Source of the DNA: Chitinophagales bacterium
GTDB taxonomy: Bacteria > Bacteroidota > Bacteroidia > Chitinophagales > Saprospiraceae
Direction of reading: 5' to 3'
Length of the DNA stretch: 64,000 nt
Assembly (NCBI GenBank): GCA_013299105.1
Contig: JAAFJY010000025.1
Coordinates: 1 to 64,000, forward strand
This document shows, piece by piece, positions 1 to 64,000 of the stretch. The position numbers and the translations under genes are program-made. Each line of letters begins with the position of its first letter. Positions within the stretch are counted from its first letter, which is position 1. Below the pieces are notes generated by a model. That model worked only from the letters and a program-made list of their open reading frames with translations. It was not told the origin of the DNA and searched no databases.

Positions 1-72
1 GAATTGAGATTTACTTTTCCCTGTTGCGCCCTTAAACTGTCGGTCGGTTCGTATCGACTTGTAGTCAATCAT
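1..72 (-). CDS. Transposase N-terminus (partial, runs off the left edge)
   Basis: An ATG at 72-70 opens a frame that stays open for 24 residues to the edge, beginning MIDYKSIRTDRQF. The charged IRTDRQF stretch followed by a TGxSKxxF pattern resembles the N-terminal helix-turn-helix of DDE transposases common in Bacteroidota (established family pattern, recognised by eye). A TATCTTTG box lies just upstream at 90-83. The neighbouring helicase frame is cut short within about 50 bases of this start, as expected if an insertion sequence landed in it. Only 24 residues are visible, so the family is uncertain; it could be another small DNA-binding protein. Confidence 0.5.
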   Translation of the reverse strand, partial: MIDYKSIRTDRQFKGATGKSKSQF

Positions 73-77
73 GTTTT

Positions 78-359
78 TTACGCAAAGATACTAAAAATTT
101 GATTATCAAGGGTGAACAAGTCTATTCTTTGTGAGATAACTTTTGCTGCTCTTCCAGTAGGTGCAGCGACGATAAATGGACGATGTATTTCTTTCAAGTA
201 ATCAGTAAGCCCTTTCATCATAAAAGTTTTACCTGTTCCCGCATAACCTTTCAGGAGAAAACAAAAATCTTTGCTTTCTAAAAAAGAATCTAGATTGCAT
301 AACAGTTCTGTTTGCTCACCCGTTAATCGAAAATTCTTGAATGAATTGATAACACCCAT
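78..359 (-). pseudogene. Truncated RecD/PIF1-like helicase (N-terminal fragment)
   Basis: The 93-residue product carries a Walker A motif GYAGTGKT (about residues 38-45) and then the motif AAPTGRAAKVIS, which is motif Ia of RecD/PIF1-type SF1B helicases. Real members continue for several hundred residues with the DEAD-like, Q and arginine-finger motifs. Here homology stops after KVISQ and a short unrelated tail (about 13 residues) leads to a stop. It therefore lacks most of the ATPase and all of the second RecA-like domain and should not be a functional helicase. The break lies next to a transposase start, so insertion of a mobile element is the likely cause (inference). The rest of the gene may lie beyond the left edge. 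Confidence 0.7.
83..90 (-). promoter_or_regulatory. -7 box for the edge transposase
   Basis: TATCTTTG on the minus strand matches the Bacteroidota -7 consensus TAnnTTTG and lies 10 bases before the ATG at 72. I see no clear -33 TTG at the usual spacing. Confidence 0.4.
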
Positions 360-627
360 TGCGATTATAATATTAAATTAACATCCTCTAGCAACCACCT
401 AAAACCCAAATCAAGCTTAGGAGACAATCGTCGCTCACAAAAACCCTACTTGTTTACAAGAAAATCCCAGATAAGTATAAAAAACACCTCTAATAATAGC
501 TCTAATCTCACAAATATAATCCCCCTATCCTAAAAGAACAAACTATTCCCTAAAAAAATGTTTCTACCCCATCAATTTCCCCCCATTCCAAAAAAATCCC
601 CTATCTTCCCATCCAAAAAAATACTGC

Positions 628-1209
628 TTGCAAACCTTTGGGCCCGACCAAAACTTCTTTGAACTCTTGCCGCACAATGCGGAACTGGCTTTTGAAGGCT
701 TATTCAAAAGCTATTTCGAGGAGTTGTGCCAGGTGGCGTACCGGGTGTTGAAGGATGAGCACCAGGCCCAGGACCTCGTGCAGGAAGTATTTTTTGAGCT
801 GTGGAAAAAACGCGATCAAGTCCAAATCAGTACCTCGCTGCGGGCTTACCTCAAACGAGCGGTGCTGAACCGGACCTTGAATTACCTCCGCGACCGCCGC
901 CTCAGCATCAGCGACGAGCCCCTCCCCGACCCTCCTCTTCCCGATCCCGATGTGCTCAAAATGCTCGGCGCTGCCGAACTGCAACAAGTCATCGACCGTG
1001 CAATCGACCAATTGCCAGAGAAATGCCGCCTGGTGTTTGTGTTGAGCCGCTTCGACGAATTGTCGTACCGGGAAATCGCCACCCAATTGAACATCAGTGA
1101 AAAAACGGTTGAGAACCAGGTCTCCAAAGCCCTCAAATTCCTGCGCATCCAGCTCGAACCCTACTTACGAGAGGGCTTATTGCTGCTCTTGCTGTGGTTT
1201 GTCAGCTAG
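628..1209 (+). CDS. ECF RNA polymerase sigma-70 factor (Bacteroidetes type)
   Basis: A 193-residue ECF sigma factor. Region 2 is at about residues 24-95, with QDLVQEVFFELWKKRD as the -10 recognition helix region. Region 4 is at about 125-180 (LPEKCRLVFVLSRFDELSYREIA, then a helix-turn-helix ISEKTVENQVSKALKFLR). The C-terminus is a leucine-rich tail, usual for sigma factors paired with FecR in this phylum. The first in-frame start is a TTG at 628; there is no in-frame ATG early enough to keep region 2, so TTG is the best choice. A fecR gene follows after 112 bases in the same direction, so the pair should form a surface-signalling module. No SusC-like receptor follows, which is unusual. Confidence 0.88.
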   Translation: MQTFGPDQNFFELLPHNAELAFEGLFKSYFEELCQVAYRVLKDEHQAQDLVQEVFFELWKKRDQVQISTSLRAYLKRAVLNRTLNYLRDRRLSISDEPLPDPPLPDPDVLKMLGAAELQQVIDRAIDQLPEKCRLVFVLSRFDELSYREIATQLNISEKTVENQVSKALKFLRIQLEPYLREGLLLLLLWFVS

Positions 1210-1321
1210 CCGCTAATTAAAAAAGGGCCAGTGCATAGGCAGGTGTGGGGGAACTTGGTTTATTTTGTGTCTGGGATATGGATTGAAGTTGTGAACGCTT
1301 CAATCAAGTCAAGCAAATGCG

Positions 1322-2305
1322 ATGGAAAACAAAATCAGGACGATTGTTCGACAATTGAAAGGCGAAACTTCTGTTGGCTCAAGTGCCCAGCAGGACGGAC
1401 AACCTGATGCCCAGTTGGAAAAAGACATTGCCAAAATCTGGGAAAAAAGTGGCCAGTACCAAAAAACTGGCTTCAAACCCGATGTGGAGCAAAACTGGAA
1501 GCGATTCCAAGCGCGCATCCAAGCAGAGGAAGCGCCGCAGATACGGGTATTCCCCTTGCGGCGGGTGCTGGCCTTGGCCGCTGGCTTTTTGCTCCTGGCC
1601 ACCGTCGCCTGGTGGTGGACCCAAAGCAGCACTGCTCCCACTTGGCAAGTCATCACTGCGGATGCAAATGGAATCAAAAAAGTGACCCTGCCAGATCAAT
1701 CTTTGGTCACCTTATACAAGGGTGCTCGCCTGGAGCTGCACCAACCTTTCGCACAGCACCAACAGCGCCTGGTCAGGCTGGAAGGAGAAGCTTTTTTTGA
1801 CATCAGCCGCGACCCACACAAGCCTTTTCGCATCGAAACCGCCGACGGCCGCATTGAGGTATTGGGTACCAGCTTCAATGTACGCAGCAACAATCAACTC
1901 ACCGAAGTAGAAGTAAGCACTGGTAAAGTAGCCATTTACAACCGCGCCTCCAATGCCAAAACCGAACTGCTGGCAGGTGAGTCGGGCCTGGTGGATGCCC
2001 TCCAACAGCCGCGAAAACTCCTGCAAAAGCGCCAAGTCCAGGAACTGCCTTCCAATTTGTGGCGCACGGGCTCGCTAAGTATGCAAAATTCAAGCTTTGA
2101 AGAAGTAAAGCTAACTCTGGAGCGTTATGCTAGCCTGGATCTCCGGTTTTCACAACCTGATATTGCCCAATGCTTCGTTTCAGGTACCATCCACCTCGAT
2201 AAACCACTCGCCTTTTTGGAAAACGCCGCCCTGGCCAGTGGCCTGCAATTAGACAAAATCGACGACAAGACTTTCCTTTTAAAAGGCACTGGTTGCACAA
2301 AATAG
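1322..2305 (+). CDS. FecR family anti-sigma factor
   Basis: A 327-residue FecR-like anti-sigma factor. A cytoplasmic N-terminal part of about 78 residues precedes one membrane segment (about 82-100, LALAAGFLLLATVAWWW). The periplasmic FecR domain follows (about 110-210, with the typical VTLPDQSLVTLYKGARLE and GEAFFDISRDPHKPFRI patterns). A C-terminal domain of about 75 residues (from SLSMQNSSFEEVKLTLERY) resembles the DUF4974 domain common in Bacteroidota. It would hold the upstream sigma factor until signalled by a TonB-dependent receptor. The receptor gene that normally follows is missing; the next gene points the other way. Confidence 0.9.
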   Translation: MENKIRTIVRQLKGETSVGSSAQQDGQPDAQLEKDIAKIWEKSGQYQKTGFKPDVEQNWKRFQARIQAEEAPQIRVFPLRRVLALAAGFLLLATVAWWWTQSSTAPTWQVITADANGIKKVTLPDQSLVTLYKGARLELHQPFAQHQQRLVRLEGEAFFDISRDPHKPFRIETADGRIEVLGTSFNVRSNNQLTEVEVSTGKVAIYNRASNAKTELLAGESGLVDALQQPRKLLQKRQVQELPSNLWRTGSLSMQNSSFEEVKLTLERYASLDLRFSQPDIAQCFVSGTIHLDKPLAFLENAALASGLQLDKIDDKTFLLKGTGCTK

Positions 2306-2607
2306 GGTGTTGGTGTGATTGTGAGGAAACTCCGTTTTCAACAGGCCATTGATATTCTTGCAACAACCTTAGGCTTCTTGCGAAGCCCAGGACCCACCCT
2401 TGAAACCCCAGTTCTACAAAGCTTCGGGCTTCTTGCGAAGCGCGGCACACTAAAAGAATTTCAACGTCAAATTGACATTTTGGTACACATTTTGGCAGCT
2501 GGGGGGATTTATGCCTCGGTCAAATTCAAGATTATTTCACCAAGTACATGGATGCTTTTTATCCCTAGCCCACTAGACTTTGTACCGCTCCAACTAACAA
2601 CTAACCA
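2306..2607. other. Spacer with two copies of a small palindrome
   Basis: No convincing gene in these 302 bases. The 14-base palindrome GCTTCTTGCGAAGC occurs twice, at 2373-2386 and 2428-2441, each a 5-bp stem with a 4-base loop. A short plus-strand ORF (2315-2611) has no recognisable features. Position after fecR is where a susC gene would normally sit. Confidence 0.4.
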
Positions 2608-2625
2608 TTAACAATTAACCATTAA
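2591..2625. repeat. Tandem heptamer array (5 units)
   Basis: Five uninterrupted 7-base units: CAACTAA, CAACTAA, CCATTAA, CAATTAA, CCATTAA. The array overlaps the stop codon and last codons of the minus-strand gene ending at 2608. Confidence 0.75.
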
Positions 2626-4041
2626 AAACTGCTCCTCCAACCACTGCTTGTTCGCCAAAGGCTGTAAGCTTTGCAAATCCCGTTCAAATCCCTGCCGAGC
2701 AGTATTTTTATCCCTTATCTCCAAAGGGTGATAGCGCATTTGATTCAAGCGTTGTAGCAACTGCAAAAAGTGCAAGGCAGATTTTTTCTGATAAGTCGAC
2801 AACTGGCGGTTGCGCTGCAAATAGCGCCGGGTAGCATTGAGCAAGGCCCCCAGCGCCTCGGTTTCAGCCAGCAAATAGTAGCTTTTCAACTGAATCAACT
2901 TGGCCGAGAGGTGGTAAAAAGCGTCGGTAAACTCCACATTGTGCAAGCTGCGCAGGGCTGCTGCGTAATCTCCTTTTTCAAAATACAAATTGGCCAGGCT
3001 GAAAGTCGATACATTGCGGCGCAATTCTGGCAGCAGGTACTGTTCATATTGTTGGATAAAACCCTCGGTCCATTGGTAATCGCCCGTGCGGATGCCCGCA
3101 GTCACGATGTTGATATAGGTCCACTGGGTGAGCCCGCCGTTTTTAAAAATGATCGACTCCTCCAACAGCAAACGGTACAAGCTCAGGATTTCTTGGTAAT
3201 AGCCTGTCTCCCCACTGTTGATCTTGCGCACTGCGTGGTTGAGGCAATAGCTGTACAACAGGCGCAACTCTTGCTGAGGAATGCGTCGCAGGTTTTGCTG
3301 CAACAGGCTTTTGAGCTGTTGGTAATGTTCATTTTCCCCACTTTGCAACATCGCATAAGTGCAGAAGTAAACATCCAAAGCCGGAAAATCGGCACCGTCT
3401 TCCTTTGATTGGGTGTAATGTGCTAAAACTTCGGGTAAAAACCGACAGGTGTAATCGGCATTCACCACGGTGTTGCGACTGGTCATGTCACAGGCGATTT
3501 TTAGCTTTTCGAGGTGGTAAAAATGATCCAAGGCCGCGTCACGCTGTTGCAGGTGTGGGGTGTACTGGCGTTTTTCCAGGGTCATGCCGTATTGGTCTTG
3601 CAGGTCTTGCAGTTGGTACTCTGCCAAGTAATAACGGCTGTCCTGCCAATTTTGGCGGGCTTGAGTCTGGGTGTATTTGTCCAGCAGTTGAGGGCAGGCA
3701 TCCATCCATTCACGTTTCAGCAGGTTTTGCACCAAAAAATTCTGCTGCAGGGCTTTTTCAGCATCGTATTGTTGATAAGCCAAAAAATCGTACAACAAGG
3801 CTAAAAGGTCAGACAGGAGGTTATTGAGTTTCAATTCATCGTAATTGGCCTTGCCAAAAAGCTGCGCGAACAGGATTTTTTTGTCCAGTTCTTCGGGAGT
3901 TTTTGTTGCGGCAAGTAAACTTAGTACCTGTCTCAGCAGCGCATTTTTGTTGAAAAACGGAGATTCCACATATTCCGCGAATTTTTTTTGCTCTTTTTTA
4001 GACAAAGCATGGTACAAATCCATTAAACGGCTACGGCTCAT
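2608..4041 (-). CDS. Conserved hypothetical helical protein
   Basis: A 477-residue soluble protein with no signal peptide or membrane segment. It begins MSRSRLMDLYHALSKKEQKKF and is leucine-, glutamine- and tyrosine-rich throughout, with a heptad-like spacing suggesting an all-alpha, possibly TPR-like solenoid (for example ALRSLHNVEFTDAFYHLSAKL at about 360-380). I recognise the N-terminal SKKEQKKFAEYVESPFFNKN pattern as recurring in hypothetical proteins of this group but know no function. It stands alone on the minus strand between two plus-strand genes. Its last codons and stop lie inside a heptamer repeat array, so its C-terminal few residues may vary between strains. Confidence 0.8.
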   Translation of the reverse strand: MSRSRLMDLYHALSKKEQKKFAEYVESPFFNKNALLRQVLSLLAATKTPEELDKKILFAQLFGKANYDELKLNNLLSDLLALLYDFLAYQQYDAEKALQQNFLVQNLLKREWMDACPQLLDKYTQTQARQNWQDSRYYLAEYQLQDLQDQYGMTLEKRQYTPHLQQRDAALDHFYHLEKLKIACDMTSRNTVVNADYTCRFLPEVLAHYTQSKEDGADFPALDVYFCTYAMLQSGENEHYQQLKSLLQQNLRRIPQQELRLLYSYCLNHAVRKINSGETGYYQEILSLYRLLLEESIIFKNGGLTQWTYINIVTAGIRTGDYQWTEGFIQQYEQYLLPELRRNVSTFSLANLYFEKGDYAAALRSLHNVEFTDAFYHLSAKLIQLKSYYLLAETEALGALLNATRRYLQRNRQLSTYQKKSALHFLQLLQRLNQMRYHPLEIRDKNTARQGFERDLQSLQPLANKQWLEEQFLMVNC

Positions 4042-4176
4042 TTACTATATATTTTTTTACAAAAAATTGTTTAACAGCATTTTAAAAATATAATTCACTT
4101 TAATGACGCTATAAAGTTACTTTTTTGTACTTTATCATGCAAGTAAACACGCCTAGTTTTGCATCATCATTAGCTG

Positions 4177-4200
4177 AGAGCATGTTTAAAATTATGCTCT
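4177..4200. repeat. Small hairpin resembling a family-4 repeat end
   Basis: AGAGCAT at 4177 and ATGCTCT ending at 4200 flank GTTTAAAATT. The core GAGCATGTTTAAA resembles the termini of the intergenic elements at 19710-19870 and 22078-22240. No T-run follows, so it is not a typical terminator. The rest of the spacer 4042-4298 shows nothing I can identify. Confidence 0.35.
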
Positions 4201-4298
4201 GAAGCCTTGTTGAGTAGAAATCACCCGACAAGTTTCATTCACCCAAAATTCAGGCGCAAGTTAGCTGAGTGCGCTGCGATTGTCATCCGATTTAGGCC

Positions 4299-7133
4299 AT
4301 GAACGCAAAATTGACTTTTTTGAAATTCCTAATGGCTTGCAGCCCGCTACTTTGGGGTTTGCAACTTCAGGCCCAAAAACAAGACTGTTTTCAGTTGTAC
4401 TTGGAGCAAAACCAGGAAGTGCGCAACGACACCTTGGTGCTCGACCTCAAGGCTCGCAACTGGAACGATGCCATTGCCCTGCAATTTTCGCTCAAATGGG
4501 ATCGGCAAGTGATGCGCATAATCGGAGCAAATGATTTTGGCTTGCCCAACGTAATGCCCAATAATTTTGGCTTGCCAGATAGTGCGCGCCTAGGGCAGTT
4601 GCGTTTCAGTTGGTTCAACACAACTTTAAAACCAGTTCCGCCCACCCAAGGGCGCATCGCCAGGTTGCGGTTCCTGATTACCGATCGCCAACGAGCCAAG
4701 GTAATGCTGACTTTTGGCCAGGCTTTTAGCGAATTTGTGACCGAACGCGATTCGGCTAGCACTGCAGCGCACATCGGCTTGATGGCAACTTTGAAGGGCA
4801 ATTTGCCTACCAACCCCGTCAACATCACTTCCATTTGTGCCTTCAATGACGACTGCCGCGACCTAACGAAAGTGGGTATTGACTTGGCAGTCAGTGGAGG
4901 CAACGCGCCCTACCGTTATTTCTGGAACGGCCCCAAGGGTTACACCAACATCCAAAGCAACCTACGCGGCGTATTGCCTGGAGAATATGAAGTGATGGTC
5001 ATCTCAGCTGATGGAAGGGATTCGATTCCAGCCTCGGTCACGGTGCCTCGCTCCAAGTCGATTTTCATTGAATCTTCCCTCAAGTGCGAACCCGACGGTT
5101 CGGCCAAAGTACAATTCAAACCCCTCAGCGGGCAAGCCCCCTTTACCTACCAGATCAGCAATGGTACAACCCAAACCCAAAATGGGGAGTGGACCTTGAA
5201 TGTGCCATTCGGCCAAAACCTCAGTGTAATCGCCAGCGACAGCAAGGGTTGTGTGACCGAATTTCAAGGTTTGAGCTCCTTCCTTTGCACCCAAGCCAGC
5301 ACCAGCGCGTTTGTAGCCGTGGGCAATGTTTTGGCAGAACGCGGCGACGAGGTTTGCCTACCGGTCAACGGTTTGGGCTTAGACAGCGTGCACCGGATGA
5401 GTTTTGACCTGGTGTGGAAAAATGATGAACTGGAGTTTTTGTCCTGGAATAGCAACTTGAGTAATTTTGGTGTCCAGGCAGAGAATTTTGACTTGAGCGA
5501 AGTCAAGAGAGGCCGTTTGCGATTCACTTGGGAAAACACTTTCACTGGCATTCGTGAAGACAGCTTGCCCCTATTCCGGCTTTGTTTCCGGGTTTTACAG
5601 GGCGGTTCCCCCCATAATGTATCGTCGAGTAGTGCCGAAGCGACTGGTGTTGGCAATCGTCGCCTCCGTTTTGGCATTTTACAAGGAGGTGTGATCCCCC
5701 GTATCCTCTACCCTGAATTGGAAATTGGCAGTGGTCAGGTTGCTCCAGGCGCTACATTTTGCACCAAAGTCAGCGTGCGCAATTACAGTTTGCTCAGTAG
5801 CGTGCAGTTTGGCCTGCGCTGGGACCCTCGTGTGGTACAATTTCAATCGGCCCGCAGCTTGAGCCCCTTGGTCGATCCTCGTTCTATCAACATCAACAAC
5901 GTCAACAATGGAACCCTGGTTTTTGACAACCGTTTTCCGTCCATCCCCATCGGCAAGCAACTGGATTTAATCGAATTGTGCTTCAAGATCGCCAATACCC
6001 GCGACAGCGTGGCCAACATCCGCTTTGACGACCAAGTACAAAGGGCACAATTCATTGACACCAAACAAGAGCTTACGTTCCCCCGAACTTTCTCATCATT
6101 CATCCTCATTCAGCCCAGTCTTTGGCCCGGCGATGCAGACTTGAGTGGTACGGTCGACAATTTTGACCTGCTGCCCATTGGTCTGGCATTTGGCAAACAA
6201 GGCCCGCAGCGCCGAGAGGCCAACCTAAACTGGGATGCACAGGCCACCAATTATTGGAACCAAAACCTACCCAACGGCGAAATCGACCTGGCCTTCATTG
6301 ACGCCGATGGCAATGGCCTGATCAATGAATTCGACACGGCGGCCATTCTCAAAAACTGGCGCGAAAGCCACGACAAGGGGCGGCCATTGCCCTTGTCACC
6401 ACAGTTGCGGGGGGGCGGTGTGCCCTTCTTCATCAATGTCGATACCGTTTACAGCGAAGGACCACAGTGGTTGCCAGTGGTGCTGGGCACCCCTGACAAG
6501 CCCGTGGAAACAGCTTATGGCCTGGGTTTCACCATTTTTTACAATCCTGCAGAGGTAAAAGCCAAGGAAATTGATTTCCGCTTTGAAGATTCCTGGTTGG
6601 GCAAAGAGAAAAGCGATTTGCTGCACATCCAGTACAACAACAGCCAACTGGGCCGAATCGACCTGGCAGTCACCCGCAAGGATGGGCGCAACATGCGTGG
6701 ACAAGGCCCGATTGGCAAGGTAAAAATCACGATCGAAGACGTGATCCTCGGCTTGCGCGAAGACGGTACACCCCGCATTCGACTGGAAGTAGGAGCTGTG
6801 CGCCTGATCAACAGTCAGGAAGAACTCATCGCAGTATCCGGCCAAACCAGCAACCCCATTGCCAAAAAAGGCAAAGTGACCCGCAGCATTGACCGCAGCC
6901 TGGAACAGCAAGTGCGCATTTACCCCCAACCTGCGCAAAACCAGTTGTTCATCGACCTGGGCCAGGCCAATGTCAAAAGCATGCAATTGGTACAGGCCGA
7001 TGGCCGCCTGGTAAGTGGCCTTTTGCCCGCCAGCCGGGAAGTGGACCTGCAAAACCTACCCAATGGCTTGTACTACCTGCGCATGATTGGTGAAAAAGGA
7101 ATGACCATGAAAAAAATTGTAATTGCACGTTGA
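4299..7133 (+). CDS. T9SS-secreted protein with cohesin-like and dockerin-like modules
   Basis: A 944-residue secreted protein. It has a signal peptide at residues 1-26 (LLWGLQLQAQ), a cohesin-like beta domain at about 30-170, and a SprB-like repeat at about 180-330 (GGNAPYRYFWNGPKGY). Cohesin-like domains follow at about 335-470 and 478-600. A dockerin-like duplicated calcium loop is at about 608-680 (DADLSGTVDNFD and DADGNGLINEFD), then another cohesin-like domain at about 700-830. A T9SS type A sorting domain closes the protein (about 868-944, VRIYPQPAQNQLFIDL to a basic end). It should cross the outer membrane through the gliding/T9SS machine and be surface-attached or released. It is not in an operon; a strong terminator follows at 7197. 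Function is unknown; the modules suggest surface assembly. Confidence 0.85.
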   Translation: MNAKLTFLKFLMACSPLLWGLQLQAQKQDCFQLYLEQNQEVRNDTLVLDLKARNWNDAIALQFSLKWDRQVMRIIGANDFGLPNVMPNNFGLPDSARLGQLRFSWFNTTLKPVPPTQGRIARLRFLITDRQRAKVMLTFGQAFSEFVTERDSASTAAHIGLMATLKGNLPTNPVNITSICAFNDDCRDLTKVGIDLAVSGGNAPYRYFWNGPKGYTNIQSNLRGVLPGEYEVMVISADGRDSIPASVTVPRSKSIFIESSLKCEPDGSAKVQFKPLSGQAPFTYQISNGTTQTQNGEWTLNVPFGQNLSVIASDSKGCVTEFQGLSSFLCTQASTSAFVAVGNVLAERGDEVCLPVNGLGLDSVHRMSFDLVWKNDELEFLSWNSNLSNFGVQAENFDLSEVKRGRLRFTWENTFTGIREDSLPLFRLCFRVLQGGSPHNVSSSSAEATGVGNRRLRFGILQGGVIPRILYPELEIGSGQVAPGATFCTKVSVRNYSLLSSVQFGLRWDPRVVQFQSARSLSPLVDPRSININNVNNGTLVFDNRFPSIPIGKQLDLIELCFKIANTRDSVANIRFDDQVQRAQFIDTKQELTFPRTFSSFILIQPSLWPGDADLSGTVDNFDLLPIGLAFGKQGPQRREANLNWDAQATNYWNQNLPNGEIDLAFIDADGNGLINEFDTAAILKNWRESHDKGRPLPLSPQLRGGGVPFFINVDTVYSEGPQWLPVVLGTPDKPVETAYGLGFTIFYNPAEVKAKEIDFRFEDSWLGKEKSDLLHIQYNNSQLGRIDLAVTRKDGRNMRGQGPIGKVKITIEDVILGLREDGTPRIRLEVGAVRLINSQEELIAVSGQTSNPIAKKGKVTRSIDRSLEQQVRIYPQPAQNQLFIDLGQANVKSMQLVQADGRLVSGLLPASREVDLQNLPNGLYYLRMIGEKGMTMKKIVIAR

Positions 7134-7196
7134 CCCATGCCCGGGTGAGGGCAATATATCCCATGTACATGTCCTTGTAGTAATTTTAACCCTTGT

Positions 7197-7235
7197 AGAG
7201 CAGACCGTATCGGATTTCGGTCTGCTCTTTTTTTG
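7197..7235 (+). terminator. Rho-independent terminator of the T9SS gene
   Basis: AGAGCAGACCG (7197-7207) pairs with CGGTCTGCTCT (7218-7228), a perfect 11-bp stem with a 10-base loop, followed by a run of T. It lies 64 bases after the stop at 7133. Confidence 0.85.
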
Positions 7236-7251
7236 TTTGCTAAAAAACTCC

Positions 7252-7734
7252 GAACTTGCAGTGGAGGATTTTCACAAATACATTGAGATTTTGCCAAAGT
7301 CTTTAAATGAAGATGCCATGACCACCTACGAAATGATTGAAAAAAGGGTTGAAAAAAGGGTTGAGTCCAAGTACGACAAGATACTTGCTGAGGAGCGTCA
7401 AAAAACAAAGGAATCACTTCGTTCTGCTGCAAAGGCCAATAAACGTGCTGAAGAAGAACGAATTCGTGCTGAAGAAGAGCGAGTTCGTGCCGAAGAAGAA
7501 CGAATTCGCGCCGAAGAAGAACGGATTCGTGCTGAAGAAGCCTCTGCCAGAGCGGAGGAAGAGCATAAAAGGGCGGAGAATGAACGCAAACGCATGATCT
7601 TGCGATTGCACAAGCTCATGCAATTAGGTCCAACTGAAATCGCTGGCATCACTGGGAACGAAATTAGTTATATTGAAGACGTGTTGAATAACCAGGAAGA
7701 AATCAGTATGGACTCTGAAGAAACAGACAATTAA
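7252..7734 (+). pseudogene. C-terminal remnant of an Rpn-family nuclease/transposase-like gene
   Basis: From about 7252 the frame reads LAVEDFHKYIEILPKSLNEDAMTTYEMIEKR, then a long charged coiled coil of RAEEER units, and ends with LMQLGPTEIAGITG. This resembles the C-terminal part of the Rpn (PD-(D/E)XK) recombination-promoting nucleases that are abundant in this group; the nuclease domain itself is absent. The open frame extends upstream through the terminator of the previous gene, which is not credible as coding. The first ATG that fits is at 7318. I read it as a 5'-truncated gene; it could still be expressed as a short coiled-coil protein of about 139 residues. Confidence 0.5.
7444..7548 (+). 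repeat. 21-base in-frame tandem repeat (5 copies)
   Basis: Units start at 7444, 7465, 7486, 7507 and 7528, each opening CGTGCTGAAGAAGA or a near variant, and encode RAEEERI/V; the last copy is degenerate. The unit is a multiple of three, so copy changes lengthen or shorten the coiled coil without a frameshift. Confidence 0.9.
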
Positions 7735-7744
7735 CTCAATCCAT

Positions 7745-7861
7745 CTACCCCTTCAATACTCTGTACAAAGTCTTAAACACCTCTTGGCATTTGAGGCTGT
7801 GGCCAGCACCTTGAAATTCATAGAATTGCGCGCCTGGCCAGACCGCAGCTAGTTTTTGCTC
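7745..7861 (-). pseudogene. C-terminal remnant of an alpha/beta-hydrolase-like gene
   Basis: The minus strand reads EQKLAAVWPGAQFYEF, then QGAGHSLKCQEVFKTLYRVLKG and a stop (TAG at 7747-7745). The GAGHSL segment and the end-of-protein helix are typical of the last strand, catalytic His and final helix of alpha/beta hydrolases. An in-frame stop precedes it and no start or nucleophile elbow is present. It abuts a different frame (7818-8003, minus) that may be another fragment. This short piece is below the size usually annotated. Confidence 0.5.
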
Positions 7862-8196
7862 TCACTTGCTGGAGCAACAGGGACATTGTAGCATACATCA
7901 TCGTGCTGAGCTTTTTCACTTTATACGCCATCAATTTAAGGTCAAAACTATTGAAAGTGGCATTTTCACAAATGGCCTCAAATATTTGCTCCAACCTATC
8001 CATGACGAGGTCGCGTTACGGGGCCACAGAAAAAATCCAAAATCCACAAAATCCAAATCACTCCGCACTTCGTACATCCCTAAAACTACCCTGTACCAAT
8101 CACCCGATGCCACAATTTTGTCAACATGAAAACACCTGAAGCATGTGCGGCTTTTTCGGAATCCTTCCTTTATGTGCTAGAACCCAATAAATCCCC

Positions 8197-8204
8197 TATT
8201 TTTG
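8197..8204 (+). promoter_or_regulatory. -7 box for the second ECF sigma gene
   Basis: TATTTTTG matches TAnnTTTG. It lies 26 bases before the ATG at 8231 and therefore supports that start over the upstream in-frame ATG at 8126. Confidence 0.5.
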
Positions 8205-8230
8205 TATCCGAAACACCGCAAAGAAAACGG

Positions 8231-8782
8231 ATGCAGCCCAACCTTGGACATACTAAGTTGTCGGAACCTGAATTGATCAATCTGCTCAAAAAGCGGGACG
8301 ATGCGGCCTATGTTGTGATGTACGACAATTACAGTGCTTTGCTGTATGGGGTGATGAAAAAGATCGTAACTCAGGAAGCTGATCTGGAAAATCTGATGCA
8401 AGATTGTTTCATCAAAATCTGGAAAAACATCGACTCCTATGACCCCGGAAAAGGCAAATTGGCAACCTGGCTATTGAACATTGCCCGCAATTTGGCCATA
8501 GACTTTACCCGCTCGCGCTTTTTTTTGCAACAGCGCAAAAACCAAGAGCTTGATCACTTCGTACATTTGGAGACGGAAGGCAGCAACACCAAGATCAAAC
8601 CCGATACCATCGGCGTTCGGCAATTGGTGGACAAATTGAATCCCAGTACCCGTCAAGTCATCGAATGGATGTATTTTGACGGTTATACACAACAAGAAAT
8701 TGCTGATAAATTCGGCATCCCATTGGGCACGGTCAAAACCCGCACCAGAATGGGATTGAAGGAATTGCGAACATTTTTCTAA
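8231..8782 (+). CDS. ECF RNA polymerase sigma-70 factor
   Basis: A 183-residue ECF sigma factor. Region 2 spans about residues 25-95 (AAYVVMYDNYSALLYGVMKKIV, then DLENLMQDCFIKIWKNIDSY). Region 4 spans about 120-180 (LNPSTRQVIEWMYFDGYTQQEIA, helix-turn-helix GIPLGTVKTRTRMGLKELR). It lacks the hydrophobic tail of the FecR-linked sigma factors in this window and belongs to a different ECF group, the kind paired with soluble or RskA/ChrR-like anti-sigmas. The start at 8231 fits the family length; the frame stays open to 8126, but that extension carries a probable -7 box. Its stop overlaps the start of the cupin gene (TAATG), so the two are translationally coupled. Confidence 0.9.
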   Translation: MQPNLGHTKLSEPELINLLKKRDDAAYVVMYDNYSALLYGVMKKIVTQEADLENLMQDCFIKIWKNIDSYDPGKGKLATWLLNIARNLAIDFTRSRFFLQQRKNQELDHFVHLETEGSNTKIKPDTIGVRQLVDKLNPSTRQVIEWMYFDGYTQQEIADKFGIPLGTVKTRTRMGLKELRTFF

Positions 8783-9375
8783 TGGAGCACCCATTTAACA
8801 TCAATAAGGAAACGCTGGCGAAACTGCTGCACGAAGAAGGTGCAGCCCCTGTTCCAGCACCGGTTCTGGATCAAGTCGAGGACGACCTGATTGCATTTGC
8901 CGAAGCACAAGCAATTGCGCCGCCGACTGCCTTGCGCGACAAAATCTTGGGTAAGCTTCATGCGCTCAATGAGCAAACGCGTAGCCAAAAAAAACTGGAT
9001 TTGCATGATTTACCCATGCTCGATCCCCAGTCCAACTGGCTGGAATGGAAAGAGGTAGTCAGTGGTATTCCAGCGCCCACTGTTTTTGAAAACATCCACA
9101 TGCACTTACTCGAGGACAGCGAAAAACGCATTCTGAATCTGGTGTTTGTGCGCGAATTTGTAGAGGAAGAAGTACACCACGACCTGCACGAAAGTTTCCT
9201 GCTCTTGCAAGGCACCTGCACTTGCCACATCACCGACGAAGCGGGCAATCAGCGCTCCGTAAACATGCAACCGGGCGATTACATCGCTTTTGGCCTGGGT
9301 GAAACGCATGATGTAGTGATTACTTCCAAGGAGCATGCCATTGCGATTTTGCAGTGGGCGAAAATTGCGGCTTAG
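8782..9375 (+). CDS. Cupin-domain anti-sigma factor, ChrR/RskA-like
   Basis: A 197-residue protein with no membrane segment. The N-terminal 65 residues end in an APPTALRDKILGKL pattern, typical of the linker after an anti-sigma domain. Residues about 105-195 form a cupin. Motif 1 is HHDLHESFLLLQG (metal-type histidines and Glu) and motif 2 is QPGDYIAFGLGETHDV (PGD and a downstream His). By analogy with ChrR, the N-terminal part would hold the sigma factor and the cupin would sense a ligand, metal or oxidant in the cytoplasm (inference). The one-base overlap with the sigma gene supports this. The zinc-binding His/Cys set of the ChrR N-terminal domain is not evident. Confidence 0.75.
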   Translation: MEHPFNINKETLAKLLHEEGAAPVPAPVLDQVEDDLIAFAEAQAIAPPTALRDKILGKLHALNEQTRSQKKLDLHDLPMLDPQSNWLEWKEVVSGIPAPTVFENIHMHLLEDSEKRILNLVFVREFVEEEVHHDLHESFLLLQGTCTCHITDEAGNQRSVNMQPGDYIAFGLGETHDVVITSKEHAIAILQWAKIAA

Positions 9376-9387
9376 GGCCACGGTTGT

Positions 9388-9633
9388 TTTTTCATTGCCG
9401 CGCTTCGCGATGCTTTTGGGGGAACACGGATAAAATTGGGTTTGGGTGTGCTTGTTTGGGTTTGAGTGTGAGAAAACCCCGTTTTCAAGTGATCGTTAAA
9501 GCTCGAAGCTCCCACACCCGAACTCACACTTACACACTCCACACCCTATTTTGCGGATTTCCAGCATGACGTTGACCATGATGTTGACAAATGGCAATGA
9601 AAAATTGGTAAGGTTTATTTTTGAACCGTTACT
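9388..9633. repeat. Intergenic repeat family 1, copy A
   Basis: Shares long stretches with 38891-39193 and 39244-39424, including GGATAAAATTGGGTTTGGGT, ATTTCCAGCATGACGTTGAC and the right terminus TTGGTAAGGTTTATTTTTGA...GTTACT. The left end seems truncated against the cupin gene stop. Confidence 0.75.
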
Positions 9634-9708
9634 TATGGATATCTAAAGCGACATTGACCGAGATTGCCCACAAACATAAAACAGGGGGAAATTTAGATTT
9701 CCTCAAAA

Positions 9709-9750
9709 GCAAACAGGGCTACCTCGGAATTCCGAAGTAGCCCTGTTTGC
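9709..9750 (-). terminator. Terminator after the first susD gene
   Basis: A 42-base near-perfect palindrome: GCAAACAGGGCTAC (9709-9722) pairs with GTAGCCCTGTTTGC (9737-9750) around TCGGAATTCCGA, with one mismatch. On the minus strand it is followed by CTTTTGAGG, fitting termination of the susC-susD transcript. Confidence 0.7.
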
Positions 9751-9781
9751 GTATGTCGATTCAGTCGAAATGCCAGGTGTC

Positions 9782-9813
9782 TTTTCAACCCTTCAACATT
9801 TCAACCTTTCAAC
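9782..9813. repeat. Tandem octamer array (4 units)
   Basis: TTTTCAAC, CCTTCAAC, ATTTCAAC, CTTTCAAC in perfect 8-base register, ending 9 bases from the susD stop codon. Confidence 0.8.
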
Positions 9814-9822
9814 TTCTCCAAA

Positions 9823-11274
9823 TCACTGCTTGTCCCACCAAACGCGACCGTCCTGGGTGTCCAGACCACCAGAGAACTTGGCCGTCGCAGCTTTGTAAGC
9901 TTCTGGGTTCAAAGAAGCTTCGTTGGCCACATAAATATGCCGACGAGGAATCTGCTTGCTGCTGTTTACAGCATCAGGCGAAGGCTTCAGGTCGGGTACT
10001 CCCGTTCTTCTCCACTCCGACCAGCCCTGCCAGCCATTGGGGAAGAAAGTAATCCAGCGCTGGAGACGGATTTTGGTCAATGCATCGTTGGCACCGAAAG
10101 CAACCGGAGCGCTGGCGATGTAAGCATCATAAGAAGCTTGATTGAACACTTTCCAGAATTCCAACGAAGCTTTGATGCCCGCGTTGTACATGTCCTTGGC
10201 GTTTTCGCTGGTCCAGCCCAATTGAGCAGCTTCAGCACGAGCCAGGAATACGTCTGCAGAACTAATTAAGGCTAACTGTGAGTTGTCTTTGCGCAAATCC
10301 GCAGTCAGGACAAACGACCACTCTGGGTTGGCATTGGTGAAAGCCACCGCCTTGTCGCGAGATACCCCGTAAGGAATACCCGTTACTTTGCCAGTTTTGC
10401 CGGGTTGGCCAAAGGCGGGCAGGCGAGGATCGCTCAATGCATTCAAGTTGGTCACCATTGGCTCAGAGATGCCTTCATCCTTGCGGCCATTGTAGCGCGC
10501 AAACCAAGGATTTTGGAAAGCACCACCCGCATAAGTCAGGATAGCAGACTCTGCATTAGTGGTGAACACCCCGCCGTCAGCAGCCAGTGCTGCTTTGGCT
10601 TGGGCGCTACCTTGAGCAGCATCAGCCTTGGACACGCGCAAAGCCATGACCAAACGCATCGAATTGGCAAATTTCTTCCAACGGGTCATGTTACCGCTAA
10701 ACAGGATGTCACCTTTGATGGCAGCACCACCATTTTCCATTTGTTTTACTGCTGCATCCAATTCAGCAAACAAAGCGGTATAAATGGACTGCTGGCTGTC
10801 GTAAGCAGGCTTCGGATTGCCCTTGAGGGCCTGAGAGTAAGGAATATCCCCCAACATGTCAGTGGTACGCCAAGTGTAGTAAACCTTTAGAATACGGGCA
10901 ATGGCAATTTGGTTGGCATTAGAACCAAAGTTCAGAGAATAGACCTTGGATTTAGCATCCGTATTGTTGATGATGATGTTTTCTAAATCGTACAATACCC
11001 CAGAATACTCAGCGAAGTTGTATTCCTGTGCAGTATAACGCGAAATATCGGTGTACTGTGACTCCGAAATATATTGTGCATACATACCCTGGCTGGCATA
11101 AACCCCACCAATTTGTGCCAAGGAGTTGGTCAACAAGGCCGCGGTAATTGGCGTGGTAGTAGCATTCGGGCTGACATTGGTATCGCCGAAATCGCTCACT
11201 TCGCAGCTCTGGATCATGGCACCAGCCAAAGGCAAGGCCAAAATCGCTACGATGTTTTTGAAAGTTCTTTTCAT
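9823..11274 (-). CDS. susD-like: SusD/RagB-family outer-membrane lipoprotein (SusD-like_2 type)
   Basis: A 483-residue lipoprotein with a lipobox at AMIQSC (Cys about 24), placing it on the outer membrane. The body has the helical TPR-like SusD architecture: ISRYTAQEYNFAEYSGVLYDLENII early, DMLGDIPYSQALKG in the middle, and the C-terminal RLQRWITFFPNGWQGWSEWRRTG pattern, which is typical of the SusD-like_2 group. SusD proteins cap their SusC partner and bind the incoming ligand. The susC gene lies 81 bases upstream in the same direction, so the two form an operon ending at the terminator at 9709. No degradative enzyme or sigma/anti-sigma pair is beside it, so the substrate is unknown; peptides or oligosaccharides are both possible. 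Confidence 0.92.
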   Translation of the reverse strand: MKRTFKNIVAILALPLAGAMIQSCEVSDFGDTNVSPNATTTPITAALLTNSLAQIGGVYASQGMYAQYISESQYTDISRYTAQEYNFAEYSGVLYDLENIIINNTDAKSKVYSLNFGSNANQIAIARILKVYYTWRTTDMLGDIPYSQALKGNPKPAYDSQQSIYTALFAELDAAVKQMENGGAAIKGDILFSGNMTRWKKFANSMRLVMALRVSKADAAQGSAQAKAALAADGGVFTTNAESAILTYAGGAFQNPWFARYNGRKDEGISEPMVTNLNALSDPRLPAFGQPGKTGKVTGIPYGVSRDKAVAFTNANPEWSFVLTADLRKDNSQLALISSADVFLARAEAAQLGWTSENAKDMYNAGIKASLEFWKVFNQASYDAYIASAPVAFGANDALTKIRLQRWITFFPNGWQGWSEWRRTGVPDLKPSPDAVNSSKQIPRRHIYVANEASLNPEAYKAATAKFSGGLDTQDGRVWWDKQ

Positions 11275-11355
11275 TGTTGTTTTTATTTGAACCCCTCATC
11301 GGGTATTTTGTTCCCCGATGAGGGAGGATCAATGATTTTCTTGCAACTAAACAGT

Positions 11356-14300
11356 TTAGAAGCCCAACTTCACGTTGAAACCAATGGAACGCGTGCCAGG
11401 GAACTGGCCGTTTTCGCCATAGGTTTGCTTGATTTCAGATGGGTCGAAGTCGCGGTTCTTGGCATAAATCAACCAAGGGTTACGAGCAGTCAATGACACG
11501 GTTGCACGCTGAACAAACTTATTCAAGCCCATTTTCTTCACTGGAATATTGTAGCCTACGCTCAGTTCACGCAGCTTCACAAAAGTCAGGTCATAGATGA
11601 ATGGCTCGGCAATGCGACGGTTGTAGAACTGTTGGTAGTAGCTCTGAGAAGGCACATAAACGGTTACGGCTTCGCCGGCAGCATTTACACCATCCACGCG
11701 TACACCACCACCATCGGCAACGTCATCACGTACGTTTTTGCCTTTGTCGTTGGTAGCCGCAGTACGCTCGAAGATACCAGAGAACACGCCCCAAGAATCG
11801 GACAAAGAGAAGTATTTGCCACCTTGAGAAAAGTCGAGGCTGAAGTTGAATACCAGGTTCTTGTAGTTCAAAGAGCTGAACATGCCACCGAAGAAGTTGG
11901 GCAATACGCTACCCAAGTAAGTATTCGGTACAGCCGTGAACAAACCATCGGCACCTACAATCGGACGGCCTTGGGCGTCGCGCTTGATGGCACCACCACG
12001 CAATTGGCCCCATTTTTCACCCACTACGTTCATTTGTACGACACCAGTACGGGTAGAGAATGAGCTGGCAGCTACTTGCTGGGCAGTAATGCCCTCGGTT
12101 AGTTCTACTACTTTGTTGTCGATAGAAGAGAAGTTCAAAGAAAGATCCCAGCTCAAGTTTTTCTTGGCAATTGGCTTCAGGTCCACTTGTAATTCAATAC
12201 CCTTGCGGTCAATCTGACCGGCGTTGATCAACTGGCTGGTAAACCCAGAGGCAGCAGAAACTGGTACGCTGAGGATTTCATTCACTTTGCTTTCGCTGAA
12301 GTAAGTAGCACTCAAACCTACCCGGCTCTTGAAGAACTTCAGGTCCACCCCAAATTCATACGCAGAAGAAAGCGCAGGTTCGATGTTAGGATTAACCAAT
12401 GCATCAGGTGTACCCATCAAGAAGTTGCCATTCCATTGGTTAGCGCCTACCGCATAGTTGAAGCCAAGCAAGTAAGCATTCAAGTCAGAACCAACCTGTG
12501 CCCAGCTGGCACGGAGTTTGCCAAAGCTCAAGAAAGGCAATGATTTTTTAGTCAATTCGCTGAATACAAAGCTGGTACCAACACTTGGGTAGAAGTAAGA
12601 GTTGTTTTCAACAGGCAGCGCAGAACTCCAGTCGTTGCGGGCTGACCAATCCAAATAAATCAAGTCTTTGAAACCAAACGAACCGCGTGCATAAACTGAA
12701 CGCACCTCCTTGAGACTGCGGAATTCATTGGGAACTGCGGCTACTTTGGAATTACCAAGGGTGAAGAGGTCAGGGACGTTCAAACCATTTGAAGAGAAGC
12801 TGTTCCAAGTTTTGTTACGATCTACGCGAATGTTGCCCCCTACGTTGGCTTCTACGCTCAGGTCACCAAAATTGTTGGTGTAAGTAGCCAAGCCTTCATA
12901 GTTGTCCTCAGAGAAAAAGGTCAAACCAGTACCGTAAGCATTGAAGTGACCAGTCTGGGTGCCAGACTGCTGCAGGATGTTGAAATCCTTGTTTTCAAAG
13001 TTGGTGTGGTTTTGGTTGCGACGCAAGAAACCAGAAATCCGGAAATGGTCGTTCATCTTGTAAGTCAAACTCACGTCGCCAAACAAACGCTGACGGTTGC
13101 TGATGTAAGACTGGTTGTCGAAGTACGAATAGAAGTTGTACCAGTAGTTACCCGCATAAAACTGGCGTGCACCATCGGCCTTGAGGTAGTCCCCAGGGTT
13201 GTTGTGGTTCCAGGAAGCCAGGTAACCTTCGGGTGAAGTAAGGCCACGCAATTCACGCATGATGTCCATGTCGATGTTGCGGTGGAACCATGAGTTGAAT
13301 GAGCCCGTTGATTGGTTGGCGTATTCATCGACAATTTCACCAGTGGTCTTAGAGGTTACATAGTTCAAGTTCATGCCCAATGTAAACTTCTTGCCCAGGT
13401 CAAAATTACCCGCAGTTGCCAGGGTGTATTTGTCCTGACCGCTGGTTGGGATCATGCCTTTGATGTTTTGATTGGTCAAAGACACGCGCAGGTTGTAGCC
13501 TTCCTTCGCGGTGCTCAGATTGACATTGGTGAACGCCGTAACACCAGTATCATAATACTTGCGGATGTTATCAGGGCTTCCTACCAGAGCTGTGGTTTTA
13601 CCAGTATATTTGGTGCCAGGATACCAAGCGTACCATGGAATGTACTCCTGGCCTTCCATCTTTGGACCCCAGCTGGAGTCATCAGAGTAGTCGTGGTAAA
13701 ACTTGCCATCAAGCGGCTTCCATTCATCAGGCATACCAGCTTGCCACTTGAATGGCAGCAGGTCTGGTTCCGCACCACCAGCGTACTGGTTTTGGTAAGC
13801 TGGCAAGATGTAAACGCGATCCAAGAAGGTACTCTGGTTTACTTCGATGCCTACGCCTGCATTGCGGCTGCCTTTTTTAGTGGTGATCAAAACCACCCCT
13901 TTGTCACCACGCTGGCCATAAATGGCGGTTGCAGCAGGACCTTTCAGTACGGTAAGGCTTTCTACGTCATCTGGGTTAAAGTCAATGGAGTTGGTCACAG
14001 GGGTTCCATCAACTACGTACAAAGGACCACCATCCTGCAAGGACCCTACACCACGGATACGGATACCCGCATCGCGGTCGAGGGCCATACTGGCTTGAGA
14101 GCGAACCTGTACACCAGCAACTTTGCCCGCCAGGGCATTGTTTACCGTGGTTTGACGGATCACATTCAATTGCTCTTCATTGACTTGCTGGGCAGCATAC
14201 GGCAGTGCTTTGGTAGCACGCTTTACCCCCAGTGCCGTCACCACCGTTTCTTCCAAGGTGATACCGGCGTCCATTTGTACGTCAATCACGTTAGTAGCTC

Positions 14301-14550
14301 CCAAGGTGATCTCCTGGGTGTTGTAGCCTGTATAGCTAATCACCAAAGTAGAGGCATTTCCAGGTACATTGAGAGAGAAAGAACCGTCGAGGTCGGTTAC
14401 GGTACCCGAATTGGTACCTTTGGCTAAAATACTTGCGCCAATGAGCGCTTCACCTTGTTTGTCGGTCACTTTGCCAGTCACGACTCTTTGTGCCCATGTA
14501 GTTACACAGGCAAAGAGTACTAGCGTAAGTGCTAGTAAGTGTTTTTTCAT
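11356..14550 (-). CDS. susC-like: SusC/RagA-family TonB-dependent outer-membrane transporter
   Basis: Read from the ATG at 14550 (MKKHLLALTLVLFACVTTWAQ, a clear signal peptide) the protein has 1064 residues. The frame is open to a TTG at 14583, but that would bury the signal peptide. A carboxypeptidase-D-like beta domain (about 22-100, VTGKVTDKQGEALIGASILAKG) comes first. The plug follows (about 105-220, with ALAGKVAGVQVRSQAS, VDGTPV and the SusC signature VLKGPAATAIYGQRGDKGVV). The rest is a 22-strand barrel ending GTRSIGFNVKLGF, with the terminal Phe expected for outer-membrane assembly. There is no STN domain, so it probably does not signal to a FecR. It pairs with the downstream SusD protein for energy-dependent import. 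Confidence 0.95.
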   Translation of the reverse strand: MKKHLLALTLVLFACVTTWAQRVVTGKVTDKQGEALIGASILAKGTNSGTVTDLDGSFSLNVPGNASTLVISYTGYNTQEITLGATNVIDVQMDAGITLEETVVTALGVKRATKALPYAAQQVNEEQLNVIRQTTVNNALAGKVAGVQVRSQASMALDRDAGIRIRGVGSLQDGGPLYVVDGTPVTNSIDFNPDDVESLTVLKGPAATAIYGQRGDKGVVLITTKKGSRNAGVGIEVNQSTFLDRVYILPAYQNQYAGGAEPDLLPFKWQAGMPDEWKPLDGKFYHDYSDDSSWGPKMEGQEYIPWYAWYPGTKYTGKTTALVGSPDNIRKYYDTGVTAFTNVNLSTAKEGYNLRVSLTNQNIKGMIPTSGQDKYTLATAGNFDLGKKFTLGMNLNYVTSKTTGEIVDEYANQSTGSFNSWFHRNIDMDIMRELRGLTSPEGYLASWNHNNPGDYLKADGARQFYAGNYWYNFYSYFDNQSYISNRQRLFGDVSLTYKMNDHFRISGFLRRNQNHTNFENKDFNILQQSGTQTGHFNAYGTGLTFFSEDNYEGLATYTNNFGDLSVEANVGGNIRVDRNKTWNSFSSNGLNVPDLFTLGNSKVAAVPNEFRSLKEVRSVYARGSFGFKDLIYLDWSARNDWSSALPVENNSYFYPSVGTSFVFSELTKKSLPFLSFGKLRASWAQVGSDLNAYLLGFNYAVGANQWNGNFLMGTPDALVNPNIEPALSSAYEFGVDLKFFKSRVGLSATYFSESKVNEILSVPVSAASGFTSQLINAGQIDRKGIELQVDLKPIAKKNLSWDLSLNFSSIDNKVVELTEGITAQQVAASSFSTRTGVVQMNVVGEKWGQLRGGAIKRDAQGRPIVGADGLFTAVPNTYLGSVLPNFFGGMFSSLNYKNLVFNFSLDFSQGGKYFSLSDSWGVFSGIFERTAATNDKGKNVRDDVADGGGVRVDGVNAAGEAVTVYVPSQSYYQQFYNRRIAEPFIYDLTFVKLRELSVGYNIPVKKMGLNKFVQRATVSLTARNPWLIYAKNRDFDPSEIKQTYGENGQFPGTRSIGFNVKLGF

Positions 14551-14982
14551 ACTATCGCTGTTTTTTGTTGTAAGAAAAACCAAAATAAAAAATCCAGATG
14601 GGCAGGAATAAAAAGCAAATAAGGATTTGATGGTTACTACTGCACCGGAATATCTTCCAAGAGTTTGGGACCTTGTTGTAGGTGAATGTGTTTGTAGGTG
14701 TAAATTGGCTTAGTAGCAGGGAACCTCTGAAGGAAACTTGTTAAGTCGAAGCTTTGCTTAAGTTGAAACGAACGGAATCTCTTACACGCTGCCAAATAAT
14801 TGAAAATTTATCAATTCCCAGCTAAAAAAGTCGATTTTTTTTTGAACAAAATGAAAACATCCGCTGTTGACTACGACTTTCGAAATTTTATTTTGCTTCT
14901 CTATCTTTTAAATAGCGCTGATTTCGCCATTTTTTTTACGTCACAACATGTTAGTCTTCGTTGAATACAAGTATTACTATTT
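14551..14982. other. Spacer upstream of susC
   Basis: These 432 bases hold the susC promoter region, but I see no clear TTG/TAnnTTTG pair. A minus-strand frame of about 58 codons ends at TAG near 14638 (end YTYKHIHLQQGPKLLEDIPV). It could be the remnant of a gene but has no start or recognisable family. Confidence 0.3.
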
Positions 14983-15696
14983 TTATTGAAGCGCCTTCAA
15001 ATACAGTTGAATCGTATTTTTCAACCCATAATACAAAGCGTCGCAGACCAAGGCGTGGCCGATGGACACCTCTGCCAGGTGGGGTACTTGTGCTTTGTAA
15101 TACGGTAGGTTGTCCAAATTGAGGTCATGACCAGCATTGATACCTAGGCCCAAATCATGCGCTAAAATGGCACATCGATGGTGAGCTTCCACCGCTTCAA
15201 TGGGGTTGTTAGCAAAATCTTTGGCATAATGCCCCGTGTAAAACTCAATCCGATCTGCCCCAACCACTTTGGCACCCTCTACAAAACGTTCATTGGCATC
15301 CACAAAAATGGAGACTCGGATCCCCACTGACTTGAAATGAGCGATCACGTCTTGTAAAAAAGCTTGGTGGGAAAGGGTATCCCATCCTGCATCCGAAGTC
15401 AAGGCTTGAGGGCCATCGGGCACCAAAGTCACCTGATGAGGCCGGACCGCCATCACTTCCCTCAAAAACCTAGGGTCAGGATTGCCTTCCACGTTGAACT
15501 CGGTAGTGACGATATTTTTCAGCATCGGCAAGTCCGAAAAACGCACATGTCGTTCATCTGGGCGCGGGTGTACCGTGATGCCTTGGGCACCAAAGGCCTC
15601 GCAGTCGCGGGCGATTTTTTCCAAGTCGGGCATGTTTCCGCCACGAGAATTGCGGATCAGGGCGATTTTATTGATGTTTACGCTGAGTCGGGTCAT
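14983..15696 (-). CDS. pdxJ: Pyridoxine 5'-phosphate synthase
   Basis: A 237-residue TIM-barrel enzyme condensing 1-deoxy-D-xylulose 5-phosphate with 3-amino-2-oxopropyl phosphate to pyridoxine 5'-phosphate, the last step of the DXP-dependent vitamin B6 route. Family motifs are present in order: LSVNINKIALIRNSRGG, GITVHPRPDERHV, TEFNVEGNP, VTLVPD, GIRVSIFVDA, ADRIEFYTGHYA, LGINAGHDLNLDNL and VSIGHALVCDALYYG. Length is normal and all loops appear intact. It is transcribed alone or with the upstream region; a TACTTTTG box lies at 15723-15716. No other B6 gene is nearby. Confidence 0.97.
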   Translation of the reverse strand: MTRLSVNINKIALIRNSRGGNMPDLEKIARDCEAFGAQGITVHPRPDERHVRFSDLPMLKNIVTTEFNVEGNPDPRFLREVMAVRPHQVTLVPDGPQALTSDAGWDTLSHQAFLQDVIAHFKSVGIRVSIFVDANERFVEGAKVVGADRIEFYTGHYAKDFANNPIEAVEAHHRCAILAHDLGLGINAGHDLNLDNLPYYKAQVPHLAEVSIGHALVCDALYYGLKNTIQLYLKALQ

Positions 15697-15715
15697 GTGA
15701 TTTGGTTTTCTGGGC

Positions 15716-15723
15716 CAAAAGTA
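15716..15723 (-). promoter_or_regulatory. -7 box for pdxJ
   Basis: TACTTTTG on the minus strand, 19 bases before the pdxJ ATG, matches TAnnTTTG. No clear -33 TTG. Confidence 0.4.
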
Positions 15724-15793
15724 AGTTGCAGCGTTGGATATTTCGATCGAATTTTAGAATTGACAGATAGCCAAAAGGCATGAATCCCCAGCC

Positions 15794-16837
15794 TCAAAAC
15801 TTTACCACCTCCCAAAACGCAGGTTTGGGTTTACCTTGTTCATCAAATAACAAAGGATAATCCTTACGGCCCTTCACCGGAAAATTATCGAGCCAGGAGG
15901 ACCGATCCGATAGATTCCAAAAAGTGACGCCAGTGATTTTATCATGATGCTTTCGAAAAACCTCAAACAACATCCGGTAATGCTGGGCTTGCTTGGCAGC
16001 CAAATCAGGAGTGAGTGGCTTTTTCTCTTTTTCTTCCCAGTCGTAAACACTTACATCCAACTCAGTGATTTGTACCTGCAAACCCAAGGCTGCAAATTTC
16101 GTTATGGATTCCTCCAAGGCTGCCGCGCTAGGGTTCTTCAAGTTGTAATGCCCTTGTAAACCGATGCCATGAATGGGTACTTTTTTATCCACCAGTCTTT
16201 TGAGCAATTGGTAGATTTTTTCGCGCTTCGCCGGGTTTTCAGTGCTGTAATCATTGTAAAAAAGCAAGGCTTTGGGATCAGCTTGGTGCGCAAACTCAAA
16301 GGCTTTTTCGATGTACTCCTCTCCTATAATTTTGAAAAAGGGCGTTTCTCGATACAGGGCAATCCCCGTATCCGGTACCGCCTCATTGACCACATCCCAG
16401 GCATAAATTTTACCCTTGTAACGTCCGGCTACTGCAAAAATGTGGGTTTTGAGGCGCTTCAGCAGCTCTTTTTTACTCACAGTTTTGTCGTTTTTGGTAA
16501 AAAACCACTTGGGTGTTTGCTGGTGCCAGCACAGGGTGTGACCCCTTAATTTCTGTTGGTTGGCTTGGGCGAAAGCAACGATTTTATCAGCGTTTTCCCA
16601 AGCGAATTTTCCTTCTTCTGGCTGAATCGGCCCCATTTTCATGACATTTTCAGCGGTCAGGCTGTTGAATTGGGTTTTGATCAGTTCGGCTTCAGCTCCC
16701 GGCTCCATCATCCGCGGATGGACCGCGACCCCGATGGGAAAATAGTCTGCATAAACTATTTTTAAAGCAGGCACCTGGGCCAGTGCATTTGGCCCCAGCA
16801 AAAGCAAAAGGCCAACTAGTGACAAAAAAGGCTTCAT
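15794..16837 (-). CDS. GH10 endo-1,4-beta-xylanase, secreted
   Basis: Read from the ATG at 16837 (MKPFLSLVGLLLLLGPNALAQ, a signal peptide); an ATG three codons earlier at 16846 is also possible. The 347-residue protein is a single GH10 (beta/alpha)8 barrel with no binding module. Catalytic features are intact: the acid/base Glu in WDVVNEAV (about residue 152), the nucleophile Glu in ITELDVSV (about 259), and the substrate-side motifs FNSLTAENVMKMG, GHTLCWHQQTPKWFF and GIGLQGHYNL. It should cut internal beta-1,4 links in xylan in the periplasm or at the surface. It has no T9SS tail or lipobox, so periplasmic action is likely. It is not beside a PUL; a solitary gene. Confidence 0.93.
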   Translation of the reverse strand: MKPFLSLVGLLLLLGPNALAQVPALKIVYADYFPIGVAVHPRMMEPGAEAELIKTQFNSLTAENVMKMGPIQPEEGKFAWENADKIVAFAQANQQKLRGHTLCWHQQTPKWFFTKNDKTVSKKELLKRLKTHIFAVAGRYKGKIYAWDVVNEAVPDTGIALYRETPFFKIIGEEYIEKAFEFAHQADPKALLFYNDYSTENPAKREKIYQLLKRLVDKKVPIHGIGLQGHYNLKNPSAAALEESITKFAALGLQVQITELDVSVYDWEEKEKKPLTPDLAAKQAQHYRMLFEVFRKHHDKITGVTFWNLSDRSSWLDNFPVKGRKDYPLLFDEQGKPKPAFWEVVKF

Positions 16838-16942
16838 AGATGTCAAGAAAGGTTTGATTCGCTAGTTAAAATTTGTTAAACAAGATACTGAAAACTTCGG
16901 AGAACTTTTCAGAATAAGCCAACTGCGAGTTAAATAACACCA

Positions 16943-17025
16943 TGCTGGCGGGCTGTAGGCCCCTAACGTCGGTAGCACAAAGGTCAACATCATGTTTGGC
17001 GGGGCTGTAAGTCCCTAACATTGGT
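16943..17025. repeat. Imperfect direct repeat (2 copies)
   Basis: Two copies of roughly 30 bases, GGCGGG(G)CTGTAnGnCCCTAACnTnGGT, near 16947 and 16996. Just upstream, at about 16887, lies the terminus motif CTGAAAACTTCGGAGAA of family 2. No gene was found in 16838-17708. Confidence 0.55.
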
Positions 17026-17105
17026 CAGTCAACGTCACGCTAGCAATCATTATAAGTTCTCAATCCATATTTCGGCAAGTATCTTTCTATGTCTAGGCAA
17101 AATTG

Positions 17106-17267
17106 TAAGTTCTCGTAAGGACGTTACAAACGTGCGGAAGCCCGGTGTCGGTCAGGAGACCCAACACCAGCACAACGCTCAATTGACGCTGGTTCCAGGT
17201 CTCTGACCGGAACCATCTTACACGCGTTTGTAACGCGTAAACGGATCTTCAGCTGATTGAGAACTTA
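17106..17267. repeat. Intergenic inverted-repeat element, family 5
   Basis: A 162-base element bounded by TAAGTTCTC (17106-17114) and GAGAACTTA (17259-17267). Inside, GTTACAAACGTG near the left faces CACGCGTTTGTAAC near the right. A related right end (GATTGAGAACTTAC) occurs at about 32083-32096 and a left-type end at 17053. Confidence 0.65.
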
Positions 17268-17298
17268 CCAATCATTTTCATCACAAAAATCGCCGCTG

Positions 17299-17515
17299 CT
17301 GAAACTTTGGAGAAAAGCGATCTTGACATTCAAGCGAAATTTTTTTTATCTGAACCACATTTTTTGTCTGAACCAGAATTTTCAGAATTGCAGAATTGCA
17401 GAATTACTTGCATGATGCTGACCAATTTTTTCTAAACCACAATTTTAAAGAATTTGCAGAATAGGCCCGCTTTGTGGTCTGGCATATAATTCATGTCCAT
17501 CATAAAAATCACATC
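17299..17515 (-). repeat. Intergenic repeat family 2, degraded copy in reverse orientation
   Basis: The reverse complement aligns by eye with 24309-24540 and 61979-62197. Shared parts are the CTGAAA terminus, GCGGGCC, AATTCTTT, AATTGGTCA, CGCAAG-type, AATTCTG repeats and TTCTGGTT(C/T)AGAC. The inner end is eroded. Confidence 0.6.
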
Positions 17516-17570
17516 AAACACAGTTCAAACAACAAAACGACCTTGACCTAAAAATGCGCCGAGGTTTCTC

Positions 17571-17602
17571 TCTTCAACCTTTCACCCCTTCAACATTTCA
17601 AC
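17571..17602. repeat. Tandem octamer array (4 units)
   Basis: TCTTCAAC, CTTTCACC, CCTTCAAC, ATTTCAAC in 8-base register, about 107 bases before the CPBP protease start. Confidence 0.7.
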
Positions 17603-17708
17603 TTTCAGCAGGATTTTGGTAAAACCGAGTATTTGCATTTTCCCAAATCCTGCCGCACTTTTACAAGCTTTGCCGCACTTTTTATACATTTACCGAAAAT
17701 TTGCAGGT

Positions 17709-18644
17709 ATGGAAGAATTATTGGACCAGGAAGTGCAAAACCTGCCGCCGTCAGAAAAGGAAAGTTCTCCATGGAGCATTTTCTTAGGCTTGATATTGAC
17801 CATGTTGTTGGGCTTTTTGTTAGGGGGAGTGGCGGCTGAGGTATTGGCCCGAGCTTACCATACCAGTTTGCCAGATTTAATGGGGGGCTTGTCGAACGGT
17901 TCTAATACCCTGACGCGCAATTTGGTCCGTTTGGGCAATTTTTTTCCCCACTTGTTTGCTTTTACGGGTGGCAGTATCGCTATAATCTGGTATGCTTATC
18001 GGCAAAAATGGTTTGACTATTTTCAACTGCGCCAATGGCCGAGTCCCCTCGTTCTGGGATTGAGTTTACTCTGCATTACTGCTACTTTCTTTTTGGCCCA
18101 AACCACTTACTGGATCAATCAAAATTTGCCATTACCTGCGGGCATGCTCGAAATGGAAGAGAATGCCAATGCGTTGATTAAACAATTGTTGGTCATGGAT
18201 TCTCCTTGGGAGTTGCTGCTCAATCTTTTGGTGGTTGGGGTGGCTCCTGCACTGGGAGAAGAGCTGGTCTTCCGGGGCGTTATTCAACAACAGGCCCAGC
18301 GCTTGGTCAAAAACCCGCATGTGGCCATTTGGATCACTGCCATATTGTTTAGCGCTATCCACTTCCAATTTGCAGGTTTTCTGCCACGGATGGTCTTGGG
18401 TGGAGTTTTGGGATACTTGTTTTGGTGGTCTGGCAATTTGTGGCAGCCCATTATCGGCCATTTTTTATTCAATAGCCTTCAGGTCGTGGCCTATTATTTT
18501 GTAGGCGATAAAATTGAAGCCTTTAGCCCGGATGCCAAGGTCCAAGAGCCTGGTTGGATACTGGGAATCCTTGGCGCAATTTGCTTGATCGCAATAGCAC
18601 GGGTAGCCAAAAACCTTTTTAACCCTTCAAATCCACGTACATGA
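17709..18644 (+). CDS. CPBP (Abi/CAAX-like) intramembrane glutamic protease
   Basis: Read from the ATG at 17709 (MEELLDQEV) the protein has 311 residues; the frame extends upstream to 17616, but that part looks non-coding. About seven to eight hydrophobic segments are visible, beginning WSIFLGLILTMLLGFLLGG. The CPBP motifs are present: motif 1 GEELVFRGVIQ (catalytic Glu pair and Arg), motif 2 SAIHFQFAGFLPRMVLG (His), motif 3 GHFLFN. Members cleave membrane proteins or prenylated or bacteriocin-like peptides; the substrate here is unknown. Its stop overlaps the cdsA start by four bases (ATGA), so it is co-translated with phospholipid genes. Confidence 0.85.
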   Translation: MEELLDQEVQNLPPSEKESSPWSIFLGLILTMLLGFLLGGVAAEVLARAYHTSLPDLMGGLSNGSNTLTRNLVRLGNFFPHLFAFTGGSIAIIWYAYRQKWFDYFQLRQWPSPLVLGLSLLCITATFFLAQTTYWINQNLPLPAGMLEMEENANALIKQLLVMDSPWELLLNLLVVGVAPALGEELVFRGVIQQQAQRLVKNPHVAIWITAILFSAIHFQFAGFLPRMVLGGVLGYLFWWSGNLWQPIIGHFLFNSLQVVAYYFVGDKIEAFSPDAKVQEPGWILGILGAICLIAIARVAKNLFNPSNPRT

Positions 18645-19477
18645 GTTCAGCCCTCCGTACTCGGATGACCACTGGATTTGTTTTTGTGGTAGTCATGCTG
18701 GTTGGCTTATGGACCGGAGCGCTGCCCTTTGTGATCTTATTTGGCTTAGTAGCAGCAGCTTGTTTATGGGAATTCACGGGTTTGGTTTTCCCCGATAAAC
18801 ACACCAATGACCAGTTGCGACGGGCCATTGGTGTAGGATTGGGAATCTTGCCCTACCTTTGGCTCAGTGCTTTGAACTTAGGCTGGATTGCCAAGGACAA
18901 TTGGCTGCCAATGTTACTCACTTTTTTCCCACTCTTGTTTTTACCCTTTGTATTTGAATTATTGCAAGGCAACACCCAGGCTTTTCAGCAGGTAGGCTTT
19001 ATTTTTTTGGGGGTCTTGTACATCGGCATTCCCTTTGCGCTGGTCAATTCAATCGCATTTAGCACTGAACAATTTTCCAATGTCCTGGTTTTTGGTCTGA
19101 TCATATTGACCTGGAGCAACGACTCTTGGGCTTATCTGGTGGGCTCAAAAATTGGCCGCACTCCCTTGTTTGCTGCTGTTTCGCCCAAAAAAACCTGGGA
19201 AGGAACCCTTGGTGGCGGCTCGATGACATTACTGACGGCCTATGGTTTGTCCTTGATTTTTACCCAAATTGGCACTTTGCATTGGCTTGTTTTCGGCCTG
19301 ATTGTCGTGGTATTTGGCTCCATCGGTGATCTAGTAGAATCAATTTTCAAGCGTGGACAAAACATCAAAGATTCTGGCAGTTTATTACCCGGACACGGTG
19401 GTTTTTTGGATCGCTTTGATGCGTTCATATTCATGATTCCATTTGCTGCTGCTTACTGGTATTGGGTGATCAGCTGA
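18641..19477 (+). CDS. cdsA: Phosphatidate cytidylyltransferase
   Basis: A 278-residue membrane enzyme that makes CDP-diacylglycerol from CTP and phosphatidic acid, the branch point to phosphatidylserine/ethanolamine and phosphatidylglycerol. About seven membrane segments are visible. The family signature is complete near the C-terminus: SIFKRGQNIKDSG, then LPGHGGFLDRFDAF. The upstream SPKKTWEGTLGG motif and the NDSWAYLVGSKIGR loop are also intact. The ATG overlaps the CPBP gene stop, and psd lies downstream in the same direction. The usual close spacing to psd is broken by about 420 bases containing two repeat elements. Confidence 0.96.
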   Translation: MSSALRTRMTTGFVFVVVMLVGLWTGALPFVILFGLVAAACLWEFTGLVFPDKHTNDQLRRAIGVGLGILPYLWLSALNLGWIAKDNWLPMLLTFFPLLFLPFVFELLQGNTQAFQQVGFIFLGVLYIGIPFALVNSIAFSTEQFSNVLVFGLIILTWSNDSWAYLVGSKIGRTPLFAAVSPKKTWEGTLGGGSMTLLTAYGLSLIFTQIGTLHWLVFGLIVVVFGSIGDLVESIFKRGQNIKDSGSLLPGHGGFLDRFDAFIFMIPFAAAYWYWVIS

Positions 19478-19576
19478 TTTTAGCTGAAAAGTTGAAAGGA
19501 AGGGCTCCGTTGGGAAATTTAGCTTTCAATCCTCCAATATATAAACCTGCCTGAATCATTCTCAGGCCTCCTTAGG

Positions 19577-19703
19577 GAGCGTAAAAAATAAGGTGGACAG
19601 GTTTGGGTTTAGTGAAAAAAGAAAAGCAACTGACTGGAAGGAAGTTGTGTTCTTTTTTTGCGAAACCTCAAAAACAAAGATGTCCATCTTATTTTAGCTC
19701 AAA
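19577..19703. repeat. Intergenic repeat family 3, copy a
   Basis: About 127 bases with imperfect inverted ends: GGAGCGTAAAAAATAAGGTG at the left, GATGTCCATCTTATTTTAGC at the right. The internal GTGTTCTTTTTTTGC and AAACCTC are shared with 22246-22386 and 24089-24229. Confidence 0.75.
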
Positions 19704-19709
19704 TACTTA

Positions 19710-19870
19710 GAGGATGTTTAAATTTAGGATTGAAGTCAAAATGAGCACGTTTTTGGCTAGTCAAGGCGCAAAAAGCGGGGTTATGCAGCGCATAATGAGC
19801 ATTTTTGGAACGGCGTAAATCAAGACTTAGGCGGAGCCATTTTGGACCAGACAAAAATTTTTAAACATTC
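19710..19870. repeat. Intergenic repeat family 4, copy a
   Basis: About 161 bases bounded by GAGGATGTTTAAATTT and AAATTTTTAAACATTC (inverted). Internal blocks ATGAGCACGTTTTTGRCTAG, GCAGCGCATAATGAGCATTT and TAAATCAAGACTTA are nearly identical in the copy at 22078-22240. Confidence 0.8.
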
Positions 19871-19900
19871 GCTTACTTTACACAAACAACTTCGCATACC

Positions 19901-20548
19901 ATGTTACACCGTGAAGGTTTCGCAACATTGACGATCAGTTTATTGGTCCTGGGTTTGTTGAATTTCCTGGCCATTAAGTTCTTGCCCATACTCCAACCTT
20001 GGCTGGCATTGTTATCCATTGTATTGTATGGGATCATCTTACAGTTTTTCCGCAACCCAACCCGCATAGTGCCCAAAACGGCTGCCAATGCCCTCTACGC
20101 TCCTGCTGATGGGCAAGTTGTAGTTTTGGAGGAAACCCAAGAAGACGAATATTTCCAAGGCAAGCGCCTGATGCTTTCCATTTTCATGTCGCCGTTCAAT
20201 GTACACGCCAATCGGGTACCCATTGACGGCAAAGTCTTGTATGCCAAATACCACCCCGGCAAGTACTTGGTAGCTTGGCACCCCAAATCATCGACCGAAA
20301 ACGAGCGCACCAGCATCGTGATCGAAAGTCGCAAAGGCCCAATCTTGCTCCGCCAAGTGGCAGGTGCTCTGGCTCGGCGCATTGTTTATTATTTGAAAGA
20401 AGGCCAGCAGGTCGTACAGGGCGAAGAGCTGGGTTTCATCAAATTTGGTTCCAGAGTCGACATTTACCTACCCCTTGATGCTGTAGTAAAAGTGCAAATT
20501 GGCCAAAAAGTCAGGGGCAATCTGGATGTAATTGCGGAATTGCCTTGA
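19901..20548 (+). CDS. psd: Phosphatidylserine decarboxylase, short (PSD-A-like) form
   Basis: A 215-residue proenzyme that decarboxylates phosphatidylserine to phosphatidylethanolamine. The N-terminal 55 residues hold two membrane segments (LTISLLVLGLLNFLAI and WLALLSIVLYGIILQFF). The catalytic body has FRNPTR, ALYAPADGQV, IFMSPFNVHANRVPIDG, and the self-cleavage site in GFIKFGSRVDIYLP. Cleavage at Gly-Ser (about 183/184) would create the pyruvoyl group. The FGS site in place of LGST is usual for the short form. It completes a cdsA-to-PE set with the upstream gene, although no pssA is in the window. Its promoter region starts directly after a family 4 repeat. Confidence 0.93.
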   Translation: MLHREGFATLTISLLVLGLLNFLAIKFLPILQPWLALLSIVLYGIILQFFRNPTRIVPKTAANALYAPADGQVVVLEETQEDEYFQGKRLMLSIFMSPFNVHANRVPIDGKVLYAKYHPGKYLVAWHPKSSTENERTSIVIESRKGPILLRQVAGALARRIVYYLKEGQQVVQGEELGFIKFGSRVDIYLPLDAVVKVQIGQKVRGNLDVIAELP

Positions 20549-20604
20549 AGGAATTGAAAAGGGCGTATCCGTCTTCAGTTACTCCGCGCAACTCAGTTCT
20601 CTAC

Positions 20605-21759
20605 TCAAAAAGCCTCCCCATTGTAAAAATAAAACCCATTGCCTTCCGGGGTGAAGGCAAAGTCTATCCTTACATAAATGTCTTTTCCTGGAAAAATCAG
20701 GTAGCGTAGGCCCAGGCCAGCGGCAGGTCGGATGTTTTTCCATTGCATCTGACCTAGACTAGGCCCCACTGTGCCCGCTGAAGCAAAAACAGTACCCCCG
20801 AAACGTTTACTAAATGGAAAAGGCAAGAAACGGTATTCAGCCGCTACAGCCGCATAAGCTCGGTCGCGGAAACGACCCAAATAGTAACCACGCATCAGGC
20901 CGTCGCCACCCAATAGCGCCAATTGATTGAAAGGAGCTTGTCCACCTTGAAATTGGCCAAATGCTTGGACAGCCAATACTTGCTGGGGGTTTTTCATGGG
21001 CCAATAGCCTCGAAAATCCAGGGTAAGGTTGGTGAAATTGAAATCGCTGCCCCACTTGCGTTGGTAGTCAAACCAAGCTATTTCCGCGAAATAACCTTTG
21101 CGTACATTGAGCACGTTTTCACGGGTATCATAAACCAGGCCCGCACCCAATCCAAGATTGGAGGAGCCCGCAGTGCCTGGAGGCATGTGCGTTGGGCCTT
21201 CGTTGACTGTAAATACTGGTTTATAGATCGCTTGCCAATCTAATTGAGGGCCAAAAAAGAGATTGCCTTTGATTTTTCGCAAAATTCGTTGTCGAATCAT
21301 GCCTTGCTCTCCTTCCACAACAGCCGAATTATTTTTCGGAGTATTGGGGCCAATACCATAATACAACAAAGGGAATTGCTGCCAGCGCCAACGGCCCAGG
21401 AAAAACCAATTGTTATCTTGGGTGTAAATGGCATGGTCCATCCACAAACCCACTTGTCGATTGACCGTGTAAAAAGTAAAAGCCTGGATTTCGCTCAACC
21501 GGCTGCGGTGCTCGTCATTTTTCGCATGAAAAAGAGAGAGAACCGATAAACCAACTTCCCAACTTGTTTCGGGTGTATAACCAAGGGTTGGGTACAACAA
21601 AAGACGAGGCTTGCCCGGATCAAGAGAATCGCCCGTCATTTTGTTGATGATTCGGGTTAGAAAAAACTTTGATTGGGTACTGTCTTTTTGGGCTTGAGAA
21701 ACCAAGGGGAACATTAACATAAGGCACCCAAATAGCTGTCCAAAAGTAGTATTCTTCAT
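20605..21759 (-). CDS. BamA/TamA-like outer-membrane beta-barrel protein without POTRA domains
   Basis: A 384-residue protein with a signal peptide (MKNTTFGQLFGCLMLMFPLVSQAQ). The rest is beta-rich with the Omp85-type C-terminal half: GLGAGLVYDTRENVLNVRKGY, GGDGLMRGYYLGRFRDR (the VRGF/Y-like loop-6 motif) and AEYRFLPFPFSKRFGGTVF, ending in a Phe. POTRA domains are absent, so it is not BamA itself; it fits the surface-antigen (bacterial D15) family of small barrels whose role is unknown (lipid or surface-lipoprotein handling has been suggested). It converges with psd, stop to stop with 56 bases between. Confidence 0.8.
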   Translation of the reverse strand: MKNTTFGQLFGCLMLMFPLVSQAQKDSTQSKFFLTRIINKMTGDSLDPGKPRLLLYPTLGYTPETSWEVGLSVLSLFHAKNDEHRSRLSEIQAFTFYTVNRQVGLWMDHAIYTQDNNWFFLGRWRWQQFPLLYYGIGPNTPKNNSAVVEGEQGMIRQRILRKIKGNLFFGPQLDWQAIYKPVFTVNEGPTHMPPGTAGSSNLGLGAGLVYDTRENVLNVRKGYFAEIAWFDYQRKWGSDFNFTNLTLDFRGYWPMKNPQQVLAVQAFGQFQGGQAPFNQLALLGGDGLMRGYYLGRFRDRAYAAVAAEYRFLPFPFSKRFGGTVFASAGTVGPSLGQMQWKNIRPAAGLGLRYLIFPGKDIYVRIDFAFTPEGNGFYFYNGEAF

Positions 21760-21933
21760 TGTCGGGTTGTAAATACAGTAAAATTCAGTCTGATGGGGAG
21801 GGGAATTTCAAACGAATATCATAGACTCAAACAAGAGACAAAAAAAAAGGTTGATGCTTTGGTGTAGAACCCCGATAAATCATGACTCCTCTGTGACTAA
21901 ATTTTAGCTGAAATAATTTAAGTGTCTCTAATT

Positions 21934-21979
21934 ATTTTAGCTAAAATAAGATGGACATCTTTGTTTTTTACGCTCCCTA
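21934..21979. repeat. Intergenic repeat family 3, deleted copy
   Basis: GCTAAAATAAGATGGACATC is joined almost directly to TTTTTTACGCTCCCTA, i.e. both termini of family 3 with the interior missing. Confidence 0.6.
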
Positions 21980-22077
21980 AGCCATCTTTTCGGTCGTATT
22001 CGATACAGCATTACAAAATTTCCTGCCCAAAACAATCTATCTTGCACGCTGTTCTACTCTTGCAAAGCCGGAGCATA

Positions 22078-22240
22078 GAGGATGTTTAAATTTATGATTG
22101 CAGACAAAAATGAGCACGTTTTTGACTAGTCGAGAAACAAAAAGCGGAGTCATGCAGCGCATAATGAGCATTTTTGTAACGGTGTAAATCAAGACTTACG
22201 CGGAGCCATTTTGGACCAAACAAAAATTTTTGAACAAACT
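22078..22240. repeat. Intergenic repeat family 4, copy b
   Basis: Near-identical to 19710-19870 through most of its length, same orientation. It is followed after a few bases by a family 3 copy, the reverse order of the 19.6 kb site. Confidence 0.8.
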
Positions 22241-22245
22241 CTTAA

Positions 22246-22386
22246 GGAGCGTAAAAAATAAGGTAAACAGGTTTGGGGCTTAAGCGAATAAAGAGCACTA
22301 CCAGTTTAAGCAACTGGATGTAAGAAAATTGTGTTCTTTTTTACTAAACCTCAAACCCAAATCCGTCCACCTTATTTTAGCTGAAA
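22246..22386. repeat. Intergenic repeat family 3, copy b
   Basis: Opens GGAGCGTAAAAAATAAGGTA and closes CCACCTTATTTTAGCTGAAA, with GTGTTCTTTTTTACTAAACC inside. It lies 50 bases before the carboxylase start and may contain or displace its promoter. Confidence 0.75.
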
Positions 22387-22435
22387 TCCTTATCATCGGC
22401 TAGTCTATCTTACCAAAAAACAGCCATTTCAATCC

Positions 22436-24070
22436 ATGACCCAGCGCGAAATCGAACAAAACCGCTACGAAGACGAACACAAGCTCGCCCTGATGACCCT
22501 ACGCCAACGCCTGGACAAAGTTAAACTAGGTGGTGGCGAGAAAAAACTTGCTCAGCAACACGAACAAGGCAAAATGACCGCCAGAGAGCGGGTCGCTTAC
22601 CTGATTGATGACAAAAGCCCTTTTCTCGAAATTGGTGCCTTCGCGGGTTATGAGCAATACGGAGCAGAAGGCGGCTGCCCAGCAGGCGGTGTGATCACAG
22701 GCTTGGGCTACGTCCGTGGGCGCTTGTGCATGATCGTAGCCAATGATGCCACCGTAAAAGCTGGTGCCTGGTTTCCGATCACGGGCAAAAAGAACTTGCG
22801 CGCTCAAGAGATTGCGATGGAAAACCGCTTGCCCATCATTTACTTGGTCGACAGTGCTGGCATTTTTCTGCCGATGCAAGATGAAATTTTTGCCGATAAA
22901 GAGCATTTCGGACGCATTTTTCGCAACAATGCCAAGATGTCGGGCATGGGCATTCCCCAGATCTCTGCAGTGATGGGCAGTTGTGTAGCAGGTGGGGCTT
23001 ATTTGCCCATCATGTCGGATGAAGCCTTGATTGTAGAAGGCACAGGGTCGATTTTTTTGGCGGGCCCTTACCTAGTCAAAGCGGCTATTGGCGAAGAGGT
23101 AGACAAAGAAACCCTGGGCGGTGCCAGCACCCATAGCGAAATTTCGGGGGTTACGGATTACAAAGTAAAGGATGATCCCACTTGCCTAGACACTATCAAA
23201 GACCTGATCGATAAGCTCGGGCATGAGCCCAAAACTGGTTTTGACCGCGCAAAACCCATGCCTCCTGCCGAAAATCCAGAGAACATACTGCGCATTTTAC
23301 CGGATGACTCCTCCAAGCCCTACTCCACATTGGACTTGCTCAAATGCCTGGTGGACGAATCCAAACTGACCTTGTACAAGGCTGATTATGGCAAAACCAT
23401 CACTTGCGCCTATGCCCGCATTGACGGTTGGTCGGTAGGAATCGTGGTCAACAACCGCGAAGTGGTGAAAAATGGTAAAGGTGAAATGCAATTCGGCGGT
23501 GTGATTTACTCCGATTCCGCCGACAAAGCCACTCGTTTTATCCTGAATTGCAACCAGAAAAAAATACCACTTTTGTTCATGCATGATGTTACAGGCTTCA
23601 TGGTGGGCTCGCGCTCCGAGCACGGAGGCATCATCAAAGACGGTGCCAAAATGGTCAATGCAGTGGCCAATAGTACAGTGCCAAAATTTACGGTGGTGAT
23701 GGGCAATTCATATGGCGCTGGCAACTATGCCATGTGTGGCAAAGCCTACGACCCACGCCTAATTGTAGCTTGGCCTGGTGCCAAAATTGCGGTAATGGGA
23801 GGCTCCCAAGCCGCCAAAACCCTGACCCAAATCCAAGTAGCTTCAATGAAATCAAGAGGTGAAGCACCTGATGCCGAGAAGGAAAAAGCCCTGTTTGAAG
23901 AAATAAAGGCGCGCTATGACCAACAGACCTCCGCCTACTACGCTGCTTCACGCTTATGGGTAGACGCCATCATCAACCCACTCGAAACCCGCCAATGGAT
24001 CAGCATGGGCATCGAAGCCGCTAACAATGCGGAGGTAGAGAAGTTCAATGTGGGGGTTATTCAGGTTTAA
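22436..24070 (+). CDS. Acyl-CoA carboxylase, carboxyltransferase (beta) subunit
   Basis: A 544-residue biotin-dependent carboxyltransferase with two crotonase-fold halves (about 60-300 and 310-540). It closely follows the 3-methylcrotonyl-CoA carboxylase beta pattern: MIVANDATVKAGAWFPIT, YLVDSAGIFLPMQDEIF, GIPQISAVMGSCVAGGAYLP, VDKETLGGASTHSEISG and MGNSYGAGNYAMCGKAYDP. It transfers CO2 from biotin to an acyl-CoA; substrate could be methylcrotonyl-CoA (leucine breakdown), geranyl-CoA or propionyl-CoA, and sequence alone does not settle this. No biotin carboxylase/carrier gene is adjacent, so the alpha subunit must come from elsewhere. The gene stands between two clusters of intergenic repeats. 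Confidence 0.92.
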   Translation: MTQREIEQNRYEDEHKLALMTLRQRLDKVKLGGGEKKLAQQHEQGKMTARERVAYLIDDKSPFLEIGAFAGYEQYGAEGGCPAGGVITGLGYVRGRLCMIVANDATVKAGAWFPITGKKNLRAQEIAMENRLPIIYLVDSAGIFLPMQDEIFADKEHFGRIFRNNAKMSGMGIPQISAVMGSCVAGGAYLPIMSDEALIVEGTGSIFLAGPYLVKAAIGEEVDKETLGGASTHSEISGVTDYKVKDDPTCLDTIKDLIDKLGHEPKTGFDRAKPMPPAENPENILRILPDDSSKPYSTLDLLKCLVDESKLTLYKADYGKTITCAYARIDGWSVGIVVNNREVVKNGKGEMQFGGVIYSDSADKATRFILNCNQKKIPLLFMHDVTGFMVGSRSEHGGIIKDGAKMVNAVANSTVPKFTVVMGNSYGAGNYAMCGKAYDPRLIVAWPGAKIAVMGGSQAAKTLTQIQVASMKSRGEAPDAEKEKALFEEIKARYDQQTSAYYAASRLWVDAIINPLETRQWISMGIEAANNAEVEKFNVGVIQV

Positions 24071-24088
24071 GTGAGGCAATTTGCAAAG

Positions 24089-24229
24089 GGAGCATAAAAA
24101 ATAAGGTGGACGGATTTGGGTTTGGTAATAAAAGAAAACTACCTGTTTAAGCAACTGACTGGAAGGAGGTCGTGTTCTTTTTTTGCTAAACCTCAAAAGC
24201 AAACCTGTTTGCTTTATTTTAGCTCAAAT
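24089..24229. repeat. Intergenic repeat family 3, copy c
   Basis: Starts 18 bases after the carboxylase stop with GGGAGCATAAAAAATAAGGT and ends GCTTTATTTTAGCTCAAATA. A family 1 element begins directly after it. Confidence 0.75.
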
Positions 24230-24230
24230 A

Positions 24231-24580
24231 ATAAGTGACAAGCCACGAATAAACCTTACCAAATCGCAACTGCCTTGCCTCGCTGCGCGAGGACATAATC
24301 TATAAAGTGCTGAAAACTTCGGAGAAGTTTCCGTAGCTGAGAATTTTGTGATTTTCATGTTGAATATGAAGCGTTTATGACCGCGAAGCGGGCCAATTCT
24401 CTAATTCTTTCAAATTCTAGTTTTGACAAAATTGGTCAACGTCACGCAAGAAATTCTGTAATTTTGTAATCCTGCAAATTCTGGTTTAGACAAAAAAGTC
24501 TCGATTAATTCTTGATAACGCCTTTCTTCGAAGTTTTCAGAAAGTACGCAGTTGCTAATTTGAAAGGTTCATTATTGGCT
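24231..24580. repeat. Intergenic repeat family 1, copy D, interrupted by family 2
   Basis: Left end AGTGACAAGCCACGAATAAA then CCTTACCAAATCGCAACTGC. The right part, GCAGTTGCTAATTTGAAAGG then TTCATTATTGGCT, is its imperfect inverse. The family 2 element at 24309-24540 sits inside. Confidence 0.75.
24309..24540 (+). mobile_element. MITE-like element, family 2, with 5-bp target duplication
   Basis: Inverted ends CTGAAAACTTCGGAGAA (from 24310) and TTCTTCGAAGTTTTCAG (to 24540) differ at one position in 17. AAAGT flanks both sides (24304-24308 and 24541-24545). The uninterrupted sequence in the related copy at 38891-39193 (reverse strand) reads ATAATCTATAAAGTACGCAG, with a single AAAGT. The interior has no coding potential, so it would need a transposase in trans. 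Confidence 0.8.
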
Positions 24581-24772
24581 CATTGCTAAACCAGCATTCA
24601 CAGTATCACCAAAATCACCTTGACTATTTTTTCCATGATTTAGAAGAATCATAAAATTGGTCCGCTTCTCGCACTGTTTCACGGTTCGCTGTCTAGCATG
24701 GAAAACTAAGTTACGAGTAGGCATGATTTACCCCTATTTTGTGAATTTCATCTTCTATAAATAAAATCAAAA
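24581..24772. other. Spacer downstream of the nitrate operon
   Basis: No gene, terminator or known repeat recognised in these bases, which follow the stop of the rubredoxin-tailed gene. Confidence 0.3.
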
Positions 24773-26218
24773 CTAACTAAGCCCCAATCGCTCCACCCTC
24801 ACAAAATCCTCCACTGGCCCTTCGCAAACCGCACAGGCATAATCGGGCCCCAACTCGCTGAATGGATTGTTGGCTGAAATACCTTGCAAGCTGTCGCCAT
24901 AACGGCTATCGTACACGTTTTGGCAATGTGGGCATTGGTAAACCTCCAGGGCTGGTTTGGCCGCCGCAGGTTGAGCCGGGCTTGCTGCCACTGGGCCGGG
25001 ACTGGTGTTTTCACCCAGGCGCTCGAAGTACAAGCGGCTCAATTCCATGAGCAGGCCGGGGAGCTCCATTTTGTCCACATCTTGCACATAGGTTTCGTAA
25101 ACTAAGGTGTTGGGATCAAAGTTTTTGGCATAGAGGACATTAAAAGTAGGCCGCACCTGGTAATGCTGCACCACCTTGGGCGCAGGATTGCGCTGAATGA
25201 GGATGGAAGTAAAATTGATGCCATAATGGCTGGTGATGCCAAAAGTCAGCCCATAAGTACTGATGTCGTTTTGGTCGAAATTGCGCACCAAAAAGCGCTT
25301 GAGGTCCAACGCTTCGTCATCAAAAGCAGGAATATGCCAGTTCATTTCCAAGGAAGAGTGACGCTCGTTGATGCCAAAGCGACCCAATAATTTTTGCCAA
25401 GCCACTTCATGGCGTTGATGGATGCCCTTGACAATGAACGACTTCCAGGGGGTGATGCAGATTTTGCCAATTTTACACTCAAAGCACAAATCGCACATGG
25501 CTTTGAGGAATTTTAGGTTGTAGCGGTTGTTGCGCCAGTACAGTCCGAGCCAGAGCTGATCCATTTCAAAACGGTTCATGCCTTCGTAGTAAGGGAAGGG
25601 CACGGCTGGAATTTGCAAGGGCTCTTGTGGCACCCGGCTGTTGGTTTCCAGGGTGCTGCTGAGGTGGTCGAACAAGGCTGCAATATTGGCAATTGAATTG
25701 TCCAAGGCTTCGATGGCCTTGGCCAGTCGGGCCATGTCCCAAGAGTAAATCAACAAAGGGTAGGCTTCTGGTTTGGGCCAATGTGGCAAGCGGATGTAGC
25801 AATACCAATAATCCTCCACATTGGAGGCGATGAAATTCAAATGCCCGGTAAACAAAGGCACCAGCCGCTGGCGTGGATCGGTAATGTTGATCTCTAACTT
25901 CTGCGGTTCGCTGAATTGCTCCAATACATAAAGGTACATGGCGCTGCTGAGCCAGGGCGTACCTGGAAAAATATCGGCCGAAACGTAGGAGCAGACGATG
26001 TTCTGGTAAACGTTGCCCGAAAGGTTTTCGATCTTTAATTGCGGAAAATCAGTGGCAATATGGGCCAAGTCCTGGTCGGTAGGCAGTACGATGTCCTGCC
26101 TGGAACCAAACAAGAGGCTGTCCAAACCCGCCAACTCAGCCAATTCTACGATTTGTTTCAGTTCGCTGGGCGATAATACGCCGCCTTTAACCAAAATGCG
26201 TTGCAAGTTCTGGCGCAT
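24773..26218 (-). CDS. Nitrite-reductase-like protein with C-terminal rubredoxin domain
   Basis: A 481-residue soluble protein. The first 400 residues follow the nitrite/sulfite reductase fold: GGVLSPSELKQIVELAELAG and SRQDIVLP near the start (first ferredoxin-like half), then KICITPWKSFIVKGI at about 252-266 (second half). The paired siroheme/[4Fe-4S] cysteines (C-x5-C and C-x3-C) of true reductases are absent. Instead there is C242-x2-C245-x2-C248-x5-C254, which could hold a cluster. After a Pro/Ala linker (about 405-425) comes a complete rubredoxin, C429-x2-C432 and C462-x2-C465 with the VYDSRYGD and NPFSELGPDYAC motifs. Its start overlaps the nitrate reductase gene by 32 bases, so coupling to that enzyme is likely. 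I infer an electron-transfer partner; no function is established to my knowledge. Confidence 0.8.
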   Translation of the reverse strand: MRQNLQRILVKGGVLSPSELKQIVELAELAGLDSLLFGSRQDIVLPTDQDLAHIATDFPQLKIENLSGNVYQNIVCSYVSADIFPGTPWLSSAMYLYVLEQFSEPQKLEINITDPRQRLVPLFTGHLNFIASNVEDYWYCYIRLPHWPKPEAYPLLIYSWDMARLAKAIEALDNSIANIAALFDHLSSTLETNSRVPQEPLQIPAVPFPYYEGMNRFEMDQLWLGLYWRNNRYNLKFLKAMCDLCFECKIGKICITPWKSFIVKGIHQRHEVAWQKLLGRFGINERHSSLEMNWHIPAFDDEALDLKRFLVRNFDQNDISTYGLTFGITSHYGINFTSILIQRNPAPKVVQHYQVRPTFNVLYAKNFDPNTLVYETYVQDVDKMELPGLLMELSRLYFERLGENTSPGPVAASPAQPAAAKPALEVYQCPHCQNVYDSRYGDSLQGISANNPFSELGPDYACAVCEGPVEDFVRVERLGLS

Positions 26219-29200
26219 GTTTCAAGTTTTTACTGCCCCCCAGGGTTTCGATGGTTTGATCCAGGATTTTCTTTACTTCGGGTTTGCAGGAGCCGCAGCC
26301 CATGCCTGCTCCGGTTTGCTTGCAGAGTTGGCGGAAATCACGGCAACCCGCTTGTACCGCCATCGCGATGTTGTCTTCGCCCACTTGGTTGCAAGAGCAC
26401 ACCAACTTGCCCAGGACTGGCGCGCCCTGGTTTTTGCCGCGCAGCAGTTCCATGCGTTTTTCGCCCAATTCTATTTGATCTTCAATGAGTGCTTTGTACT
26501 CGGCAAACTCGGTTTTGTCGCCGATCAAAATGGCCCCCACCAAACGATCCTGATAGACAATGCACTTCTTGTAGTAGCGCTGGCTCAGGTCCATGAACAC
26601 TACTTGTTCGTAGTCAGGGTCGTCATCTGGGCAGTAAATGTTGCCCACGCTGCACAAGTGCAAGTCCTCGAATTTCAGGATGTTCATCAAAACCGAACCC
26701 CGATAACGGCTGCTGATGTCGCCATTGAGGTAGCGGGCCAGTAGGTCGGCTTGTTGCTCGGCGGCGGCGGTAATGCCGTAGAGTTCTCCTTTGAATTCGG
26801 CAATTTCGCCCATCGCGTAAATGCTTGGATCGGAAGTTTGCAGGTAATCATCCACCACTACGCCTTTACCGCAGCGCAAACCTGCGTTACGGGCCAAGGA
26901 AATGCTGGGAATGGTACCAATGGCATACACTATGGCTGTACAGCTCAGGGTCTTGCCGCTTTTCAGGTTGACCAAAATCCCAGCTTGCTGGGTATTGGGC
27001 AAAATCGTGTGCACTTCATTGTCGTAATAAATCTGGATGCCACGCTCCATCACGTCTTCACCCAAAAGGCGGCTGCCGATCACGTCCAACTGCCGTTCCA
27101 TCAAGCGGGCAGCCCGCTGAATGAGGGTGATTTTTACGTCGATCATGCGCAGTGCGGCAGCCAATTCCAAGCCGAGCAAGCCGCCACCCACGATGACCAC
27201 GTGCTGTTCTTCGCGGGGCAAACCACTTTCTTGCAGGTGGGTTTTGAGGCGGTCGGCATCCAGGCGCGAGCGCATCGTGAACACACCTGGCAGGCTCAGC
27301 GGTGCTTCGCGGGGTACAATCGGCCCGCTGCCCGTAGCCAGGATCAGGCGATCATAAACATGCTCTTGACCTTTGCTGTCGATGATGACTTTGTGTTGGC
27401 TATCAATTGATTCAATACCAGTGGCCAAGTGCAGGTGGATGTTCAGTTTGGCCAATTCAGCATCCTGGATTTTGAGCAATTGCTCCCATTCCAGGTGCTC
27501 GCTCAGGTATTCGGGCAGCAAAACCCGGTTGTAAAAAGCGTGGGGTTCGCGGGAAAAAACGTGAAGTTCGTCATTCGGGTTTTTCTCGCGGTAACTTTGG
27601 ATGAAGCGATAAGCGGCAGCGCCTGCGCCTACAATGACGATTTTTTCAAAAGGCTTGACGAAGGCTTTGACCTGCACACAAGCAAATTTGAAGTCAGGCT
27701 CCTTGGAAAATGGATCCACCAAGTCGCTGCTCAAGTTGTTGGCGCGGCCCAGCTTGCTGTCGAGAATTTTGCCCCAGTGCATGGGTAAAAACACCACCCC
27801 GGGTCGGATTTCTTCGCTGATTTTGACGCAGGCCCTTACTTCGCCACGCTCGTTGTTGATCAGGGCCACATCGCCGTCTTTCAGCCCCCGTTGAGCAGCG
27901 TCTTTGGGGTGAATTTCCAAAAATGGAGCTCCAATATGGGTCAGCAAGCGATTGACTTTGCCCGTCTTGGTCATGGTATGCCACTGGTCGCGGATGCGGC
28001 CCGTGGTGAGGATCAGTGGAAAATCCGTACTGGGTTTTTCGCTGACGTTGTAGATGTTTTTGGGCAAATTGAAGCGCGCCTTGTGGTTGCGGTGATAAAA
28101 CTGCAAGTCTTCGAACAAGCGTGGGGTGCCCGGATGATCGGCACTGGGCACTGGCCATTGGAAAGTACCTTCGCGTTGCAGGCGCTCGTGGCTGAGGCCC
28201 GAAATGTCGATGTTGGTGCCCTTGGTCAGGCGGCAATGTTCGTCATAAATTTCGCTCACGCTGCGGTAATCAAAACCTGCAAAGCCCATTTTTTGGGCAA
28301 AACGCTGTAAAATTTCCACATCCGCCAGGGCTTCGCCAGGTGCGTCGATGGCTTTGGGCAGGTAGGCGATGCGGCGCTCGGAATTGGTCATCACGCCTTC
28401 TTTTTCCAGCCAACCTGCTGCAGGGAGAACCAAATCGGCATAAGCTACTGTATCAGAACGGCTCGAAATGTCCTGCACCACCACAAAGCGGGACTTGAGC
28501 AATCCTTTTTCGACTTCGTTGAGGTTAGGCAGGCTGACCATCGGGTTGGTGCAGATGATCCACACGGCTTTGATGTCGCCATCGGCCAGGCCCTTGAAAA
28601 TTTCGGTGGCCGTGCGACCTGGTTTTTCAGAAATATGCGCAACACCCCAAAAATCAGCCACCTCGCGGCGGTGGGTCGGGTCTGCTAGTGTGCGGTGCGC
28701 GGCCAACATGGTAGCCAGGCCACCTACTTCACGGCCCCCCATCGCATTGGGTTGTCCGGTGAGTGAAAATGGGCCCGCGCCGGGTTTGCCTACTTGCCCC
28801 GTGAGGATGGACAAGTTGATCAGCGATACGTTTTTGTCCACCCCAATGGCGCTTTGGTTGAGCCCCATCGTCCAAAAGCTCAAAAAAGCTTTGGCGTCAC
28901 CGATGTATTTGGCGGCCAGTTTGATGTCAGCTACCTCGACGCCACAGATTTCGGCGGCTTTGCGCAAGGGAGTGTCCATCACCATGCGGCGGTAATTGGC
29001 AAAGCCTTCGGTATTTTGGTTGATGAAAAACTGATCGGCCTTATTGTTCTCGATCAAGCGGCGACCGATGGCGTTGTACAAAACCACATCGGTGCCGGGT
29101 TTGATTTGCAGGTGCAGGTCGGCGATGGCGCAAGTCTGGGTCTTGCGCGGGTCCACCACGATGACCTTGATATTTGGATTTTTTTCCTTGTGCTGTTCCA

Positions 29201-29759
29201 TGCGGCGGAACAAAATGGGGTGGCACCAGGCGGCATTGGCACCAGCGAGCAGCATACAATCCGAGAGCTCGATGTCGGCGTAAGTGGTGGGTACGCTGTC
29301 CTCTCCAAAAGTTTTGGTATACCCCACCACTGCCGAACTCATGCACAGGCGAGAATTGGTGTCAAGGTTGTTTGTTCCTAAGAAACCCTTTACGAGCTTG
29401 TTAACGAGGTAATATTCTTCGGTCAGGCATTGACCCGACACGTAAAAGGCCACGCTGTCGGGGCCGTGTTTTTCGATGATGGATTTGAAAGTAGCCGCTG
29501 CGCGGTCCAGGGCGGTGTCCCAGGATACGCGTTCGAGGGGATGGTTGCGGCTCCAGCGCATTTCGGGATACAGTAGTCGGTCGCTTTGGTCTTGGGCCAC
29601 ATAGTGCAGGTTCATGCCCTTGGAGCAGAGCATACCCTGGTTCACGGGGTGATCAGGGTCGCCTTTGACCTTCAAACGCCCATTTGCGTCTTTGTTTACC
29701 ACTACACCACAACCAACGCCACAGTAGGAGCAGGTCGATTTGTATGCTTGCTGTTTCAT
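26187..29759 (-). CDS. nasA: Assimilatory nitrate reductase fused to a NirB-type FAD and [2Fe-2S] module
   Basis: A 1190-residue cytoplasmic fusion that would reduce nitrate to nitrite. Residues 1-700 are a molybdopterin oxidoreductase: C10-x2-C13-x3-C17-x27-C45 binds [4Fe-4S], and LDTNSRLCMSS places the likely Mo-ligand Cys at 139. The dinucleotide-binding C-terminal part contains LTTGRIRDQWHTMTKTG. Residues about 703-1110 are an FAD/NAD(P)H oxidoreductase (KIVIVGAGAAAYRF, LILATGSGPIVPR, HVVIVGGGLLGLELAAAL). Residues about 1120-1160 are a BFD-like [2Fe-2S] domain (CSC...GCGSC). In Bacillus these functions are split between NasC and NasB. It has no signal peptide. It is followed by the overlapping rubredoxin-tailed gene and preceded by the nitrate ABC importer. 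Confidence 0.95.
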   Translation of the reverse strand: MKQQAYKSTCSYCGVGCGVVVNKDANGRLKVKGDPDHPVNQGMLCSKGMNLHYVAQDQSDRLLYPEMRWSRNHPLERVSWDTALDRAAATFKSIIEKHGPDSVAFYVSGQCLTEEYYLVNKLVKGFLGTNNLDTNSRLCMSSAVVGYTKTFGEDSVPTTYADIELSDCMLLAGANAAWCHPILFRRMEQHKEKNPNIKVIVVDPRKTQTCAIADLHLQIKPGTDVVLYNAIGRRLIENNKADQFFINQNTEGFANYRRMVMDTPLRKAAEICGVEVADIKLAAKYIGDAKAFLSFWTMGLNQSAIGVDKNVSLINLSILTGQVGKPGAGPFSLTGQPNAMGGREVGGLATMLAAHRTLADPTHRREVADFWGVAHISEKPGRTATEIFKGLADGDIKAVWIICTNPMVSLPNLNEVEKGLLKSRFVVVQDISSRSDTVAYADLVLPAAGWLEKEGVMTNSERRIAYLPKAIDAPGEALADVEILQRFAQKMGFAGFDYRSVSEIYDEHCRLTKGTNIDISGLSHERLQREGTFQWPVPSADHPGTPRLFEDLQFYHRNHKARFNLPKNIYNVSEKPSTDFPLILTTGRIRDQWHTMTKTGKVNRLLTHIGAPFLEIHPKDAAQRGLKDGDVALINNERGEVRACVKISEEIRPGVVFLPMHWGKILDSKLGRANNLSSDLVDPFSKEPDFKFACVQVKAFVKPFEKIVIVGAGAAAYRFIQSYREKNPNDELHVFSREPHAFYNRVLLPEYLSEHLEWEQLLKIQDAELAKLNIHLHLATGIESIDSQHKVIIDSKGQEHVYDRLILATGSGPIVPREAPLSLPGVFTMRSRLDADRLKTHLQESGLPREEQHVVIVGGGLLGLELAAALRMIDVKITLIQRAARLMERQLDVIGSRLLGEDVMERGIQIYYDNEVHTILPNTQQAGILVNLKSGKTLSCTAIVYAIGTIPSISLARNAGLRCGKGVVVDDYLQTSDPSIYAMGEIAEFKGELYGITAAAEQQADLLARYLNGDISSRYRGSVLMNILKFEDLHLCSVGNIYCPDDDPDYEQVVFMDLSQRYYKKCIVYQDRLVGAILIGDKTEFAEYKALIEDQIELGEKRMELLRGKNQGAPVLGKLVCSCNQVGEDNIAMAVQAGCRDFRQLCKQTGAGMGCGSCKPEVKKILDQTIETLGGSKNLKHAPELATHFG

Positions 29760-29875
29760 CAGGACAAAAGTTGTGGATTGTAGGGTTTAGAAAAACCCAA
29801 TTTTTTGGGATTTTTTGATGACCAAAGGGGGGATTTTTTGTCTGGAGCAGGATTTATAGATTACAGACATGGGCC

Positions 29876-30124
29876 TGTAGAGACAGGGCATGCCCTGTCT
29901 CACGTAACACTGGAAAAATTCCTTGAAAGGTTGGCTGTTCTCTCACTGAACTAATTGTAGAAAGCGGATGAAGCAGGGTGACAACTGCTGCAAGGTTTTA
30001 GTTGGTGCAAAAAACTTGACGAAACCTTGCTTACACATCTGTACCCATTGGAAATTGTTCAAAACAATGTTTACGAAAAAATAATCCAACATCACATTAG
30101 ACAGGGCATGCCCTGTCTCTACAC
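29876..30124. repeat. Element bounded by inverted palindromes
   Basis: The perfect palindrome AGACAGGGCATGCCCTGTCT occurs at 29881-29900 and 30099-30118. The flanks are mirror images: TGTAG before the first and CTACA after the second, so the 249-base segment is an inverted-repeat unit. Its right end supplies the TAG stop of the ABC ATPase gene. Each palindrome could also fold as a terminator. No gene lies inside; the spacer 29760-30118 is otherwise featureless. Confidence 0.8.
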
Positions 30125-30916
30125 ATGTTCCAGAAAATCAATCAAATGGCTGCGGTATTCGTAATAATCCGGATGCTCCATCACTGCCTTGCGCTCACGG
30201 GGACGCTCAAGGTGAATATTAAGTACATCACCGATCTGGGCACGCGGGCCGCTGGTCATCATCACTACGCGGTCGGAGAGGAAAATGGCTTCATCAACGT
30301 CGTGGGTGATCATGATGGCGGTGATTTTTTCGCGGTTCCACACTTCGAGCAGCACTTCTTGCAACTCGGCACGGGTCAGGGAGTCGAGCATTCCAAAGGG
30401 TTCGTCCAACAAGAGAATTTGTGGCTTGATGGCAAAAGCCCTGGCAATGCCCACCCTTTGTTGCATGCCTTGCGAGAGGTCTTTGGCGCGTTTGTCCAAG
30501 GCATCACCCAAGCCTACTTTTTGCAGGTAATAGCTGGCAATGTCCCTGCGGGTATCCTTGGTTTCGTGTGGAAAAACCTGGTTTACGCCCAAAAGCACAT
30601 TGTCCAATGCACTCATCCAGGGCAAAAGGCTGGGCGATTGGAAAATCACGCCCCGATCCGGGCCAGGGCCTTTGATGGCTTTTCCGCCCAACAAAATCTG
30701 GCCTCCACTGATCGGATTCAAGCCTGCAATCATCGACAATAGGGTCGATTTTCCGCAGCCCGAATGGCCAATGATGGACATGAACTCGCCCTTCATGATG
30801 TCCAGTTGCAGCTCGTGCAAGACCTCATAACTTTGGCCTTTGGGCAGCGGATAACTTTTGCTCAATTTTTGGCAAGAAAGCAAAATGGGCGAAGCTAAAG
30901 CAGTATTGGCGCTCAT
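30119..30916 (-). CDS. nrtD: Nitrate ABC transporter ATP-binding protein (NrtD-type)
   Basis: A 265-residue ABC ATPase: Walker A GHSGCGKST (50-58), Q-loop region GVIFQSPSLLPWMSALDNVLLG, signature DLSQGMQQRVGIARAFA (about 145-160), Walker B QILLLDEPFGMLD, and an H-loop in MITHDVDEAI. It matches the NrtD/SsuB/TauB class that powers uptake of nitrate, sulfonates or taurine; the genes around it make nitrate the natural substrate. It would pair with the second ATPase upstream (31073) on the NrtB permease. Its last codons run into the palindromic repeat, which provides the stop codon, so the original C-terminus may have been a little different. Confidence 0.9.
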   Translation of the reverse strand: MSANTALASPILLSCQKLSKSYPLPKGQSYEVLHELQLDIMKGEFMSIIGHSGCGKSTLLSMIAGLNPISGGQILLGGKAIKGPGPDRGVIFQSPSLLPWMSALDNVLLGVNQVFPHETKDTRRDIASYYLQKVGLGDALDKRAKDLSQGMQQRVGIARAFAIKPQILLLDEPFGMLDSLTRAELQEVLLEVWNREKITAIMITHDVDEAIFLSDRVVMMTSGPRAQIGDVLNIHLERPRERKAVMEHPDYYEYRSHLIDFLEHV

Positions 30917-30925
30917 GATTTAGAA

Positions 30926-30946
30926 GTTATGAGTTATGGGTTATGA
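30926..30946. repeat. Short tandem heptamer array (3 units)
   Basis: GTTATGA, GTTATGG, (G)GTTATGA about 10 bases upstream of the ATPase start at 30916. Confidence 0.55.
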
Positions 30947-31072
30947 GTGGGGGCTCGCTGGCAAACATTTTATACCTAAAGTGCATGTCTCCACTTTTAC
31001 ATAAAGTTGAAATTCAGCTTTTGCAAACCGCTGAAAAAACAATGGCTTATAGGATACGCAAATCAGTTAGAA

Positions 31073-31933
31073 TTAGCGCAAGGCCAGTGAAAAGCCACTT
31101 CGGGGCATCACAGGTTTTACATCGGGCAGTTCGCGATTGACTTCCAGCTCTTTTTGGCGTTTTGCATCGGCACCTGTATCGAGTAGGTAAGTGATCACGT
31201 CGTTGCGCAGGCGCTTGTATTCGGGGATGTGGTTGAGTTGGGTTTTGTCGCGAGGGCGCTCAATGTCGATGGCAAAAGCTGGCCCCAAAGTGGCGCTGGG
31301 GCCAGGGTTGAGCGGAATGATCCGATCAGCCATGAGAATGCCTTCGTCCACATCGTTGGTGATGAGGAGCGCCGTGCGGCGATTTTCGTTCCAAATTTTT
31401 AGGATTTCTTGTTGCAGATTGCCACGGGTCAAAGCGTCGAGTGCGCTGAGGGGCTCGTCCATGAGCAATACTTCGGGTTCCATGGACAGGGCACGGGCTA
31501 CGGCTACACGTTGGCGCATGCCGCCCGACAATTCAGCGGGAGCTTTGTGGGCTGCATGGCTCAGATTGACCATACTGATGTAGCGCATGACGTGGGCTTC
31601 GCGCTGGGCTTTGCTCCATTTTGGGAAAACTTGGGCCACTCCCAAGTCAATGTTTTGGGCTACACTCAGCCAAGGCAGTAAGGAGTAGTTTTGAAAAACC
31701 ATGCCCCGCTCATGGCCAGGGCCTTTGATGGCCTGGCCTTTGTACAAGACTTCACCTTTGTCCGCTTGTTGCAAGCCCGCCAGCAGTTTGACCAGGGTGG
31801 TTTTACCACTGCCCGAGTAACCCACGATGGCGACAAACTCGCCTTCTTGGATGTTGAGGTTGATGTTGTTCAATACCTCCGTTCTTTGGCGGCCCTCGCC
31901 GAATGACTTATAAATATTTTTTAACTGTAACAT
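31073..31933 (-). CDS. nrtC: Nitrate ABC transporter ATP-binding protein (second, NrtC/D-type)
   Basis: A 286-residue ABC ATPase: Walker A GYSGSGKTT (38-46), GMVFQNYSLLPWLSVAQNIDLG, signature ELSGGMRQRVAVARALS (about 134-150), Walker B VLLMDEPLSALDALTR, and ITNDVDEGI where the usual H-loop His is replaced by Asn (TND for THD), a feature seen in NrtC-like subunits. Cyanobacterial NrtC carries a C-terminal nitrate-binding domain of several hundred residues; here the protein ends about 50 residues after the ATPase core. With the canonical NrtD ATPase it likely forms a heterodimer with one degenerate site (inference). Confidence 0.88.
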   Translation of the reverse strand: MLQLKNIYKSFGEGRQRTEVLNNINLNIQEGEFVAIVGYSGSGKTTLVKLLAGLQQADKGEVLYKGQAIKGPGHERGMVFQNYSLLPWLSVAQNIDLGVAQVFPKWSKAQREAHVMRYISMVNLSHAAHKAPAELSGGMRQRVAVARALSMEPEVLLMDEPLSALDALTRGNLQQEILKIWNENRRTALLITNDVDEGILMADRIIPLNPGPSATLGPAFAIDIERPRDKTQLNHIPEYKRLRNDVITYLLDTGADAKRQKELEVNRELPDVKPVMPRSGFSLALR

Positions 31934-32101
31934 TATGATTAAAAGTTGAATTAAACACGAAATTGTAAAATCTCAACAGGCTTCTTTTTACGTCGCACTT
32001 CATCCGAAGTGCCAAAGAGTCCTGGGCTCTGATCACTACAAACGTCTCACTTCTCCGAAGTATAACGCTCTCTGAGATACGGATTGAGAACTTACATGGG
32101 A
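31934..32101. other. Spacer with small hairpins and a family 5 end
   Basis: GCACTTCATCCGAAGTGC is a compact hairpin near 31997. GATTGAGAACTTAC near 32083 matches the right terminus of the family 5 element at 17106-17267. No promoter recognised. Confidence 0.4.
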
Positions 32102-33106
32102 TCAGGCGAAAGACACTTTTTGCTGCAAGGCGGCCATCAGGCGGTCCAGGGCATAACCGATCATGCCGATAGTCAATACGGCCACCATGATGCGGGCAAT
32201 TGAAGTGCTGGAACCATTTTGAAATTCATCCCAGATGAACTTGCCCAGACCTGGGTTTTGAGCCATCATTTCGGCGGCGATCAAAACCATCCAACCCACG
32301 CCCAGGGTGATGCGCAAGCCCGTGAAAATCATGGGCAAAGTAGCGGGCAAGATGACCTTGAAAGTGCGCTGGCGAGCAGAGAGTTGCAGTACTTGAGCTA
32401 CATTCAGGTAATCTTTGTTCACTGAAGCCACGCCCACCGCGGTGTTGATCAAGGTTGCCCACAAGGAGCACATGGCTACCGTGACGGCTGAAATGATGAA
32501 GGATTTTGGTACCAATCCGTTGTTGGTGGTGTAAACTGCGCTCACGACCATTGTCACAATCGGCAGCCAGGCCAAGGGCGATACGGGCTTCAGGACCTGG
32601 ATGATGGGATTGAGTGCGGTCATGATGTTTTTGTTGGCCCCACAAATGATACCAATGGGCAAAGCCAGAATGGAGGCAAAAATGAAGCCTACGAACACCG
32701 TTTTCAGGCTGGTCAGGATCTGATCAAGGTAAGTAGGCTTACCCGTGAACGCCACCCTTCTGGGCTTGGCATTGGGATTGGCCGCTTTAATTTTAGCGAT
32801 TCTGGCATCTTGGCGAGCGTAGAAGTCGTTCGCTTTTGCGCGTTCAGTAAGGTGTTCTTGCCAAAGCACCTGGGCCTGTTGGGTTACTTCCATGGGGCCA
32901 GGCAAGCGGCCCAGGCTGGTGTTGACCCTTTGGGCCACCAAGTGCCAAGTCAGCAGAAAACCAGCGATAGCCATGACGGGCAACCCAATGGAGGTCCAAA
33001 TTTGCCGCAATTGGACCAGTATTTCTTCGCCGCTGAACAAACGAACAAAAGGAATGGCCCAAAACATGCCAGTAAATTGTAAGAGTTGAATGGTTCTTGC
33101 CTTCAT
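32102..33106 (-). CDS. nrtB: Nitrate ABC transporter permease
   Basis: A 334-residue inner-membrane permease of the NrtB/SsuC/TauC class. After a cytoplasmic start (about 30 residues) and a first membrane segment (VMAIAGFLLTWHLVAQ), a charged insert of roughly 40 residues (about 85-130, AKANDFYARQDARIAKIKAA) precedes the core. The core has TVFVGFIFASILALPIGIICGA, KPVSPLAWLPIVTMVV and the EAA loop VILPATLPMIFTGLRITLGVGW. The canonical family is about 270-280 residues, so the insert is notable. Immediately upstream is the substrate-binding protein and downstream are the two ATPases, a standard importer order. Confidence 0.93.
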   Translation of the reverse strand: MKARTIQLLQFTGMFWAIPFVRLFSGEEILVQLRQIWTSIGLPVMAIAGFLLTWHLVAQRVNTSLGRLPGPMEVTQQAQVLWQEHLTERAKANDFYARQDARIAKIKAANPNAKPRRVAFTGKPTYLDQILTSLKTVFVGFIFASILALPIGIICGANKNIMTALNPIIQVLKPVSPLAWLPIVTMVVSAVYTTNNGLVPKSFIISAVTVAMCSLWATLINTAVGVASVNKDYLNVAQVLQLSARQRTFKVILPATLPMIFTGLRITLGVGWMVLIAAEMMAQNPGLGKFIWDEFQNGSSTSIARIMVAVLTIGMIGYALDRLMAALQQKVSFA

Positions 33107-33115
33107 GGCTTTTTT

Positions 33116-33204
33116 GAGTTTAAAAGTTTAATGTTGAAGAGTTGAAAAGATGGGCTTCGATTGGAGCTGGTCTTTTCAACCCTTCAACTTTTCAACATTT
33201 CAAC
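33116..33204. repeat. Facing octamer arrays able to form a long hairpin
   Basis: TTTTCAAC, CCTTCAAC, TTTTCAAC, ATTTCAAC run from 33173 to 33204, and the reverse-complement type units GTTGAAGA, GTTGAAAA lie at 33133-33148. GTTGAAGAGTTGAAAAG can pair with CTTTTCAACCCTTCAAC, making a stem between nrtA and nrtB that may attenuate or stabilise the transcript. Confidence 0.65.
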
Positions 33205-33208
33205 AAGG

Positions 33209-34585
33209 TTACTTCATTGCCTTTTGGTCCTTGATGCCAATGGCCAGCTTGTTCAGGTAAACCACTGGGTTTTTGCCGTCGTATTCCACCCCGTCGATGA
33301 AGTCTTTGCTGGGCGCTTTGAATCCATCGGTGCTCGGAAGGTCACTGGCCTTGATCTTGCCTTCGGCGAGCAGGGCTTCTGCGGCTTCTTTCCAGACTTC
33401 AGGCAGGTAGACTTTCTTGGCCGTTTCGATGTACCAATCCTTGGTCTTGGGCTCAGTGATTTGGCCCCAGCGGCGCATTTGGGTCAGGTACCAGATGCAA
33501 TCGCTGTAATAAGGATAAGTAGCGTTGTACTTGAAGAACACGTTGAAGTCAGGCAGTTCACGCTTGTCACCTTTTTCGTATTCAAAGGTCCCGGTCATGC
33601 TGTTGGCGAGTACGGCTTCGTCGGCACCTACGTATTCGGGCTTGCTTAGGATTTTCACGGCTTCGGCGCGATTCGCTCCTTCATTTTCATCCAACCACTG
33701 GCAAGCACGCATGATGGCTTTGGTCAGGGCAACCAAAGTTTTAGGGTTTTGATCGGCAAAGCTGCGCAAAACGCCAAACACTTTTTCTGGGTTGTTTTTC
33801 CAGATTTCCAAGTCGGTTACTACGGGTACCCCGATGCCTTTGAAGACGGCCTGTTGGTTCCAAGGTTCTCCTACGCAGTAGCCCAGGATGGTGCCTGCTT
33901 CGAGGGTTGCGGGCATTTGTGGTGGAGGCGTTACAGAAATGATGACGTCGCCATCGACGGTGCCAGTGATGTTGTCTTTGGTATAAAAACCAGGGTTGAT
34001 GCCGCCTGCGGCCAACCAGTAGCGCAATTCATAGTTGTGCGTGGACACTGGAAAAACCATTCCCATATTGAAGGGTTTGCCGCCTTTTTTGTATTGCTCC
34101 ACCACTGGCTTCAGGGCCTTGGCAGAGATGGGGTGAACGGGTTTGTCACCTTCCATTGGCACGTTGGCCTTCATCATTTTCCATACTTCATTGGAGACGG
34201 TGATGGCGTTGCCGTTCAAGTCCAAGCTGATGGGGGTAACTACTTCGGCAGTCGTACCAAAGCCGATGGAAGCACCGATGGGTTGGCCAGCCAGCATGTG
34301 AGCACCGTCCAATTCGCCTGCTACCACGCGGTCGAGTAGTACTTTCCAGTTGGCTTGTGCCTCCAGGGTCACGTACAAGCCCTCGTCTTCAAAAAAGCCT
34401 TTTTCTTTGGCGATGGCCAGGGGGGCCATGTCGGTCAGTTTGATGAAACCCAGTTTGAGCTCCGGTTTTTCCAGCTCTTCAGGCAATGCCGTTGAGCTGG
34501 TATCGGTAGTGCTGGGGGCTTTGCCACCACAGGCGAAGAAAGTGGCCAATGCGACCAAAGTGAACAGTTGGAATATCTTTTTCAT
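33209..34585 (-). CDS. nrtA: Nitrate-binding lipoprotein of the ABC importer
   Basis: A 458-residue lipoprotein (lipobox ATFFAC, Cys about 19) of the NrtA/CmpA family, larger than SsuA/TauA as expected for nitrate binders. Landmarks: [27 protein letters not shown], a lobe-1 opening; [47 protein letters not shown], typical of the nitrate/bicarbonate group; and [32 protein letters not shown]. It should be anchored in the periplasm and hand nitrate to NrtB. It is the first importer gene after the outer-membrane porin, with 178 bases between them that include an octamer array. Confidence 0.93.
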
Positions 34586-34720
34586 GGTTTTTTTGCTTTA
34601 GTTGAGGCCCGTTTTCAGGCCTGGATTTTTGATTTAGGGTAAAAGTTTAGTTGGATGGCTTTGACTTAAAAAAGAGCTACAAGATTTTACTGCCGCAATC
34701 TTGCGCACAGGGCCCCTCTT

Positions 34721-34752
34721 CTCAACTCCTCAACCTCTCAACTCCTCAACTT
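34721..34752. repeat. Tandem octamer array (4 units)
   Basis: CTCAACTC, CTCAACCT, CTCAACTC, CTCAACTT in exact 8-base register, 11 bases from the porin stop codon at 34764. Confidence 0.8.
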
Positions 34753-34763
34753 TTACCATTGAG

Positions 34764-36077
34764 TTACAGCTTGCTCACCAGCAAGGTGGGGCTAAACGAA
34801 ATCATGCAGTAGGCCCAGTTTTGCATGGCCTTGTAGTCGCCGCCTTTGATTTTGGCCATCGAGCTGGTGGCAAACAACTGCGAATAACCCATTTCCAATT
34901 TTACATCAGGAATGATGGTGCTGCTGAGTACGAAATCGAGTTCGGTGCCGAGGTTGCGAGACAGGTCACCGCCTTTTTTCTCTGGGTTCTGGTACAGGTC
35001 CACGGCGGAGAAAAACTGGTGCGCGGTGGTTTGCAACATGGCCTTTTTGCCGATGGGCAGGTTCGCGCGAATGTAGGGATCCACGAGACCAATGGTTTTG
35101 CTCATTTGGGTGTGGGCATTGCCTACGTAGAAGTAGTCCATGTTGCCATAAAACTTGTGGTGGGTTCCGTACAGCGGGTTGAAAGCATTGTTGCTGGTGG
35201 CTGCATCGTCTAGGGAAGCGCCGCTTACATAGTCTGCGCCCAGGATGATGTTGCTTTTTTTAGCAAAAGGCAGGGTCAGCGAGCCAGCCAAGAATAGCGC
35301 GTTTACTTCTTTGCCAACTGCGTCCTTGCCTATTTGCAAATAAGCTTCACCCTCCAGTTTGGCTTTTTTCAACTTGATGCTGCCAATGCCACCCAGGGTT
35401 TGGGTAAAATACACGCTGCTGTCTTTGGCTTGCTGGCCGTTATTCAGGGCCAAAAGAGACAAAGTACCTTTTTTGAAATCGCGGTGATACCACAAGAACT
35501 GCATGGTTTTGTAGTTGCCGCCTACATTGTAAAAGGTTTCCAGCAACTTGCTTTGCTCAGGAGTCTTGCCATCCTGGTTGAAAGCCGCACCGAGGTGCAA
35601 CTGCTGTACGGAGTCTTTGCGAACGAATAACAAACCATCGTGTACTCGGCTCTGCTGCGCCCAAGCCAGGTTGCCAAGGATGCGGGCGTTGTCGTAATCC
35701 CATTCCTGGCGGCCCATTTTCAGGCTTGTTTTCTTGCTGAACTTCAAGTTGGCCCAGGCTTGGTGAACGGCCGCAAAGGAGTTTCCCGAGCCAGCGCTGG
35801 TTTTAAAAATCTGGGCTTCTTCGCCCCAAATTCGTACATCTTGGTAAGAAATCAGGAAATCGTACTTGGGTGCGCTGAGGCCAGCAATCAAGCGGGTACG
35901 CTGGTCGGTGAAAAAAGCGGCATTTTGTTTTGCCGGATCAATCAGCTTTTTGAAACCGTGGCGGTACTCGGTGCGCGGGCGTACCTCAGCTTTGAGGGTA
36001 AAGGTGGACTGCGCCATGCCTTTATTCAAAGCCAATAGGTACACTGCACCAATAGCAAGGGTATAAATGCGCTTCAT
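34764..36077 (-). CDS. Outer-membrane porin, alginate-export-like family (probable nitrate porin)
   Basis: A 437-residue protein with a signal peptide (MKRIYTLAIGAVYLLALNKGMAQ). Its beta-rich body has the pattern of the alginate-export porin family: EVRPRTEYRHGFKKL, FFTDQRTRLIAGLSAPKYDF, QDVRIWGEEAQI and KMGRQEWDYDNARILGNLAW. It should form an 18-strand-type barrel giving passive entry for small anions. As the first gene of the nrt-nas transcript it is probably the nitrate channel of the outer membrane (context inference; alginate export is excluded by the absence of any such genes). Its promoter is the best defined in the window: TTG, 19 bases, TATCTTTG, flanked by three TACGTA palindromes. 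Confidence 0.82.
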   Translation of the reverse strand: MKRIYTLAIGAVYLLALNKGMAQSTFTLKAEVRPRTEYRHGFKKLIDPAKQNAAFFTDQRTRLIAGLSAPKYDFLISYQDVRIWGEEAQIFKTSAGSGNSFAAVHQAWANLKFSKKTSLKMGRQEWDYDNARILGNLAWAQQSRVHDGLLFVRKDSVQQLHLGAAFNQDGKTPEQSKLLETFYNVGGNYKTMQFLWYHRDFKKGTLSLLALNNGQQAKDSSVYFTQTLGGIGSIKLKKAKLEGEAYLQIGKDAVGKEVNALFLAGSLTLPFAKKSNIILGADYVSGASLDDAATSNNAFNPLYGTHHKFYGNMDYFYVGNAHTQMSKTIGLVDPYIRANLPIGKKAMLQTTAHQFFSAVDLYQNPEKKGGDLSRNLGTELDFVLSSTIIPDVKLEMGYSQLFATSSMAKIKGGDYKAMQNWAYCMISFSPTLLVSKL

Positions 36078-36176
36078 CTTAAAGTAGTTTGGTGTTGAGT
36101 TTGGTTTGCGCTAGTTCCATTTGTAAGAGATCCAGGTCTGATCCCTTTTTAGACATACCCGACTACGCTATTTCCG

Positions 36177-36265
36177 GATAATTACGTAGTCAACACCACA
36201 AAGATAAAGGTTTTTAAGTAAAATACAAGTAATTACGTAGAAAAATACTTAAAAAATACGTATTT
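36177..36265. promoter_or_regulatory. Candidate operator sites of the nitrate regulon
   Basis: TAATTACGTA occurs exactly at 36179-36188 and 36230-36239, and the palindrome AAATACGTATTT at 36254-36265. One copy abuts the -33 element, one lies further upstream, one lies about 20 bases downstream of the -7 box. The motif recurs at the other promoters of the island (36995-37004, 42640-42649). Confidence 0.55.
36199..36228 (-). promoter_or_regulatory. Promoter of the porin-nrt-nas operon
   Basis: On the minus strand TTG (36228-36226) and TATCTTTG (36206-36199) are 19 bases apart, matching the Bacteroidota -33/-7 promoter. The leader to the porin ATG at 36077 is about 115 bases. Confidence 0.65.
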
Positions 36266-36277
36266 TTAACTTAACTT

Positions 36278-36970
36278 TTAGATAAGCTTCAATTCGCGGG
36301 CCTTTTGAGAGAGTTCCATGAGATTTTTGGCCCCTAGTTTTTTCATAAAATTGTGCCGATGTGCTTCAACTGTACGCACTTTTTTGTCCAATTGATCGGC
36401 AATTTCTTTGTTACTTAGCCCATTGATCACCAATTTAAGGATTTGTAACTCGCGTTTGGTGAGGTACAATGGTTCTGGGTTAGCTTCAAGGCTACCTGGG
36501 TTGTGGGGTTGAACAGGTGGGGTTGTGCCAGTTTGCTGCACCTTTTCCAAATACTTATTGACAATGATCTTGGAGATATCGGCGCTGAAATACTTCTCGC
36601 CCTGGTGAATTTGGCGGATAGCCTTTAGAAATTCATCTTTGCCCGCACCTTTCAAAATGTAGCCATACGCTCCCGCTTCAACGGATTCGAGTACGTAGTC
36701 TTCGGAGTCGTGCATAGAAAGCACCAATGCACGGGTATTGGGGGCTACTTGCTCTAGTTCTCTTACGGTTTCAATGCCCGTTTTGCGGGGCATGCGGATG
36801 TCGACGATCAACAGATCAGGTTGGCTAACTCGTACCCGTTCTAGCGCCTCCACCCCATCGGCAGCCTCACCCACTACTTCTAAGCCTTCGACGTCTTCCA
36901 AAAGAGAGCGAATGCCATCGCGAATGAGTTGGTGGTCATCGGCCAATACGATATTGATGTGAGGATTCAT
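36278..36970 (-). CDS. NarL/LuxR-family response regulator
   Basis: A 230-residue response regulator. The receiver domain is at about 1-125: acidic pair ADD at 10-12, phospho-acceptor Asp57 in DLLIVDIRMP, and VLSMHDSEDYVLESVEAGAYGYILKGAGKDE with the conserved Lys. A Pro/Gln-rich linker (about 145-165) leads to a LuxR-type helix-turn-helix (LTKRELQILKLVINGLSNKEIA, KKVRTVEAHRHNFMKKL). It should be phosphorylated by the histidine kinase encoded 68 bases upstream, which has a NarX-like sensor. Its own gene and the operons on both sides carry TAATTACGTA-type motifs, so it is the most likely protein to bind them. Confidence 0.93.
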   Translation of the reverse strand: MNPHINIVLADDHQLIRDGIRSLLEDVEGLEVVGEAADGVEALERVRVSQPDLLIVDIRMPRKTGIETVRELEQVAPNTRALVLSMHDSEDYVLESVEAGAYGYILKGAGKDEFLKAIRQIHQGEKYFSADISKIIVNKYLEKVQQTGTTPPVQPHNPGSLEANPEPLYLTKRELQILKLVINGLSNKEIADQLDKKVRTVEAHRHNFMKKLGAKNLMELSQKARELKLI

Positions 36971-36994
36971 CTACAAAAATTAGGACTGCGTAAA

Positions 36995-37030
36995 TTATTA
37001 CGTAAAGATACCTAGAAATTTGCAAAAATA
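36995..37030 (-). promoter_or_regulatory. Possible promoter and operator of the response regulator gene
   Basis: TATTTTTG at 37030-37023 fits the -7 consensus, and TTATTACGTA at 36995-37004 differs from the porin motif TAATTACGTA at one base and contains the palindrome TTACGTAA (36998-37005). This lies in the 68-base gap between kinase and regulator genes. Confidence 0.45.
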
Positions 37031-37038
37031 GAGATTTC

Positions 37039-38865
37039 TTATGGCGATTCTCGCTTCCTCAAAGGCACATTCAAGGTAATCCTGGTTCCTTCCCCGAGCT
37101 CTGAGCGCAGAAACATGCGGCCTTGGATGAACTGCATGCGTTCTTGCATGAAAGCTAGCCCACGGCCACTGCCATCCGAACGCAATTCCATCTCATCAGG
37201 GTCAAATCCTTGGCCATCATCATCAATCACAATGCTAAACATACTTTCGCTGTGGCTGAGTTTGATCAAAATATAGTTGGCTTTAGCGTACTTGATGGCA
37301 TTGTTAACCGCTTCTTGGGTAATGCGGTACAAGTTGGTTTCAACCACTGTATCTAAGCGTTCGTTAAACTGGTGTTGGTTTTCAAACAAGATATTGCTAC
37401 CCGTTAAGCGCCCCAGTTCGCTTGCCAGGCGGGCCAAGCCCGTTGCAATACCATAGTCGCTCAGCTCCGGGGGGGTGAGGTTAAAAGTGACGATTCGCAC
37501 TTCCTGGATTACCTGGCTGGTCAGATTTTGTAATTTTTCGAGTTTTGGCTTGGCTTTCTCAGGCTGGTCCAGGTTGATGGAATCAAGGTTGAGTTTCAAA
37601 GCGCTTAGCATTTGACCAATCCCATCGTGCATGTCGCGGGCGATGCGCTTGCGCTCTTCCTCTTGGGCATCAAGCACTTGTACCGAACGCAATATTTGCT
37701 GTTTGAGTTGTTCTTCAAAACGTTCCTGATTGAGGCGTTCGATTTCCGCTTGGGCATCTTTACGAAAAGTGATGTCGGAGCAAAGGATCAACAAGTCGCG
37801 ATTCAAACCCTGTGGGCTTACTGGAATAACCGCCATTTCCAGCCAGAGGCGACGCTCATCGTGGGTGCTGATCTGGATTTCACCCGTCCAGATGCGGTTC
37901 CGGGCTTTTTGAATGCTTTCTTCAATGGTCTTTTGCCCAGCTGCATCGGCGCACATGATTTCGGACAGGTGGCCCCGCAGTTTTTGGTTTTTATAGCCCA
38001 ACAACTGCCGTAATTTTTCACTCAAGTGCCTTACCTGACCGTCGGCACTGCAATTGGCGAATAGCGCAGCCTGGTCAACGGCGTAATTCAAAGCTCGCAA
38101 CTCTTGCAACGACTTTTCCTTCGCTTGGTACAGCTCATTCATCTCAGCGGCCATGCCACGAGCTTCTTGTTCGGAATGCAATAGTTTGTGTAAAACGTCC
38201 CTCACATGCAAAGCCGCCGGACGAAAAATCAAGAGCAACTCTAAAAGTAAAATGGCCAGGGAAATGACCAAAAGCCACCACTCAATGCGCTGAATTTGCT
38301 GCACTTTGGCCTGGGCTTCCGCATCATATTGGAATACGATTTGGTCCATTTCAGACAAAAATCGGCGTTCATTGTCCAAGACTTCTTGTACAACTCCCTG
38401 TTTCAAGGACTGTTTAGCCGCCGAGGCATCCGCGACTTCTTTGACCGCGAAAAACAAAGCCTTAAAAATTGGATTTAAGCGCCGAAACATGCTGTCGACC
38501 ACCGCAGTGTTTTCGTTGGGTAAACCCAGGCTTGGCGCCCCCCCTTGCAAGGCACGGTGAGCCTGCCGCCAAGCGTGTAAGTCCCTGCGCAAGGCTTGTC
38601 TCACCATTTTCAACGAATCCTCAGCCCCTCCCCTACTCAGCAAAAGTGTCTGCTTGGTGATCCTTTGGCTGAGCATCCTTTGCCGCCCAGCCACGTTGAT
38701 CACCCTTGAGTCGTTGACTTGTTTTTTGAGAAAATTCTGGATCAGCAATTGCCCGCTGATGACCGCCAAAGCAATGGCTCCCAAGGCGATCACGTAACCC
38801 GTACGCAAGCGGTCGAAAGTACTGGAGTCGATGCGCTCCTTTGCTTTACCAGCGTTTGAAAACAT
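37039..38865 (-). CDS. NarX-like sensor histidine kinase
   Basis: A 608-residue membrane kinase. It has a first membrane segment at about 21-43, then a periplasmic PilJ/NarX-type sensor domain beginning with RVINVAGRQRMLSQRITKQ (54-72), close to the P-box that binds nitrate in NarX and NarQ. The second membrane segment is at about 193-213 (WWLLVISLAILLLELLLIF). A coiled linker (about 220-260) follows, then a PAS domain (about 265-385, with ENRRIWTGEIQI-type features). The HisKA_3 dimerisation helix carries His413 in RIARDMHDGIGQ, and an HHK-type ATPase domain is at about 500-605 (EAVNNAIKYAKAN, DDDGQGFD, SGRGLAFMQERM). It lies directly upstream of the NarL-type regulator. Nitrate or nitrite sensing is inferred from the P-box and context. 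Confidence 0.9.
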   Translation of the reverse strand: MFSNAGKAKERIDSSTFDRLRTGYVIALGAIALAVISGQLLIQNFLKKQVNDSRVINVAGRQRMLSQRITKQTLLLSRGGAEDSLKMVRQALRRDLHAWRQAHRALQGGAPSLGLPNENTAVVDSMFRRLNPIFKALFFAVKEVADASAAKQSLKQGVVQEVLDNERRFLSEMDQIVFQYDAEAQAKVQQIQRIEWWLLVISLAILLLELLLIFRPAALHVRDVLHKLLHSEQEARGMAAEMNELYQAKEKSLQELRALNYAVDQAALFANCSADGQVRHLSEKLRQLLGYKNQKLRGHLSEIMCADAAGQKTIEESIQKARNRIWTGEIQISTHDERRLWLEMAVIPVSPQGLNRDLLILCSDITFRKDAQAEIERLNQERFEEQLKQQILRSVQVLDAQEEERKRIARDMHDGIGQMLSALKLNLDSINLDQPEKAKPKLEKLQNLTSQVIQEVRIVTFNLTPPELSDYGIATGLARLASELGRLTGSNILFENQHQFNERLDTVVETNLYRITQEAVNNAIKYAKANYILIKLSHSESMFSIVIDDDGQGFDPDEMELRSDGSGRGLAFMQERMQFIQGRMFLRSELGEGTRITLNVPLRKRESP

Positions 38866-38890
38866 ATATTTTTTTCCTTAATCCATTCTT

Positions 38891-39193
38891 ACTGAGAAGC
38901 CACAAATAAACCTTACCAAATAGCAACTGCGTACTTTATAGATTATGCCCTCGCTGTGCGAGGCTGTATTTAGCACGCGGATAAAATTGGGTTTGGGTGT
39001 GCTCGTTTGGGTGTGAGTGTGGGGAACACCGTTTCTAATTGGCCGAGACGAAAGATTCGGCGCGAAGCCCACACACCCAAACTCACACTTTCACACCCAC
39101 ACCCATTCTTGCGGATTTCCAGCATTACGTTGACCGTTACGTTGACATGCGTGTCTCTTAAAAACTGGAAAGGTTTATTTTTAACCCGTTACT
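38891..39193. repeat. Intergenic repeat family 1, copy B
   Basis: Left end ACTGAGAAGCCACAAATAAA then CCTTACCAAATAGCAACTGC; right end GGTTTATTTTTAACCCGTTACT. It contains a long imperfect inverted GGGTTTGGGTGTG/CACACCCAAACTCAC core. It begins 25 bases upstream of the kinase gene. Confidence 0.75.
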
Positions 39194-39199
39194 TCGTAG

Positions 39200-39238
39200 T
39201 TGAGCTAAAATAAGATGGACATCTTAATTTAGCTCAAA
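39200..39238. repeat. Intergenic repeat family 3, miniature palindrome
   Basis: TTGAGCTAAAATAAGATGGA and CATCTTAATTTAGCTCAA form a near-palindrome made of two family 3 ends joined directly. It sits between family 1 copies B and C. Confidence 0.6.
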
Positions 39239-39243
39239 CACTA

Positions 39244-39424
39244 AGTGACAAGCCACGAATAAACCTTACCAAATCGCAACTTCGTTGCCCCGCTGCGCGG
39301 TGCTGGTTCGGAACACAGATGAAACTGATGAAACTGATTTTCACTGATTTCCAGCATGACGTTGACCATGATGTTGACAACTGGCAATTAAAAAATTGGT
39401 AAGGTTTATTTTTAAACCGTTACT
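39244..39424. repeat. Intergenic repeat family 1, copy C
   Basis: The clearest family 1 unit, 181 bases: AGTGACAAGCCACGAATAAA at the left, GGTTTATTTTTAAACCGTTACT at the right, AATAAACCTTACCAA inverted as TTGGTAAGGTTTATT. CTAAGT flanks both ends, a possible target duplication. Confidence 0.75.
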
Positions 39425-39476
39425 AAGTACATTCATAGCAATGAACAGGGGCAAATTGAGCAAAAAACTTCAGTTG

Positions 39477-39848
39477 TCAAAATCCGATGTAAACATACCC
39501 ATCCATAATTTTCACTGGATAAACGGCAAGTGCCTGGCAATCGCCATTCAAATTTTCGCCGCTGATCAAAGAAAAGGTCCGTTTGTGCATGGGGCATGCC
39601 ACTTTGGGTTCTCCTTTTTCATCGCCAATCAGGCCCCGCGAAATGACCATTTCCATGCGGTGCGGACAGAGATTCTGGCATGCATACCACTGGTCGATGT
39701 TGGTAAAATGAAAGACTGCGATTTGTTTGTCCTGGTATCTCACGCAGGCTCCGGCATTGGGCGGGAATGCACTGCAAGGACCCGCCTTGAACCAGGTTTT
39801 TACTTCCGGTTCGTTGACTGGGGCATATTTTGCAAGTAGATTTTCCAT
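39477..39848 (-). CDS. nirD: Nitrite reductase small subunit, Rieske-type
   Basis: A 123-residue Rieske protein. Cluster ligands are C61-P-H63 in NLCPHRMEM and C85-P-M-H88 in VACPMHKRTF, the C-x-H and C-x2-H pairs of a [2Fe-2S] Rieske site. It lacks a membrane anchor, as expected for the cytoplasmic NirD partner of NirB. It follows nirB in the same direction after 198 bases, a gap wider than usual and partly filled by a heptamer array. Family 1 and 3 repeats fill the space downstream. With NirB it should reduce nitrite to ammonium using NADH. Confidence 0.93.
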   Translation of the reverse strand: MENLLAKYAPVNEPEVKTWFKAGPCSAFPPNAGACVRYQDKQIAVFHFTNIDQWYACQNLCPHRMEMVISRGLIGDEKGEPKVACPMHKRTFSLISGENLNGDCQALAVYPVKIMDGYVYIGF

Positions 39849-39981
39849 GATTTCGGATTAAAACAGTTTTTGAAGTGAATGGTGGATTCAAGGGTTTTTC
39901 AATTTTAAATTTCAAAAATCTCAAACCGTGCAAACGATAACCCAAGACACGACTAACCTCGCCAGCGAGCCCCCTAAATCA

Positions 39982-40016
39982 TATGTCGTATGTTGTATGT
40001 CGTCTATCGTATGTAT
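39982..40016. repeat. Tandem heptamer array (5 units)
   Basis: TATGTCG, TATGTTG, TATGTCG, TCTATCG, TATGTAT in 7-base register, 31 bases from the nirB stop codon. Confidence 0.75.
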
Positions 40017-40046
40017 AATAAACCAACAACCCAGCGTTCCGCCTCC

Positions 40047-42554
40047 TTACCAAAGTTTGGGCATAATCTGGCCCCTCAGGTCCACAAATTCGATGTTGTC
40101 ATCACCTTCATCGCTGTTGACGAAGTGCTTGAAACGGGCACGAATGGCGGGATTGTTGATCGCTTCGGTCCATTCGCACTGGTAATTGGCCACGAGTTTG
40201 GCCATATCGGCTTCCAAATCAGCGCCGATACCCAGGCAATCGTTCACCACCACGTCGATGAGGTAGTTGATGCCGCCTTCCATTTTCTCCAACCAGGGTG
40301 CGGTGCGTACCAGCGGTCCAGCCGTTTTGATGTAAAACATGAGGAAGCGGTCCAGGTAGCGGATACAGGTCTCGGAGTCGATTTTTTCGGCCAAAAGCAC
40401 CGCATGTTTGGGATTGGCACCTCCGTTGCCGCATACATACAGGTTCCAACCTTCCTCGGTGGCGATGATGCCAAAATCCTTGCCTCGCGCTTCCGCACAT
40501 TCGCGGATGCAGCCTGATACGCCGCCTTTGATTTTGTGCGGAGCCCGTAGGCCTTTGTAACGTTCTTCCACTTCGATGGCAAAACTCACGCTGTCGAGCA
40601 TACCAAAGCGGCACCAGGTTGAGCCCACACAACTCTTGACCGTGCGCAGGGCTTTGCCGTAAGCGTGCCCGCTTTCAAAACCAGCGGCGATGAGTTCCTC
40701 CCAGATAAGGGGCAAGTCTTCCATGCGTGCGCCAAAGAGGTCGATGCGTTGGCCACCCGTGATTTTGGTATACAAGCCGTATTTTTCAGCCACTTGGCCA
40801 ATCACGATCAACTTGGCAGGCGTGATTTCTCCACCGGGAATGCGGGGCACTACCGAATAAGTACCATTGCGCTGGATATTGGCCAAAAAGCGGTCGTTGG
40901 TATCCTGGATGCTGTTTTGGGCGGAAGCCGTTTCTGCACTCAGCGAGGCAAAAATGGAAGCCATCACTGGTTTGCACACCTCGCAACCCATGCCTTGGCC
41001 ATGCCCAGCAATCACTTCTTCAAAAGCGGTGTAGCCTTTCAACTTGACCAAATCGAACAATTCCTGGCGGCTGAAGGCAAAATGCTCGCAAATCACGTCT
41101 TTCACCACCTTGCCCATGCCCTTGAGGGTACCTTTGATGAGGTCGTCGACCATGGGTTTGCAGCCGCCGCAACCACTGGCGGCCTTGGTGCATTTCACTA
41201 CGGCCTTGAGGGTTTCACAGCCTTCTTCTACCACGGCCTGACAGATGCGGCCTTTGCTCACACTTTCGCAGGAGCAAATTACGGCCGCATCCGGCAGGTC
41301 CATCACACTGCCAAAAGCACTTTCGGCCCCCGATAGCTTCACGATCAAAGCCTCTGGTTCGGGTGGCAATGCGATGCCGTTTTTATAAATCTGGATGAGT
41401 TGATTGTAGTCGCTGCTGTCGCCAACCAGGATGCCGCCCAGCAGTTTTTTGCCGTCAGAACTGACGTTCAAACGCTTGTAAACACCCTTGAGCTGGTCTT
41501 GGAATACAATGGGACGATGAGGGCCATTTTCGCCAAAAGCATCGCCAAAACTGGCCACTTCCACACCGATTAATTTCAGGGCGGTCGACATGTCTACCAC
41601 TGGACTCATGACCTGCATTTTGCCCAAAAGACTGGCCACCGCTACCTCGGCCATTTCGTAACCCGGAGCCACCAGGCCATAGACCATGCCACGGTAAGAA
41701 GCCGCTTCGCCGATGGCAAAAATATAGGGATCTGAAGTCCGCATGGTTTCATCAACCACAATGCCACCGCGTGGGGCGATTTCCAAGTCGCATTGGCGGC
41801 CCAATTCGTCGCGAGGGCGAATACCTGCCGAGATCACCAACATGTCACAAGGCAGGTTTTCGCCATCGCTGAAGGCCAAAGCCTGGATACGGTCAGAGCC
41901 CTCGATATTGCTGGTACTCTTTTGCAAATGCACTTTGATGCCCAGCTCTTCGATTTTTTCCTTCAACAAGTTTGCTCCCGCGTCGTCCAACTGACGTGGC
42001 ATCAGGCGGGGGGCAAATTCTACCACATGGGTTTCCAGTCCGAGGTCCATAACTGCCTTGGCGGCTTCCAGACCTAGCAAGCCGCCGCCCAAAACTGCAC
42101 CTTGTGGGTTTTTGCCCTGGGCGCAGATTTTTTTGCCGTAAACACAAATCTGCTCCAGGTCTTCGATGCTGCGGTAAACGAATACGCCTTGCTTGTCAAC
42201 ACCGCGGATATTGGGTACAAAAGGAGCCGAACCTGTAGCGAGGATCAAAGCATCATAAGTATAGGCACGCCCTTGGTGGGTAATGACGCTGCGTTTTTCG
42301 GTATCGACCTGGATGATCAATTCGCCAAGATGCAGGTCAATGCCTTGTTCAGCGTACCAGGTGCCGGGTGCCAGGTACAAGTCCTCTTCAGTTTTTCCAC
42401 TGAAAAACGCACTGAGGTGGACTCGGTCGTAGGCTGGTCGAGGTTCTTCGCCAAACACTTGCAAGTGATAGCTGCCTGCGGGGGCTTGTGCGGTCCATTT
42501 TTCACAAAACTTATAGCCTACCATGCCATTGCCAACGACGATAATCCGCATCAT
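40047..42554 (-). CDS. nirB: Nitrite reductase [NAD(P)H] large subunit
   Basis: An 835-residue cytoplasmic siroheme enzyme catalysing the six-electron reduction of nitrite to ammonium. The N-terminal FAD/NADH module spans about 1-310 (IIVVGNGMVGYKFCE, LILATGSAPFVPN, AVLGGGLLGLEAAKAV). Two BFD-like segments follow: a full [2Fe-2S] site CSCESVSKG...SGCGGCKP (about 425-475) and a second with only GMGCEVCKP. The sulfite/nitrite reductase half-domains come next. The siroheme/[4Fe-4S] cysteines are intact: C-x5-C in KSCVGSTWCRFG (about 640) and C-x3-C in SGCIRECAEARG (about 685). It is divergent from cobA, which makes its cofactor precursor, and precedes nirD. The shared divergent promoter carries the island's TACGTA motif. 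Confidence 0.96.
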   Translation of the reverse strand: MMRIIVVGNGMVGYKFCEKWTAQAPAGSYHLQVFGEEPRPAYDRVHLSAFFSGKTEEDLYLAPGTWYAEQGIDLHLGELIIQVDTEKRSVITHQGRAYTYDALILATGSAPFVPNIRGVDKQGVFVYRSIEDLEQICVYGKKICAQGKNPQGAVLGGGLLGLEAAKAVMDLGLETHVVEFAPRLMPRQLDDAGANLLKEKIEELGIKVHLQKSTSNIEGSDRIQALAFSDGENLPCDMLVISAGIRPRDELGRQCDLEIAPRGGIVVDETMRTSDPYIFAIGEAASYRGMVYGLVAPGYEMAEVAVASLLGKMQVMSPVVDMSTALKLIGVEVASFGDAFGENGPHRPIVFQDQLKGVYKRLNVSSDGKKLLGGILVGDSSDYNQLIQIYKNGIALPPEPEALIVKLSGAESAFGSVMDLPDAAVICSCESVSKGRICQAVVEEGCETLKAVVKCTKAASGCGGCKPMVDDLIKGTLKGMGKVVKDVICEHFAFSRQELFDLVKLKGYTAFEEVIAGHGQGMGCEVCKPVMASIFASLSAETASAQNSIQDTNDRFLANIQRNGTYSVVPRIPGGEITPAKLIVIGQVAEKYGLYTKITGGQRIDLFGARMEDLPLIWEELIAAGFESGHAYGKALRTVKSCVGSTWCRFGMLDSVSFAIEVEERYKGLRAPHKIKGGVSGCIRECAEARGKDFGIIATEEGWNLYVCGNGGANPKHAVLLAEKIDSETCIRYLDRFLMFYIKTAGPLVRTAPWLEKMEGGINYLIDVVVNDCLGIGADLEADMAKLVANYQCEWTEAINNPAIRARFKHFVNSDEGDDNIEFVDLRGQIMPKLW

Positions 42555-42570
42555 GTGGTTTGATTTTTAG

Positions 42571-42651
42571 CAAAATTAAGTATTTTTTAAGTAATTGCAA
42601 GTGATTTTTAAAAAATTACTTAATTTTGTTCTTGAAAAGTACGTAATTAAA
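42571..42651. promoter_or_regulatory. Divergent nirB/cobA promoter region with operator-like motifs
   Basis: TAATTTTG occurs as a -7 box in both directions (42578-42571 minus, 42621-42628 plus), each preceded by ACT, so ACTTAATTTTG is mirrored. TACGTAATTA at 42640-42649 is the exact reverse of the porin motif; AAATTACTTA (42613-42622) and TAAGTAATTG (42588-42597) are related. Confidence 0.5.
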
Positions 42652-42661
42652 CAGCCAGAAC

Positions 42662-43432
42662 ATGGTGAAAGCACTCAAATCTCCCAAAATTACGCTGGTT
42701 GGAGCTGGCCCCGGCGATCCAGACCTGATCACTCGCAAGGGTTGGAAAGCCCTACAAAGTGCAGATGTGGTGCTTTACGACGCATTGATTCACCCAGATT
42801 TGTTGGCGGAAATACCTAGTGGAGTACCATGTTTCTATGTAGGCAAAAGGTGCAGTCAGCACAGTTTCAGCCAGGAGGAGATCAATCGACAGTTGGTCGA
42901 TTGTGCCCGATTTTACGGCCATGCCGTGCGTTTGAAAGGTGGAGATCCTTTCGTCTTTGGCCGTGGAATGGAAGAAGTACAGTATGCCAAAAGCCAGGGC
43001 ATTGAGCAGATTGAGGTCATTCCGGGCATCAGCAGCGCGATTGCAGGTCCTGCGGCGGCTGGTATTCCGGTGACCAGCCGGGGCTATAGCAACAGTTTTT
43101 GGGTCTTGACCGCCAGCACCAAAACAGGGGAATTGAACAAGGACCTAGAAATAGCCGCCCAATCTTCAGCTACGGTGGTGGTCCTGATGGGGATTCAAAA
43201 ACTGGAAGCTATTTTGGACTTGTTTCAACAACATCGAAAAATGGACACACCAGTGGCCATCATTCAAAATGCTACGATGCCCGATCAAAAAACGATCATT
43301 GGAGAAATAGGTACATTATCATGTGGTGTAGCAAAACCCGACCCGAAAGCAGCGGGATTGGTGGTGATTGGAGAGGTGGTGAACTTGGCTTCGCAAGAGA
43401 TGATCAAAGCGATTGTTAATCAGGTGAAATAG
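42662..43432 (+). CDS. cobA: Uroporphyrinogen-III C-methyltransferase
   Basis: A 256-residue SUMT that methylates uroporphyrinogen III twice with SAM to give precorrin-2, on the way to siroheme. Motifs: LVGAGPGDPDLITRKGW at the N-terminus, VVLYDALI, VRLKGGDPFVFGRGMEE, VIPGISSAIAGPAAAGIPVTSRG and VVLMGIQKL. It is the single-domain form, not the CysG fusion, so the dehydrogenase/ferrochelatase must be encoded elsewhere. Divergence from nirB with a shared 107-base control region fits supply of siroheme to the nitrite reductase. Cobalamin synthesis is an alternative use (cobS lies at 63 kb but is not linked). Confidence 0.96.
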   Translation: MVKALKSPKITLVGAGPGDPDLITRKGWKALQSADVVLYDALIHPDLLAEIPSGVPCFYVGKRCSQHSFSQEEINRQLVDCARFYGHAVRLKGGDPFVFGRGMEEVQYAKSQGIEQIEVIPGISSAIAGPAAAGIPVTSRGYSNSFWVLTASTKTGELNKDLEIAAQSSATVVVLMGIQKLEAILDLFQQHRKMDTPVAIIQNATMPDQKTIIGEIGTLSCGVAKPDPKAAGLVVIGEVVNLASQEMIKAIVNQVK

Positions 43433-43441
43433 CAAAAATTC

Positions 43442-43485
43442 GGGCCTGGTAGAGCTTTACAAAAACTTGCAAGCCACCAGGTCCC
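43442..43485. terminator. Possible bidirectional terminator between convergent genes
   Basis: GGGCCTGGT (43442-43450) pairs with ACCAGGTCCC (43476-43485) with one bulged base. No T-run follows, so this is weak support. Confidence 0.3.
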
Positions 43486-43516
43486 AAACTTTCGCCTATG
43501 TAAACTTAGAAGACTA

Positions 43517-46500
43517 TTACTTGTCTAAAATTACCCGCTTGACGCTAACCCCATTGGTATGCTCCAAACGCAGGAAATAGATACCAGCCGGATACTGGCT
43601 CAAATCAAGCTCGAAGAAGCGCAGATTGTTGGCTTTTTCGAGTCTCATCACTTGACCTTGGCTATTGATCAGCGAAAGTCCCTTTACTTCAAGCTCTTTG
43701 CCGATGCCAACCGTAAGCGTCCCACTGCTTGGTACGGGGAATACGGAGAAATCAGCCTCCTTGGTCTGGTACTTGGCATTAAAGGCCATCAGTTCCGTTT
43801 CTACCAGCGGAGTACCAGTGTACTCCCAACGACCAATGTCCGGTGCAGAACCACTGAATGACAGCCCTACATTCACCCCTTTGTTCACGCAAAAGCTACT
43901 GCCTGAAGCGGGTTTGTAGTAGTTGTCCCAACGATTGCCAGAGTTGTTGAAACCAGGTGCTCCCAGAATGTTGGTTGAGTTGGCACTGATGTTGTTGCCG
44001 CTGAAATTGGCTTTGGTTGGGTTCGTGTGATACTTAAGGTTGTTGGTGAAAGTCAAGCTGGCACCATCTTTGACATCCTCCGCTTCTGTTTCTAGGAATA
44101 CGTTGTTCCGAATATCAACCCCGGTCGCAGCAGTAAGTGAAAGACCAACCCCCATTCGATGAAATACGTTGTTGTAAATCTTGATGTTGTTGGAAGGGTC
44201 AGGGCAGAACAATGCCGCACTATTGCCAAAACCAAAATTAGGTGTACGGGCCACATTTGCAAAAATGTTGTTACGGATCAAATAGTTTTTCAACTCGTAA
44301 GATCCACCTCCGTACCAGATTGCAATACCAAACCCTTTGTCCTGGATATAGCAATCCGAAATCTCAACCCCGCTCAAGGCTGCTTCGATGGCTTCTTTGG
44401 AGCTAACGCCATCGCTGTCGATCATGCGTACGTTGTTCACACGAAGGTTGCTAACGGCTGTGCCAACAGGTTGATAGGTGGTCATTTGAGCGTGGTTCAC
44501 AAAGGAGAGCCAGGTATTGCACACCACATTGTACACTTCATTGCCATCCTTGAGGTTCCACAACTCGATCGAGATTTTTTCGCCCCAGGCTGCATCTGCT
44601 TCATTCACATTGATGTTGCAGTCGTGGATTTTCACGTTGCGGAAGTGCCCCACAAAAATGAATTTGATCCCATACCCTACATTGTCGTTGATGGTAATGT
44701 TGTAAATATCGGCACCGTCTAATCCTGCGAGACACAAATTTCCAAGGGTTTCGCTGCCTAGTTGGGCACCATTGTTGAGGAAAGTACAGTTGAACACCGT
44801 GGTATTGGTCATCCATTTCCCGGCAGGCATGGGTTCGTACCACCACATGTCGCTACGGCCAAATACCGCCCCTCTTTGCTGGAAATTTTTGATGGTTACA
44901 TGGTGCATGGTCACTCCGCTGCGGCATTGTACCCAGACCCCAGCTTTGATGACTTTATTGTTGCCATCCAAAGTGAAGCCACTGAGCGTTTGGTTTCCAT
45001 TGGCGGGTGTCAGCATTTGGGTAAGTGAGCCATACTTGGGGTTTGCACCAGAGTAAGCATCTGAAGCCAATTGGATCAAGCTGCCATCGTACCATAGTTT
45101 CCAATCCCCACTGCCTTGGTCAATACCCGGAGCTGGAATGGCTGCGGCTGATGTAATGGTCACTTGGGCTTCACCAGCACCTTGTAGGTTGACTCCCAAA
45201 GGCAGTTTGATGGCCTCGGTCTCGGAATAGGTTCCTGGATTGACATAGATGGTATTGTTCAAACCAGCAGGTACTTGCTGCGCAGCATACGCAATGGTGC
45301 GATAAGGCAAGGTCGAAGAACCTCTACCAGGAGCATCTAGCCCCGTAGTGGCTACATAGTAAGTAGTACCGGGTACAGGGGCAACTGCTGTGGTGAAGCT
45401 GATTCCAGCATTGCTTGCCACAGTTGAACCACTTCCATTCACAGCCGTAACCTTCCAATAGTAAGTCGTATTGCCAGCCAATGCAGTGGTGGGGGCGTAG
45501 CTGGTGGTGGTGAGATTGCTCAGGTTGATGACCGGGCTGGCATAAGTGCTACTGGTCGAAACGACCAGGTTATAACCAGAGGCATTGGCCGAAGTAGCCC
45601 AAGTGAAATTAGGGTACTGCGAGACATTACTAGCCCCACTTGCTGGAGCACTCTGGGTAAAAGAACCAGGGGGTGGAGGTGCCGCAGTAGTAAAGGAAAT
45701 TCCCGCATTGCTGGCAACTTTCGTCCCAGTCACATTGACAGCAGTAACTTTCCAGTAATAAGTGGTAGTGCCTTGCAAAGCTACTCCTGGTGTATAGATC
45801 GTACCTGTAATCCCACTTTGGTTGATCAGAGGGTTGGCGTAAGTGCTGCTGGTAGAAACCACCAGGGTGTAGCTGTCTGCGCTGGAAGAAGCACCCCAAG
45901 TAAAGGCTGGGCTCACCGATACCCCAGTCGCTCCGCTCGCTGGAGCAGTTTGGCTGAAATTTCCTGGCACGGGAATCGGTGTAGGGAGTGCACTGGAAAG
46001 GACAGAGCTTGGTACAATCACTTGCGAACCAGCTGGTGGAATCCAAACAACGGTCAAGTGGTCGCCGCCGGAGTCTTCTTTGTGCAGCGCTTCTACATAG
46101 TACCAATTGTTGGCCACCATGCTCACATTTCCACTTTGGGTACCATATTTATTGTACTGTTCTTGGTTGGTCCAGCCAGAAACCGAGGCGACCAATACTT
46201 TATTCGCCGGTGATTCATTGGTACTGATCCACAGTTCGCTGTTGTCGTCACTGGCGATTTTGAAGGTATAAGTACCCGTTGAAGGGGCTTTGATGTAACC
46301 CTTGATCCTGGCACCGTAAGCCTCCGCAACGTCTCTTGGAGCATCAAACTTGGTCAAGGTGCTGGTAGAAGTGGGATTATTGGGATAATTGGCATTGCTG
46401 GTCAAGGCCGAGACATTGGCTCCCGCGATACCTGCCCAATATTGGCGAATCAAAGTTCCGTCCCCATTTTGCGTTACAGGTGGTTGCGCAGCGGTGGTAA

Positions 46501-48886
46501 ATGAAAGTCCGGCGTTGGTAGCTACAGTACTTCCACTTACATTGACTGCGGTCACTTTCCAATAGTACAATGTTGTGTAGGTCAAAGCGGCGGCGGCGGA
46601 GTAAGAAGTTCCTGAAATACCACTTTGGTTGATCACTGGACTGGCATAAGTGCTGCTGGTTGAAACCACCAGCGTATACGAGCTAGCATTGGAAGCAGCC
46701 CCCCACGTGAATGTAGGCAAAACATTCACATCAGTAGCTCCGCTGGCAGGTGTGCTTTGCGAAAAAGCCCCGGGTGCGGGAGGTGGTGCAGCAGTGGTGA
46801 AAGACAAGCCTGCATTGCTAGCATCGGTATTTCCACCGCTGTTGGTGGCGCTAACTTTCCAGTAATAAACAGTGTTGGCAGCCAGCGCTGTGGCCGAAGT
46901 GTAGGTGGTTCCTGTAATCCCACTCTGGTTGATGATTGGACTGGTGAAACTGCTATTGGTCGATACCACCAGCGTATAACTGGTGGCGTTTGAAGCGGCG
47001 GTCCAGCTAAAATTAGGCGTTGTGGATACCCCAGTAGCCCCTGCTGCGGGGGTACTTTGGGTAAATGAACCCGGTGCAGCAGGTGGCACGCCAATGGTCA
47101 AGTCAAAATAATCAAGGTTGATGGAATTTGATACATTAGCCTCGCTGTGTAAGCCAATCCCTTGGTAGCCCGCTGGCATGTTGAACGTGTAAGACACGAT
47201 GGCCCAAGTACTGGCATTGGCCGTTGCCGGGAAAGAAACATCCTGGATTTTTGCACTTCCATTGTACAAATCCATGGTATTGATCGTACTTCCAGAGGCA
47301 TTGGAATAGCGAATATCTACCCTTACCAAGGTTGGATTGTTGTAGCTGCGTTCAAAACTCACCTTCGACCACTCACTGGTCATGCCATTTACGAAGCCTG
47401 TACCGGAATACCCACTTGCAGCTGTGCTGACACTGGCGTTTGATAAATTGCATTGTTCGGCTTCGTAACGGATAGCGGTCCCTCCCCCACCACTGGCCGC
47501 TAAAGTTGTAAAACTCAAACCCGCATTGCTGGCTTCAGTCGAGCCACTGCCATTGATGGCGGTGACTTTCCAGTAATACAGCGTGCTGTTGGACAAATTA
47601 CTACCTGGCGTAAAACTAGTCCCGCTGATGCCGCTCTGGTTGATGATCGGACTGGCGTAGGTACTACTGGTGGATACTACTAAAGTGTAACTACTCGCAT
47701 TGGAAGATGCGGTCCAACTGAACCCAGGGGTCAAAGCAACCCCAGTTACTCCAGCAGCAGGAGCACTTTGACTAAAATTACCTGGCACTGGCGGAGGGGC
47801 GCTGGTAGTAAAACTCAAGCCTGCATTGGTGGCTACGGTAGAACCTACCGCATTTACAGCGGTGACTTTCCAATAATACAAAGTGCTCGCAGCCAAAGCG
47901 CTGGACGGTGTAAAACTGGTGCCAGTGATTGAAGCCTGGTTGATTATAGGACTGGCATAGGTACTACTGGTGGATACAAGCAAGGTGTAAGAACTGGCAC
48001 CACTGGAAGCGGCCCAACTAAAGGCAGGTGTAGTAGAAACTCCAGTGGATCCAGCAGTAGGGGTGGCCTGGGTGAATGCACCGGGGGCAACTGGTGCTGC
48101 CTGGGTTGTGAAACTCAATCCCGCATTGCTGGATACAGTTGTACCATTGGCATTGGTAGCACTTACTTTCCAATAGTAAAGGGTATTATTGGCCAGTGCT
48201 GAAGAGGGGGTAAAACTGGTGCCCGTCAGTCCAGTTTGATTGATCACAGGGCTGGCATAAGTACTGCTGGTAGAGACAATTAAAGCATAAGAAGTGGCTC
48301 CCGAAGCTGCGCCCCAGGTAAAAGCTGGAGTGGTAGAAACCCCTGTTGCTCCAGCGGTAGGACTGGTTTGGCTAAAACTTCCAGGTGGAGTGGCCGCCGA
48401 TACATCAAGGCTTAGGTCAAGGTAGTCAATGTTTGCAGATACCGAGGTATTGATATTACTGCGAATATTGATCCCCTGGTAGCCCGCTGGTAGGTTAAAC
48501 GTTACCGAAACCGTCCCCCAAGTACTCCAGTTGGCCGTAGTAGGCAAACTGATGTCTTGGATTTTTCCACTGCCCACGTACAAGGCCAAGTTTGTAACTG
48601 CACTTCCGGTTCCATTTGCATAACGGATGTCTATTCTTGCAAGTGTACTATTGTTGATTGAACGGTCAAAACTGATCTTGGACCATTCACTGGTGAATCC
48701 TGTCACATAACCGGAACCCGCGTAGCCAGTATTGGCTGATGCGGTGGTGACATTGGATAAGTTCATACTCTCGGCCTCGTAGCGATACGGGCCTAACTCA
48801 GGCATAGCCCAGGCAGCCTGAACCTGTAAAAACAGGGCAACAGCCAGCAGTCTCCAAAAAAATCTGATGCTTCTTTGCATGATCAT
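43517..48886 (-). CDS. Giant T9SS surface protein: CBM, FN3-like repeats, PA14 and beta-helix
   Basis: A 1789-residue secreted protein. It has a signal peptide (to about 28), then a CBM6/35-like module (30-165, YRYEAESMNLSN). FN3-like repeats 1-3 (about 170-455) are followed by a second CBM-like module (about 470-595, IRYEAEQCNLSN) and repeats 4-5 (about 605-800). A PA14-like domain (about 805-960, IRQYWAGIAGANV and FKIASDDNSELWIS) comes next, then repeats 6-7 to about 1165. A right-handed beta-helix with a DUF1565-type opening (about 1172-1700, YYVATTGLDAPGRGS and GTYSETEAIKLPLGVNLQGAG) precedes the T9SS sorting domain (about 1715-1789, FSVFPVPSSGTLTVGIG). It should bind and possibly cleave a polysaccharide at the cell surface; the catalytic residues of the helix are not evident. 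It ends the PUL operon. Confidence 0.88.
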   Translation of the reverse strand: MIMQRSIRFFWRLLAVALFLQVQAAWAMPELGPYRYEAESMNLSNVTTASANTGYAGSGYVTGFTSEWSKISFDRSINNSTLARIDIRYANGTGSAVTNLALYVGSGKIQDISLPTTANWSTWGTVSVTFNLPAGYQGINIRSNINTSVSANIDYLDLSLDVSAATPPGSFSQTSPTAGATGVSTTPAFTWGAASGATSYALIVSTSSTYASPVINQTGLTGTSFTPSSALANNTLYYWKVSATNANGTTVSSNAGLSFTTQAAPVAPGAFTQATPTAGSTGVSTTPAFSWAASSGASSYTLLVSTSSTYASPIINQASITGTSFTPSSALAASTLYYWKVTAVNAVGSTVATNAGLSFTTSAPPPVPGNFSQSAPAAGVTGVALTPGFSWTASSNASSYTLVVSTSSTYASPIINQSGISGTSFTPGSNLSNSTLYYWKVTAINGSGSTEASNAGLSFTTLAASGGGGTAIRYEAEQCNLSNASVSTAASGYSGTGFVNGMTSEWSKVSFERSYNNPTLVRVDIRYSNASGSTINTMDLYNGSAKIQDVSFPATANASTWAIVSYTFNMPAGYQGIGLHSEANVSNSINLDYFDLTIGVPPAAPGSFTQSTPAAGATGVSTTPNFSWTAASNATSYTLVVSTNSSFTSPIINQSGITGTTYTSATALAANTVYYWKVSATNSGGNTDASNAGLSFTTAAPPPAPGAFSQSTPASGATDVNVLPTFTWGAASNASSYTLVVSTSSTYASPVINQSGISGTSYSAAAALTYTTLYYWKVTAVNVSGSTVATNAGLSFTTAAQPPVTQNGDGTLIRQYWAGIAGANVSALTSNANYPNNPTSTSTLTKFDAPRDVAEAYGARIKGYIKAPSTGTYTFKIASDDNSELWISTNESPANKVLVASVSGWTNQEQYNKYGTQSGNVSMVANNWYYVEALHKEDSGGDHLTVVWIPPAGSQVIVPSSVLSSALPTPIPVPGNFSQTAPASGATGVSVSPAFTWGASSSADSYTLVVSTSSTYANPLINQSGITGTIYTPGVALQGTTTYYWKVTAVNVTGTKVASNAGISFTTAAPPPPGSFTQSAPASGASNVSQYPNFTWATSANASGYNLVVSTSSTYASPVINLSNLTTTSYAPTTALAGNTTYYWKVTAVNGSGSTVASNAGISFTTAVAPVPGTTYYVATTGLDAPGRGSSTLPYRTIAYAAQQVPAGLNNTIYVNPGTYSETEAIKLPLGVNLQGAGEAQVTITSAAAIPAPGIDQGSGDWKLWYDGSLIQLASDAYSGANPKYGSLTQMLTPANGNQTLSGFTLDGNNKVIKAGVWVQCRSGVTMHHVTIKNFQQRGAVFGRSDMWWYEPMPAGKWMTNTTVFNCTFLNNGAQLGSETLGNLCLAGLDGADIYNITINDNVGYGIKFIFVGHFRNVKIHDCNINVNEADAAWGEKISIELWNLKDGNEVYNVVCNTWLSFVNHAQMTTYQPVGTAVSNLRVNNVRMIDSDGVSSKEAIEAALSGVEISDCYIQDKGFGIAIWYGGGSYELKNYLIRNNIFANVARTPNFGFGNSAALFCPDPSNNIKIYNNVFHRMGVGLSLTAATGVDIRNNVFLETEAEDVKDGASLTFTNNLKYHTNPTKANFSGNNISANSTNILGAPGFNNSGNRWDNYYKPASGSSFCVNKGVNVGLSFSGSAPDIGRWEYTGTPLVETELMAFNAKYQTKEADFSVFPVPSSGTLTVGIGKELEVKGLSLINSQGQVMRLEKANNLRFFELDLSQYPAGIYFLRLEHTNGVSVKRVILDK

Positions 48887-49121
48887 AGTTTGTGTAGGTT
48901 AAAAAATACTTAGGGAATAGCATTCCACTACCATGCCGGGCATTTGTTTGGCACAGTTTGCGTTTGTAGTCTTCTGAATTCGGGCAAAATATTAGGGTAG
49001 TTTTCTATTTAGTTTACTGCTTACAACAAATAGTTCTTCACAATTTGAGAGAGGTAGGATTACATTTTAGTACTGGATTTAGTCAAAAAAACGAGGTAAA
49101 AACCCAAGCAAAAACCAAGGT

Positions 49122-50996
49122 TTATTTAGCATTGGCAGCAATTTTATCGATGTGTTCAAAAAGCTTCGTACTGGCTAATTTTTGATCCACCAAGTGCTGC
49201 CAGAAGGCATATATCGCCACATTCCAGCCCATGTTAGGTTTCCAGGGCTCACCATTGAGGGTGTTCAGACACTCGTAAGTGGTATTCCCGGCTTTGAAGT
49301 CGAGACCAATTCGCCACATCAATTCCCCTTCTGCTTCAGGAATACCATGCAAGTAAGCGTCCAGCAAAAAAAGATTATCGTACAAAAAATAAGAGCCACC
49401 CCGAAAGTATTGCCCATCAATAACCCCTTCTCGGTTGGCCTGCGACTTGTACCCTGGCACATCATATCCTGCATTGGGCAGGAAAGTCCCATCTGCGGCC
49501 GCAATCACTTTGTAACCAAAGGGCGTGCGGGAATGGCGGTACATGTGGTAAAAATGGCTTTTCACCTGCTCGGTAGGCAATAGCTTTTTACCAAAATAAA
49601 TCTGGGCAATCAGATCAGGAGCCAGCGGATCTGGCCCTAATACATTGTTTTTCAGCCTGCTAATCGGAACAAAACCCAGGGCTTGGTTAAATTGACGGCG
49701 GTATTGTTCGGCAGCAGCCTCGGGGTTGGAACTGATTTTCAAGCCCATTTCTTGAGCAGCTTGCAAGGCCAAAGCGAACAAACCCTGGTTGAATGAGATC
49801 ACATCCTCTTTTTCAAAAGCCATCAAGTCGCCCCAATACTGGAAGTCCAATCTTCCCGCTTGGGGGTCATAACTGTAATAGCAATTGTTTTTGGCTCGTC
49901 GTTCGATCTCATCGACATAAGCCTGAACCTTGGACAGCGGCACCTCGGCTTTGTTTTTGAACGCCCGATAAGCCCAAATGATGGCAAATAAAGGGTATTC
50001 TGCAAATGGATTGACGGTATGCAGCTCGCTTTTCATGCACTCCGCATCGAACTGGGGTGGCAACATGGTAGCGATCCAAAAGGCATCGCGACCATATTGA
50101 ACATTCGCATATTCCACCGAGGGTACCACCCAATATTTACTTTTGCCCGAATCATTGCTGCGCAAATTCATGTATGCGGTGGTGAATGCCAGGGCACCAA
50201 AGTAGTTGTTGATTTTACCACCTGAAAAATGCGTGGCGGCATACAGGTTAATGTCTTTGCGCAATGCATTGAAATCCTGGGCCTTACTTTGTACAATCAA
50301 GCCTTCAAACTGGTGATTTTTGCCCAAAGTAATTTGATGAAAATGGCGGATCACCTTTCCTGGGGTAAATTTTTGCCCGTTTTCTGCATTGTAGTCCAGG
50401 TTCAGCACCTTAGAAGTATCGGGTTGCATGCCTGGAGATTCGCCGCTGTCCCCTGAGCAGAGCGCGATGTACTGACGGTCTGAGCTAAATTCCTGGCTGG
50501 TAAAATTATCATACAAAGCTGGCGATCCATTCAAGGCGATGGCAAAGCCCTGCTCATTGCGCAATGCCACCACTGGCACGGCTTGCTCAGGTATCGTTTT
50601 TACAATCCAGGCATCCAGATCATGTGGGCTTTGCCGATAAATTTCACTATTTTTCACTTCACCATTGAAGTTGTAGGGGGTGCCTTTTTCATAAAATCCG
50701 CGAAGTGAAAAATAAACCGCAGTTGGGGATTTAGCACTTGCAGTAACGTTGAACACGGTGTAGGTTCCTTTCGCTTGCAGACTGAAATCAATACGGATTT
50801 GCCCCAGTTTCTTCACAGTCTTAAAATCCTTGTTTATGTACCGGGGTAATTCCAAAGCTACGCGATCCTGGACACCTTCCTGGTGCAAAATCAAGGCCCA
50901 ACGCAAACCCTCATTTTGACCCCAGAGTTCCTGACTTACAATCACATGGAGCATGACCAGGTACACCAGCCGAATGTATTCCTTATGTATTTTCAT
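49122..50996 (-). CDS. Secreted six-hairpin glycosidase-like protein
   Basis: A 624-residue protein with a signal peptide (VYLVMLHVIVSQELWGQ). Residues about 30-235 are beta-rich (a sandwich-like N-terminal domain). From about 240 on, alpha-helical repeats with aromatic clusters (YGRDAFWIATMLPPQFDAE, YPLFAIIWAYRAFKNK, YFRGGSYFLYDNLFLLDAYL, GWNVAIYAFWQ) look like an (alpha/alpha)6 barrel, as in GH15, GH63, GH78 and related families. A candidate acid pair is in YGRDAFW and GVIDGQYF, but I cannot assign the family. It has no lipobox or T9SS tail, so it is probably periplasmic. Its position between the surface proteins of the PUL makes trimming of imported oligosaccharides a reasonable role (inference). 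Confidence 0.65.
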   Translation of the reverse strand: MKIHKEYIRLVYLVMLHVIVSQELWGQNEGLRWALILHQEGVQDRVALELPRYINKDFKTVKKLGQIRIDFSLQAKGTYTVFNVTASAKSPTAVYFSLRGFYEKGTPYNFNGEVKNSEIYRQSPHDLDAWIVKTIPEQAVPVVALRNEQGFAIALNGSPALYDNFTSQEFSSDRQYIALCSGDSGESPGMQPDTSKVLNLDYNAENGQKFTPGKVIRHFHQITLGKNHQFEGLIVQSKAQDFNALRKDINLYAATHFSGGKINNYFGALAFTTAYMNLRSNDSGKSKYWVVPSVEYANVQYGRDAFWIATMLPPQFDAECMKSELHTVNPFAEYPLFAIIWAYRAFKNKAEVPLSKVQAYVDEIERRAKNNCYYSYDPQAGRLDFQYWGDLMAFEKEDVISFNQGLFALALQAAQEMGLKISSNPEAAAEQYRRQFNQALGFVPISRLKNNVLGPDPLAPDLIAQIYFGKKLLPTEQVKSHFYHMYRHSRTPFGYKVIAAADGTFLPNAGYDVPGYKSQANREGVIDGQYFRGGSYFLYDNLFLLDAYLHGIPEAEGELMWRIGLDFKAGNTTYECLNTLNGEPWKPNMGWNVAIYAFWQHLVDQKLASTKLFEHIDKIAANAK

Positions 50997-51135
50997 TTTC
51001 CCTGAATTTCGTTAGCTCATAAATACGAAGAGGTGCTATCGCCTTGAAATGACAGGGTGAAACCCAGCGCCAAGTATTTGGCTCCTATCCAGCAAATCTT
51101 AGTGTTCATTTCAGAAAAAGGACTTGAGAGAAAAG

Positions 51136-51179
51136 GCTGTCCGGCTGCTTATTGTGCAAAATTAAGCCCGCCGGACAGC
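51136..51179 (-). terminator. Terminator after the PKD lipoprotein gene
   Basis: GCTGTCCGGC (51136-51145) pairs perfectly with GCCGGACAGC (51170-51179); on the minus strand the stem is followed by CTTTTCTC. It starts 13 bases after the stop at 51192 and splits the PUL transcript. Confidence 0.65.
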
Positions 51180-51191
51180 ATATAAAAAGTG

Positions 51192-52127
51192 TTATTCTAC
51201 TTTGGAAATCACCAAATTATCCAAAGCAATACCATCACCAAACGTAGCACCATCGCTATCCCAGCCTTTGCCGACTTTGATTACGAGGTAGTAAGTGCCA
51301 TCAGCACTCAACTTGAACTTGCCATCTTTGTCCGCCAGGCTGTCTGCGATGTAAGCGTGAGGAAGTGGACCATTGAGGGTTGGAACGACCAACTTCCAGC
51401 CTGTCCAACCACCATAATACCAGCCTGTTACACGACCATTGTCGTAACCATCGGCTTCTTTTGGCTCTTTTTGGTTGACCACAAATTCAAACCAGTAGCT
51501 GTTCATGCCTTTCTTTGGATCATCCTTGTTTTCACCTGCCAAGCGTACCAGAGCGGAGATTTGATAGGTACCCGCTTTCATGTTTTCCATTTTTTGGTAG
51601 ATGATGGTGCCTTCTTCGCTCTTGGTTGCCGCGTCGTTGTCAGGGAAAATGTACAATGATCCACCCGTTCCGCTGGTAGGCTTGTAATCGGTATAACCAA
51701 ATTCATACTTCACATGCTGGAGCTTACCCTGGCTGTCTTTTTGGCCAGAATGCAAAAAGGTCCATGCGCTGGCATCGGCTTTTTCAAAGTTGCCACCTTT
51801 TACCAAGTTCACCACAGGTGGAGGAGTAGCGGTTACTTTTTGAGTTTTCGTGGAAGGCACCGATTCACTTTCGCCCGTTACAGTCAACTTCACATTGTAA
51901 TCGCCTGCTTTTTTGTAAGTATATTTTGGCGAGGCCTCTGTGGAAGTGCCGCCGTCACCAAAATCCCAGACATAACTAACTCCATTTTTCGAGGTACTGG
52001 TAAATTCTACGGTCAAATCCTTGACCACAAAAGTGAAATCGGCCACTGGCTGAGGCACTTCTTTTTCGCAAGCCGATGCAAAAAGTAGAACCCCCATCAG
52101 GCCCAAAAAGCCCAGGTACTTGTTCAT
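51192..52127 (-). CDS. PKD-domain lipoprotein, probable surface glycan-binding protein
   Basis: Read from the ATG at 52127 (MNKYLGFLGLMGVLLFASAC, Cys 20 lipobox) the protein has 311 residues; an ATG four codons earlier is also in frame. The PKD domain spans about 27-105 (VADFTFVVKDLTVEF, SYVWDFGDGGTSTEASPKYTY). Residues about 115-311 form a jelly-roll-like module beginning NLVKGGNFEKADASAWTFL, similar in style to CBM4/9-type binding domains. In a Sus-like locus this position is normally held by a SusE/SusF-type surface glycan-binding lipoprotein, which this probably is (inference). A terminator follows directly. Confidence 0.75.
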   Translation of the reverse strand: MNKYLGFLGLMGVLLFASACEKEVPQPVADFTFVVKDLTVEFTSTSKNGVSYVWDFGDGGTSTEASPKYTYKKAGDYNVKLTVTGESESVPSTKTQKVTATPPPVVNLVKGGNFEKADASAWTFLHSGQKDSQGKLQHVKYEFGYTDYKPTSGTGGSLYIFPDNDAATKSEEGTIIYQKMENMKAGTYQISALVRLAGENKDDPKKGMNSYWFEFVVNQKEPKEADGYDNGRVTGWYYGGWTGWKLVVPTLNGPLPHAYIADSLADKDGKFKLSADGTYYLVIKVGKGWDSDGATFGDGIALDNLVISKVE

Positions 52128-52320
52128 TACGCTTTTCATAAAAAATGAGTTTTTATTTTGACACTGCGATGTGCCAGGTTATGAAAATAGTCTTCCTAAT
52201 AGCATCACTGGCAAGTGAAACTACCCGACTGGTTAAATACAAAGCTTGGGAACACGTTAACTGGAATCTAGCTTTACTCTAACAGCTTTACTTTACAAAC
52301 AGAAAATATGCACTAACATA

Positions 52321-54270
52321 TTATAACTCAAAGCATCCCACATCCGGTGCTCTACCCCGATAAGGGATTCCCACATCAATTCCCCGATCAAGCGCAAAGC
52401 AGTTGAGCGTGGGTTGGTAGTACGTGTCCCATCTGTTGCCACGGTAATTGTACCCAGGGTCCGCGATGAAGTTATCGACCGATTTATTTACCCCGGTCAA
52501 AACCCAAGCTTGGTCTTTTGCTGTAAATTTGATGTTGTTGCTGGAAACTACATTGCTCCCTGTTGGTGCCTGCACATCGGTGTTGCGGATATTGATAAAA
52601 GCATTGTTGTGGATGCTGATGTTGTTAATCTGCTTGCCTTTGATGTTGATCCCAATGGGAAAGCGATCAAAAATATTGTTGACAATGGTGATGTCATCAT
52701 AGGCCCAAGTCCTGCTATTATCGATATAAATTGCGGGTGCACCAGCCCAATTTTCCTTTTCAACACTGTTGTAGAAAATATTGTTCCGGATGCGGATGTG
52801 CTGCCTCCCCATGTCCCAAATTGCTACCCCAAAGCCTTTGTTTTGGATATAACTTTGGTAAAAATCCACCCCTGGCATTCCAATCTCCACTCCTTCTTTG
52901 CTGCTGTTGCCATCTTTGTCGATCATTTTGACATCATGGACTTTCAAGTTTTCGCCAGCCTTTTGGGGTTTACCAAAGATGTTGGGATGGTTCACAAAGG
53001 ATAACCAGGTGTTACAGGTCACGTTGTACACTTCGTTGCCCGGCCCCAGGTTCCAAAGTTCGAGTGCGATGTCTTCGCCCCACAATTTATCAGTTTCGTT
53101 CACTTCGATTTGACAGTCGTGGATCGAGGTGTTTTTGAAATATCCATCAAAAATGAACTTGATCCCATAACCCTGGTTGTCATTGATTTGGATGTTGTAT
53201 ATCTCTGCGCCATCCAACTGGGCTAAATTGAGATTGCCCAGTGATTCATCTTCCAGGTCTTTGCCCGCATTTATGAAAGTGCAATCGTGGATTTTGATGC
53301 CTTTCAAGTAATATTTTGGTTCCTCAAACCAGCGCTTATCCCCAGCAGCTGCCACCAGTCCTCGCTGACCGAGGTCTTTGAATTGCAGGTGGTGCAAATA
53401 AACGTTGTTGCGATTTTCTAACCAAATACCCGCTTTGAGTTTTTTCCCCTGGCCATCAATACTAAAGCCACTGATGGATTGATTGCCGTTTTGAGGGGGT
53501 AAAATTTCACTGTAGATATTGCGAAACTCACTCGTATGGGGAGAAACCAATTGGACCAACGCCCCATCATACCAGAGCTTAAAATTGGCGCGTTGAACAT
53601 CATTGGGGTTATCCAAGTCAACGCCACTGGAAACCAGGGTGACTTTGTCCACCCCAGCTCCTTTGACGTTTACCCCAAGGGCAATGATGGCCGCTTCCGT
53701 TTCGGTATATGTGCCTGCTTGTAGAAAAATCGTATCATTTTCTAGGGCTGGCACCATTCGGCTCGCGTAGCCGAGGGTTTTATAGGGGGAAGTGTTGGTT
53801 CCTGCAGATGGATCATCGCTGCCATTGGGCGCAACATAGTAGACTACCTGCGCCGGAGAAGGATTCGGAACGGCCATTTCGGTCCTAAACGTGAAGACTT
53901 GCTCCGCTCTGGCTGTTTTGCCATTGGGGAGGATAGCGCTCACCGACCAGAAATAGTTGGTGCTTTTCACCAGATTGGCATTGAGTTGAAAGAAGGTATC
54001 ATTTTTCACTTCCACTTGCAGCAGTGGATTGCTCAAATCAGCTTGTTTGGCAATGGTTAACTTGTATGTAGCTATTTTTTCAGCTGCCCGCCAGCGCATT
54101 ATCGCTTCCAACTTCACCTGTTTGGCTCCTTGCCGAGGTTCCAGCAGACTAGGCACCAATGGCTCAGGTTCTGTTTTTGGTTCCATTCCTTCCGTGCCTT
54201 TACAAGTCCATAGCAGGAGAAGTAGCACAGCAGACAGGGTTGAAAAAATGATTCGCAGGCTAGTCTTCAT
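52321..54270 (-). CDS. Right-handed beta-helix lipoprotein of the PUL
   Basis: A 649-residue lipoprotein (lipobox LLWTC, Cys about 23). An FN3-like domain spans about 40-130 (VKLEAIMRWRAAEKIATYKLTIA, NYFWSVSAILPNGKTARAEQVFTF). A DUF1565-type segment (YYVAPNGSDDPSAGTNTSPYK) and a parallel beta-helix (about 145-640) follow, with repeated IHDC, NNIF and VNNIF coils. It is clearly related to the C-terminal part of the 1789-residue T9SS protein: both share ETEA...LGVN...GAG, NLxLAxLDGAxIYNI, GYGIKFIF and EVYNVxCNTWLSFVNH. Such helices occur in pectate/alginate/chondroitin lyases, but no catalytic site could be assigned. Likely surface-exposed on the outer membrane. Confidence 0.82.
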   Translation of the reverse strand: MKTSLRIIFSTLSAVLLLLLWTCKGTEGMEPKTEPEPLVPSLLEPRQGAKQVKLEAIMRWRAAEKIATYKLTIAKQADLSNPLLQVEVKNDTFFQLNANLVKSTNYFWSVSAILPNGKTARAEQVFTFRTEMAVPNPSPAQVVYYVAPNGSDDPSAGTNTSPYKTLGYASRMVPALENDTIFLQAGTYTETEAAIIALGVNVKGAGVDKVTLVSSGVDLDNPNDVQRANFKLWYDGALVQLVSPHTSEFRNIYSEILPPQNGNQSISGFSIDGQGKKLKAGIWLENRNNVYLHHLQFKDLGQRGLVAAAGDKRWFEEPKYYLKGIKIHDCTFINAGKDLEDESLGNLNLAQLDGAEIYNIQINDNQGYGIKFIFDGYFKNTSIHDCQIEVNETDKLWGEDIALELWNLGPGNEVYNVTCNTWLSFVNHPNIFGKPQKAGENLKVHDVKMIDKDGNSSKEGVEIGMPGVDFYQSYIQNKGFGVAIWDMGRQHIRIRNNIFYNSVEKENWAGAPAIYIDNSRTWAYDDITIVNNIFDRFPIGINIKGKQINNISIHNNAFINIRNTDVQAPTGSNVVSSNNIKFTAKDQAWVLTGVNKSVDNFIADPGYNYRGNRWDTYYQPTLNCFALDRGIDVGIPYRGRAPDVGCFEL

Positions 54271-54287
54271 GCCACGATAGAATTGAG

Positions 54288-54339
54288 ATCATGTTTAAAT
54301 TTTTTGTTTGTCAAGAACGGCTCCATGCTTAAACACGCT
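54288..54339. repeat. Remnant of intergenic repeat family 4
   Basis: GAGATCATGTTTAAATTTTT to GCTTAAACACGCTC, with CGGCTCCAT inside, resembles both ends of the reverse-orientation family 4 element (GGCTCCG...TTTAAACAT) with the middle deleted. It touches the susD stop codon. Confidence 0.5.
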
Positions 54340-55887
54340 CTAACGGTATCCATCATTATAAAGCAGTTCACTCTCCGGAATGGCCCAGACAAACTTTTTG
54401 CTGGTATAAGGATCACTACCACTACCACGCTCCCCCTCTGGAATATTGACCTTCAGCGCACGCAGGTAATTGATTCGATCGGCTTCATTAAACATTTCGA
54501 TTACGCGCTCGTCGTGGATCATCTCTGCGGTAATACTGGCTGCATTCACCGCGATGTAAGGGCCGCCAATTTTTTCATCCCAAGCTCTGCTGCGCACGCG
54601 GTTAAGGTCATCGGCTGCACCCGCTTTGTCGCCGCTGTTGAAGCGAATGATAGCCCTAGTAAGGTATACCTCTGCCAAACGCAACATGGGCACATTGGTA
54701 TAATCAGCATTCGGTCCGCGGTAATATTTAAAGGGCCAAACACTCGTTTTTTCAGCTATTTCTGGTCTGTCATCGGTATCTTGGATGGGACTTGCTTTGG
54801 ATTTGGGATAACGCACAGTCATCAACTGTTGGAACCGCTTGTCACGCAAGGCACTTACATTAAACTCAGTTTGGGTAGCTGGATTATCGATCCACCCCAG
54901 GCGATTAAGGGTTTTACTGCTCATTCGGGTTTCATTCCAACGGCATTTTTTACCATTCCAGGTTGCATTCAGCACACTCAAGTGACTGGGAGGATAAAGT
55001 GTTTGGTCAGAATAAGGCAAATACCAGATGACTTCCTTACCCCGTTCAGCATAGCCGCTCTTGTTGAAAGCCTGGATAGGGTCTTCACTGAGGTTGTAGG
55101 CTCCATTGTTTTGATCAATGATAAAATCACATTCTTGCTTGGCTAAAGCGTATTCACCCCGTTGAAGATAGGTCCGCATCAGCATACCCGCTGCTGCAAA
55201 CTGATTGGCACGTATCTGAAATGAAGGATGGTGCAAAGCTGGATTAAAATCCGTAGGCAACATTTGTCTGGCCTTTTTAAAATCATCCAGGATCAAATCC
55301 CAAAGCTCTTGGGTAGTACCAATTTTGGGCGCAGTTGCGTCTTTGGCTGAACGGGCAAAGCTGACCCGCAGGGGTATGTCCTTGCCGTTATTTGGTCCTC
55401 CCGGTACATAAGCGTTGCCAAAAGTGGTTGCCAGCAGGTAATAACAAAACCCACGAATGAAGTGCAACTCCCCAACGATGCGCTCTATGCTGTTTTTGCT
55501 TTCAGTAACGCTGGCTTCTGGAAAAGGGACACCATTTTTCTCCTTCACAAAGTCCAACGCAGCATTTGCAGCGCCAATCCCCCGGTACAGCAGCCACCAG
55601 TTGCGCTCACTCAAATCGGTTCCTTCCTCGGTTCTGCGCAAATAGCCCCATTGGTCGTCATTTACATACGCCACATCGTCACCCATACTGGTATTGACGA
55701 CCGCATAATTTGGCCAGGCTTGCACCCATTCGCGATCAGCAAACAGAATACCATATGCCCCGATTGGTGCCCGTTCAAAGTCTTCGACGGTCTGCCAGGG
55801 ATTCTGCGGTGGCCGGTCCAGGTCGAAAAAATCCTGACAAGCATTCAATGACAGCAGCAGAAAAAGGAGTAAGACAATTCGTTTCAT
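54340..55887 (-). CDS. susD-like: SusD/RagB-family outer-membrane lipoprotein
   Basis: A 515-residue lipoprotein (lipobox LLSLNAC, Cys about 17). The classic RagB/SusD architecture is visible: FFDLDRPPQNPWQ, AIGAYGILFADREWVQAW, NWWLLYRGIGAANAALDFV, HFIRGFCYYLLATTFGNAYV and VGELHF in the TPR-like core. The C-terminal region has LRLAEVYLTRAIIRF, DLNRVRSRAWDEK and the family-typical AWAIPESELLYN-like ending (FVWAIPESELLYND). It caps the SusC transporter encoded 24 bases upstream and binds the glycan. It belongs to the standard group, different from the SusD-like_2 protein at 9.8 kb. Confidence 0.94.
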   Translation of the reverse strand: MKRIVLLLFLLLSLNACQDFFDLDRPPQNPWQTVEDFERAPIGAYGILFADREWVQAWPNYAVVNTSMGDDVAYVNDDQWGYLRRTEEGTDLSERNWWLLYRGIGAANAALDFVKEKNGVPFPEASVTESKNSIERIVGELHFIRGFCYYLLATTFGNAYVPGGPNNGKDIPLRVSFARSAKDATAPKIGTTQELWDLILDDFKKARQMLPTDFNPALHHPSFQIRANQFAAAGMLMRTYLQRGEYALAKQECDFIIDQNNGAYNLSEDPIQAFNKSGYAERGKEVIWYLPYSDQTLYPPSHLSVLNATWNGKKCRWNETRMSSKTLNRLGWIDNPATQTEFNVSALRDKRFQQLMTVRYPKSKASPIQDTDDRPEIAEKTSVWPFKYYRGPNADYTNVPMLRLAEVYLTRAIIRFNSGDKAGAADDLNRVRSRAWDEKIGGPYIAVNAASITAEMIHDERVIEMFNEADRINYLRALKVNIPEGERGSGSDPYTSKKFVWAIPESELLYNDGYR

Positions 55888-55911
55888 GATGCACTTGTTA
55901 CTTTTTGACCA

Positions 55912-58900
55912 TTACATTCTCAAGTCTAAGCCAAAAATGAGTGATTTGAGCTGCGGAATAGGTGTATTGTTGTATAAGATTTGAACTCCTACGGGATTGA
56001 GGGTTCCCTCAGGGTCAAATCCAGGATATTTGGTTCTGGTCCAGATGTTATTGGCAGACAAGTAGACCCTCATTCCTTGGATTTTCAACTTGCGCAAGCG
56101 TTCAGTCCCCAAGCTATATCCTAGGGTGACGTTGCGAAGCCTTAGGAAGTCTGCTTTGTAGAGTTCACGGTTGTGAAACACATTTTCGTCGCCAAAATCT
56201 GAGGAAAACTGCCCCGGAGCGATTTCATAGGTTTGGCGTGCCACCAAAACGGGGTACTTCGCCTGGTCTCCTGGATCGGTCCAGGATTGAGTGAGTGCGT
56301 CGCGCAATACCAATCTTGTTTCGTTGGGATATACAGCTACCTGGCGGTCGTAATCCAAGAGATAATTTCCACCTGAAAATGCCATGAAAACGCTGAGGTC
56401 AAAACCTTTGTACTCAAAGCGATTGGTCAAGCCTCCATAATAAGTTGGATCTGACGATTTTTTGCCCTCAATAAAGCGATTGTCGCGGATATTGGCGCGG
56501 GTAGCAAAAATTAAGCTATCCTGTCCATTTTTGCTTTTTAACCTGCGTGTGGAGCCCGTTTGAGCAAAATGGGCTTTGTCTAAAGCATAAATATAAGGTA
56601 CCCCGTTGTCAGGATTGACCCCTGAGTAATCGGCTACATACCATACATTGCGGCGATTACCCGTGCGAGAAATCGAATAACTCGAAGCGATGCCATTACC
56701 TGAATGGTCCAAATCGGGGGTCAAGCCTTTGACCAGGTTGCGGTTGAGCGATACATTGAAGGAAGTGGACCATTTGAACTTTGAAGTATGCATATTCACC
56801 GAATACAACTCAAACTCTACCCCCATGTTAGACATGTTGCCAATATTGGTCCAGATTTTATTGGTTTGCAGGCCTTCTACGGTGTTCAAAAAACCAAAAT
56901 CGGATAATTCCTTGCTAGGAGAAACCCCTGATGAGGTTGGCAATTGGGCCTGGAGCAACATCCCACTGACCAAACGGCGGTAAAAAGACAAGGATCCATT
57001 GATACGGCCTTTCATTAAACTGTAATCCAAGCCCAGATCAATGCTGCGGGTTGTTTCCCAAGTCAGGTCGCTTACTGGTAAGTTGGTGGGCAAGGTGCCA
57101 TTGGCTGAAATTTGGCGATTGCCATATACCACACGATCAAAGTAATTGATGCTTTGCAGGTTGTTGGGAATGTTTTGGTTGCCTGTTTCACCATAGCTGC
57201 CGCGCAGTTTGAAATAAGTATCCTTGCCCAAGAAAGACATGAATGGTTCGCTCGACAAGACCCAGCCACCTGACACAGCGACGAAAGTGCCCCAACGTTG
57301 GTCCGGCGAAAAAGCCGAACTTCCATCTCTGCGGGCACTCAACCCAAAGAGGTATTTGTCGTTAAACTTATAATTGAAGCGACCAAAATAACCCAAAAGG
57401 TAACGCTCATGGCTTTTTTGGGCATTTACAATCAAGGGAGTTTTGGGATTGCCCAACTCTTGATAAGTACCCACTAGACCTTCTCCGGCCAAGACCCGCT
57501 CGTATTGGCTGATGCGTTGGGCTTCGACACCGAGTACACCGCTGAATGAATGCCCCTCAATGGTTTTGTTGTAAGCGCTGTAAGCGTTATAGTTTAGGCT
57601 TTGGTAAGTGATGCCTTCTTCGTGCGCATAAGCACTGGGATTTTTACCACCATTCAAGCGGATATTGCGGCTGCGCCAGTTGACCAGGTTGCTCTGAATG
57701 ATATCGGCTGCCAGTTCACTGCGCAAATAGAGCCCTTTCAGGGTAGGAAAATTATACTGAAGCGCAAAATTACCCAATGCTCGGTACTGCTTGACATTGT
57801 TTAGCGTATTTATCGGATCATTTTTAGCCACAATATTGCCCGTGGCGTAAGGGTTGAAATATACATTGGGGTTATTGGGGTTGCGTATGGGCATCCAGGG
57901 CAGTGAAAACTTGATGAGCGTAGTCATGTCATCATCACGCCTTTCGTTGTTGGTGTAAGAAAAACTCAATTTGGCATCAATACTCAGGTTGTTAATGGGC
58001 TCAAAATTCAGATTGGAACGCAGGGAGAATCGGTCCAATTGGTTGTGATCGAGCACCCCTTTGTCACTGCGAAAATTACTGGAAAGGTAGTACGAGCCTT
58101 TTTCCGATCCTTTTGAACTAGACAAATTGACATCTTGGTAAGAACCCTGCCGAAAAATCTGGCGGTACCAGTTGGTGTTGACTGCTTCGGTTTCCACTTG
58201 CTCCCGACTTATTTCATCAAAAGCAAGCGGAGCAAACTGGTAGTAATCCTTCATTTTGAAATTGCGGCCAAAAGTATTCTGATAAGCCCGGTCCATCACC
58301 GTAAACCACTCTTGGCTGTTCACATAACCAATGTCTTCGGGAGTTCTGGTTAAATCTGAAATCCCCGAAGAAACACTGATATTGGTACTGCCACGCCCTA
58401 GTTTTCCATTTTTGGTGGTGACAATGATTACCCCATTTGAGCCCCTGGATCCATAAATAGAGGTAGCTGCTGCGTCTTTCAAAATTTGAATACTTTCAAT
58501 ATCATTGGGGTTGATCAGTGACATTGGATTTTGATTGGATGACCCCAAACCACCGGGGCTACTGTAAGCAGGCATCCCATCAATGACCCAAAGCGGTTCT
58601 GTACTAGACTGGATAGAGTTGGCTCCACGGATTCTAATGGTACTCGGAGCTCCAGGTTTACCACTTTGTGTAAGTACCGATACTCCAGCCGCCATGCCTT
58701 GCAATGCAGCATCGAAACTACTGACGTTGCGGGTATTCAGATCGCTTCCTTTGACCGAGGATACGGCCCCAATTACATCCGATCGACGCTGTACTCCATA
58801 GCCTACCACCAAGACTTCATCGAGTGCAGCGCTGCTTCTTTCCAGGGTAATGTTGAATTCTCCTGAGCCTTTGATGTTAAATTCCTGGCTTTGATAACCA

Positions 58901-59526
58901 ATGTAGGTAACCACCAACACCCCTTCGACGGTAGTCAAATTGAGGGTATAATTGCCATCAATATCAGTGACTGTTCCGATGGCAGGATCAGACTTTAAAG
59001 TAACACTTGCACCGATTAAGGGATTGCCTTCGGAATCCTGGATCTTTCCCCTGATTGAGATCGGCGTAGGTCGCAGTTGACGAACCAATTCCTCGTGCTT
59101 TGTTTCGGAATTAGTAGGACGTACTGGTTGTTCATTTTTTTGTTCGGGTTGGAGGCCTTCTATTTTTGATTTGTGTTTCCTGACCTCGTAAATTACAATC
59201 CGGTTTTCTGAGAACTTCTTAAATTTCAATCCCGTACCTTCCAATAACTTGTCTAAGGTCACTTCAGGGTCTTCAATTTTCTGATGTGGATTAAACCGCA
59301 CTTCTATATTATCCAACAAATCAATACGATAGGAGAAATTGATCCGGTGGGCATGCCCCAAGAGCCTCAAAGCCCTGGACAAAGGCATCAGTTCGTCACT
59401 GTCCACTGCTGCGGGCAAGGCAGGGCTTGGCCAGTAAAGTTCAGCAGCCTGAACGGATGATGTATTGCTGAGAACGCCCAGCCAAACCAACAAAATGGTA
59501 CAAATCAGCTTTTCCATAATGCACAT
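55912..59526 (-). CDS. susC-like: SusC-family TonB-dependent transducer/transporter with STN domain
   Basis: A 1204-residue receptor. After a signal peptide (to about 28) comes an STN (secretin/TonB N-terminal) domain at about 45-112 (NFSYRIDLLDNIEVRFN, VTLDKLLEGTGLKFKKF), a linker, a carboxypeptidase-D-like domain (about 155-235, IRGKIQDSEGNPLIGASVTL), the plug (about 240-360, QSSTEPLWVIDGMPAYSS, IQILKDAAATSIYGSRGSNGVI) and the barrel. The STN domain contacts FecR, so ligand uptake should release the ECF sigma factor encoded divergently. FecR is 103 bases upstream and susD 24 bases downstream. ATG at 59517 (MEKLIC) is an equally good start. Confidence 0.95.
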   Translation of the reverse strand: MCIMEKLICTILLVWLGVLSNTSSVQAAELYWPSPALPAAVDSDELMPLSRALRLLGHAHRINFSYRIDLLDNIEVRFNPHQKIEDPEVTLDKLLEGTGLKFKKFSENRIVIYEVRKHKSKIEGLQPEQKNEQPVRPTNSETKHEELVRQLRPTPISIRGKIQDSEGNPLIGASVTLKSDPAIGTVTDIDGNYTLNLTTVEGVLVVTYIGYQSQEFNIKGSGEFNITLERSSAALDEVLVVGYGVQRRSDVIGAVSSVKGSDLNTRNVSSFDAALQGMAAGVSVLTQSGKPGAPSTIRIRGANSIQSSTEPLWVIDGMPAYSSPGGLGSSNQNPMSLINPNDIESIQILKDAAATSIYGSRGSNGVIIVTTKNGKLGRGSTNISVSSGISDLTRTPEDIGYVNSQEWFTVMDRAYQNTFGRNFKMKDYYQFAPLAFDEISREQVETEAVNTNWYRQIFRQGSYQDVNLSSSKGSEKGSYYLSSNFRSDKGVLDHNQLDRFSLRSNLNFEPINNLSIDAKLSFSYTNNERRDDDMTTLIKFSLPWMPIRNPNNPNVYFNPYATGNIVAKNDPINTLNNVKQYRALGNFALQYNFPTLKGLYLRSELAADIIQSNLVNWRSRNIRLNGGKNPSAYAHEEGITYQSLNYNAYSAYNKTIEGHSFSGVLGVEAQRISQYERVLAGEGLVGTYQELGNPKTPLIVNAQKSHERYLLGYFGRFNYKFNDKYLFGLSARRDGSSAFSPDQRWGTFVAVSGGWVLSSEPFMSFLGKDTYFKLRGSYGETGNQNIPNNLQSINYFDRVVYGNRQISANGTLPTNLPVSDLTWETTRSIDLGLDYSLMKGRINGSLSFYRRLVSGMLLQAQLPTSSGVSPSKELSDFGFLNTVEGLQTNKIWTNIGNMSNMGVEFELYSVNMHTSKFKWSTSFNVSLNRNLVKGLTPDLDHSGNGIASSYSISRTGNRRNVWYVADYSGVNPDNGVPYIYALDKAHFAQTGSTRRLKSKNGQDSLIFATRANIRDNRFIEGKKSSDPTYYGGLTNRFEYKGFDLSVFMAFSGGNYLLDYDRQVAVYPNETRLVLRDALTQSWTDPGDQAKYPVLVARQTYEIAPGQFSSDFGDENVFHNRELYKADFLRLRNVTLGYSLGTERLRKLKIQGMRVYLSANNIWTRTKYPGFDPEGTLNPVGVQILYNNTPIPQLKSLIFGLDLRM

Positions 59527-59629
59527 AAAATTTTACAAACAAGCAGAACATTGAGGTATGGCACTCCCACTTCAATGGGCAGACCATTGAGCACATTTAA
59601 CAAAAAACACATTGCTTAAATTCAGGGGA

Positions 59630-60679
59630 TTATTCAATCCCTTGTAATACATTCAGCCGAATCGTGTCACCTTGCCGGGTCACACCAATCCCTTCGGACA
59701 ACAATAATAATTCTAGGGTCTCCAAACATTCTTCCAAGTTATTAGTGGGCAGCGAAGCGCGGAGCGGCAATTGCCTAATACTTTCATTATCAATCAACAA
59801 GCGAACTTTGTAGATTTCCTCCATTCGCGTAGTCACCTCATTTAAAGTGGCTGATTCAAACATCAAAACGCCATCTTTCCACGAGCTTAGGGTTTTGGTA
59901 TCGATACCAGCGTTAAGTTTTAGGGTTTTTGCACTGCGATTGTACAAGACTACATCACCAGGTTTCATGCCCAATTTGCGCAGTTGCTGGTCTTTTTGGT
60001 AGCTCAATTGGATACTCCCTTCTTCCAATGCCACAGCGGTTGTTACTTGTTTGGTGTTGACATTAAAATGAGTTCCCAACACTTCAATATCCAGCCCTGG
60101 GGTATGTACAATGAACTTTGTGCGGGTTGAGGGGATTTTTTGTACTGCAAAATAAGCTTCTCCCTTCAGCCATACTTCCCGGTCACATCCCTTCTTCCAA
60201 CAAGATTTTACCCGCAAGTTTGAGTTGGCATTCAGGCTCACTTTTGAGCCGTCGGGGAGGGTAATCAATTCTTGTTGCCCATAAGCGGTAGCATAGGTTT
60301 CAATCAAGGGTTTTTGCATCAATTTCCACCCCAGAAAACCAAGCCCCAAGATAAAAGCTACACTAGCAGCAATTTTCATCCAGTTCCAACGGGGCTGCAA
60401 AGCCACTACAGGCGCTAAATTAGGATCTTGCAATAGGCCCTGTACCTGTTTGAAGGACGCTTCAATTTCAGGTCTTTGGTATTGGGCATCGAAATGCATA
60501 ACAATTGCCTGCAGCATGGTCCGGGCTTTGTTCAACTCACCTTTTTGTGCTGGGTAAGTACGCAAGTATGCCTGCCAAAAAGCATTGGTATCCTGATCAG
60601 GAGATTTTACCCACTGCCGGAATTGCTCGTCTTCTACCAACATTTCGGCACTATATTGTGCATATTTTTCGTAGCTCAT
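59630..60679 (-). CDS. FecR family anti-sigma factor
   Basis: A 349-residue FecR protein. The N-terminal cytoplasmic part (about 1-95) precedes one membrane segment (about 103-122, MKIAASVAFILGLGFLGWKL). The periplasmic FecR domain follows (about 130-240, TYATAYGQQELITLPDGSKVSL, EVWLKGEAYFAV, LDIEVLGTHFNVN). A C-terminal domain resembling DUF4974 (about 270-345, LMFESATLNEVTTRMEEIYKV) closes it. It sits between its sigma factor (divergent, 178 bases away) and its STN-bearing SusC (downstream), the textbook arrangement for surface signalling that switches on a PUL. Confidence 0.93.
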   Translation of the reverse strand: MSYEKYAQYSAEMLVEDEQFRQWVKSPDQDTNAFWQAYLRTYPAQKGELNKARTMLQAIVMHFDAQYQRPEIEASFKQVQGLLQDPNLAPVVALQPRWNWMKIAASVAFILGLGFLGWKLMQKPLIETYATAYGQQELITLPDGSKVSLNANSNLRVKSCWKKGCDREVWLKGEAYFAVQKIPSTRTKFIVHTPGLDIEVLGTHFNVNTKQVTTAVALEEGSIQLSYQKDQQLRKLGMKPGDVVLYNRSAKTLKLNAGIDTKTLSSWKDGVLMFESATLNEVTTRMEEIYKVRLLIDNESIRQLPLRASLPTNNLEECLETLELLLLSEGIGVTRQGDTIRLNVLQGIE

Positions 60680-60819
60680 GCTGCTGGTGTTTTATCCACA
60701 CTTCAATTATATAATCATTGAGCTAACCAAACATAACCTCTGGTCACCAATTTTTTTTTGCTTTTTGGATTTATTGTAAAAAAATGATGCGGCTTATGCC
60801 GATTTCGCCATACTTTATT

Positions 60820-60827
60820 TAGTTTTG
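60820..60827 (+). promoter_or_regulatory. -7 box for the PUL sigma gene
   Basis: TAGTTTTG matches TAnnTTTG and lies 30 bases before the ATG at 60858, supporting that start over the TTG at 60825, which falls inside the box. No clear -33. Confidence 0.45.
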
Positions 60828-60857
60828 GTTGCAACTATCAAGATCAGTTTCATTTTT

Positions 60858-61460
60858 ATGCGTCGTATTCAACTTCCCGATAACACTACTGAACGGTTGG
60901 CAAAGGGCAGCGAGCAAGCTTTCCAAGACTTGTACCATGCTTATTTTCCAAATCTCATGCGGTATGGAAAAGCCATCAGTGATGACTTGGAATTGATCAG
61001 GGATACCATCCAGGATTTATTCGTGTGGGTGTGGCAAAATCGGGAGCGACTGGTCCAGTTAGAACAACTTGATGCTTACCTTTATCGGGCTTTTCGCAAT
61101 AATTTGTCAGCGCTACTCAATCAAAGTAATAATCGACAGCAGTTGCTGACCATTATCAGTAGTCATCAAAACGGACTTTTGACTGAAGGCAAAATAGAAC
61201 TTGAAGAAAAAGAAGAAGAGCAAAAAACCAAAAATCAGCTTAGAAAACTAATTGACGAACTTCCGCAAAAACAACGCGAGGTGATTTATTTACGCTATTA
61301 TGAAGAAAAAACCTATCACGAAATTGCCGAGATTTTAGAAGTCAATACCCAGGTAGCCCAGAACTATGCCATGCGAGCCCTGGCAAAATTGCGGGAGCAT
61401 AGCCATGTATTGGAAAAATTACTTTACCCAGCTTTGGCCATGTTGCTACAATTTAGTTGA
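60858..61460 (+). CDS. ECF RNA polymerase sigma-70 factor of the PUL
   Basis: Read from ATG 60858 (MRRIQLPDN) the protein has 200 residues. Region 2 is at about 15-90 (AFQDLYHAYFPNLMRYGKAI, IRDTIQDLFVWVWQNRERL, YLYRAFRNNLSALL). Region 4 is at about 128-180 (LIDELPQKQREVIYLRYYEEKTYHEIAEIL, helix VNTQVAQNYAMRALAKLRE). It has a hydrophobic C-terminus (LLYPALAMLLQF), as in the sigma factor at 628. A Glu/Lys-rich linker of about 20 residues separates the regions. It diverges from fecR and would activate the susC/susD promoter when FecR is signalled. Confidence 0.92.
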   Translation: MRRIQLPDNTTERLAKGSEQAFQDLYHAYFPNLMRYGKAISDDLELIRDTIQDLFVWVWQNRERLVQLEQLDAYLYRAFRNNLSALLNQSNNRQQLLTIISSHQNGLLTEGKIELEEKEEEQKTKNQLRKLIDELPQKQREVIYLRYYEEKTYHEIAEILEVNTQVAQNYAMRALAKLREHSHVLEKLLYPALAMLLQFS

Positions 61461-61978
61461 GCCTCGAATCACTACCCCGCTGGCCCAGGCTGGAAATCCA
61501 ATTTCCCATGCAAAGCCTCGGTGATTTTTTCGGCTGTTGCTTAGTTACTGGCTTGGTCGAGGATGATTTATACTTGTCCACCTTAGGTTTTGCGCAAAGC
61601 CACAAAAAGAAAAGCCAATAAAAGGCTACTCTGTGGTGTCTTGGGATAGCATGACCTCGCCGAAGGCGGGCACTTTTGTTTCCTTTTGTGTTTCAAAAAA
61701 ACACTTTTGCTTTTGCACAATACCTTTTGCGGTTTAGTATAGGTTTGATTGTTGATAGGTTGCAGCAATTTTCCATGTGGCCATTCACCTAATATTTGAT
61801 GCAACATCTCGCTAGATTTCAGATGAGATTCAGGAGCGGCTTTGTCCCCGGACTGAAGTCCAGGGTTACACGATTATAGATGTGGTTTCGGCTTTTGATC
61901 TAGAAATTTAGGAAATTTTATTCATTGATTGTACATCTTCAGTCCTTTTCGCTTTAATGGATGGCAAAAGATTGAGTT
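61461..61978. other. Spacer after the PUL sigma gene
   Basis: No gene I can support. A minus-strand ORF (61583-61807) has a plausible opening (MLHQILGEWPHGKLL) but a low-complexity basic remainder and no recognisable family. Near 61845 CCCCGGACTGAAGTCCAGGG is a small hairpin. Confidence 0.35.
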
Positions 61979-62197
61979 TTGAAAACTTCGGAGAAGTTTC
62001 TGTAGCAGTGATTTTTATGGTGAACATGCAGCGTTTACGACCGCGAAGCAGGCCAATTCTGAAAATTCTTTCAAATTCTGGTTTGGTCAACGTCCCGCAA
62101 GTAATTCTGTAATCCTGAAAATTCTGGTTTAGACAAAAAGTGGCAGATAAAAAACGCCTCGCTTGATTGTTGAGACCACATTCTCCGAGGTTTTCAG
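61979..62197 (+). mobile_element. MITE-like element, family 2, intact-looking copy
   Basis: TGAAAACTTCGGAGAA opens and TTCTCCGAGGTTTTCAG closes it (inverted ends, few mismatches). The interior matches 24309-24540 in GCGTTTACGACCGCGAAGC, AATTCTTTCAAATTCTGGTT, GGTCAACGTC and CGCAAGTAATTCTGTAATCC. No target duplication recognised here. Confidence 0.75.
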
Positions 62198-62205
62198 TAA
62201 ACACC

Positions 62206-62242
62206 AAAAACGCGCTTCATGGCTCAAATGAAGCGCGTTTTT
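62206..62242. terminator. Bidirectional terminator
   Basis: AAAAACGCGCTTCAT (62206-62220) pairs with ATGAAGCGCGTTTTT (62228-62242), a perfect 15-bp stem with a 7-base loop, with A- and T-runs in both directions. It ends the gene at 62261. Confidence 0.85.
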
Positions 62243-62260
62243 ATTGCAAACACAGTTTTT

Positions 62261-62842
62261 TTATTTCTTAGCGCCAAAACGATAACCAATCATGATGGAG
62301 AGTGGAATGTCGAGGTTAACTAAGGGGATACCTGACAAATCAATTGGTTCAGAACCATCAATGGCTTCAAACCGGTAAACAAAAGCACGACCAATCCCCA
62401 AGTTGAAGTCGAAGAGGAAGCGATCACCACGAGCAAAAAACTTGATGCCTGTCAGAAAACCCACTGATAAACGATCAGTGTTGTAAACATCATTGATGTC
62501 AGCATCTGTAGTCTTTGCGCTGCCCCTGGAATAGCGAGAGTACATGCCCAAGTAAAATTTATCCTGGCCAAGTTCTGAGGGATTGAGGTAGTATCGGCCA
62601 TTGAGTCCCAATCGCAGTACCCGATTGCGCAACTCTGGTTCATCATTGATCGTGAGGGTGTTCCAGCCTGCTCCAACCGTGGCTTCCAAGCCAAAATTAT
62701 CAGACATGCCGAACTCAGAGCGCAAATTGACGGTACCAAAAACAGGCCCCAATGGTCCAATTTTCAAGTCAACTTGGGCGTAGGAAGTAACAACGCAACC
62801 AATAATCAGGGCAAGGGCAAGGGTTTTGTGAAGTTTAATCAT
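62261..62842 (-). CDS. Small outer-membrane beta-barrel protein
   Basis: A 193-residue protein with a signal peptide (MIKLHKTLALALIIGCVVTSYAQ). The mature part has alternating beta-strand patterns (VNLRSEFGMSDNFGLEATVGAGW, LRLGLNGRYYLNP, KFYLGMYSRYSRG, SVGFLTGIKFFARGDRFLFDFNLGIGRAFVYRFE) as in the DUF3575/outer-membrane beta-barrel group, probably 8 strands. It ends IMIGYRFGAKK. Function is unknown. It is monocistronic: own -7 box upstream and a strong terminator downstream. Confidence 0.8.
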   Translation of the reverse strand: MIKLHKTLALALIIGCVVTSYAQVDLKIGPLGPVFGTVNLRSEFGMSDNFGLEATVGAGWNTLTINDEPELRNRVLRLGLNGRYYLNPSELGQDKFYLGMYSRYSRGSAKTTDADINDVYNTDRLSVGFLTGIKFFARGDRFLFDFNLGIGRAFVYRFEAIDGSEPIDLSGIPLVNLDIPLSIMIGYRFGAKK

Positions 62843-62879
62843 GGTGCAATGATTTAAAAGGGTGATTTTACAAAGATCA

Positions 62880-62887
62880 CAAAGTTA
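62880..62887 (-). promoter_or_regulatory. -7 box for the small barrel protein
   Basis: TAACTTTG on the minus strand matches TAnnTTTG, 37 bases before the ATG at 62842. Confidence 0.5.
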
Positions 62888-62960
62888 GATGGTTATTTCT
62901 GGTAAAGGGTTGTTAAAGTCGTGTATATTTTGCTTAAAGTGGTGTTAAAGTAGTAGAGGA

Positions 62961-62983
62961 GTTGAAGGTTGAAGGGTTGAAAA
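62961..62983. repeat. Short tandem array (3 units)
   Basis: GTTGAAG, GTTGAAGG, GTTGAAAA: the reverse-strand form of the TTCAAC-type units elsewhere, about 58 bases from the cobS stop. Confidence 0.6.
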
Positions 62984-63040
62984 GAAGGGGCTTCGAGCGA
63001 AAAATCAGCCCCCGAAACGAGGAAAGCCCTGCTAATCCTG

Positions 63041-63802
63041 CTAAAAAATAGCCAAAAACAAGTAGATCACCACCTCCGCCAATTGCTGGGTAGCCCCTAA
63101 ACAATCGCCCGTGTAGCCACCGATCCACCTGCTAAACCAGGATCCCAAACGCCATTTGAGCAGTAGCAAAGGCGCAAAAACCAACAAATACAATGGATTC
63201 CGGGCATAAATCACCACCGAAACCAAGGGAATCAATGCAAAAGTAGCTGCCAGCAGCAACTCCGACAACTGCATTTCCTTGGCCACAGGTTTCACCTTGC
63301 TGCTGGCATCTTCCCTCGCATAAGGGTGAGTATAAATAAAGGTCAGCGCCGTGAAACGACTCAGGGGATGCGCCACCAGCAAAGCCGCAATGGCTTGCAG
63401 CGAGGACATTTGATTTAAAAGGGCAAATTTCAGGCCCAAAAGCAAGCCCAAGCCCGCCAAACCATAAGTACCCACCCGCGAATCCTTCATGATTTCGAGG
63501 ATTTTGGCCGCCGTCCAGCCGCCGCCAAAACCATCACAAACATCCGCAAAGCCATCTTCGTGAAATGCTCCAGTGATGAGAATCGAAGCCACCATGCTCA
63601 ACAAAATGGCTACTGGCCAGGTCCAAAGGTAAGCTGCTCCAATCAAAACCATAACCGAACCGAGCCCAACAATCCAACCAATAAAAGGAAAATAAACCGT
63701 AGCCCGATTGAGCAAGTCCTCATCGTGGGTCATCCAGGAAGGAACTGGAATGCGGGTGTAAAACATCACAGCATTGAGAAAAATCATCAGTTGGCGGCGC
63801 AT
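63041..63802 (-). CDS. cobS: Adenosylcobinamide-GDP ribazoletransferase (cobalamin synthase)
   Basis: Read from ATG 63802 (MRRQLMIFLNAVMFYTRIPVP) the protein has 254 residues, the normal family length; the frame runs on to the window edge but that part lies under the divergent ung gene. It is an inner-membrane enzyme joining adenosylcobinamide-GDP and alpha-ribazole in the last steps of B12 assembly. Signature motifs: FYTRIPVP, FPFIGWIVG, GAFHEDGFADVCDGFGGG with the acidic metal site, MKDSRVGTYGLAGL, LVAHPLSRFTAL and the C-terminal GGYTGDCLGATQQLAEV. No other cob gene is in the window on this side, so linkage with cobU/cobT may lie elsewhere. Confidence 0.95.
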   Translation of the reverse strand: MRRQLMIFLNAVMFYTRIPVPSWMTHDEDLLNRATVYFPFIGWIVGLGSVMVLIGAAYLWTWPVAILLSMVASILITGAFHEDGFADVCDGFGGGWTAAKILEIMKDSRVGTYGLAGLGLLLGLKFALLNQMSSLQAIAALLVAHPLSRFTALTFIYTHPYAREDASSKVKPVAKEMQLSELLLAATFALIPLVSVVIYARNPLYLLVFAPLLLLKWRLGSWFSRWIGGYTGDCLGATQQLAEVVIYLFLAIF

Positions 63803-63941
63803 ATCATAGGTTTTGCGGCGAAAATAGAACAGAAAGCAGTGGAATAGGGGAAAAATTGCCACTTTGAAAGGTAAAAGCTCACAAATTTTTGGCGATTGCC
63901 AACTGAAATGTAGAACTTGGCAGCAAAATACAAGACCCATC

Positions 63942-64000
63942 ATGGCCGAAGTCAAAATCGAAGCTTCCTGGAAAAATGTCCTCGCCGAGGAATTCAACAA
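63942..64000 (+). CDS. ung: Uracil-DNA glycosylase, first 19 codons (partial)
   Basis: The ATG at 63942 opens a frame reading MAEVKIEASWKNVLAEEFN to the right edge. This is the characteristic start of family 1 uracil-DNA glycosylases (VKIE-SWK-VL--EF), which remove uracil from DNA. It is divergent from cobS with 139 bases between. Catalytic residues lie outside the window. It is too short for a length-based gene call, but the pattern is specific. Confidence 0.8.
   Translation, partial: MAEVKIEASWKNVLAEEFN

Follow-up and report, generated by a model that had tools for sequence, protein, structure and literature searches.

A rubredoxin-tailed member of the sulfite/nitrite-reductase fold encoded beside the fused nitrate reductase of Bacteroidota

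Bacteroidota are one of the major phyla of soils, freshwaters and the sea, and their assimilatory nitrate reduction is usually interpreted through the proteobacterial and Bacillus systems. In a member of the Saprospiraceae (Chitinophagales bacterium, GCA_013299105.1), the gene of the assimilatory nitrate reductase NasA is overlapped by another whose product joins a body resembling nitrite reductases, here called the scaffold, to a rubredoxin. What is this protein, and what might it do next to a nitrate reductase? We analyzed it in a stretch of 64,000 nucleotides (contig JAAFJY010000025.1, positions 1 to 64,000), hereafter the window, and across related genomes and plasmid records. The gene and the parts of its product lie as follows:

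24773..26218, minus strand: rubredoxin-tailed scaffold gene, whole (481 aa; ATG start at 26218)
25604..26218, minus strand: first NIR/SIR-like module (about residues 1-205), a half-domain (GG, RQ motifs) and what remains, without ligands, of the siroheme/[4Fe-4S] domain
25457..25495, minus strand: C242-x2-C245-x2-C248-x5-C254, of which only the CxxC at 242/245 is widely kept
25013..25597, minus strand: second NIR/SIR-like module (about residues 208-402), a TPWKS...GI half-domain and a second ligand-free domain
24947..25012, minus strand: Ala/Pro-rich, unconserved linker (about residues 403-424), from sequence, alignment and low model confidence
24791..24946, minus strand: rubredoxin domain (residues 425-476) with Cys 429, 432, 462 and 465, from Pfam, PDB matches and structure

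The 481-residue open reading frame proposed in a sequence-only reading of the window holds up as a real gene on the minus strand. Read forward in frame 1, positions 24773-26218 contain stops, and the closest relatives (L001 and L084) begin with almost identical residues at the predicted start. NasA ends at 26187, which confirms the 32-base overlap that had been reported. The two had also been called "fused", which was a misnomer, as they are adjacent, overlapping genes for separate proteins. The product contains 10 cysteines (76, 140, 242, 245, 248, 254, 429, 432, 462 and 465). Pfam recognized two stretches of NIR_SIR_ferr (E 2e-8), a rubredoxin (E 2.9e-8) and nothing further at E<=1. No NCBIfam family covers the protein: it gave rubredoxin-type matches only, far under their cut-offs, and stayed below the threshold of the rubredoxin equivalog NF045768 (30.4 bits vs a cut-off of 90).

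The half-module signatures of nitrite reductases, first noticed in the bare sequence, were recovered by Pfam in the two NIR_SIR_ferr stretches and by a profile match to CysI. Together, the two stretches score 34.3 bits against a cut-off of 24, the best single one being under it at 22.7 bits, and 40/40 family members scanned gave a NIR_SIR_ferr match at E<=0.1. The siroheme/[4Fe-4S] domain NIR_SIR (PF01077) had no match in the window protein or in the 40 members scanned. A profile of the family (77 sequences over residues 1-405) gave an alignment of 385 columns to E. coli CysI (80-544), with a profile-comparison probability of 94.7 (97.9 in global mode) and an E-value of 6e-8, the E-values being based on one single template. 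This stronger score was obtained with E. coli CysI as the first row of the template and with the columns of the window protein; earlier profile comparisons with NirB and CysI templates were weak (probabilities of 31.9 and 23.2). Searched against the PDB, the sequence profile returned two chance-like matches and no NIR/SIR chain.

Structure prediction pointed to the same fold. Our two AlphaFold models had low mean pLDDT values (57.5 and 55.2), probably because the input alignments held near relatives only (46 and 38 rows), and they served for fold comparison only. With the first model, the best 31 Foldseek matches were all sulfite or nitrite reductases, at low TM-scores (0.25-0.28), and VIA-align superposed its confident parts on the sulfite reductase 4g39 with Z 14.3 over 133 aligned residues (rmsd 2.3 A). 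For the second model, the best row (Z 14.0, 252 aligned) had an rmsd of 10.2, and the next row gave Z 13.7 with 132 aligned at 2.6 A. The first module is thereby defined by NIR_SIR_ferr at residues 7-47, by the CysI profile alignment and by the match to 4g39; past residue ~285, the second module has the profile alignment as its one support, the models being of low confidence there. CobG (TIGR02435) had no match in the window protein at E<=1; weak matches at E<=0.1 occurred in 16/66 members (best E 8.3e-6). Altogether, residues 1-405 very probably form a whole two-module sulfite/nitrite-reductase fold without its metal centre.

The CysI alignment is uncertain in the region of the cysteine ligands, where it places C434 and C483 in gaps, C440 opposite Met292 and C479 opposite His331. 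A search for conserved siroheme ligands that might have been overlooked found none at the CysI ligand places. Judged from these alignments, the cysteine ligands of the siroheme-[4Fe-4S] centre (C-x5-C, C-x3-C) are absent from the scaffold, and the proposal of a reused NIR/SIR fold that has shed them is borne out by Pfam, the structural match and the CysI alignment alike. We rejected siroheme reductase as the identity of the protein, the cysteine ligands being missing; we class it with the NIR/SIR fold but not among the siroheme reductases. CysI and NirA share with it the two-module fold and the Pfam half-domains, whereas the scaffold has no cysteine ligands, carries a rubredoxin tail and is only 9-20% identical in the structural matches.

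A good part of the former active-site region is nevertheless strongly conserved. R40-Q41 occupies the place of R117-Q118 in E. coli CysI and is invariant in 77/77 sequences, as are W89, Q117, N128, E212-G213, W223, Y227, R229, E291 and K307; K259 and H287 are kept in 76/77, and R286 is nearly invariant. In CysI, we take R83, R117, R153, K215 and K217 to be the basic residues around siroheme. K107 of the window protein lies at the K215 place, and the K217 place holds Lys in most relatives. The R83 place is Arg in the window protein, though not in all relatives. These residues (R40-Q41, N128, E291 and K307, with the nearly invariant K259, R286 and H287, and the lysines at the K215 and K217 places) could indicate a carrier or sensor that couples nitrate and nitrite reduction by binding siroheme, a different tetrapyrrole, nitrite or nitrate in the former active site. 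We regard this as unlikely: the cysteine ligands are gone, and the window protein has Gln at the place of CysI R153 and Glu at that of K217. The same charged residues might be taken as signs that the protein is still a reductase, working through a new active site. However, the genome already has NirB, NirD and a further protein with two NIR_SIR_ferr stretches (a 756-residue frame on contig C25), and the scaffold shows no conserved metal site, except perhaps the CxxC. A catalytic role is therefore highly improbable.

The positions given earlier for a four-cysteine motif (242, 245, 248 and 254) are correct; its role as a cluster site did not survive comparison. Among 47 near sequences (the window protein and 46 relatives), Cys242, 245 and 248 are present in 47/47 and Cys254 in 42/47. 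Conservation is poor in the 77 diverse sequences, where C242 is found in 69, C245 in 74, C248 in 12 and C254 in 38, the last two being lineage-specific. On these counts, the four-cysteine motif appears to be a trait of some lineages and the CxxC its only general feature, and we rejected it as a family-wide cluster site. The window protein and its near relatives could still use it to hold an FeS cluster, which would make the protein a multi-centre electron wire, but such variation at 248 and 254, in a family whose rubredoxin cysteines never vary wherever the domain is kept, makes this very unlikely.

The rubredoxin is joined to the scaffold by a linker that is probably flexible (pLDDT 34 for block 401-410 and 32 for block 411-420). 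That the rubredoxin is complete, with C429, C432, C462 and C465, is supported by Pfam and by structure, its model matching solved rubredoxins with a VIA-align Z of 9.4 (54 aligned, rmsd 1.0). All four cysteines are kept in 67/67 copies that bear the domain, and the domain is missing in 10/77 copies. Within the near set of 47, they are present in 46; the remaining one, a Flavobacterium relative (L042:9962-11287), has a frame of 428 aa that ends before the rubredoxin. As its near relatives differ, the early end is likely a frameshift or sequencing error.

The gene belongs to a nitrate assimilation cluster, whose other members in the window are:

26187..29759, minus strand: NasA (1190 aa), with [4Fe-4S] and molybdopterin domains, a NirB-like FAD/NADH module that includes a Rubredoxin_C-type domain, and a BFD [2Fe-2S] domain
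30119..34585, minus strand: nitrate-type ABC transporter, with two ATPases (from sequence only), a permease and an NrtA-like binding protein (Pfam)
34764..38865, minus strand: alginate-export-type porin, LuxR-type response regulator and histidine kinase with PilJ-type sensor
39486..39797, minus strand: NirD (NCBIfam TIGR02378, over its cut-off)
40047..42554, minus strand: NirB with a genuine NIR_SIR siroheme/[4Fe-4S] domain (Pfam)
42662..43432, plus strand: tetrapyrrole methylase (Pfam TP_methylase; relatives annotated cobA), divergent from NirB

The methylase is probably a uroporphyrinogen-III C-methyltransferase for siroheme. The PilJ-type kinase and the LuxR-type regulator (36278-38865) resemble a nitrate-sensing pair, and the alginate-export-type outer-membrane protein (34764-36077), which also occurs in a Spirosoma nitrate cluster (L114:3431-4954), is possibly a nitrate porin. 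Further along the window, a 624-residue open frame (49122-50996) had no Pfam match at E 0.001.

How specific is the link between the scaffold gene and NasA? In the genome contig collection, NasA lay directly upstream in 45 of the 46 close relatives; the other one sits at a contig edge. All 46 are Bacteroidota, as are the 4 of 72,556 plasmid records that matched with each of three queries; the close relatives and the plasmid records were the searches that reached beyond the phylum, the profile searches being run within it. The gene was found in 7/100 genomes of the window organism's own family. We then sampled 392 Bacteroidota genomes with the family profile. Matches occurred in 109 genomes, 33 of them along the scaffold; in the other 76, the best E was 8e-12 or weaker and, among the matches listed, confined to the C-terminal rubredoxin part. 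The surroundings of the window copy and of 23 others among the 33 homologues were viewed. The fused NADH-type NasA was present in 36/392 genomes, with shorter matches only (43-45%) in another 8. Both genes occurred together in 31 genomes, that is, 31/33 with the scaffold gene and 31/36 with NasA.

In 57/57 measured pairs, the scaffold gene shares the strand of NasA and lies downstream of it; 15 pairs overlap, 32 lie within 50 bases and 49 within 200, and the largest gap is 954. When a NasA tree of 67 rows is rooted at its midpoint, 62 sequences with the scaffold gene separate from 5 without. The distances of the two proteins are correlated (r 0.83; 0/1000 label shuffles as high), as expected of any co-inherited pair. 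The tight and specific link to the fused NasA is supported by the 45/46 and 57/57 counts, by the sample of 392 genomes and by the NasA tree. In the five NasA-only genomes (G314, G107, G148, G252 and G274), NasA is more distant, the scaffold gene does not occur nearby, and the cluster contains a NirA/CysI-like frame with 24-28% identity to the CysI of G483. At loci L116-L120, a NirA/CysI-like frame in the cluster goes with a separate NasA clade that has no rubredoxin partner. In G274, the NasA frame is broken into two overlapping frames (L120:8865-12550), likely by a frameshift.

The earlier suggestion that the protein acts as an electron relay or docking subunit of NasA was only partly sustained: the reuse of the fold and the link to NasA fit it, but NasA has an NADH chain of its own. 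All four cysteines of the BFD [2Fe-2S] site are kept in 67/67 aligned NasA proteins and those of the first cluster in 63/67, the others being gaps or one Ser. To judge by its domains, the chain from NADH through FAD, [2Fe-2S] and [4Fe-4S] to molybdenum looks complete in NasA by itself; with its own NADH, FAD and [2Fe-2S] modules, no relay is needed to complete it. The Rubredoxin_C-type domain of NasA is present in NirB too and is consequently not a sign of a rubredoxin partner.

That NasA is fully equipped with redox domains, yet the gene tracks one NasA lineage, would suit a factor for NasA maturation or activity (cofactor insertion, folding or protection), with the rubredoxin taking part in assembly, by a redox reaction or by donating iron. 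This is the strongest rival to a role as a subunit, and we consider it rather doubtful. Rubredoxins are redox carriers, and the constancy of the four cysteines in domain-bearing copies argues against it.

The scaffold gene also keeps company with the nitrite reductase. In the genomes tested, it goes together with NirBD: full-length NirB with NirD was present in 26/26 genomes that have both NasA and the scaffold gene, and NirB in 0/5 with NasA alone and 0/2 with the scaffold gene alone, in a comparison that comprises few independent lineages. This companionship agrees as well with a scaffold that binds siroheme or an anion. We nevertheless favour, with confidence a little short of even, an accessory subunit of NasA in which the fold docks and the tethered rubredoxin carries electrons. 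The cluster-free fold would serve for docking and positioning on NasA, and perhaps on NirBD, with no part in catalysis, and the rubredoxin on its linker would be a swinging one-electron carrier. It may receive electrons from the rubredoxin-reductase-type FAD module of NasA, perhaps also from that of NirB, and would pass them on to NasA. Given that NasA can apparently send NADH electrons to molybdenum alone, the arm may be a second electron inlet, or it may share electrons between NasA and NirBD against nitrite build-up, by analogy with the ferredoxin NasG of the Paracoccus nas operon, for which a passage in the literature proposes electron sharing between nitrate and nitrite reductase (PMC4724949). 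Against a role as a subunit, NasA in five genomes lives without the scaffold partner.

Copies found away from NasA bear on both the rubredoxin and the scaffold. In family f2, 44/195 genomes carry the scaffold gene, and 45/49 places were viewed as 20-kb stretches (G532, G547, G581 and G644 were left out). Among the 77 copies, 62 are beside NasA, one (L187) is beside a NasA cut by a contig edge and one (L184) is itself at a contig edge. The gene thus adjoins NasA in most copies, though not in all. Three free-standing copies bear a rubredoxin (L160, L162 and L171, genus g280); they are second copies, in genomes that have another one beside NasA, and each adjoins one and the same 748-residue open frame.

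The remaining free-standing copies are the 10/77 that have no rubredoxin. None adjoins NasA (L092, at a contig edge, was scored accordingly because its genome has no detected NasA), and in a quick tree they form a single clade (SH-aLRT 100) inside the rubredoxin-bearing family. In 8 of these 10 genomes, one of them 83% complete, NasA was not found at E 1e-100; in the other two, a further copy, with rubredoxin, adjoins NasA. Homologues in genomes with no detected nitrate reductase of this kind therefore do occur, and with the counts of 31/36 and 31/33 they speak against an obligate partnership with the fused NasA. On the other hand, the homologues in those eight genomes also have no rubredoxin, so that this result partly favours the idea of a NasA partner. 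The rubredoxin-less copies look functional by their coding sequences: 9/10 matches are stop-free (the tenth runs past its own end), dN is 0.17-0.25 among the pairs listed (n=12), with synonymous sites mostly saturated, and the median dN/dS is 0.07 from the 4/45 pairs that saturation left usable.

Since the rubredoxin is missing only in a clade away from NasA, it appears to belong to the work with NasA, and the persistence of the scaffold without NasA or rubredoxin suggests that it has another role too. The rubredoxin-less copies being one clade, they reflect one evolutionary event, and the correlation counts once. Their presence in genomes without detected NasA would also befit the more general helper that a maturation factor could be, but the free-standing copies have no conserved neighbour in common, apart from a few loci that come mostly from a single genus. 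The rubredoxin-less copy of G483 (L094:3244-13047) lies between heme/siroheme-synthesis-like genes and a divergent CysI-type reductase; the former read like 5-aminolevulinate, porphobilinogen and hydroxymethylbilane synthases and siroheme dehydrogenase (a reading of the sequences only). For the scaffold as a binder of siroheme, this neighbourhood is a favourable sign, weakened by not being common to other free-standing copies. Extending the accessory-subunit reading, we can also envisage, as a doubtful but possible generalization, that the metal-stripped fold is a reusable docking body, which with its rubredoxin arm would be a third redox component, balancing electrons between NasA and NirBD, and without the arm would serve another partner in lineages devoid of this nitrate reductase.

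Parallels to known systems are partial. A rubredoxin is likewise a domain of a redox protein in flavorubredoxin and in the rubredoxin-containing hybrid cluster protein; here, by contrast, the bearer is probably a non-catalytic NIR/SIR fold. Nitrate reduction in a Clostridium draws on a rubredoxin as its electron carrier. NarM is an accessory protein required for the cyanobacterial assimilatory nitrate reductase NarB, a precedent for the maturation or activity factor considered above, and is not known to contain a rubredoxin. NasG, as portrayed in the passage cited above, is a small iron protein of a nas operon, as the rubredoxin is here; it is a ferredoxin with its own gene, whereas here the rubredoxin is the tail of a large scaffold, and NasA comes with an NADH module. 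In Aquirufa, a nitrate/nitrite assimilation operon is described as including a rubredoxin (PMC12528234), and a table shows the same presence pattern for rubredoxin as for nitrate and nitrite reductase (PMC10821818). This "rubredoxin" is a candidate counterpart of the window gene; the two passages concerned do not mention a NIR/SIR scaffold. Two plasmid records likewise annotate relatives of the window protein as "rubredoxin". In the titles and abstract openings listed by searches that reached mostly journals open without subscription, we found no description of an architecture that joins a NIR/SIR scaffold to a rubredoxin.

The main NasA type of Bacteroidota thus has an almost constant companion, which has been on file merely as "rubredoxin". 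If it is indeed an electron-transfer subunit or an activity factor, heterologous work on NasA without this partner could mislead or fail. Moreover, the family varies in both rubredoxin and NasA, some members having and others lacking each, and offers a natural experiment in how a dead metalloenzyme fold may come by a new job.
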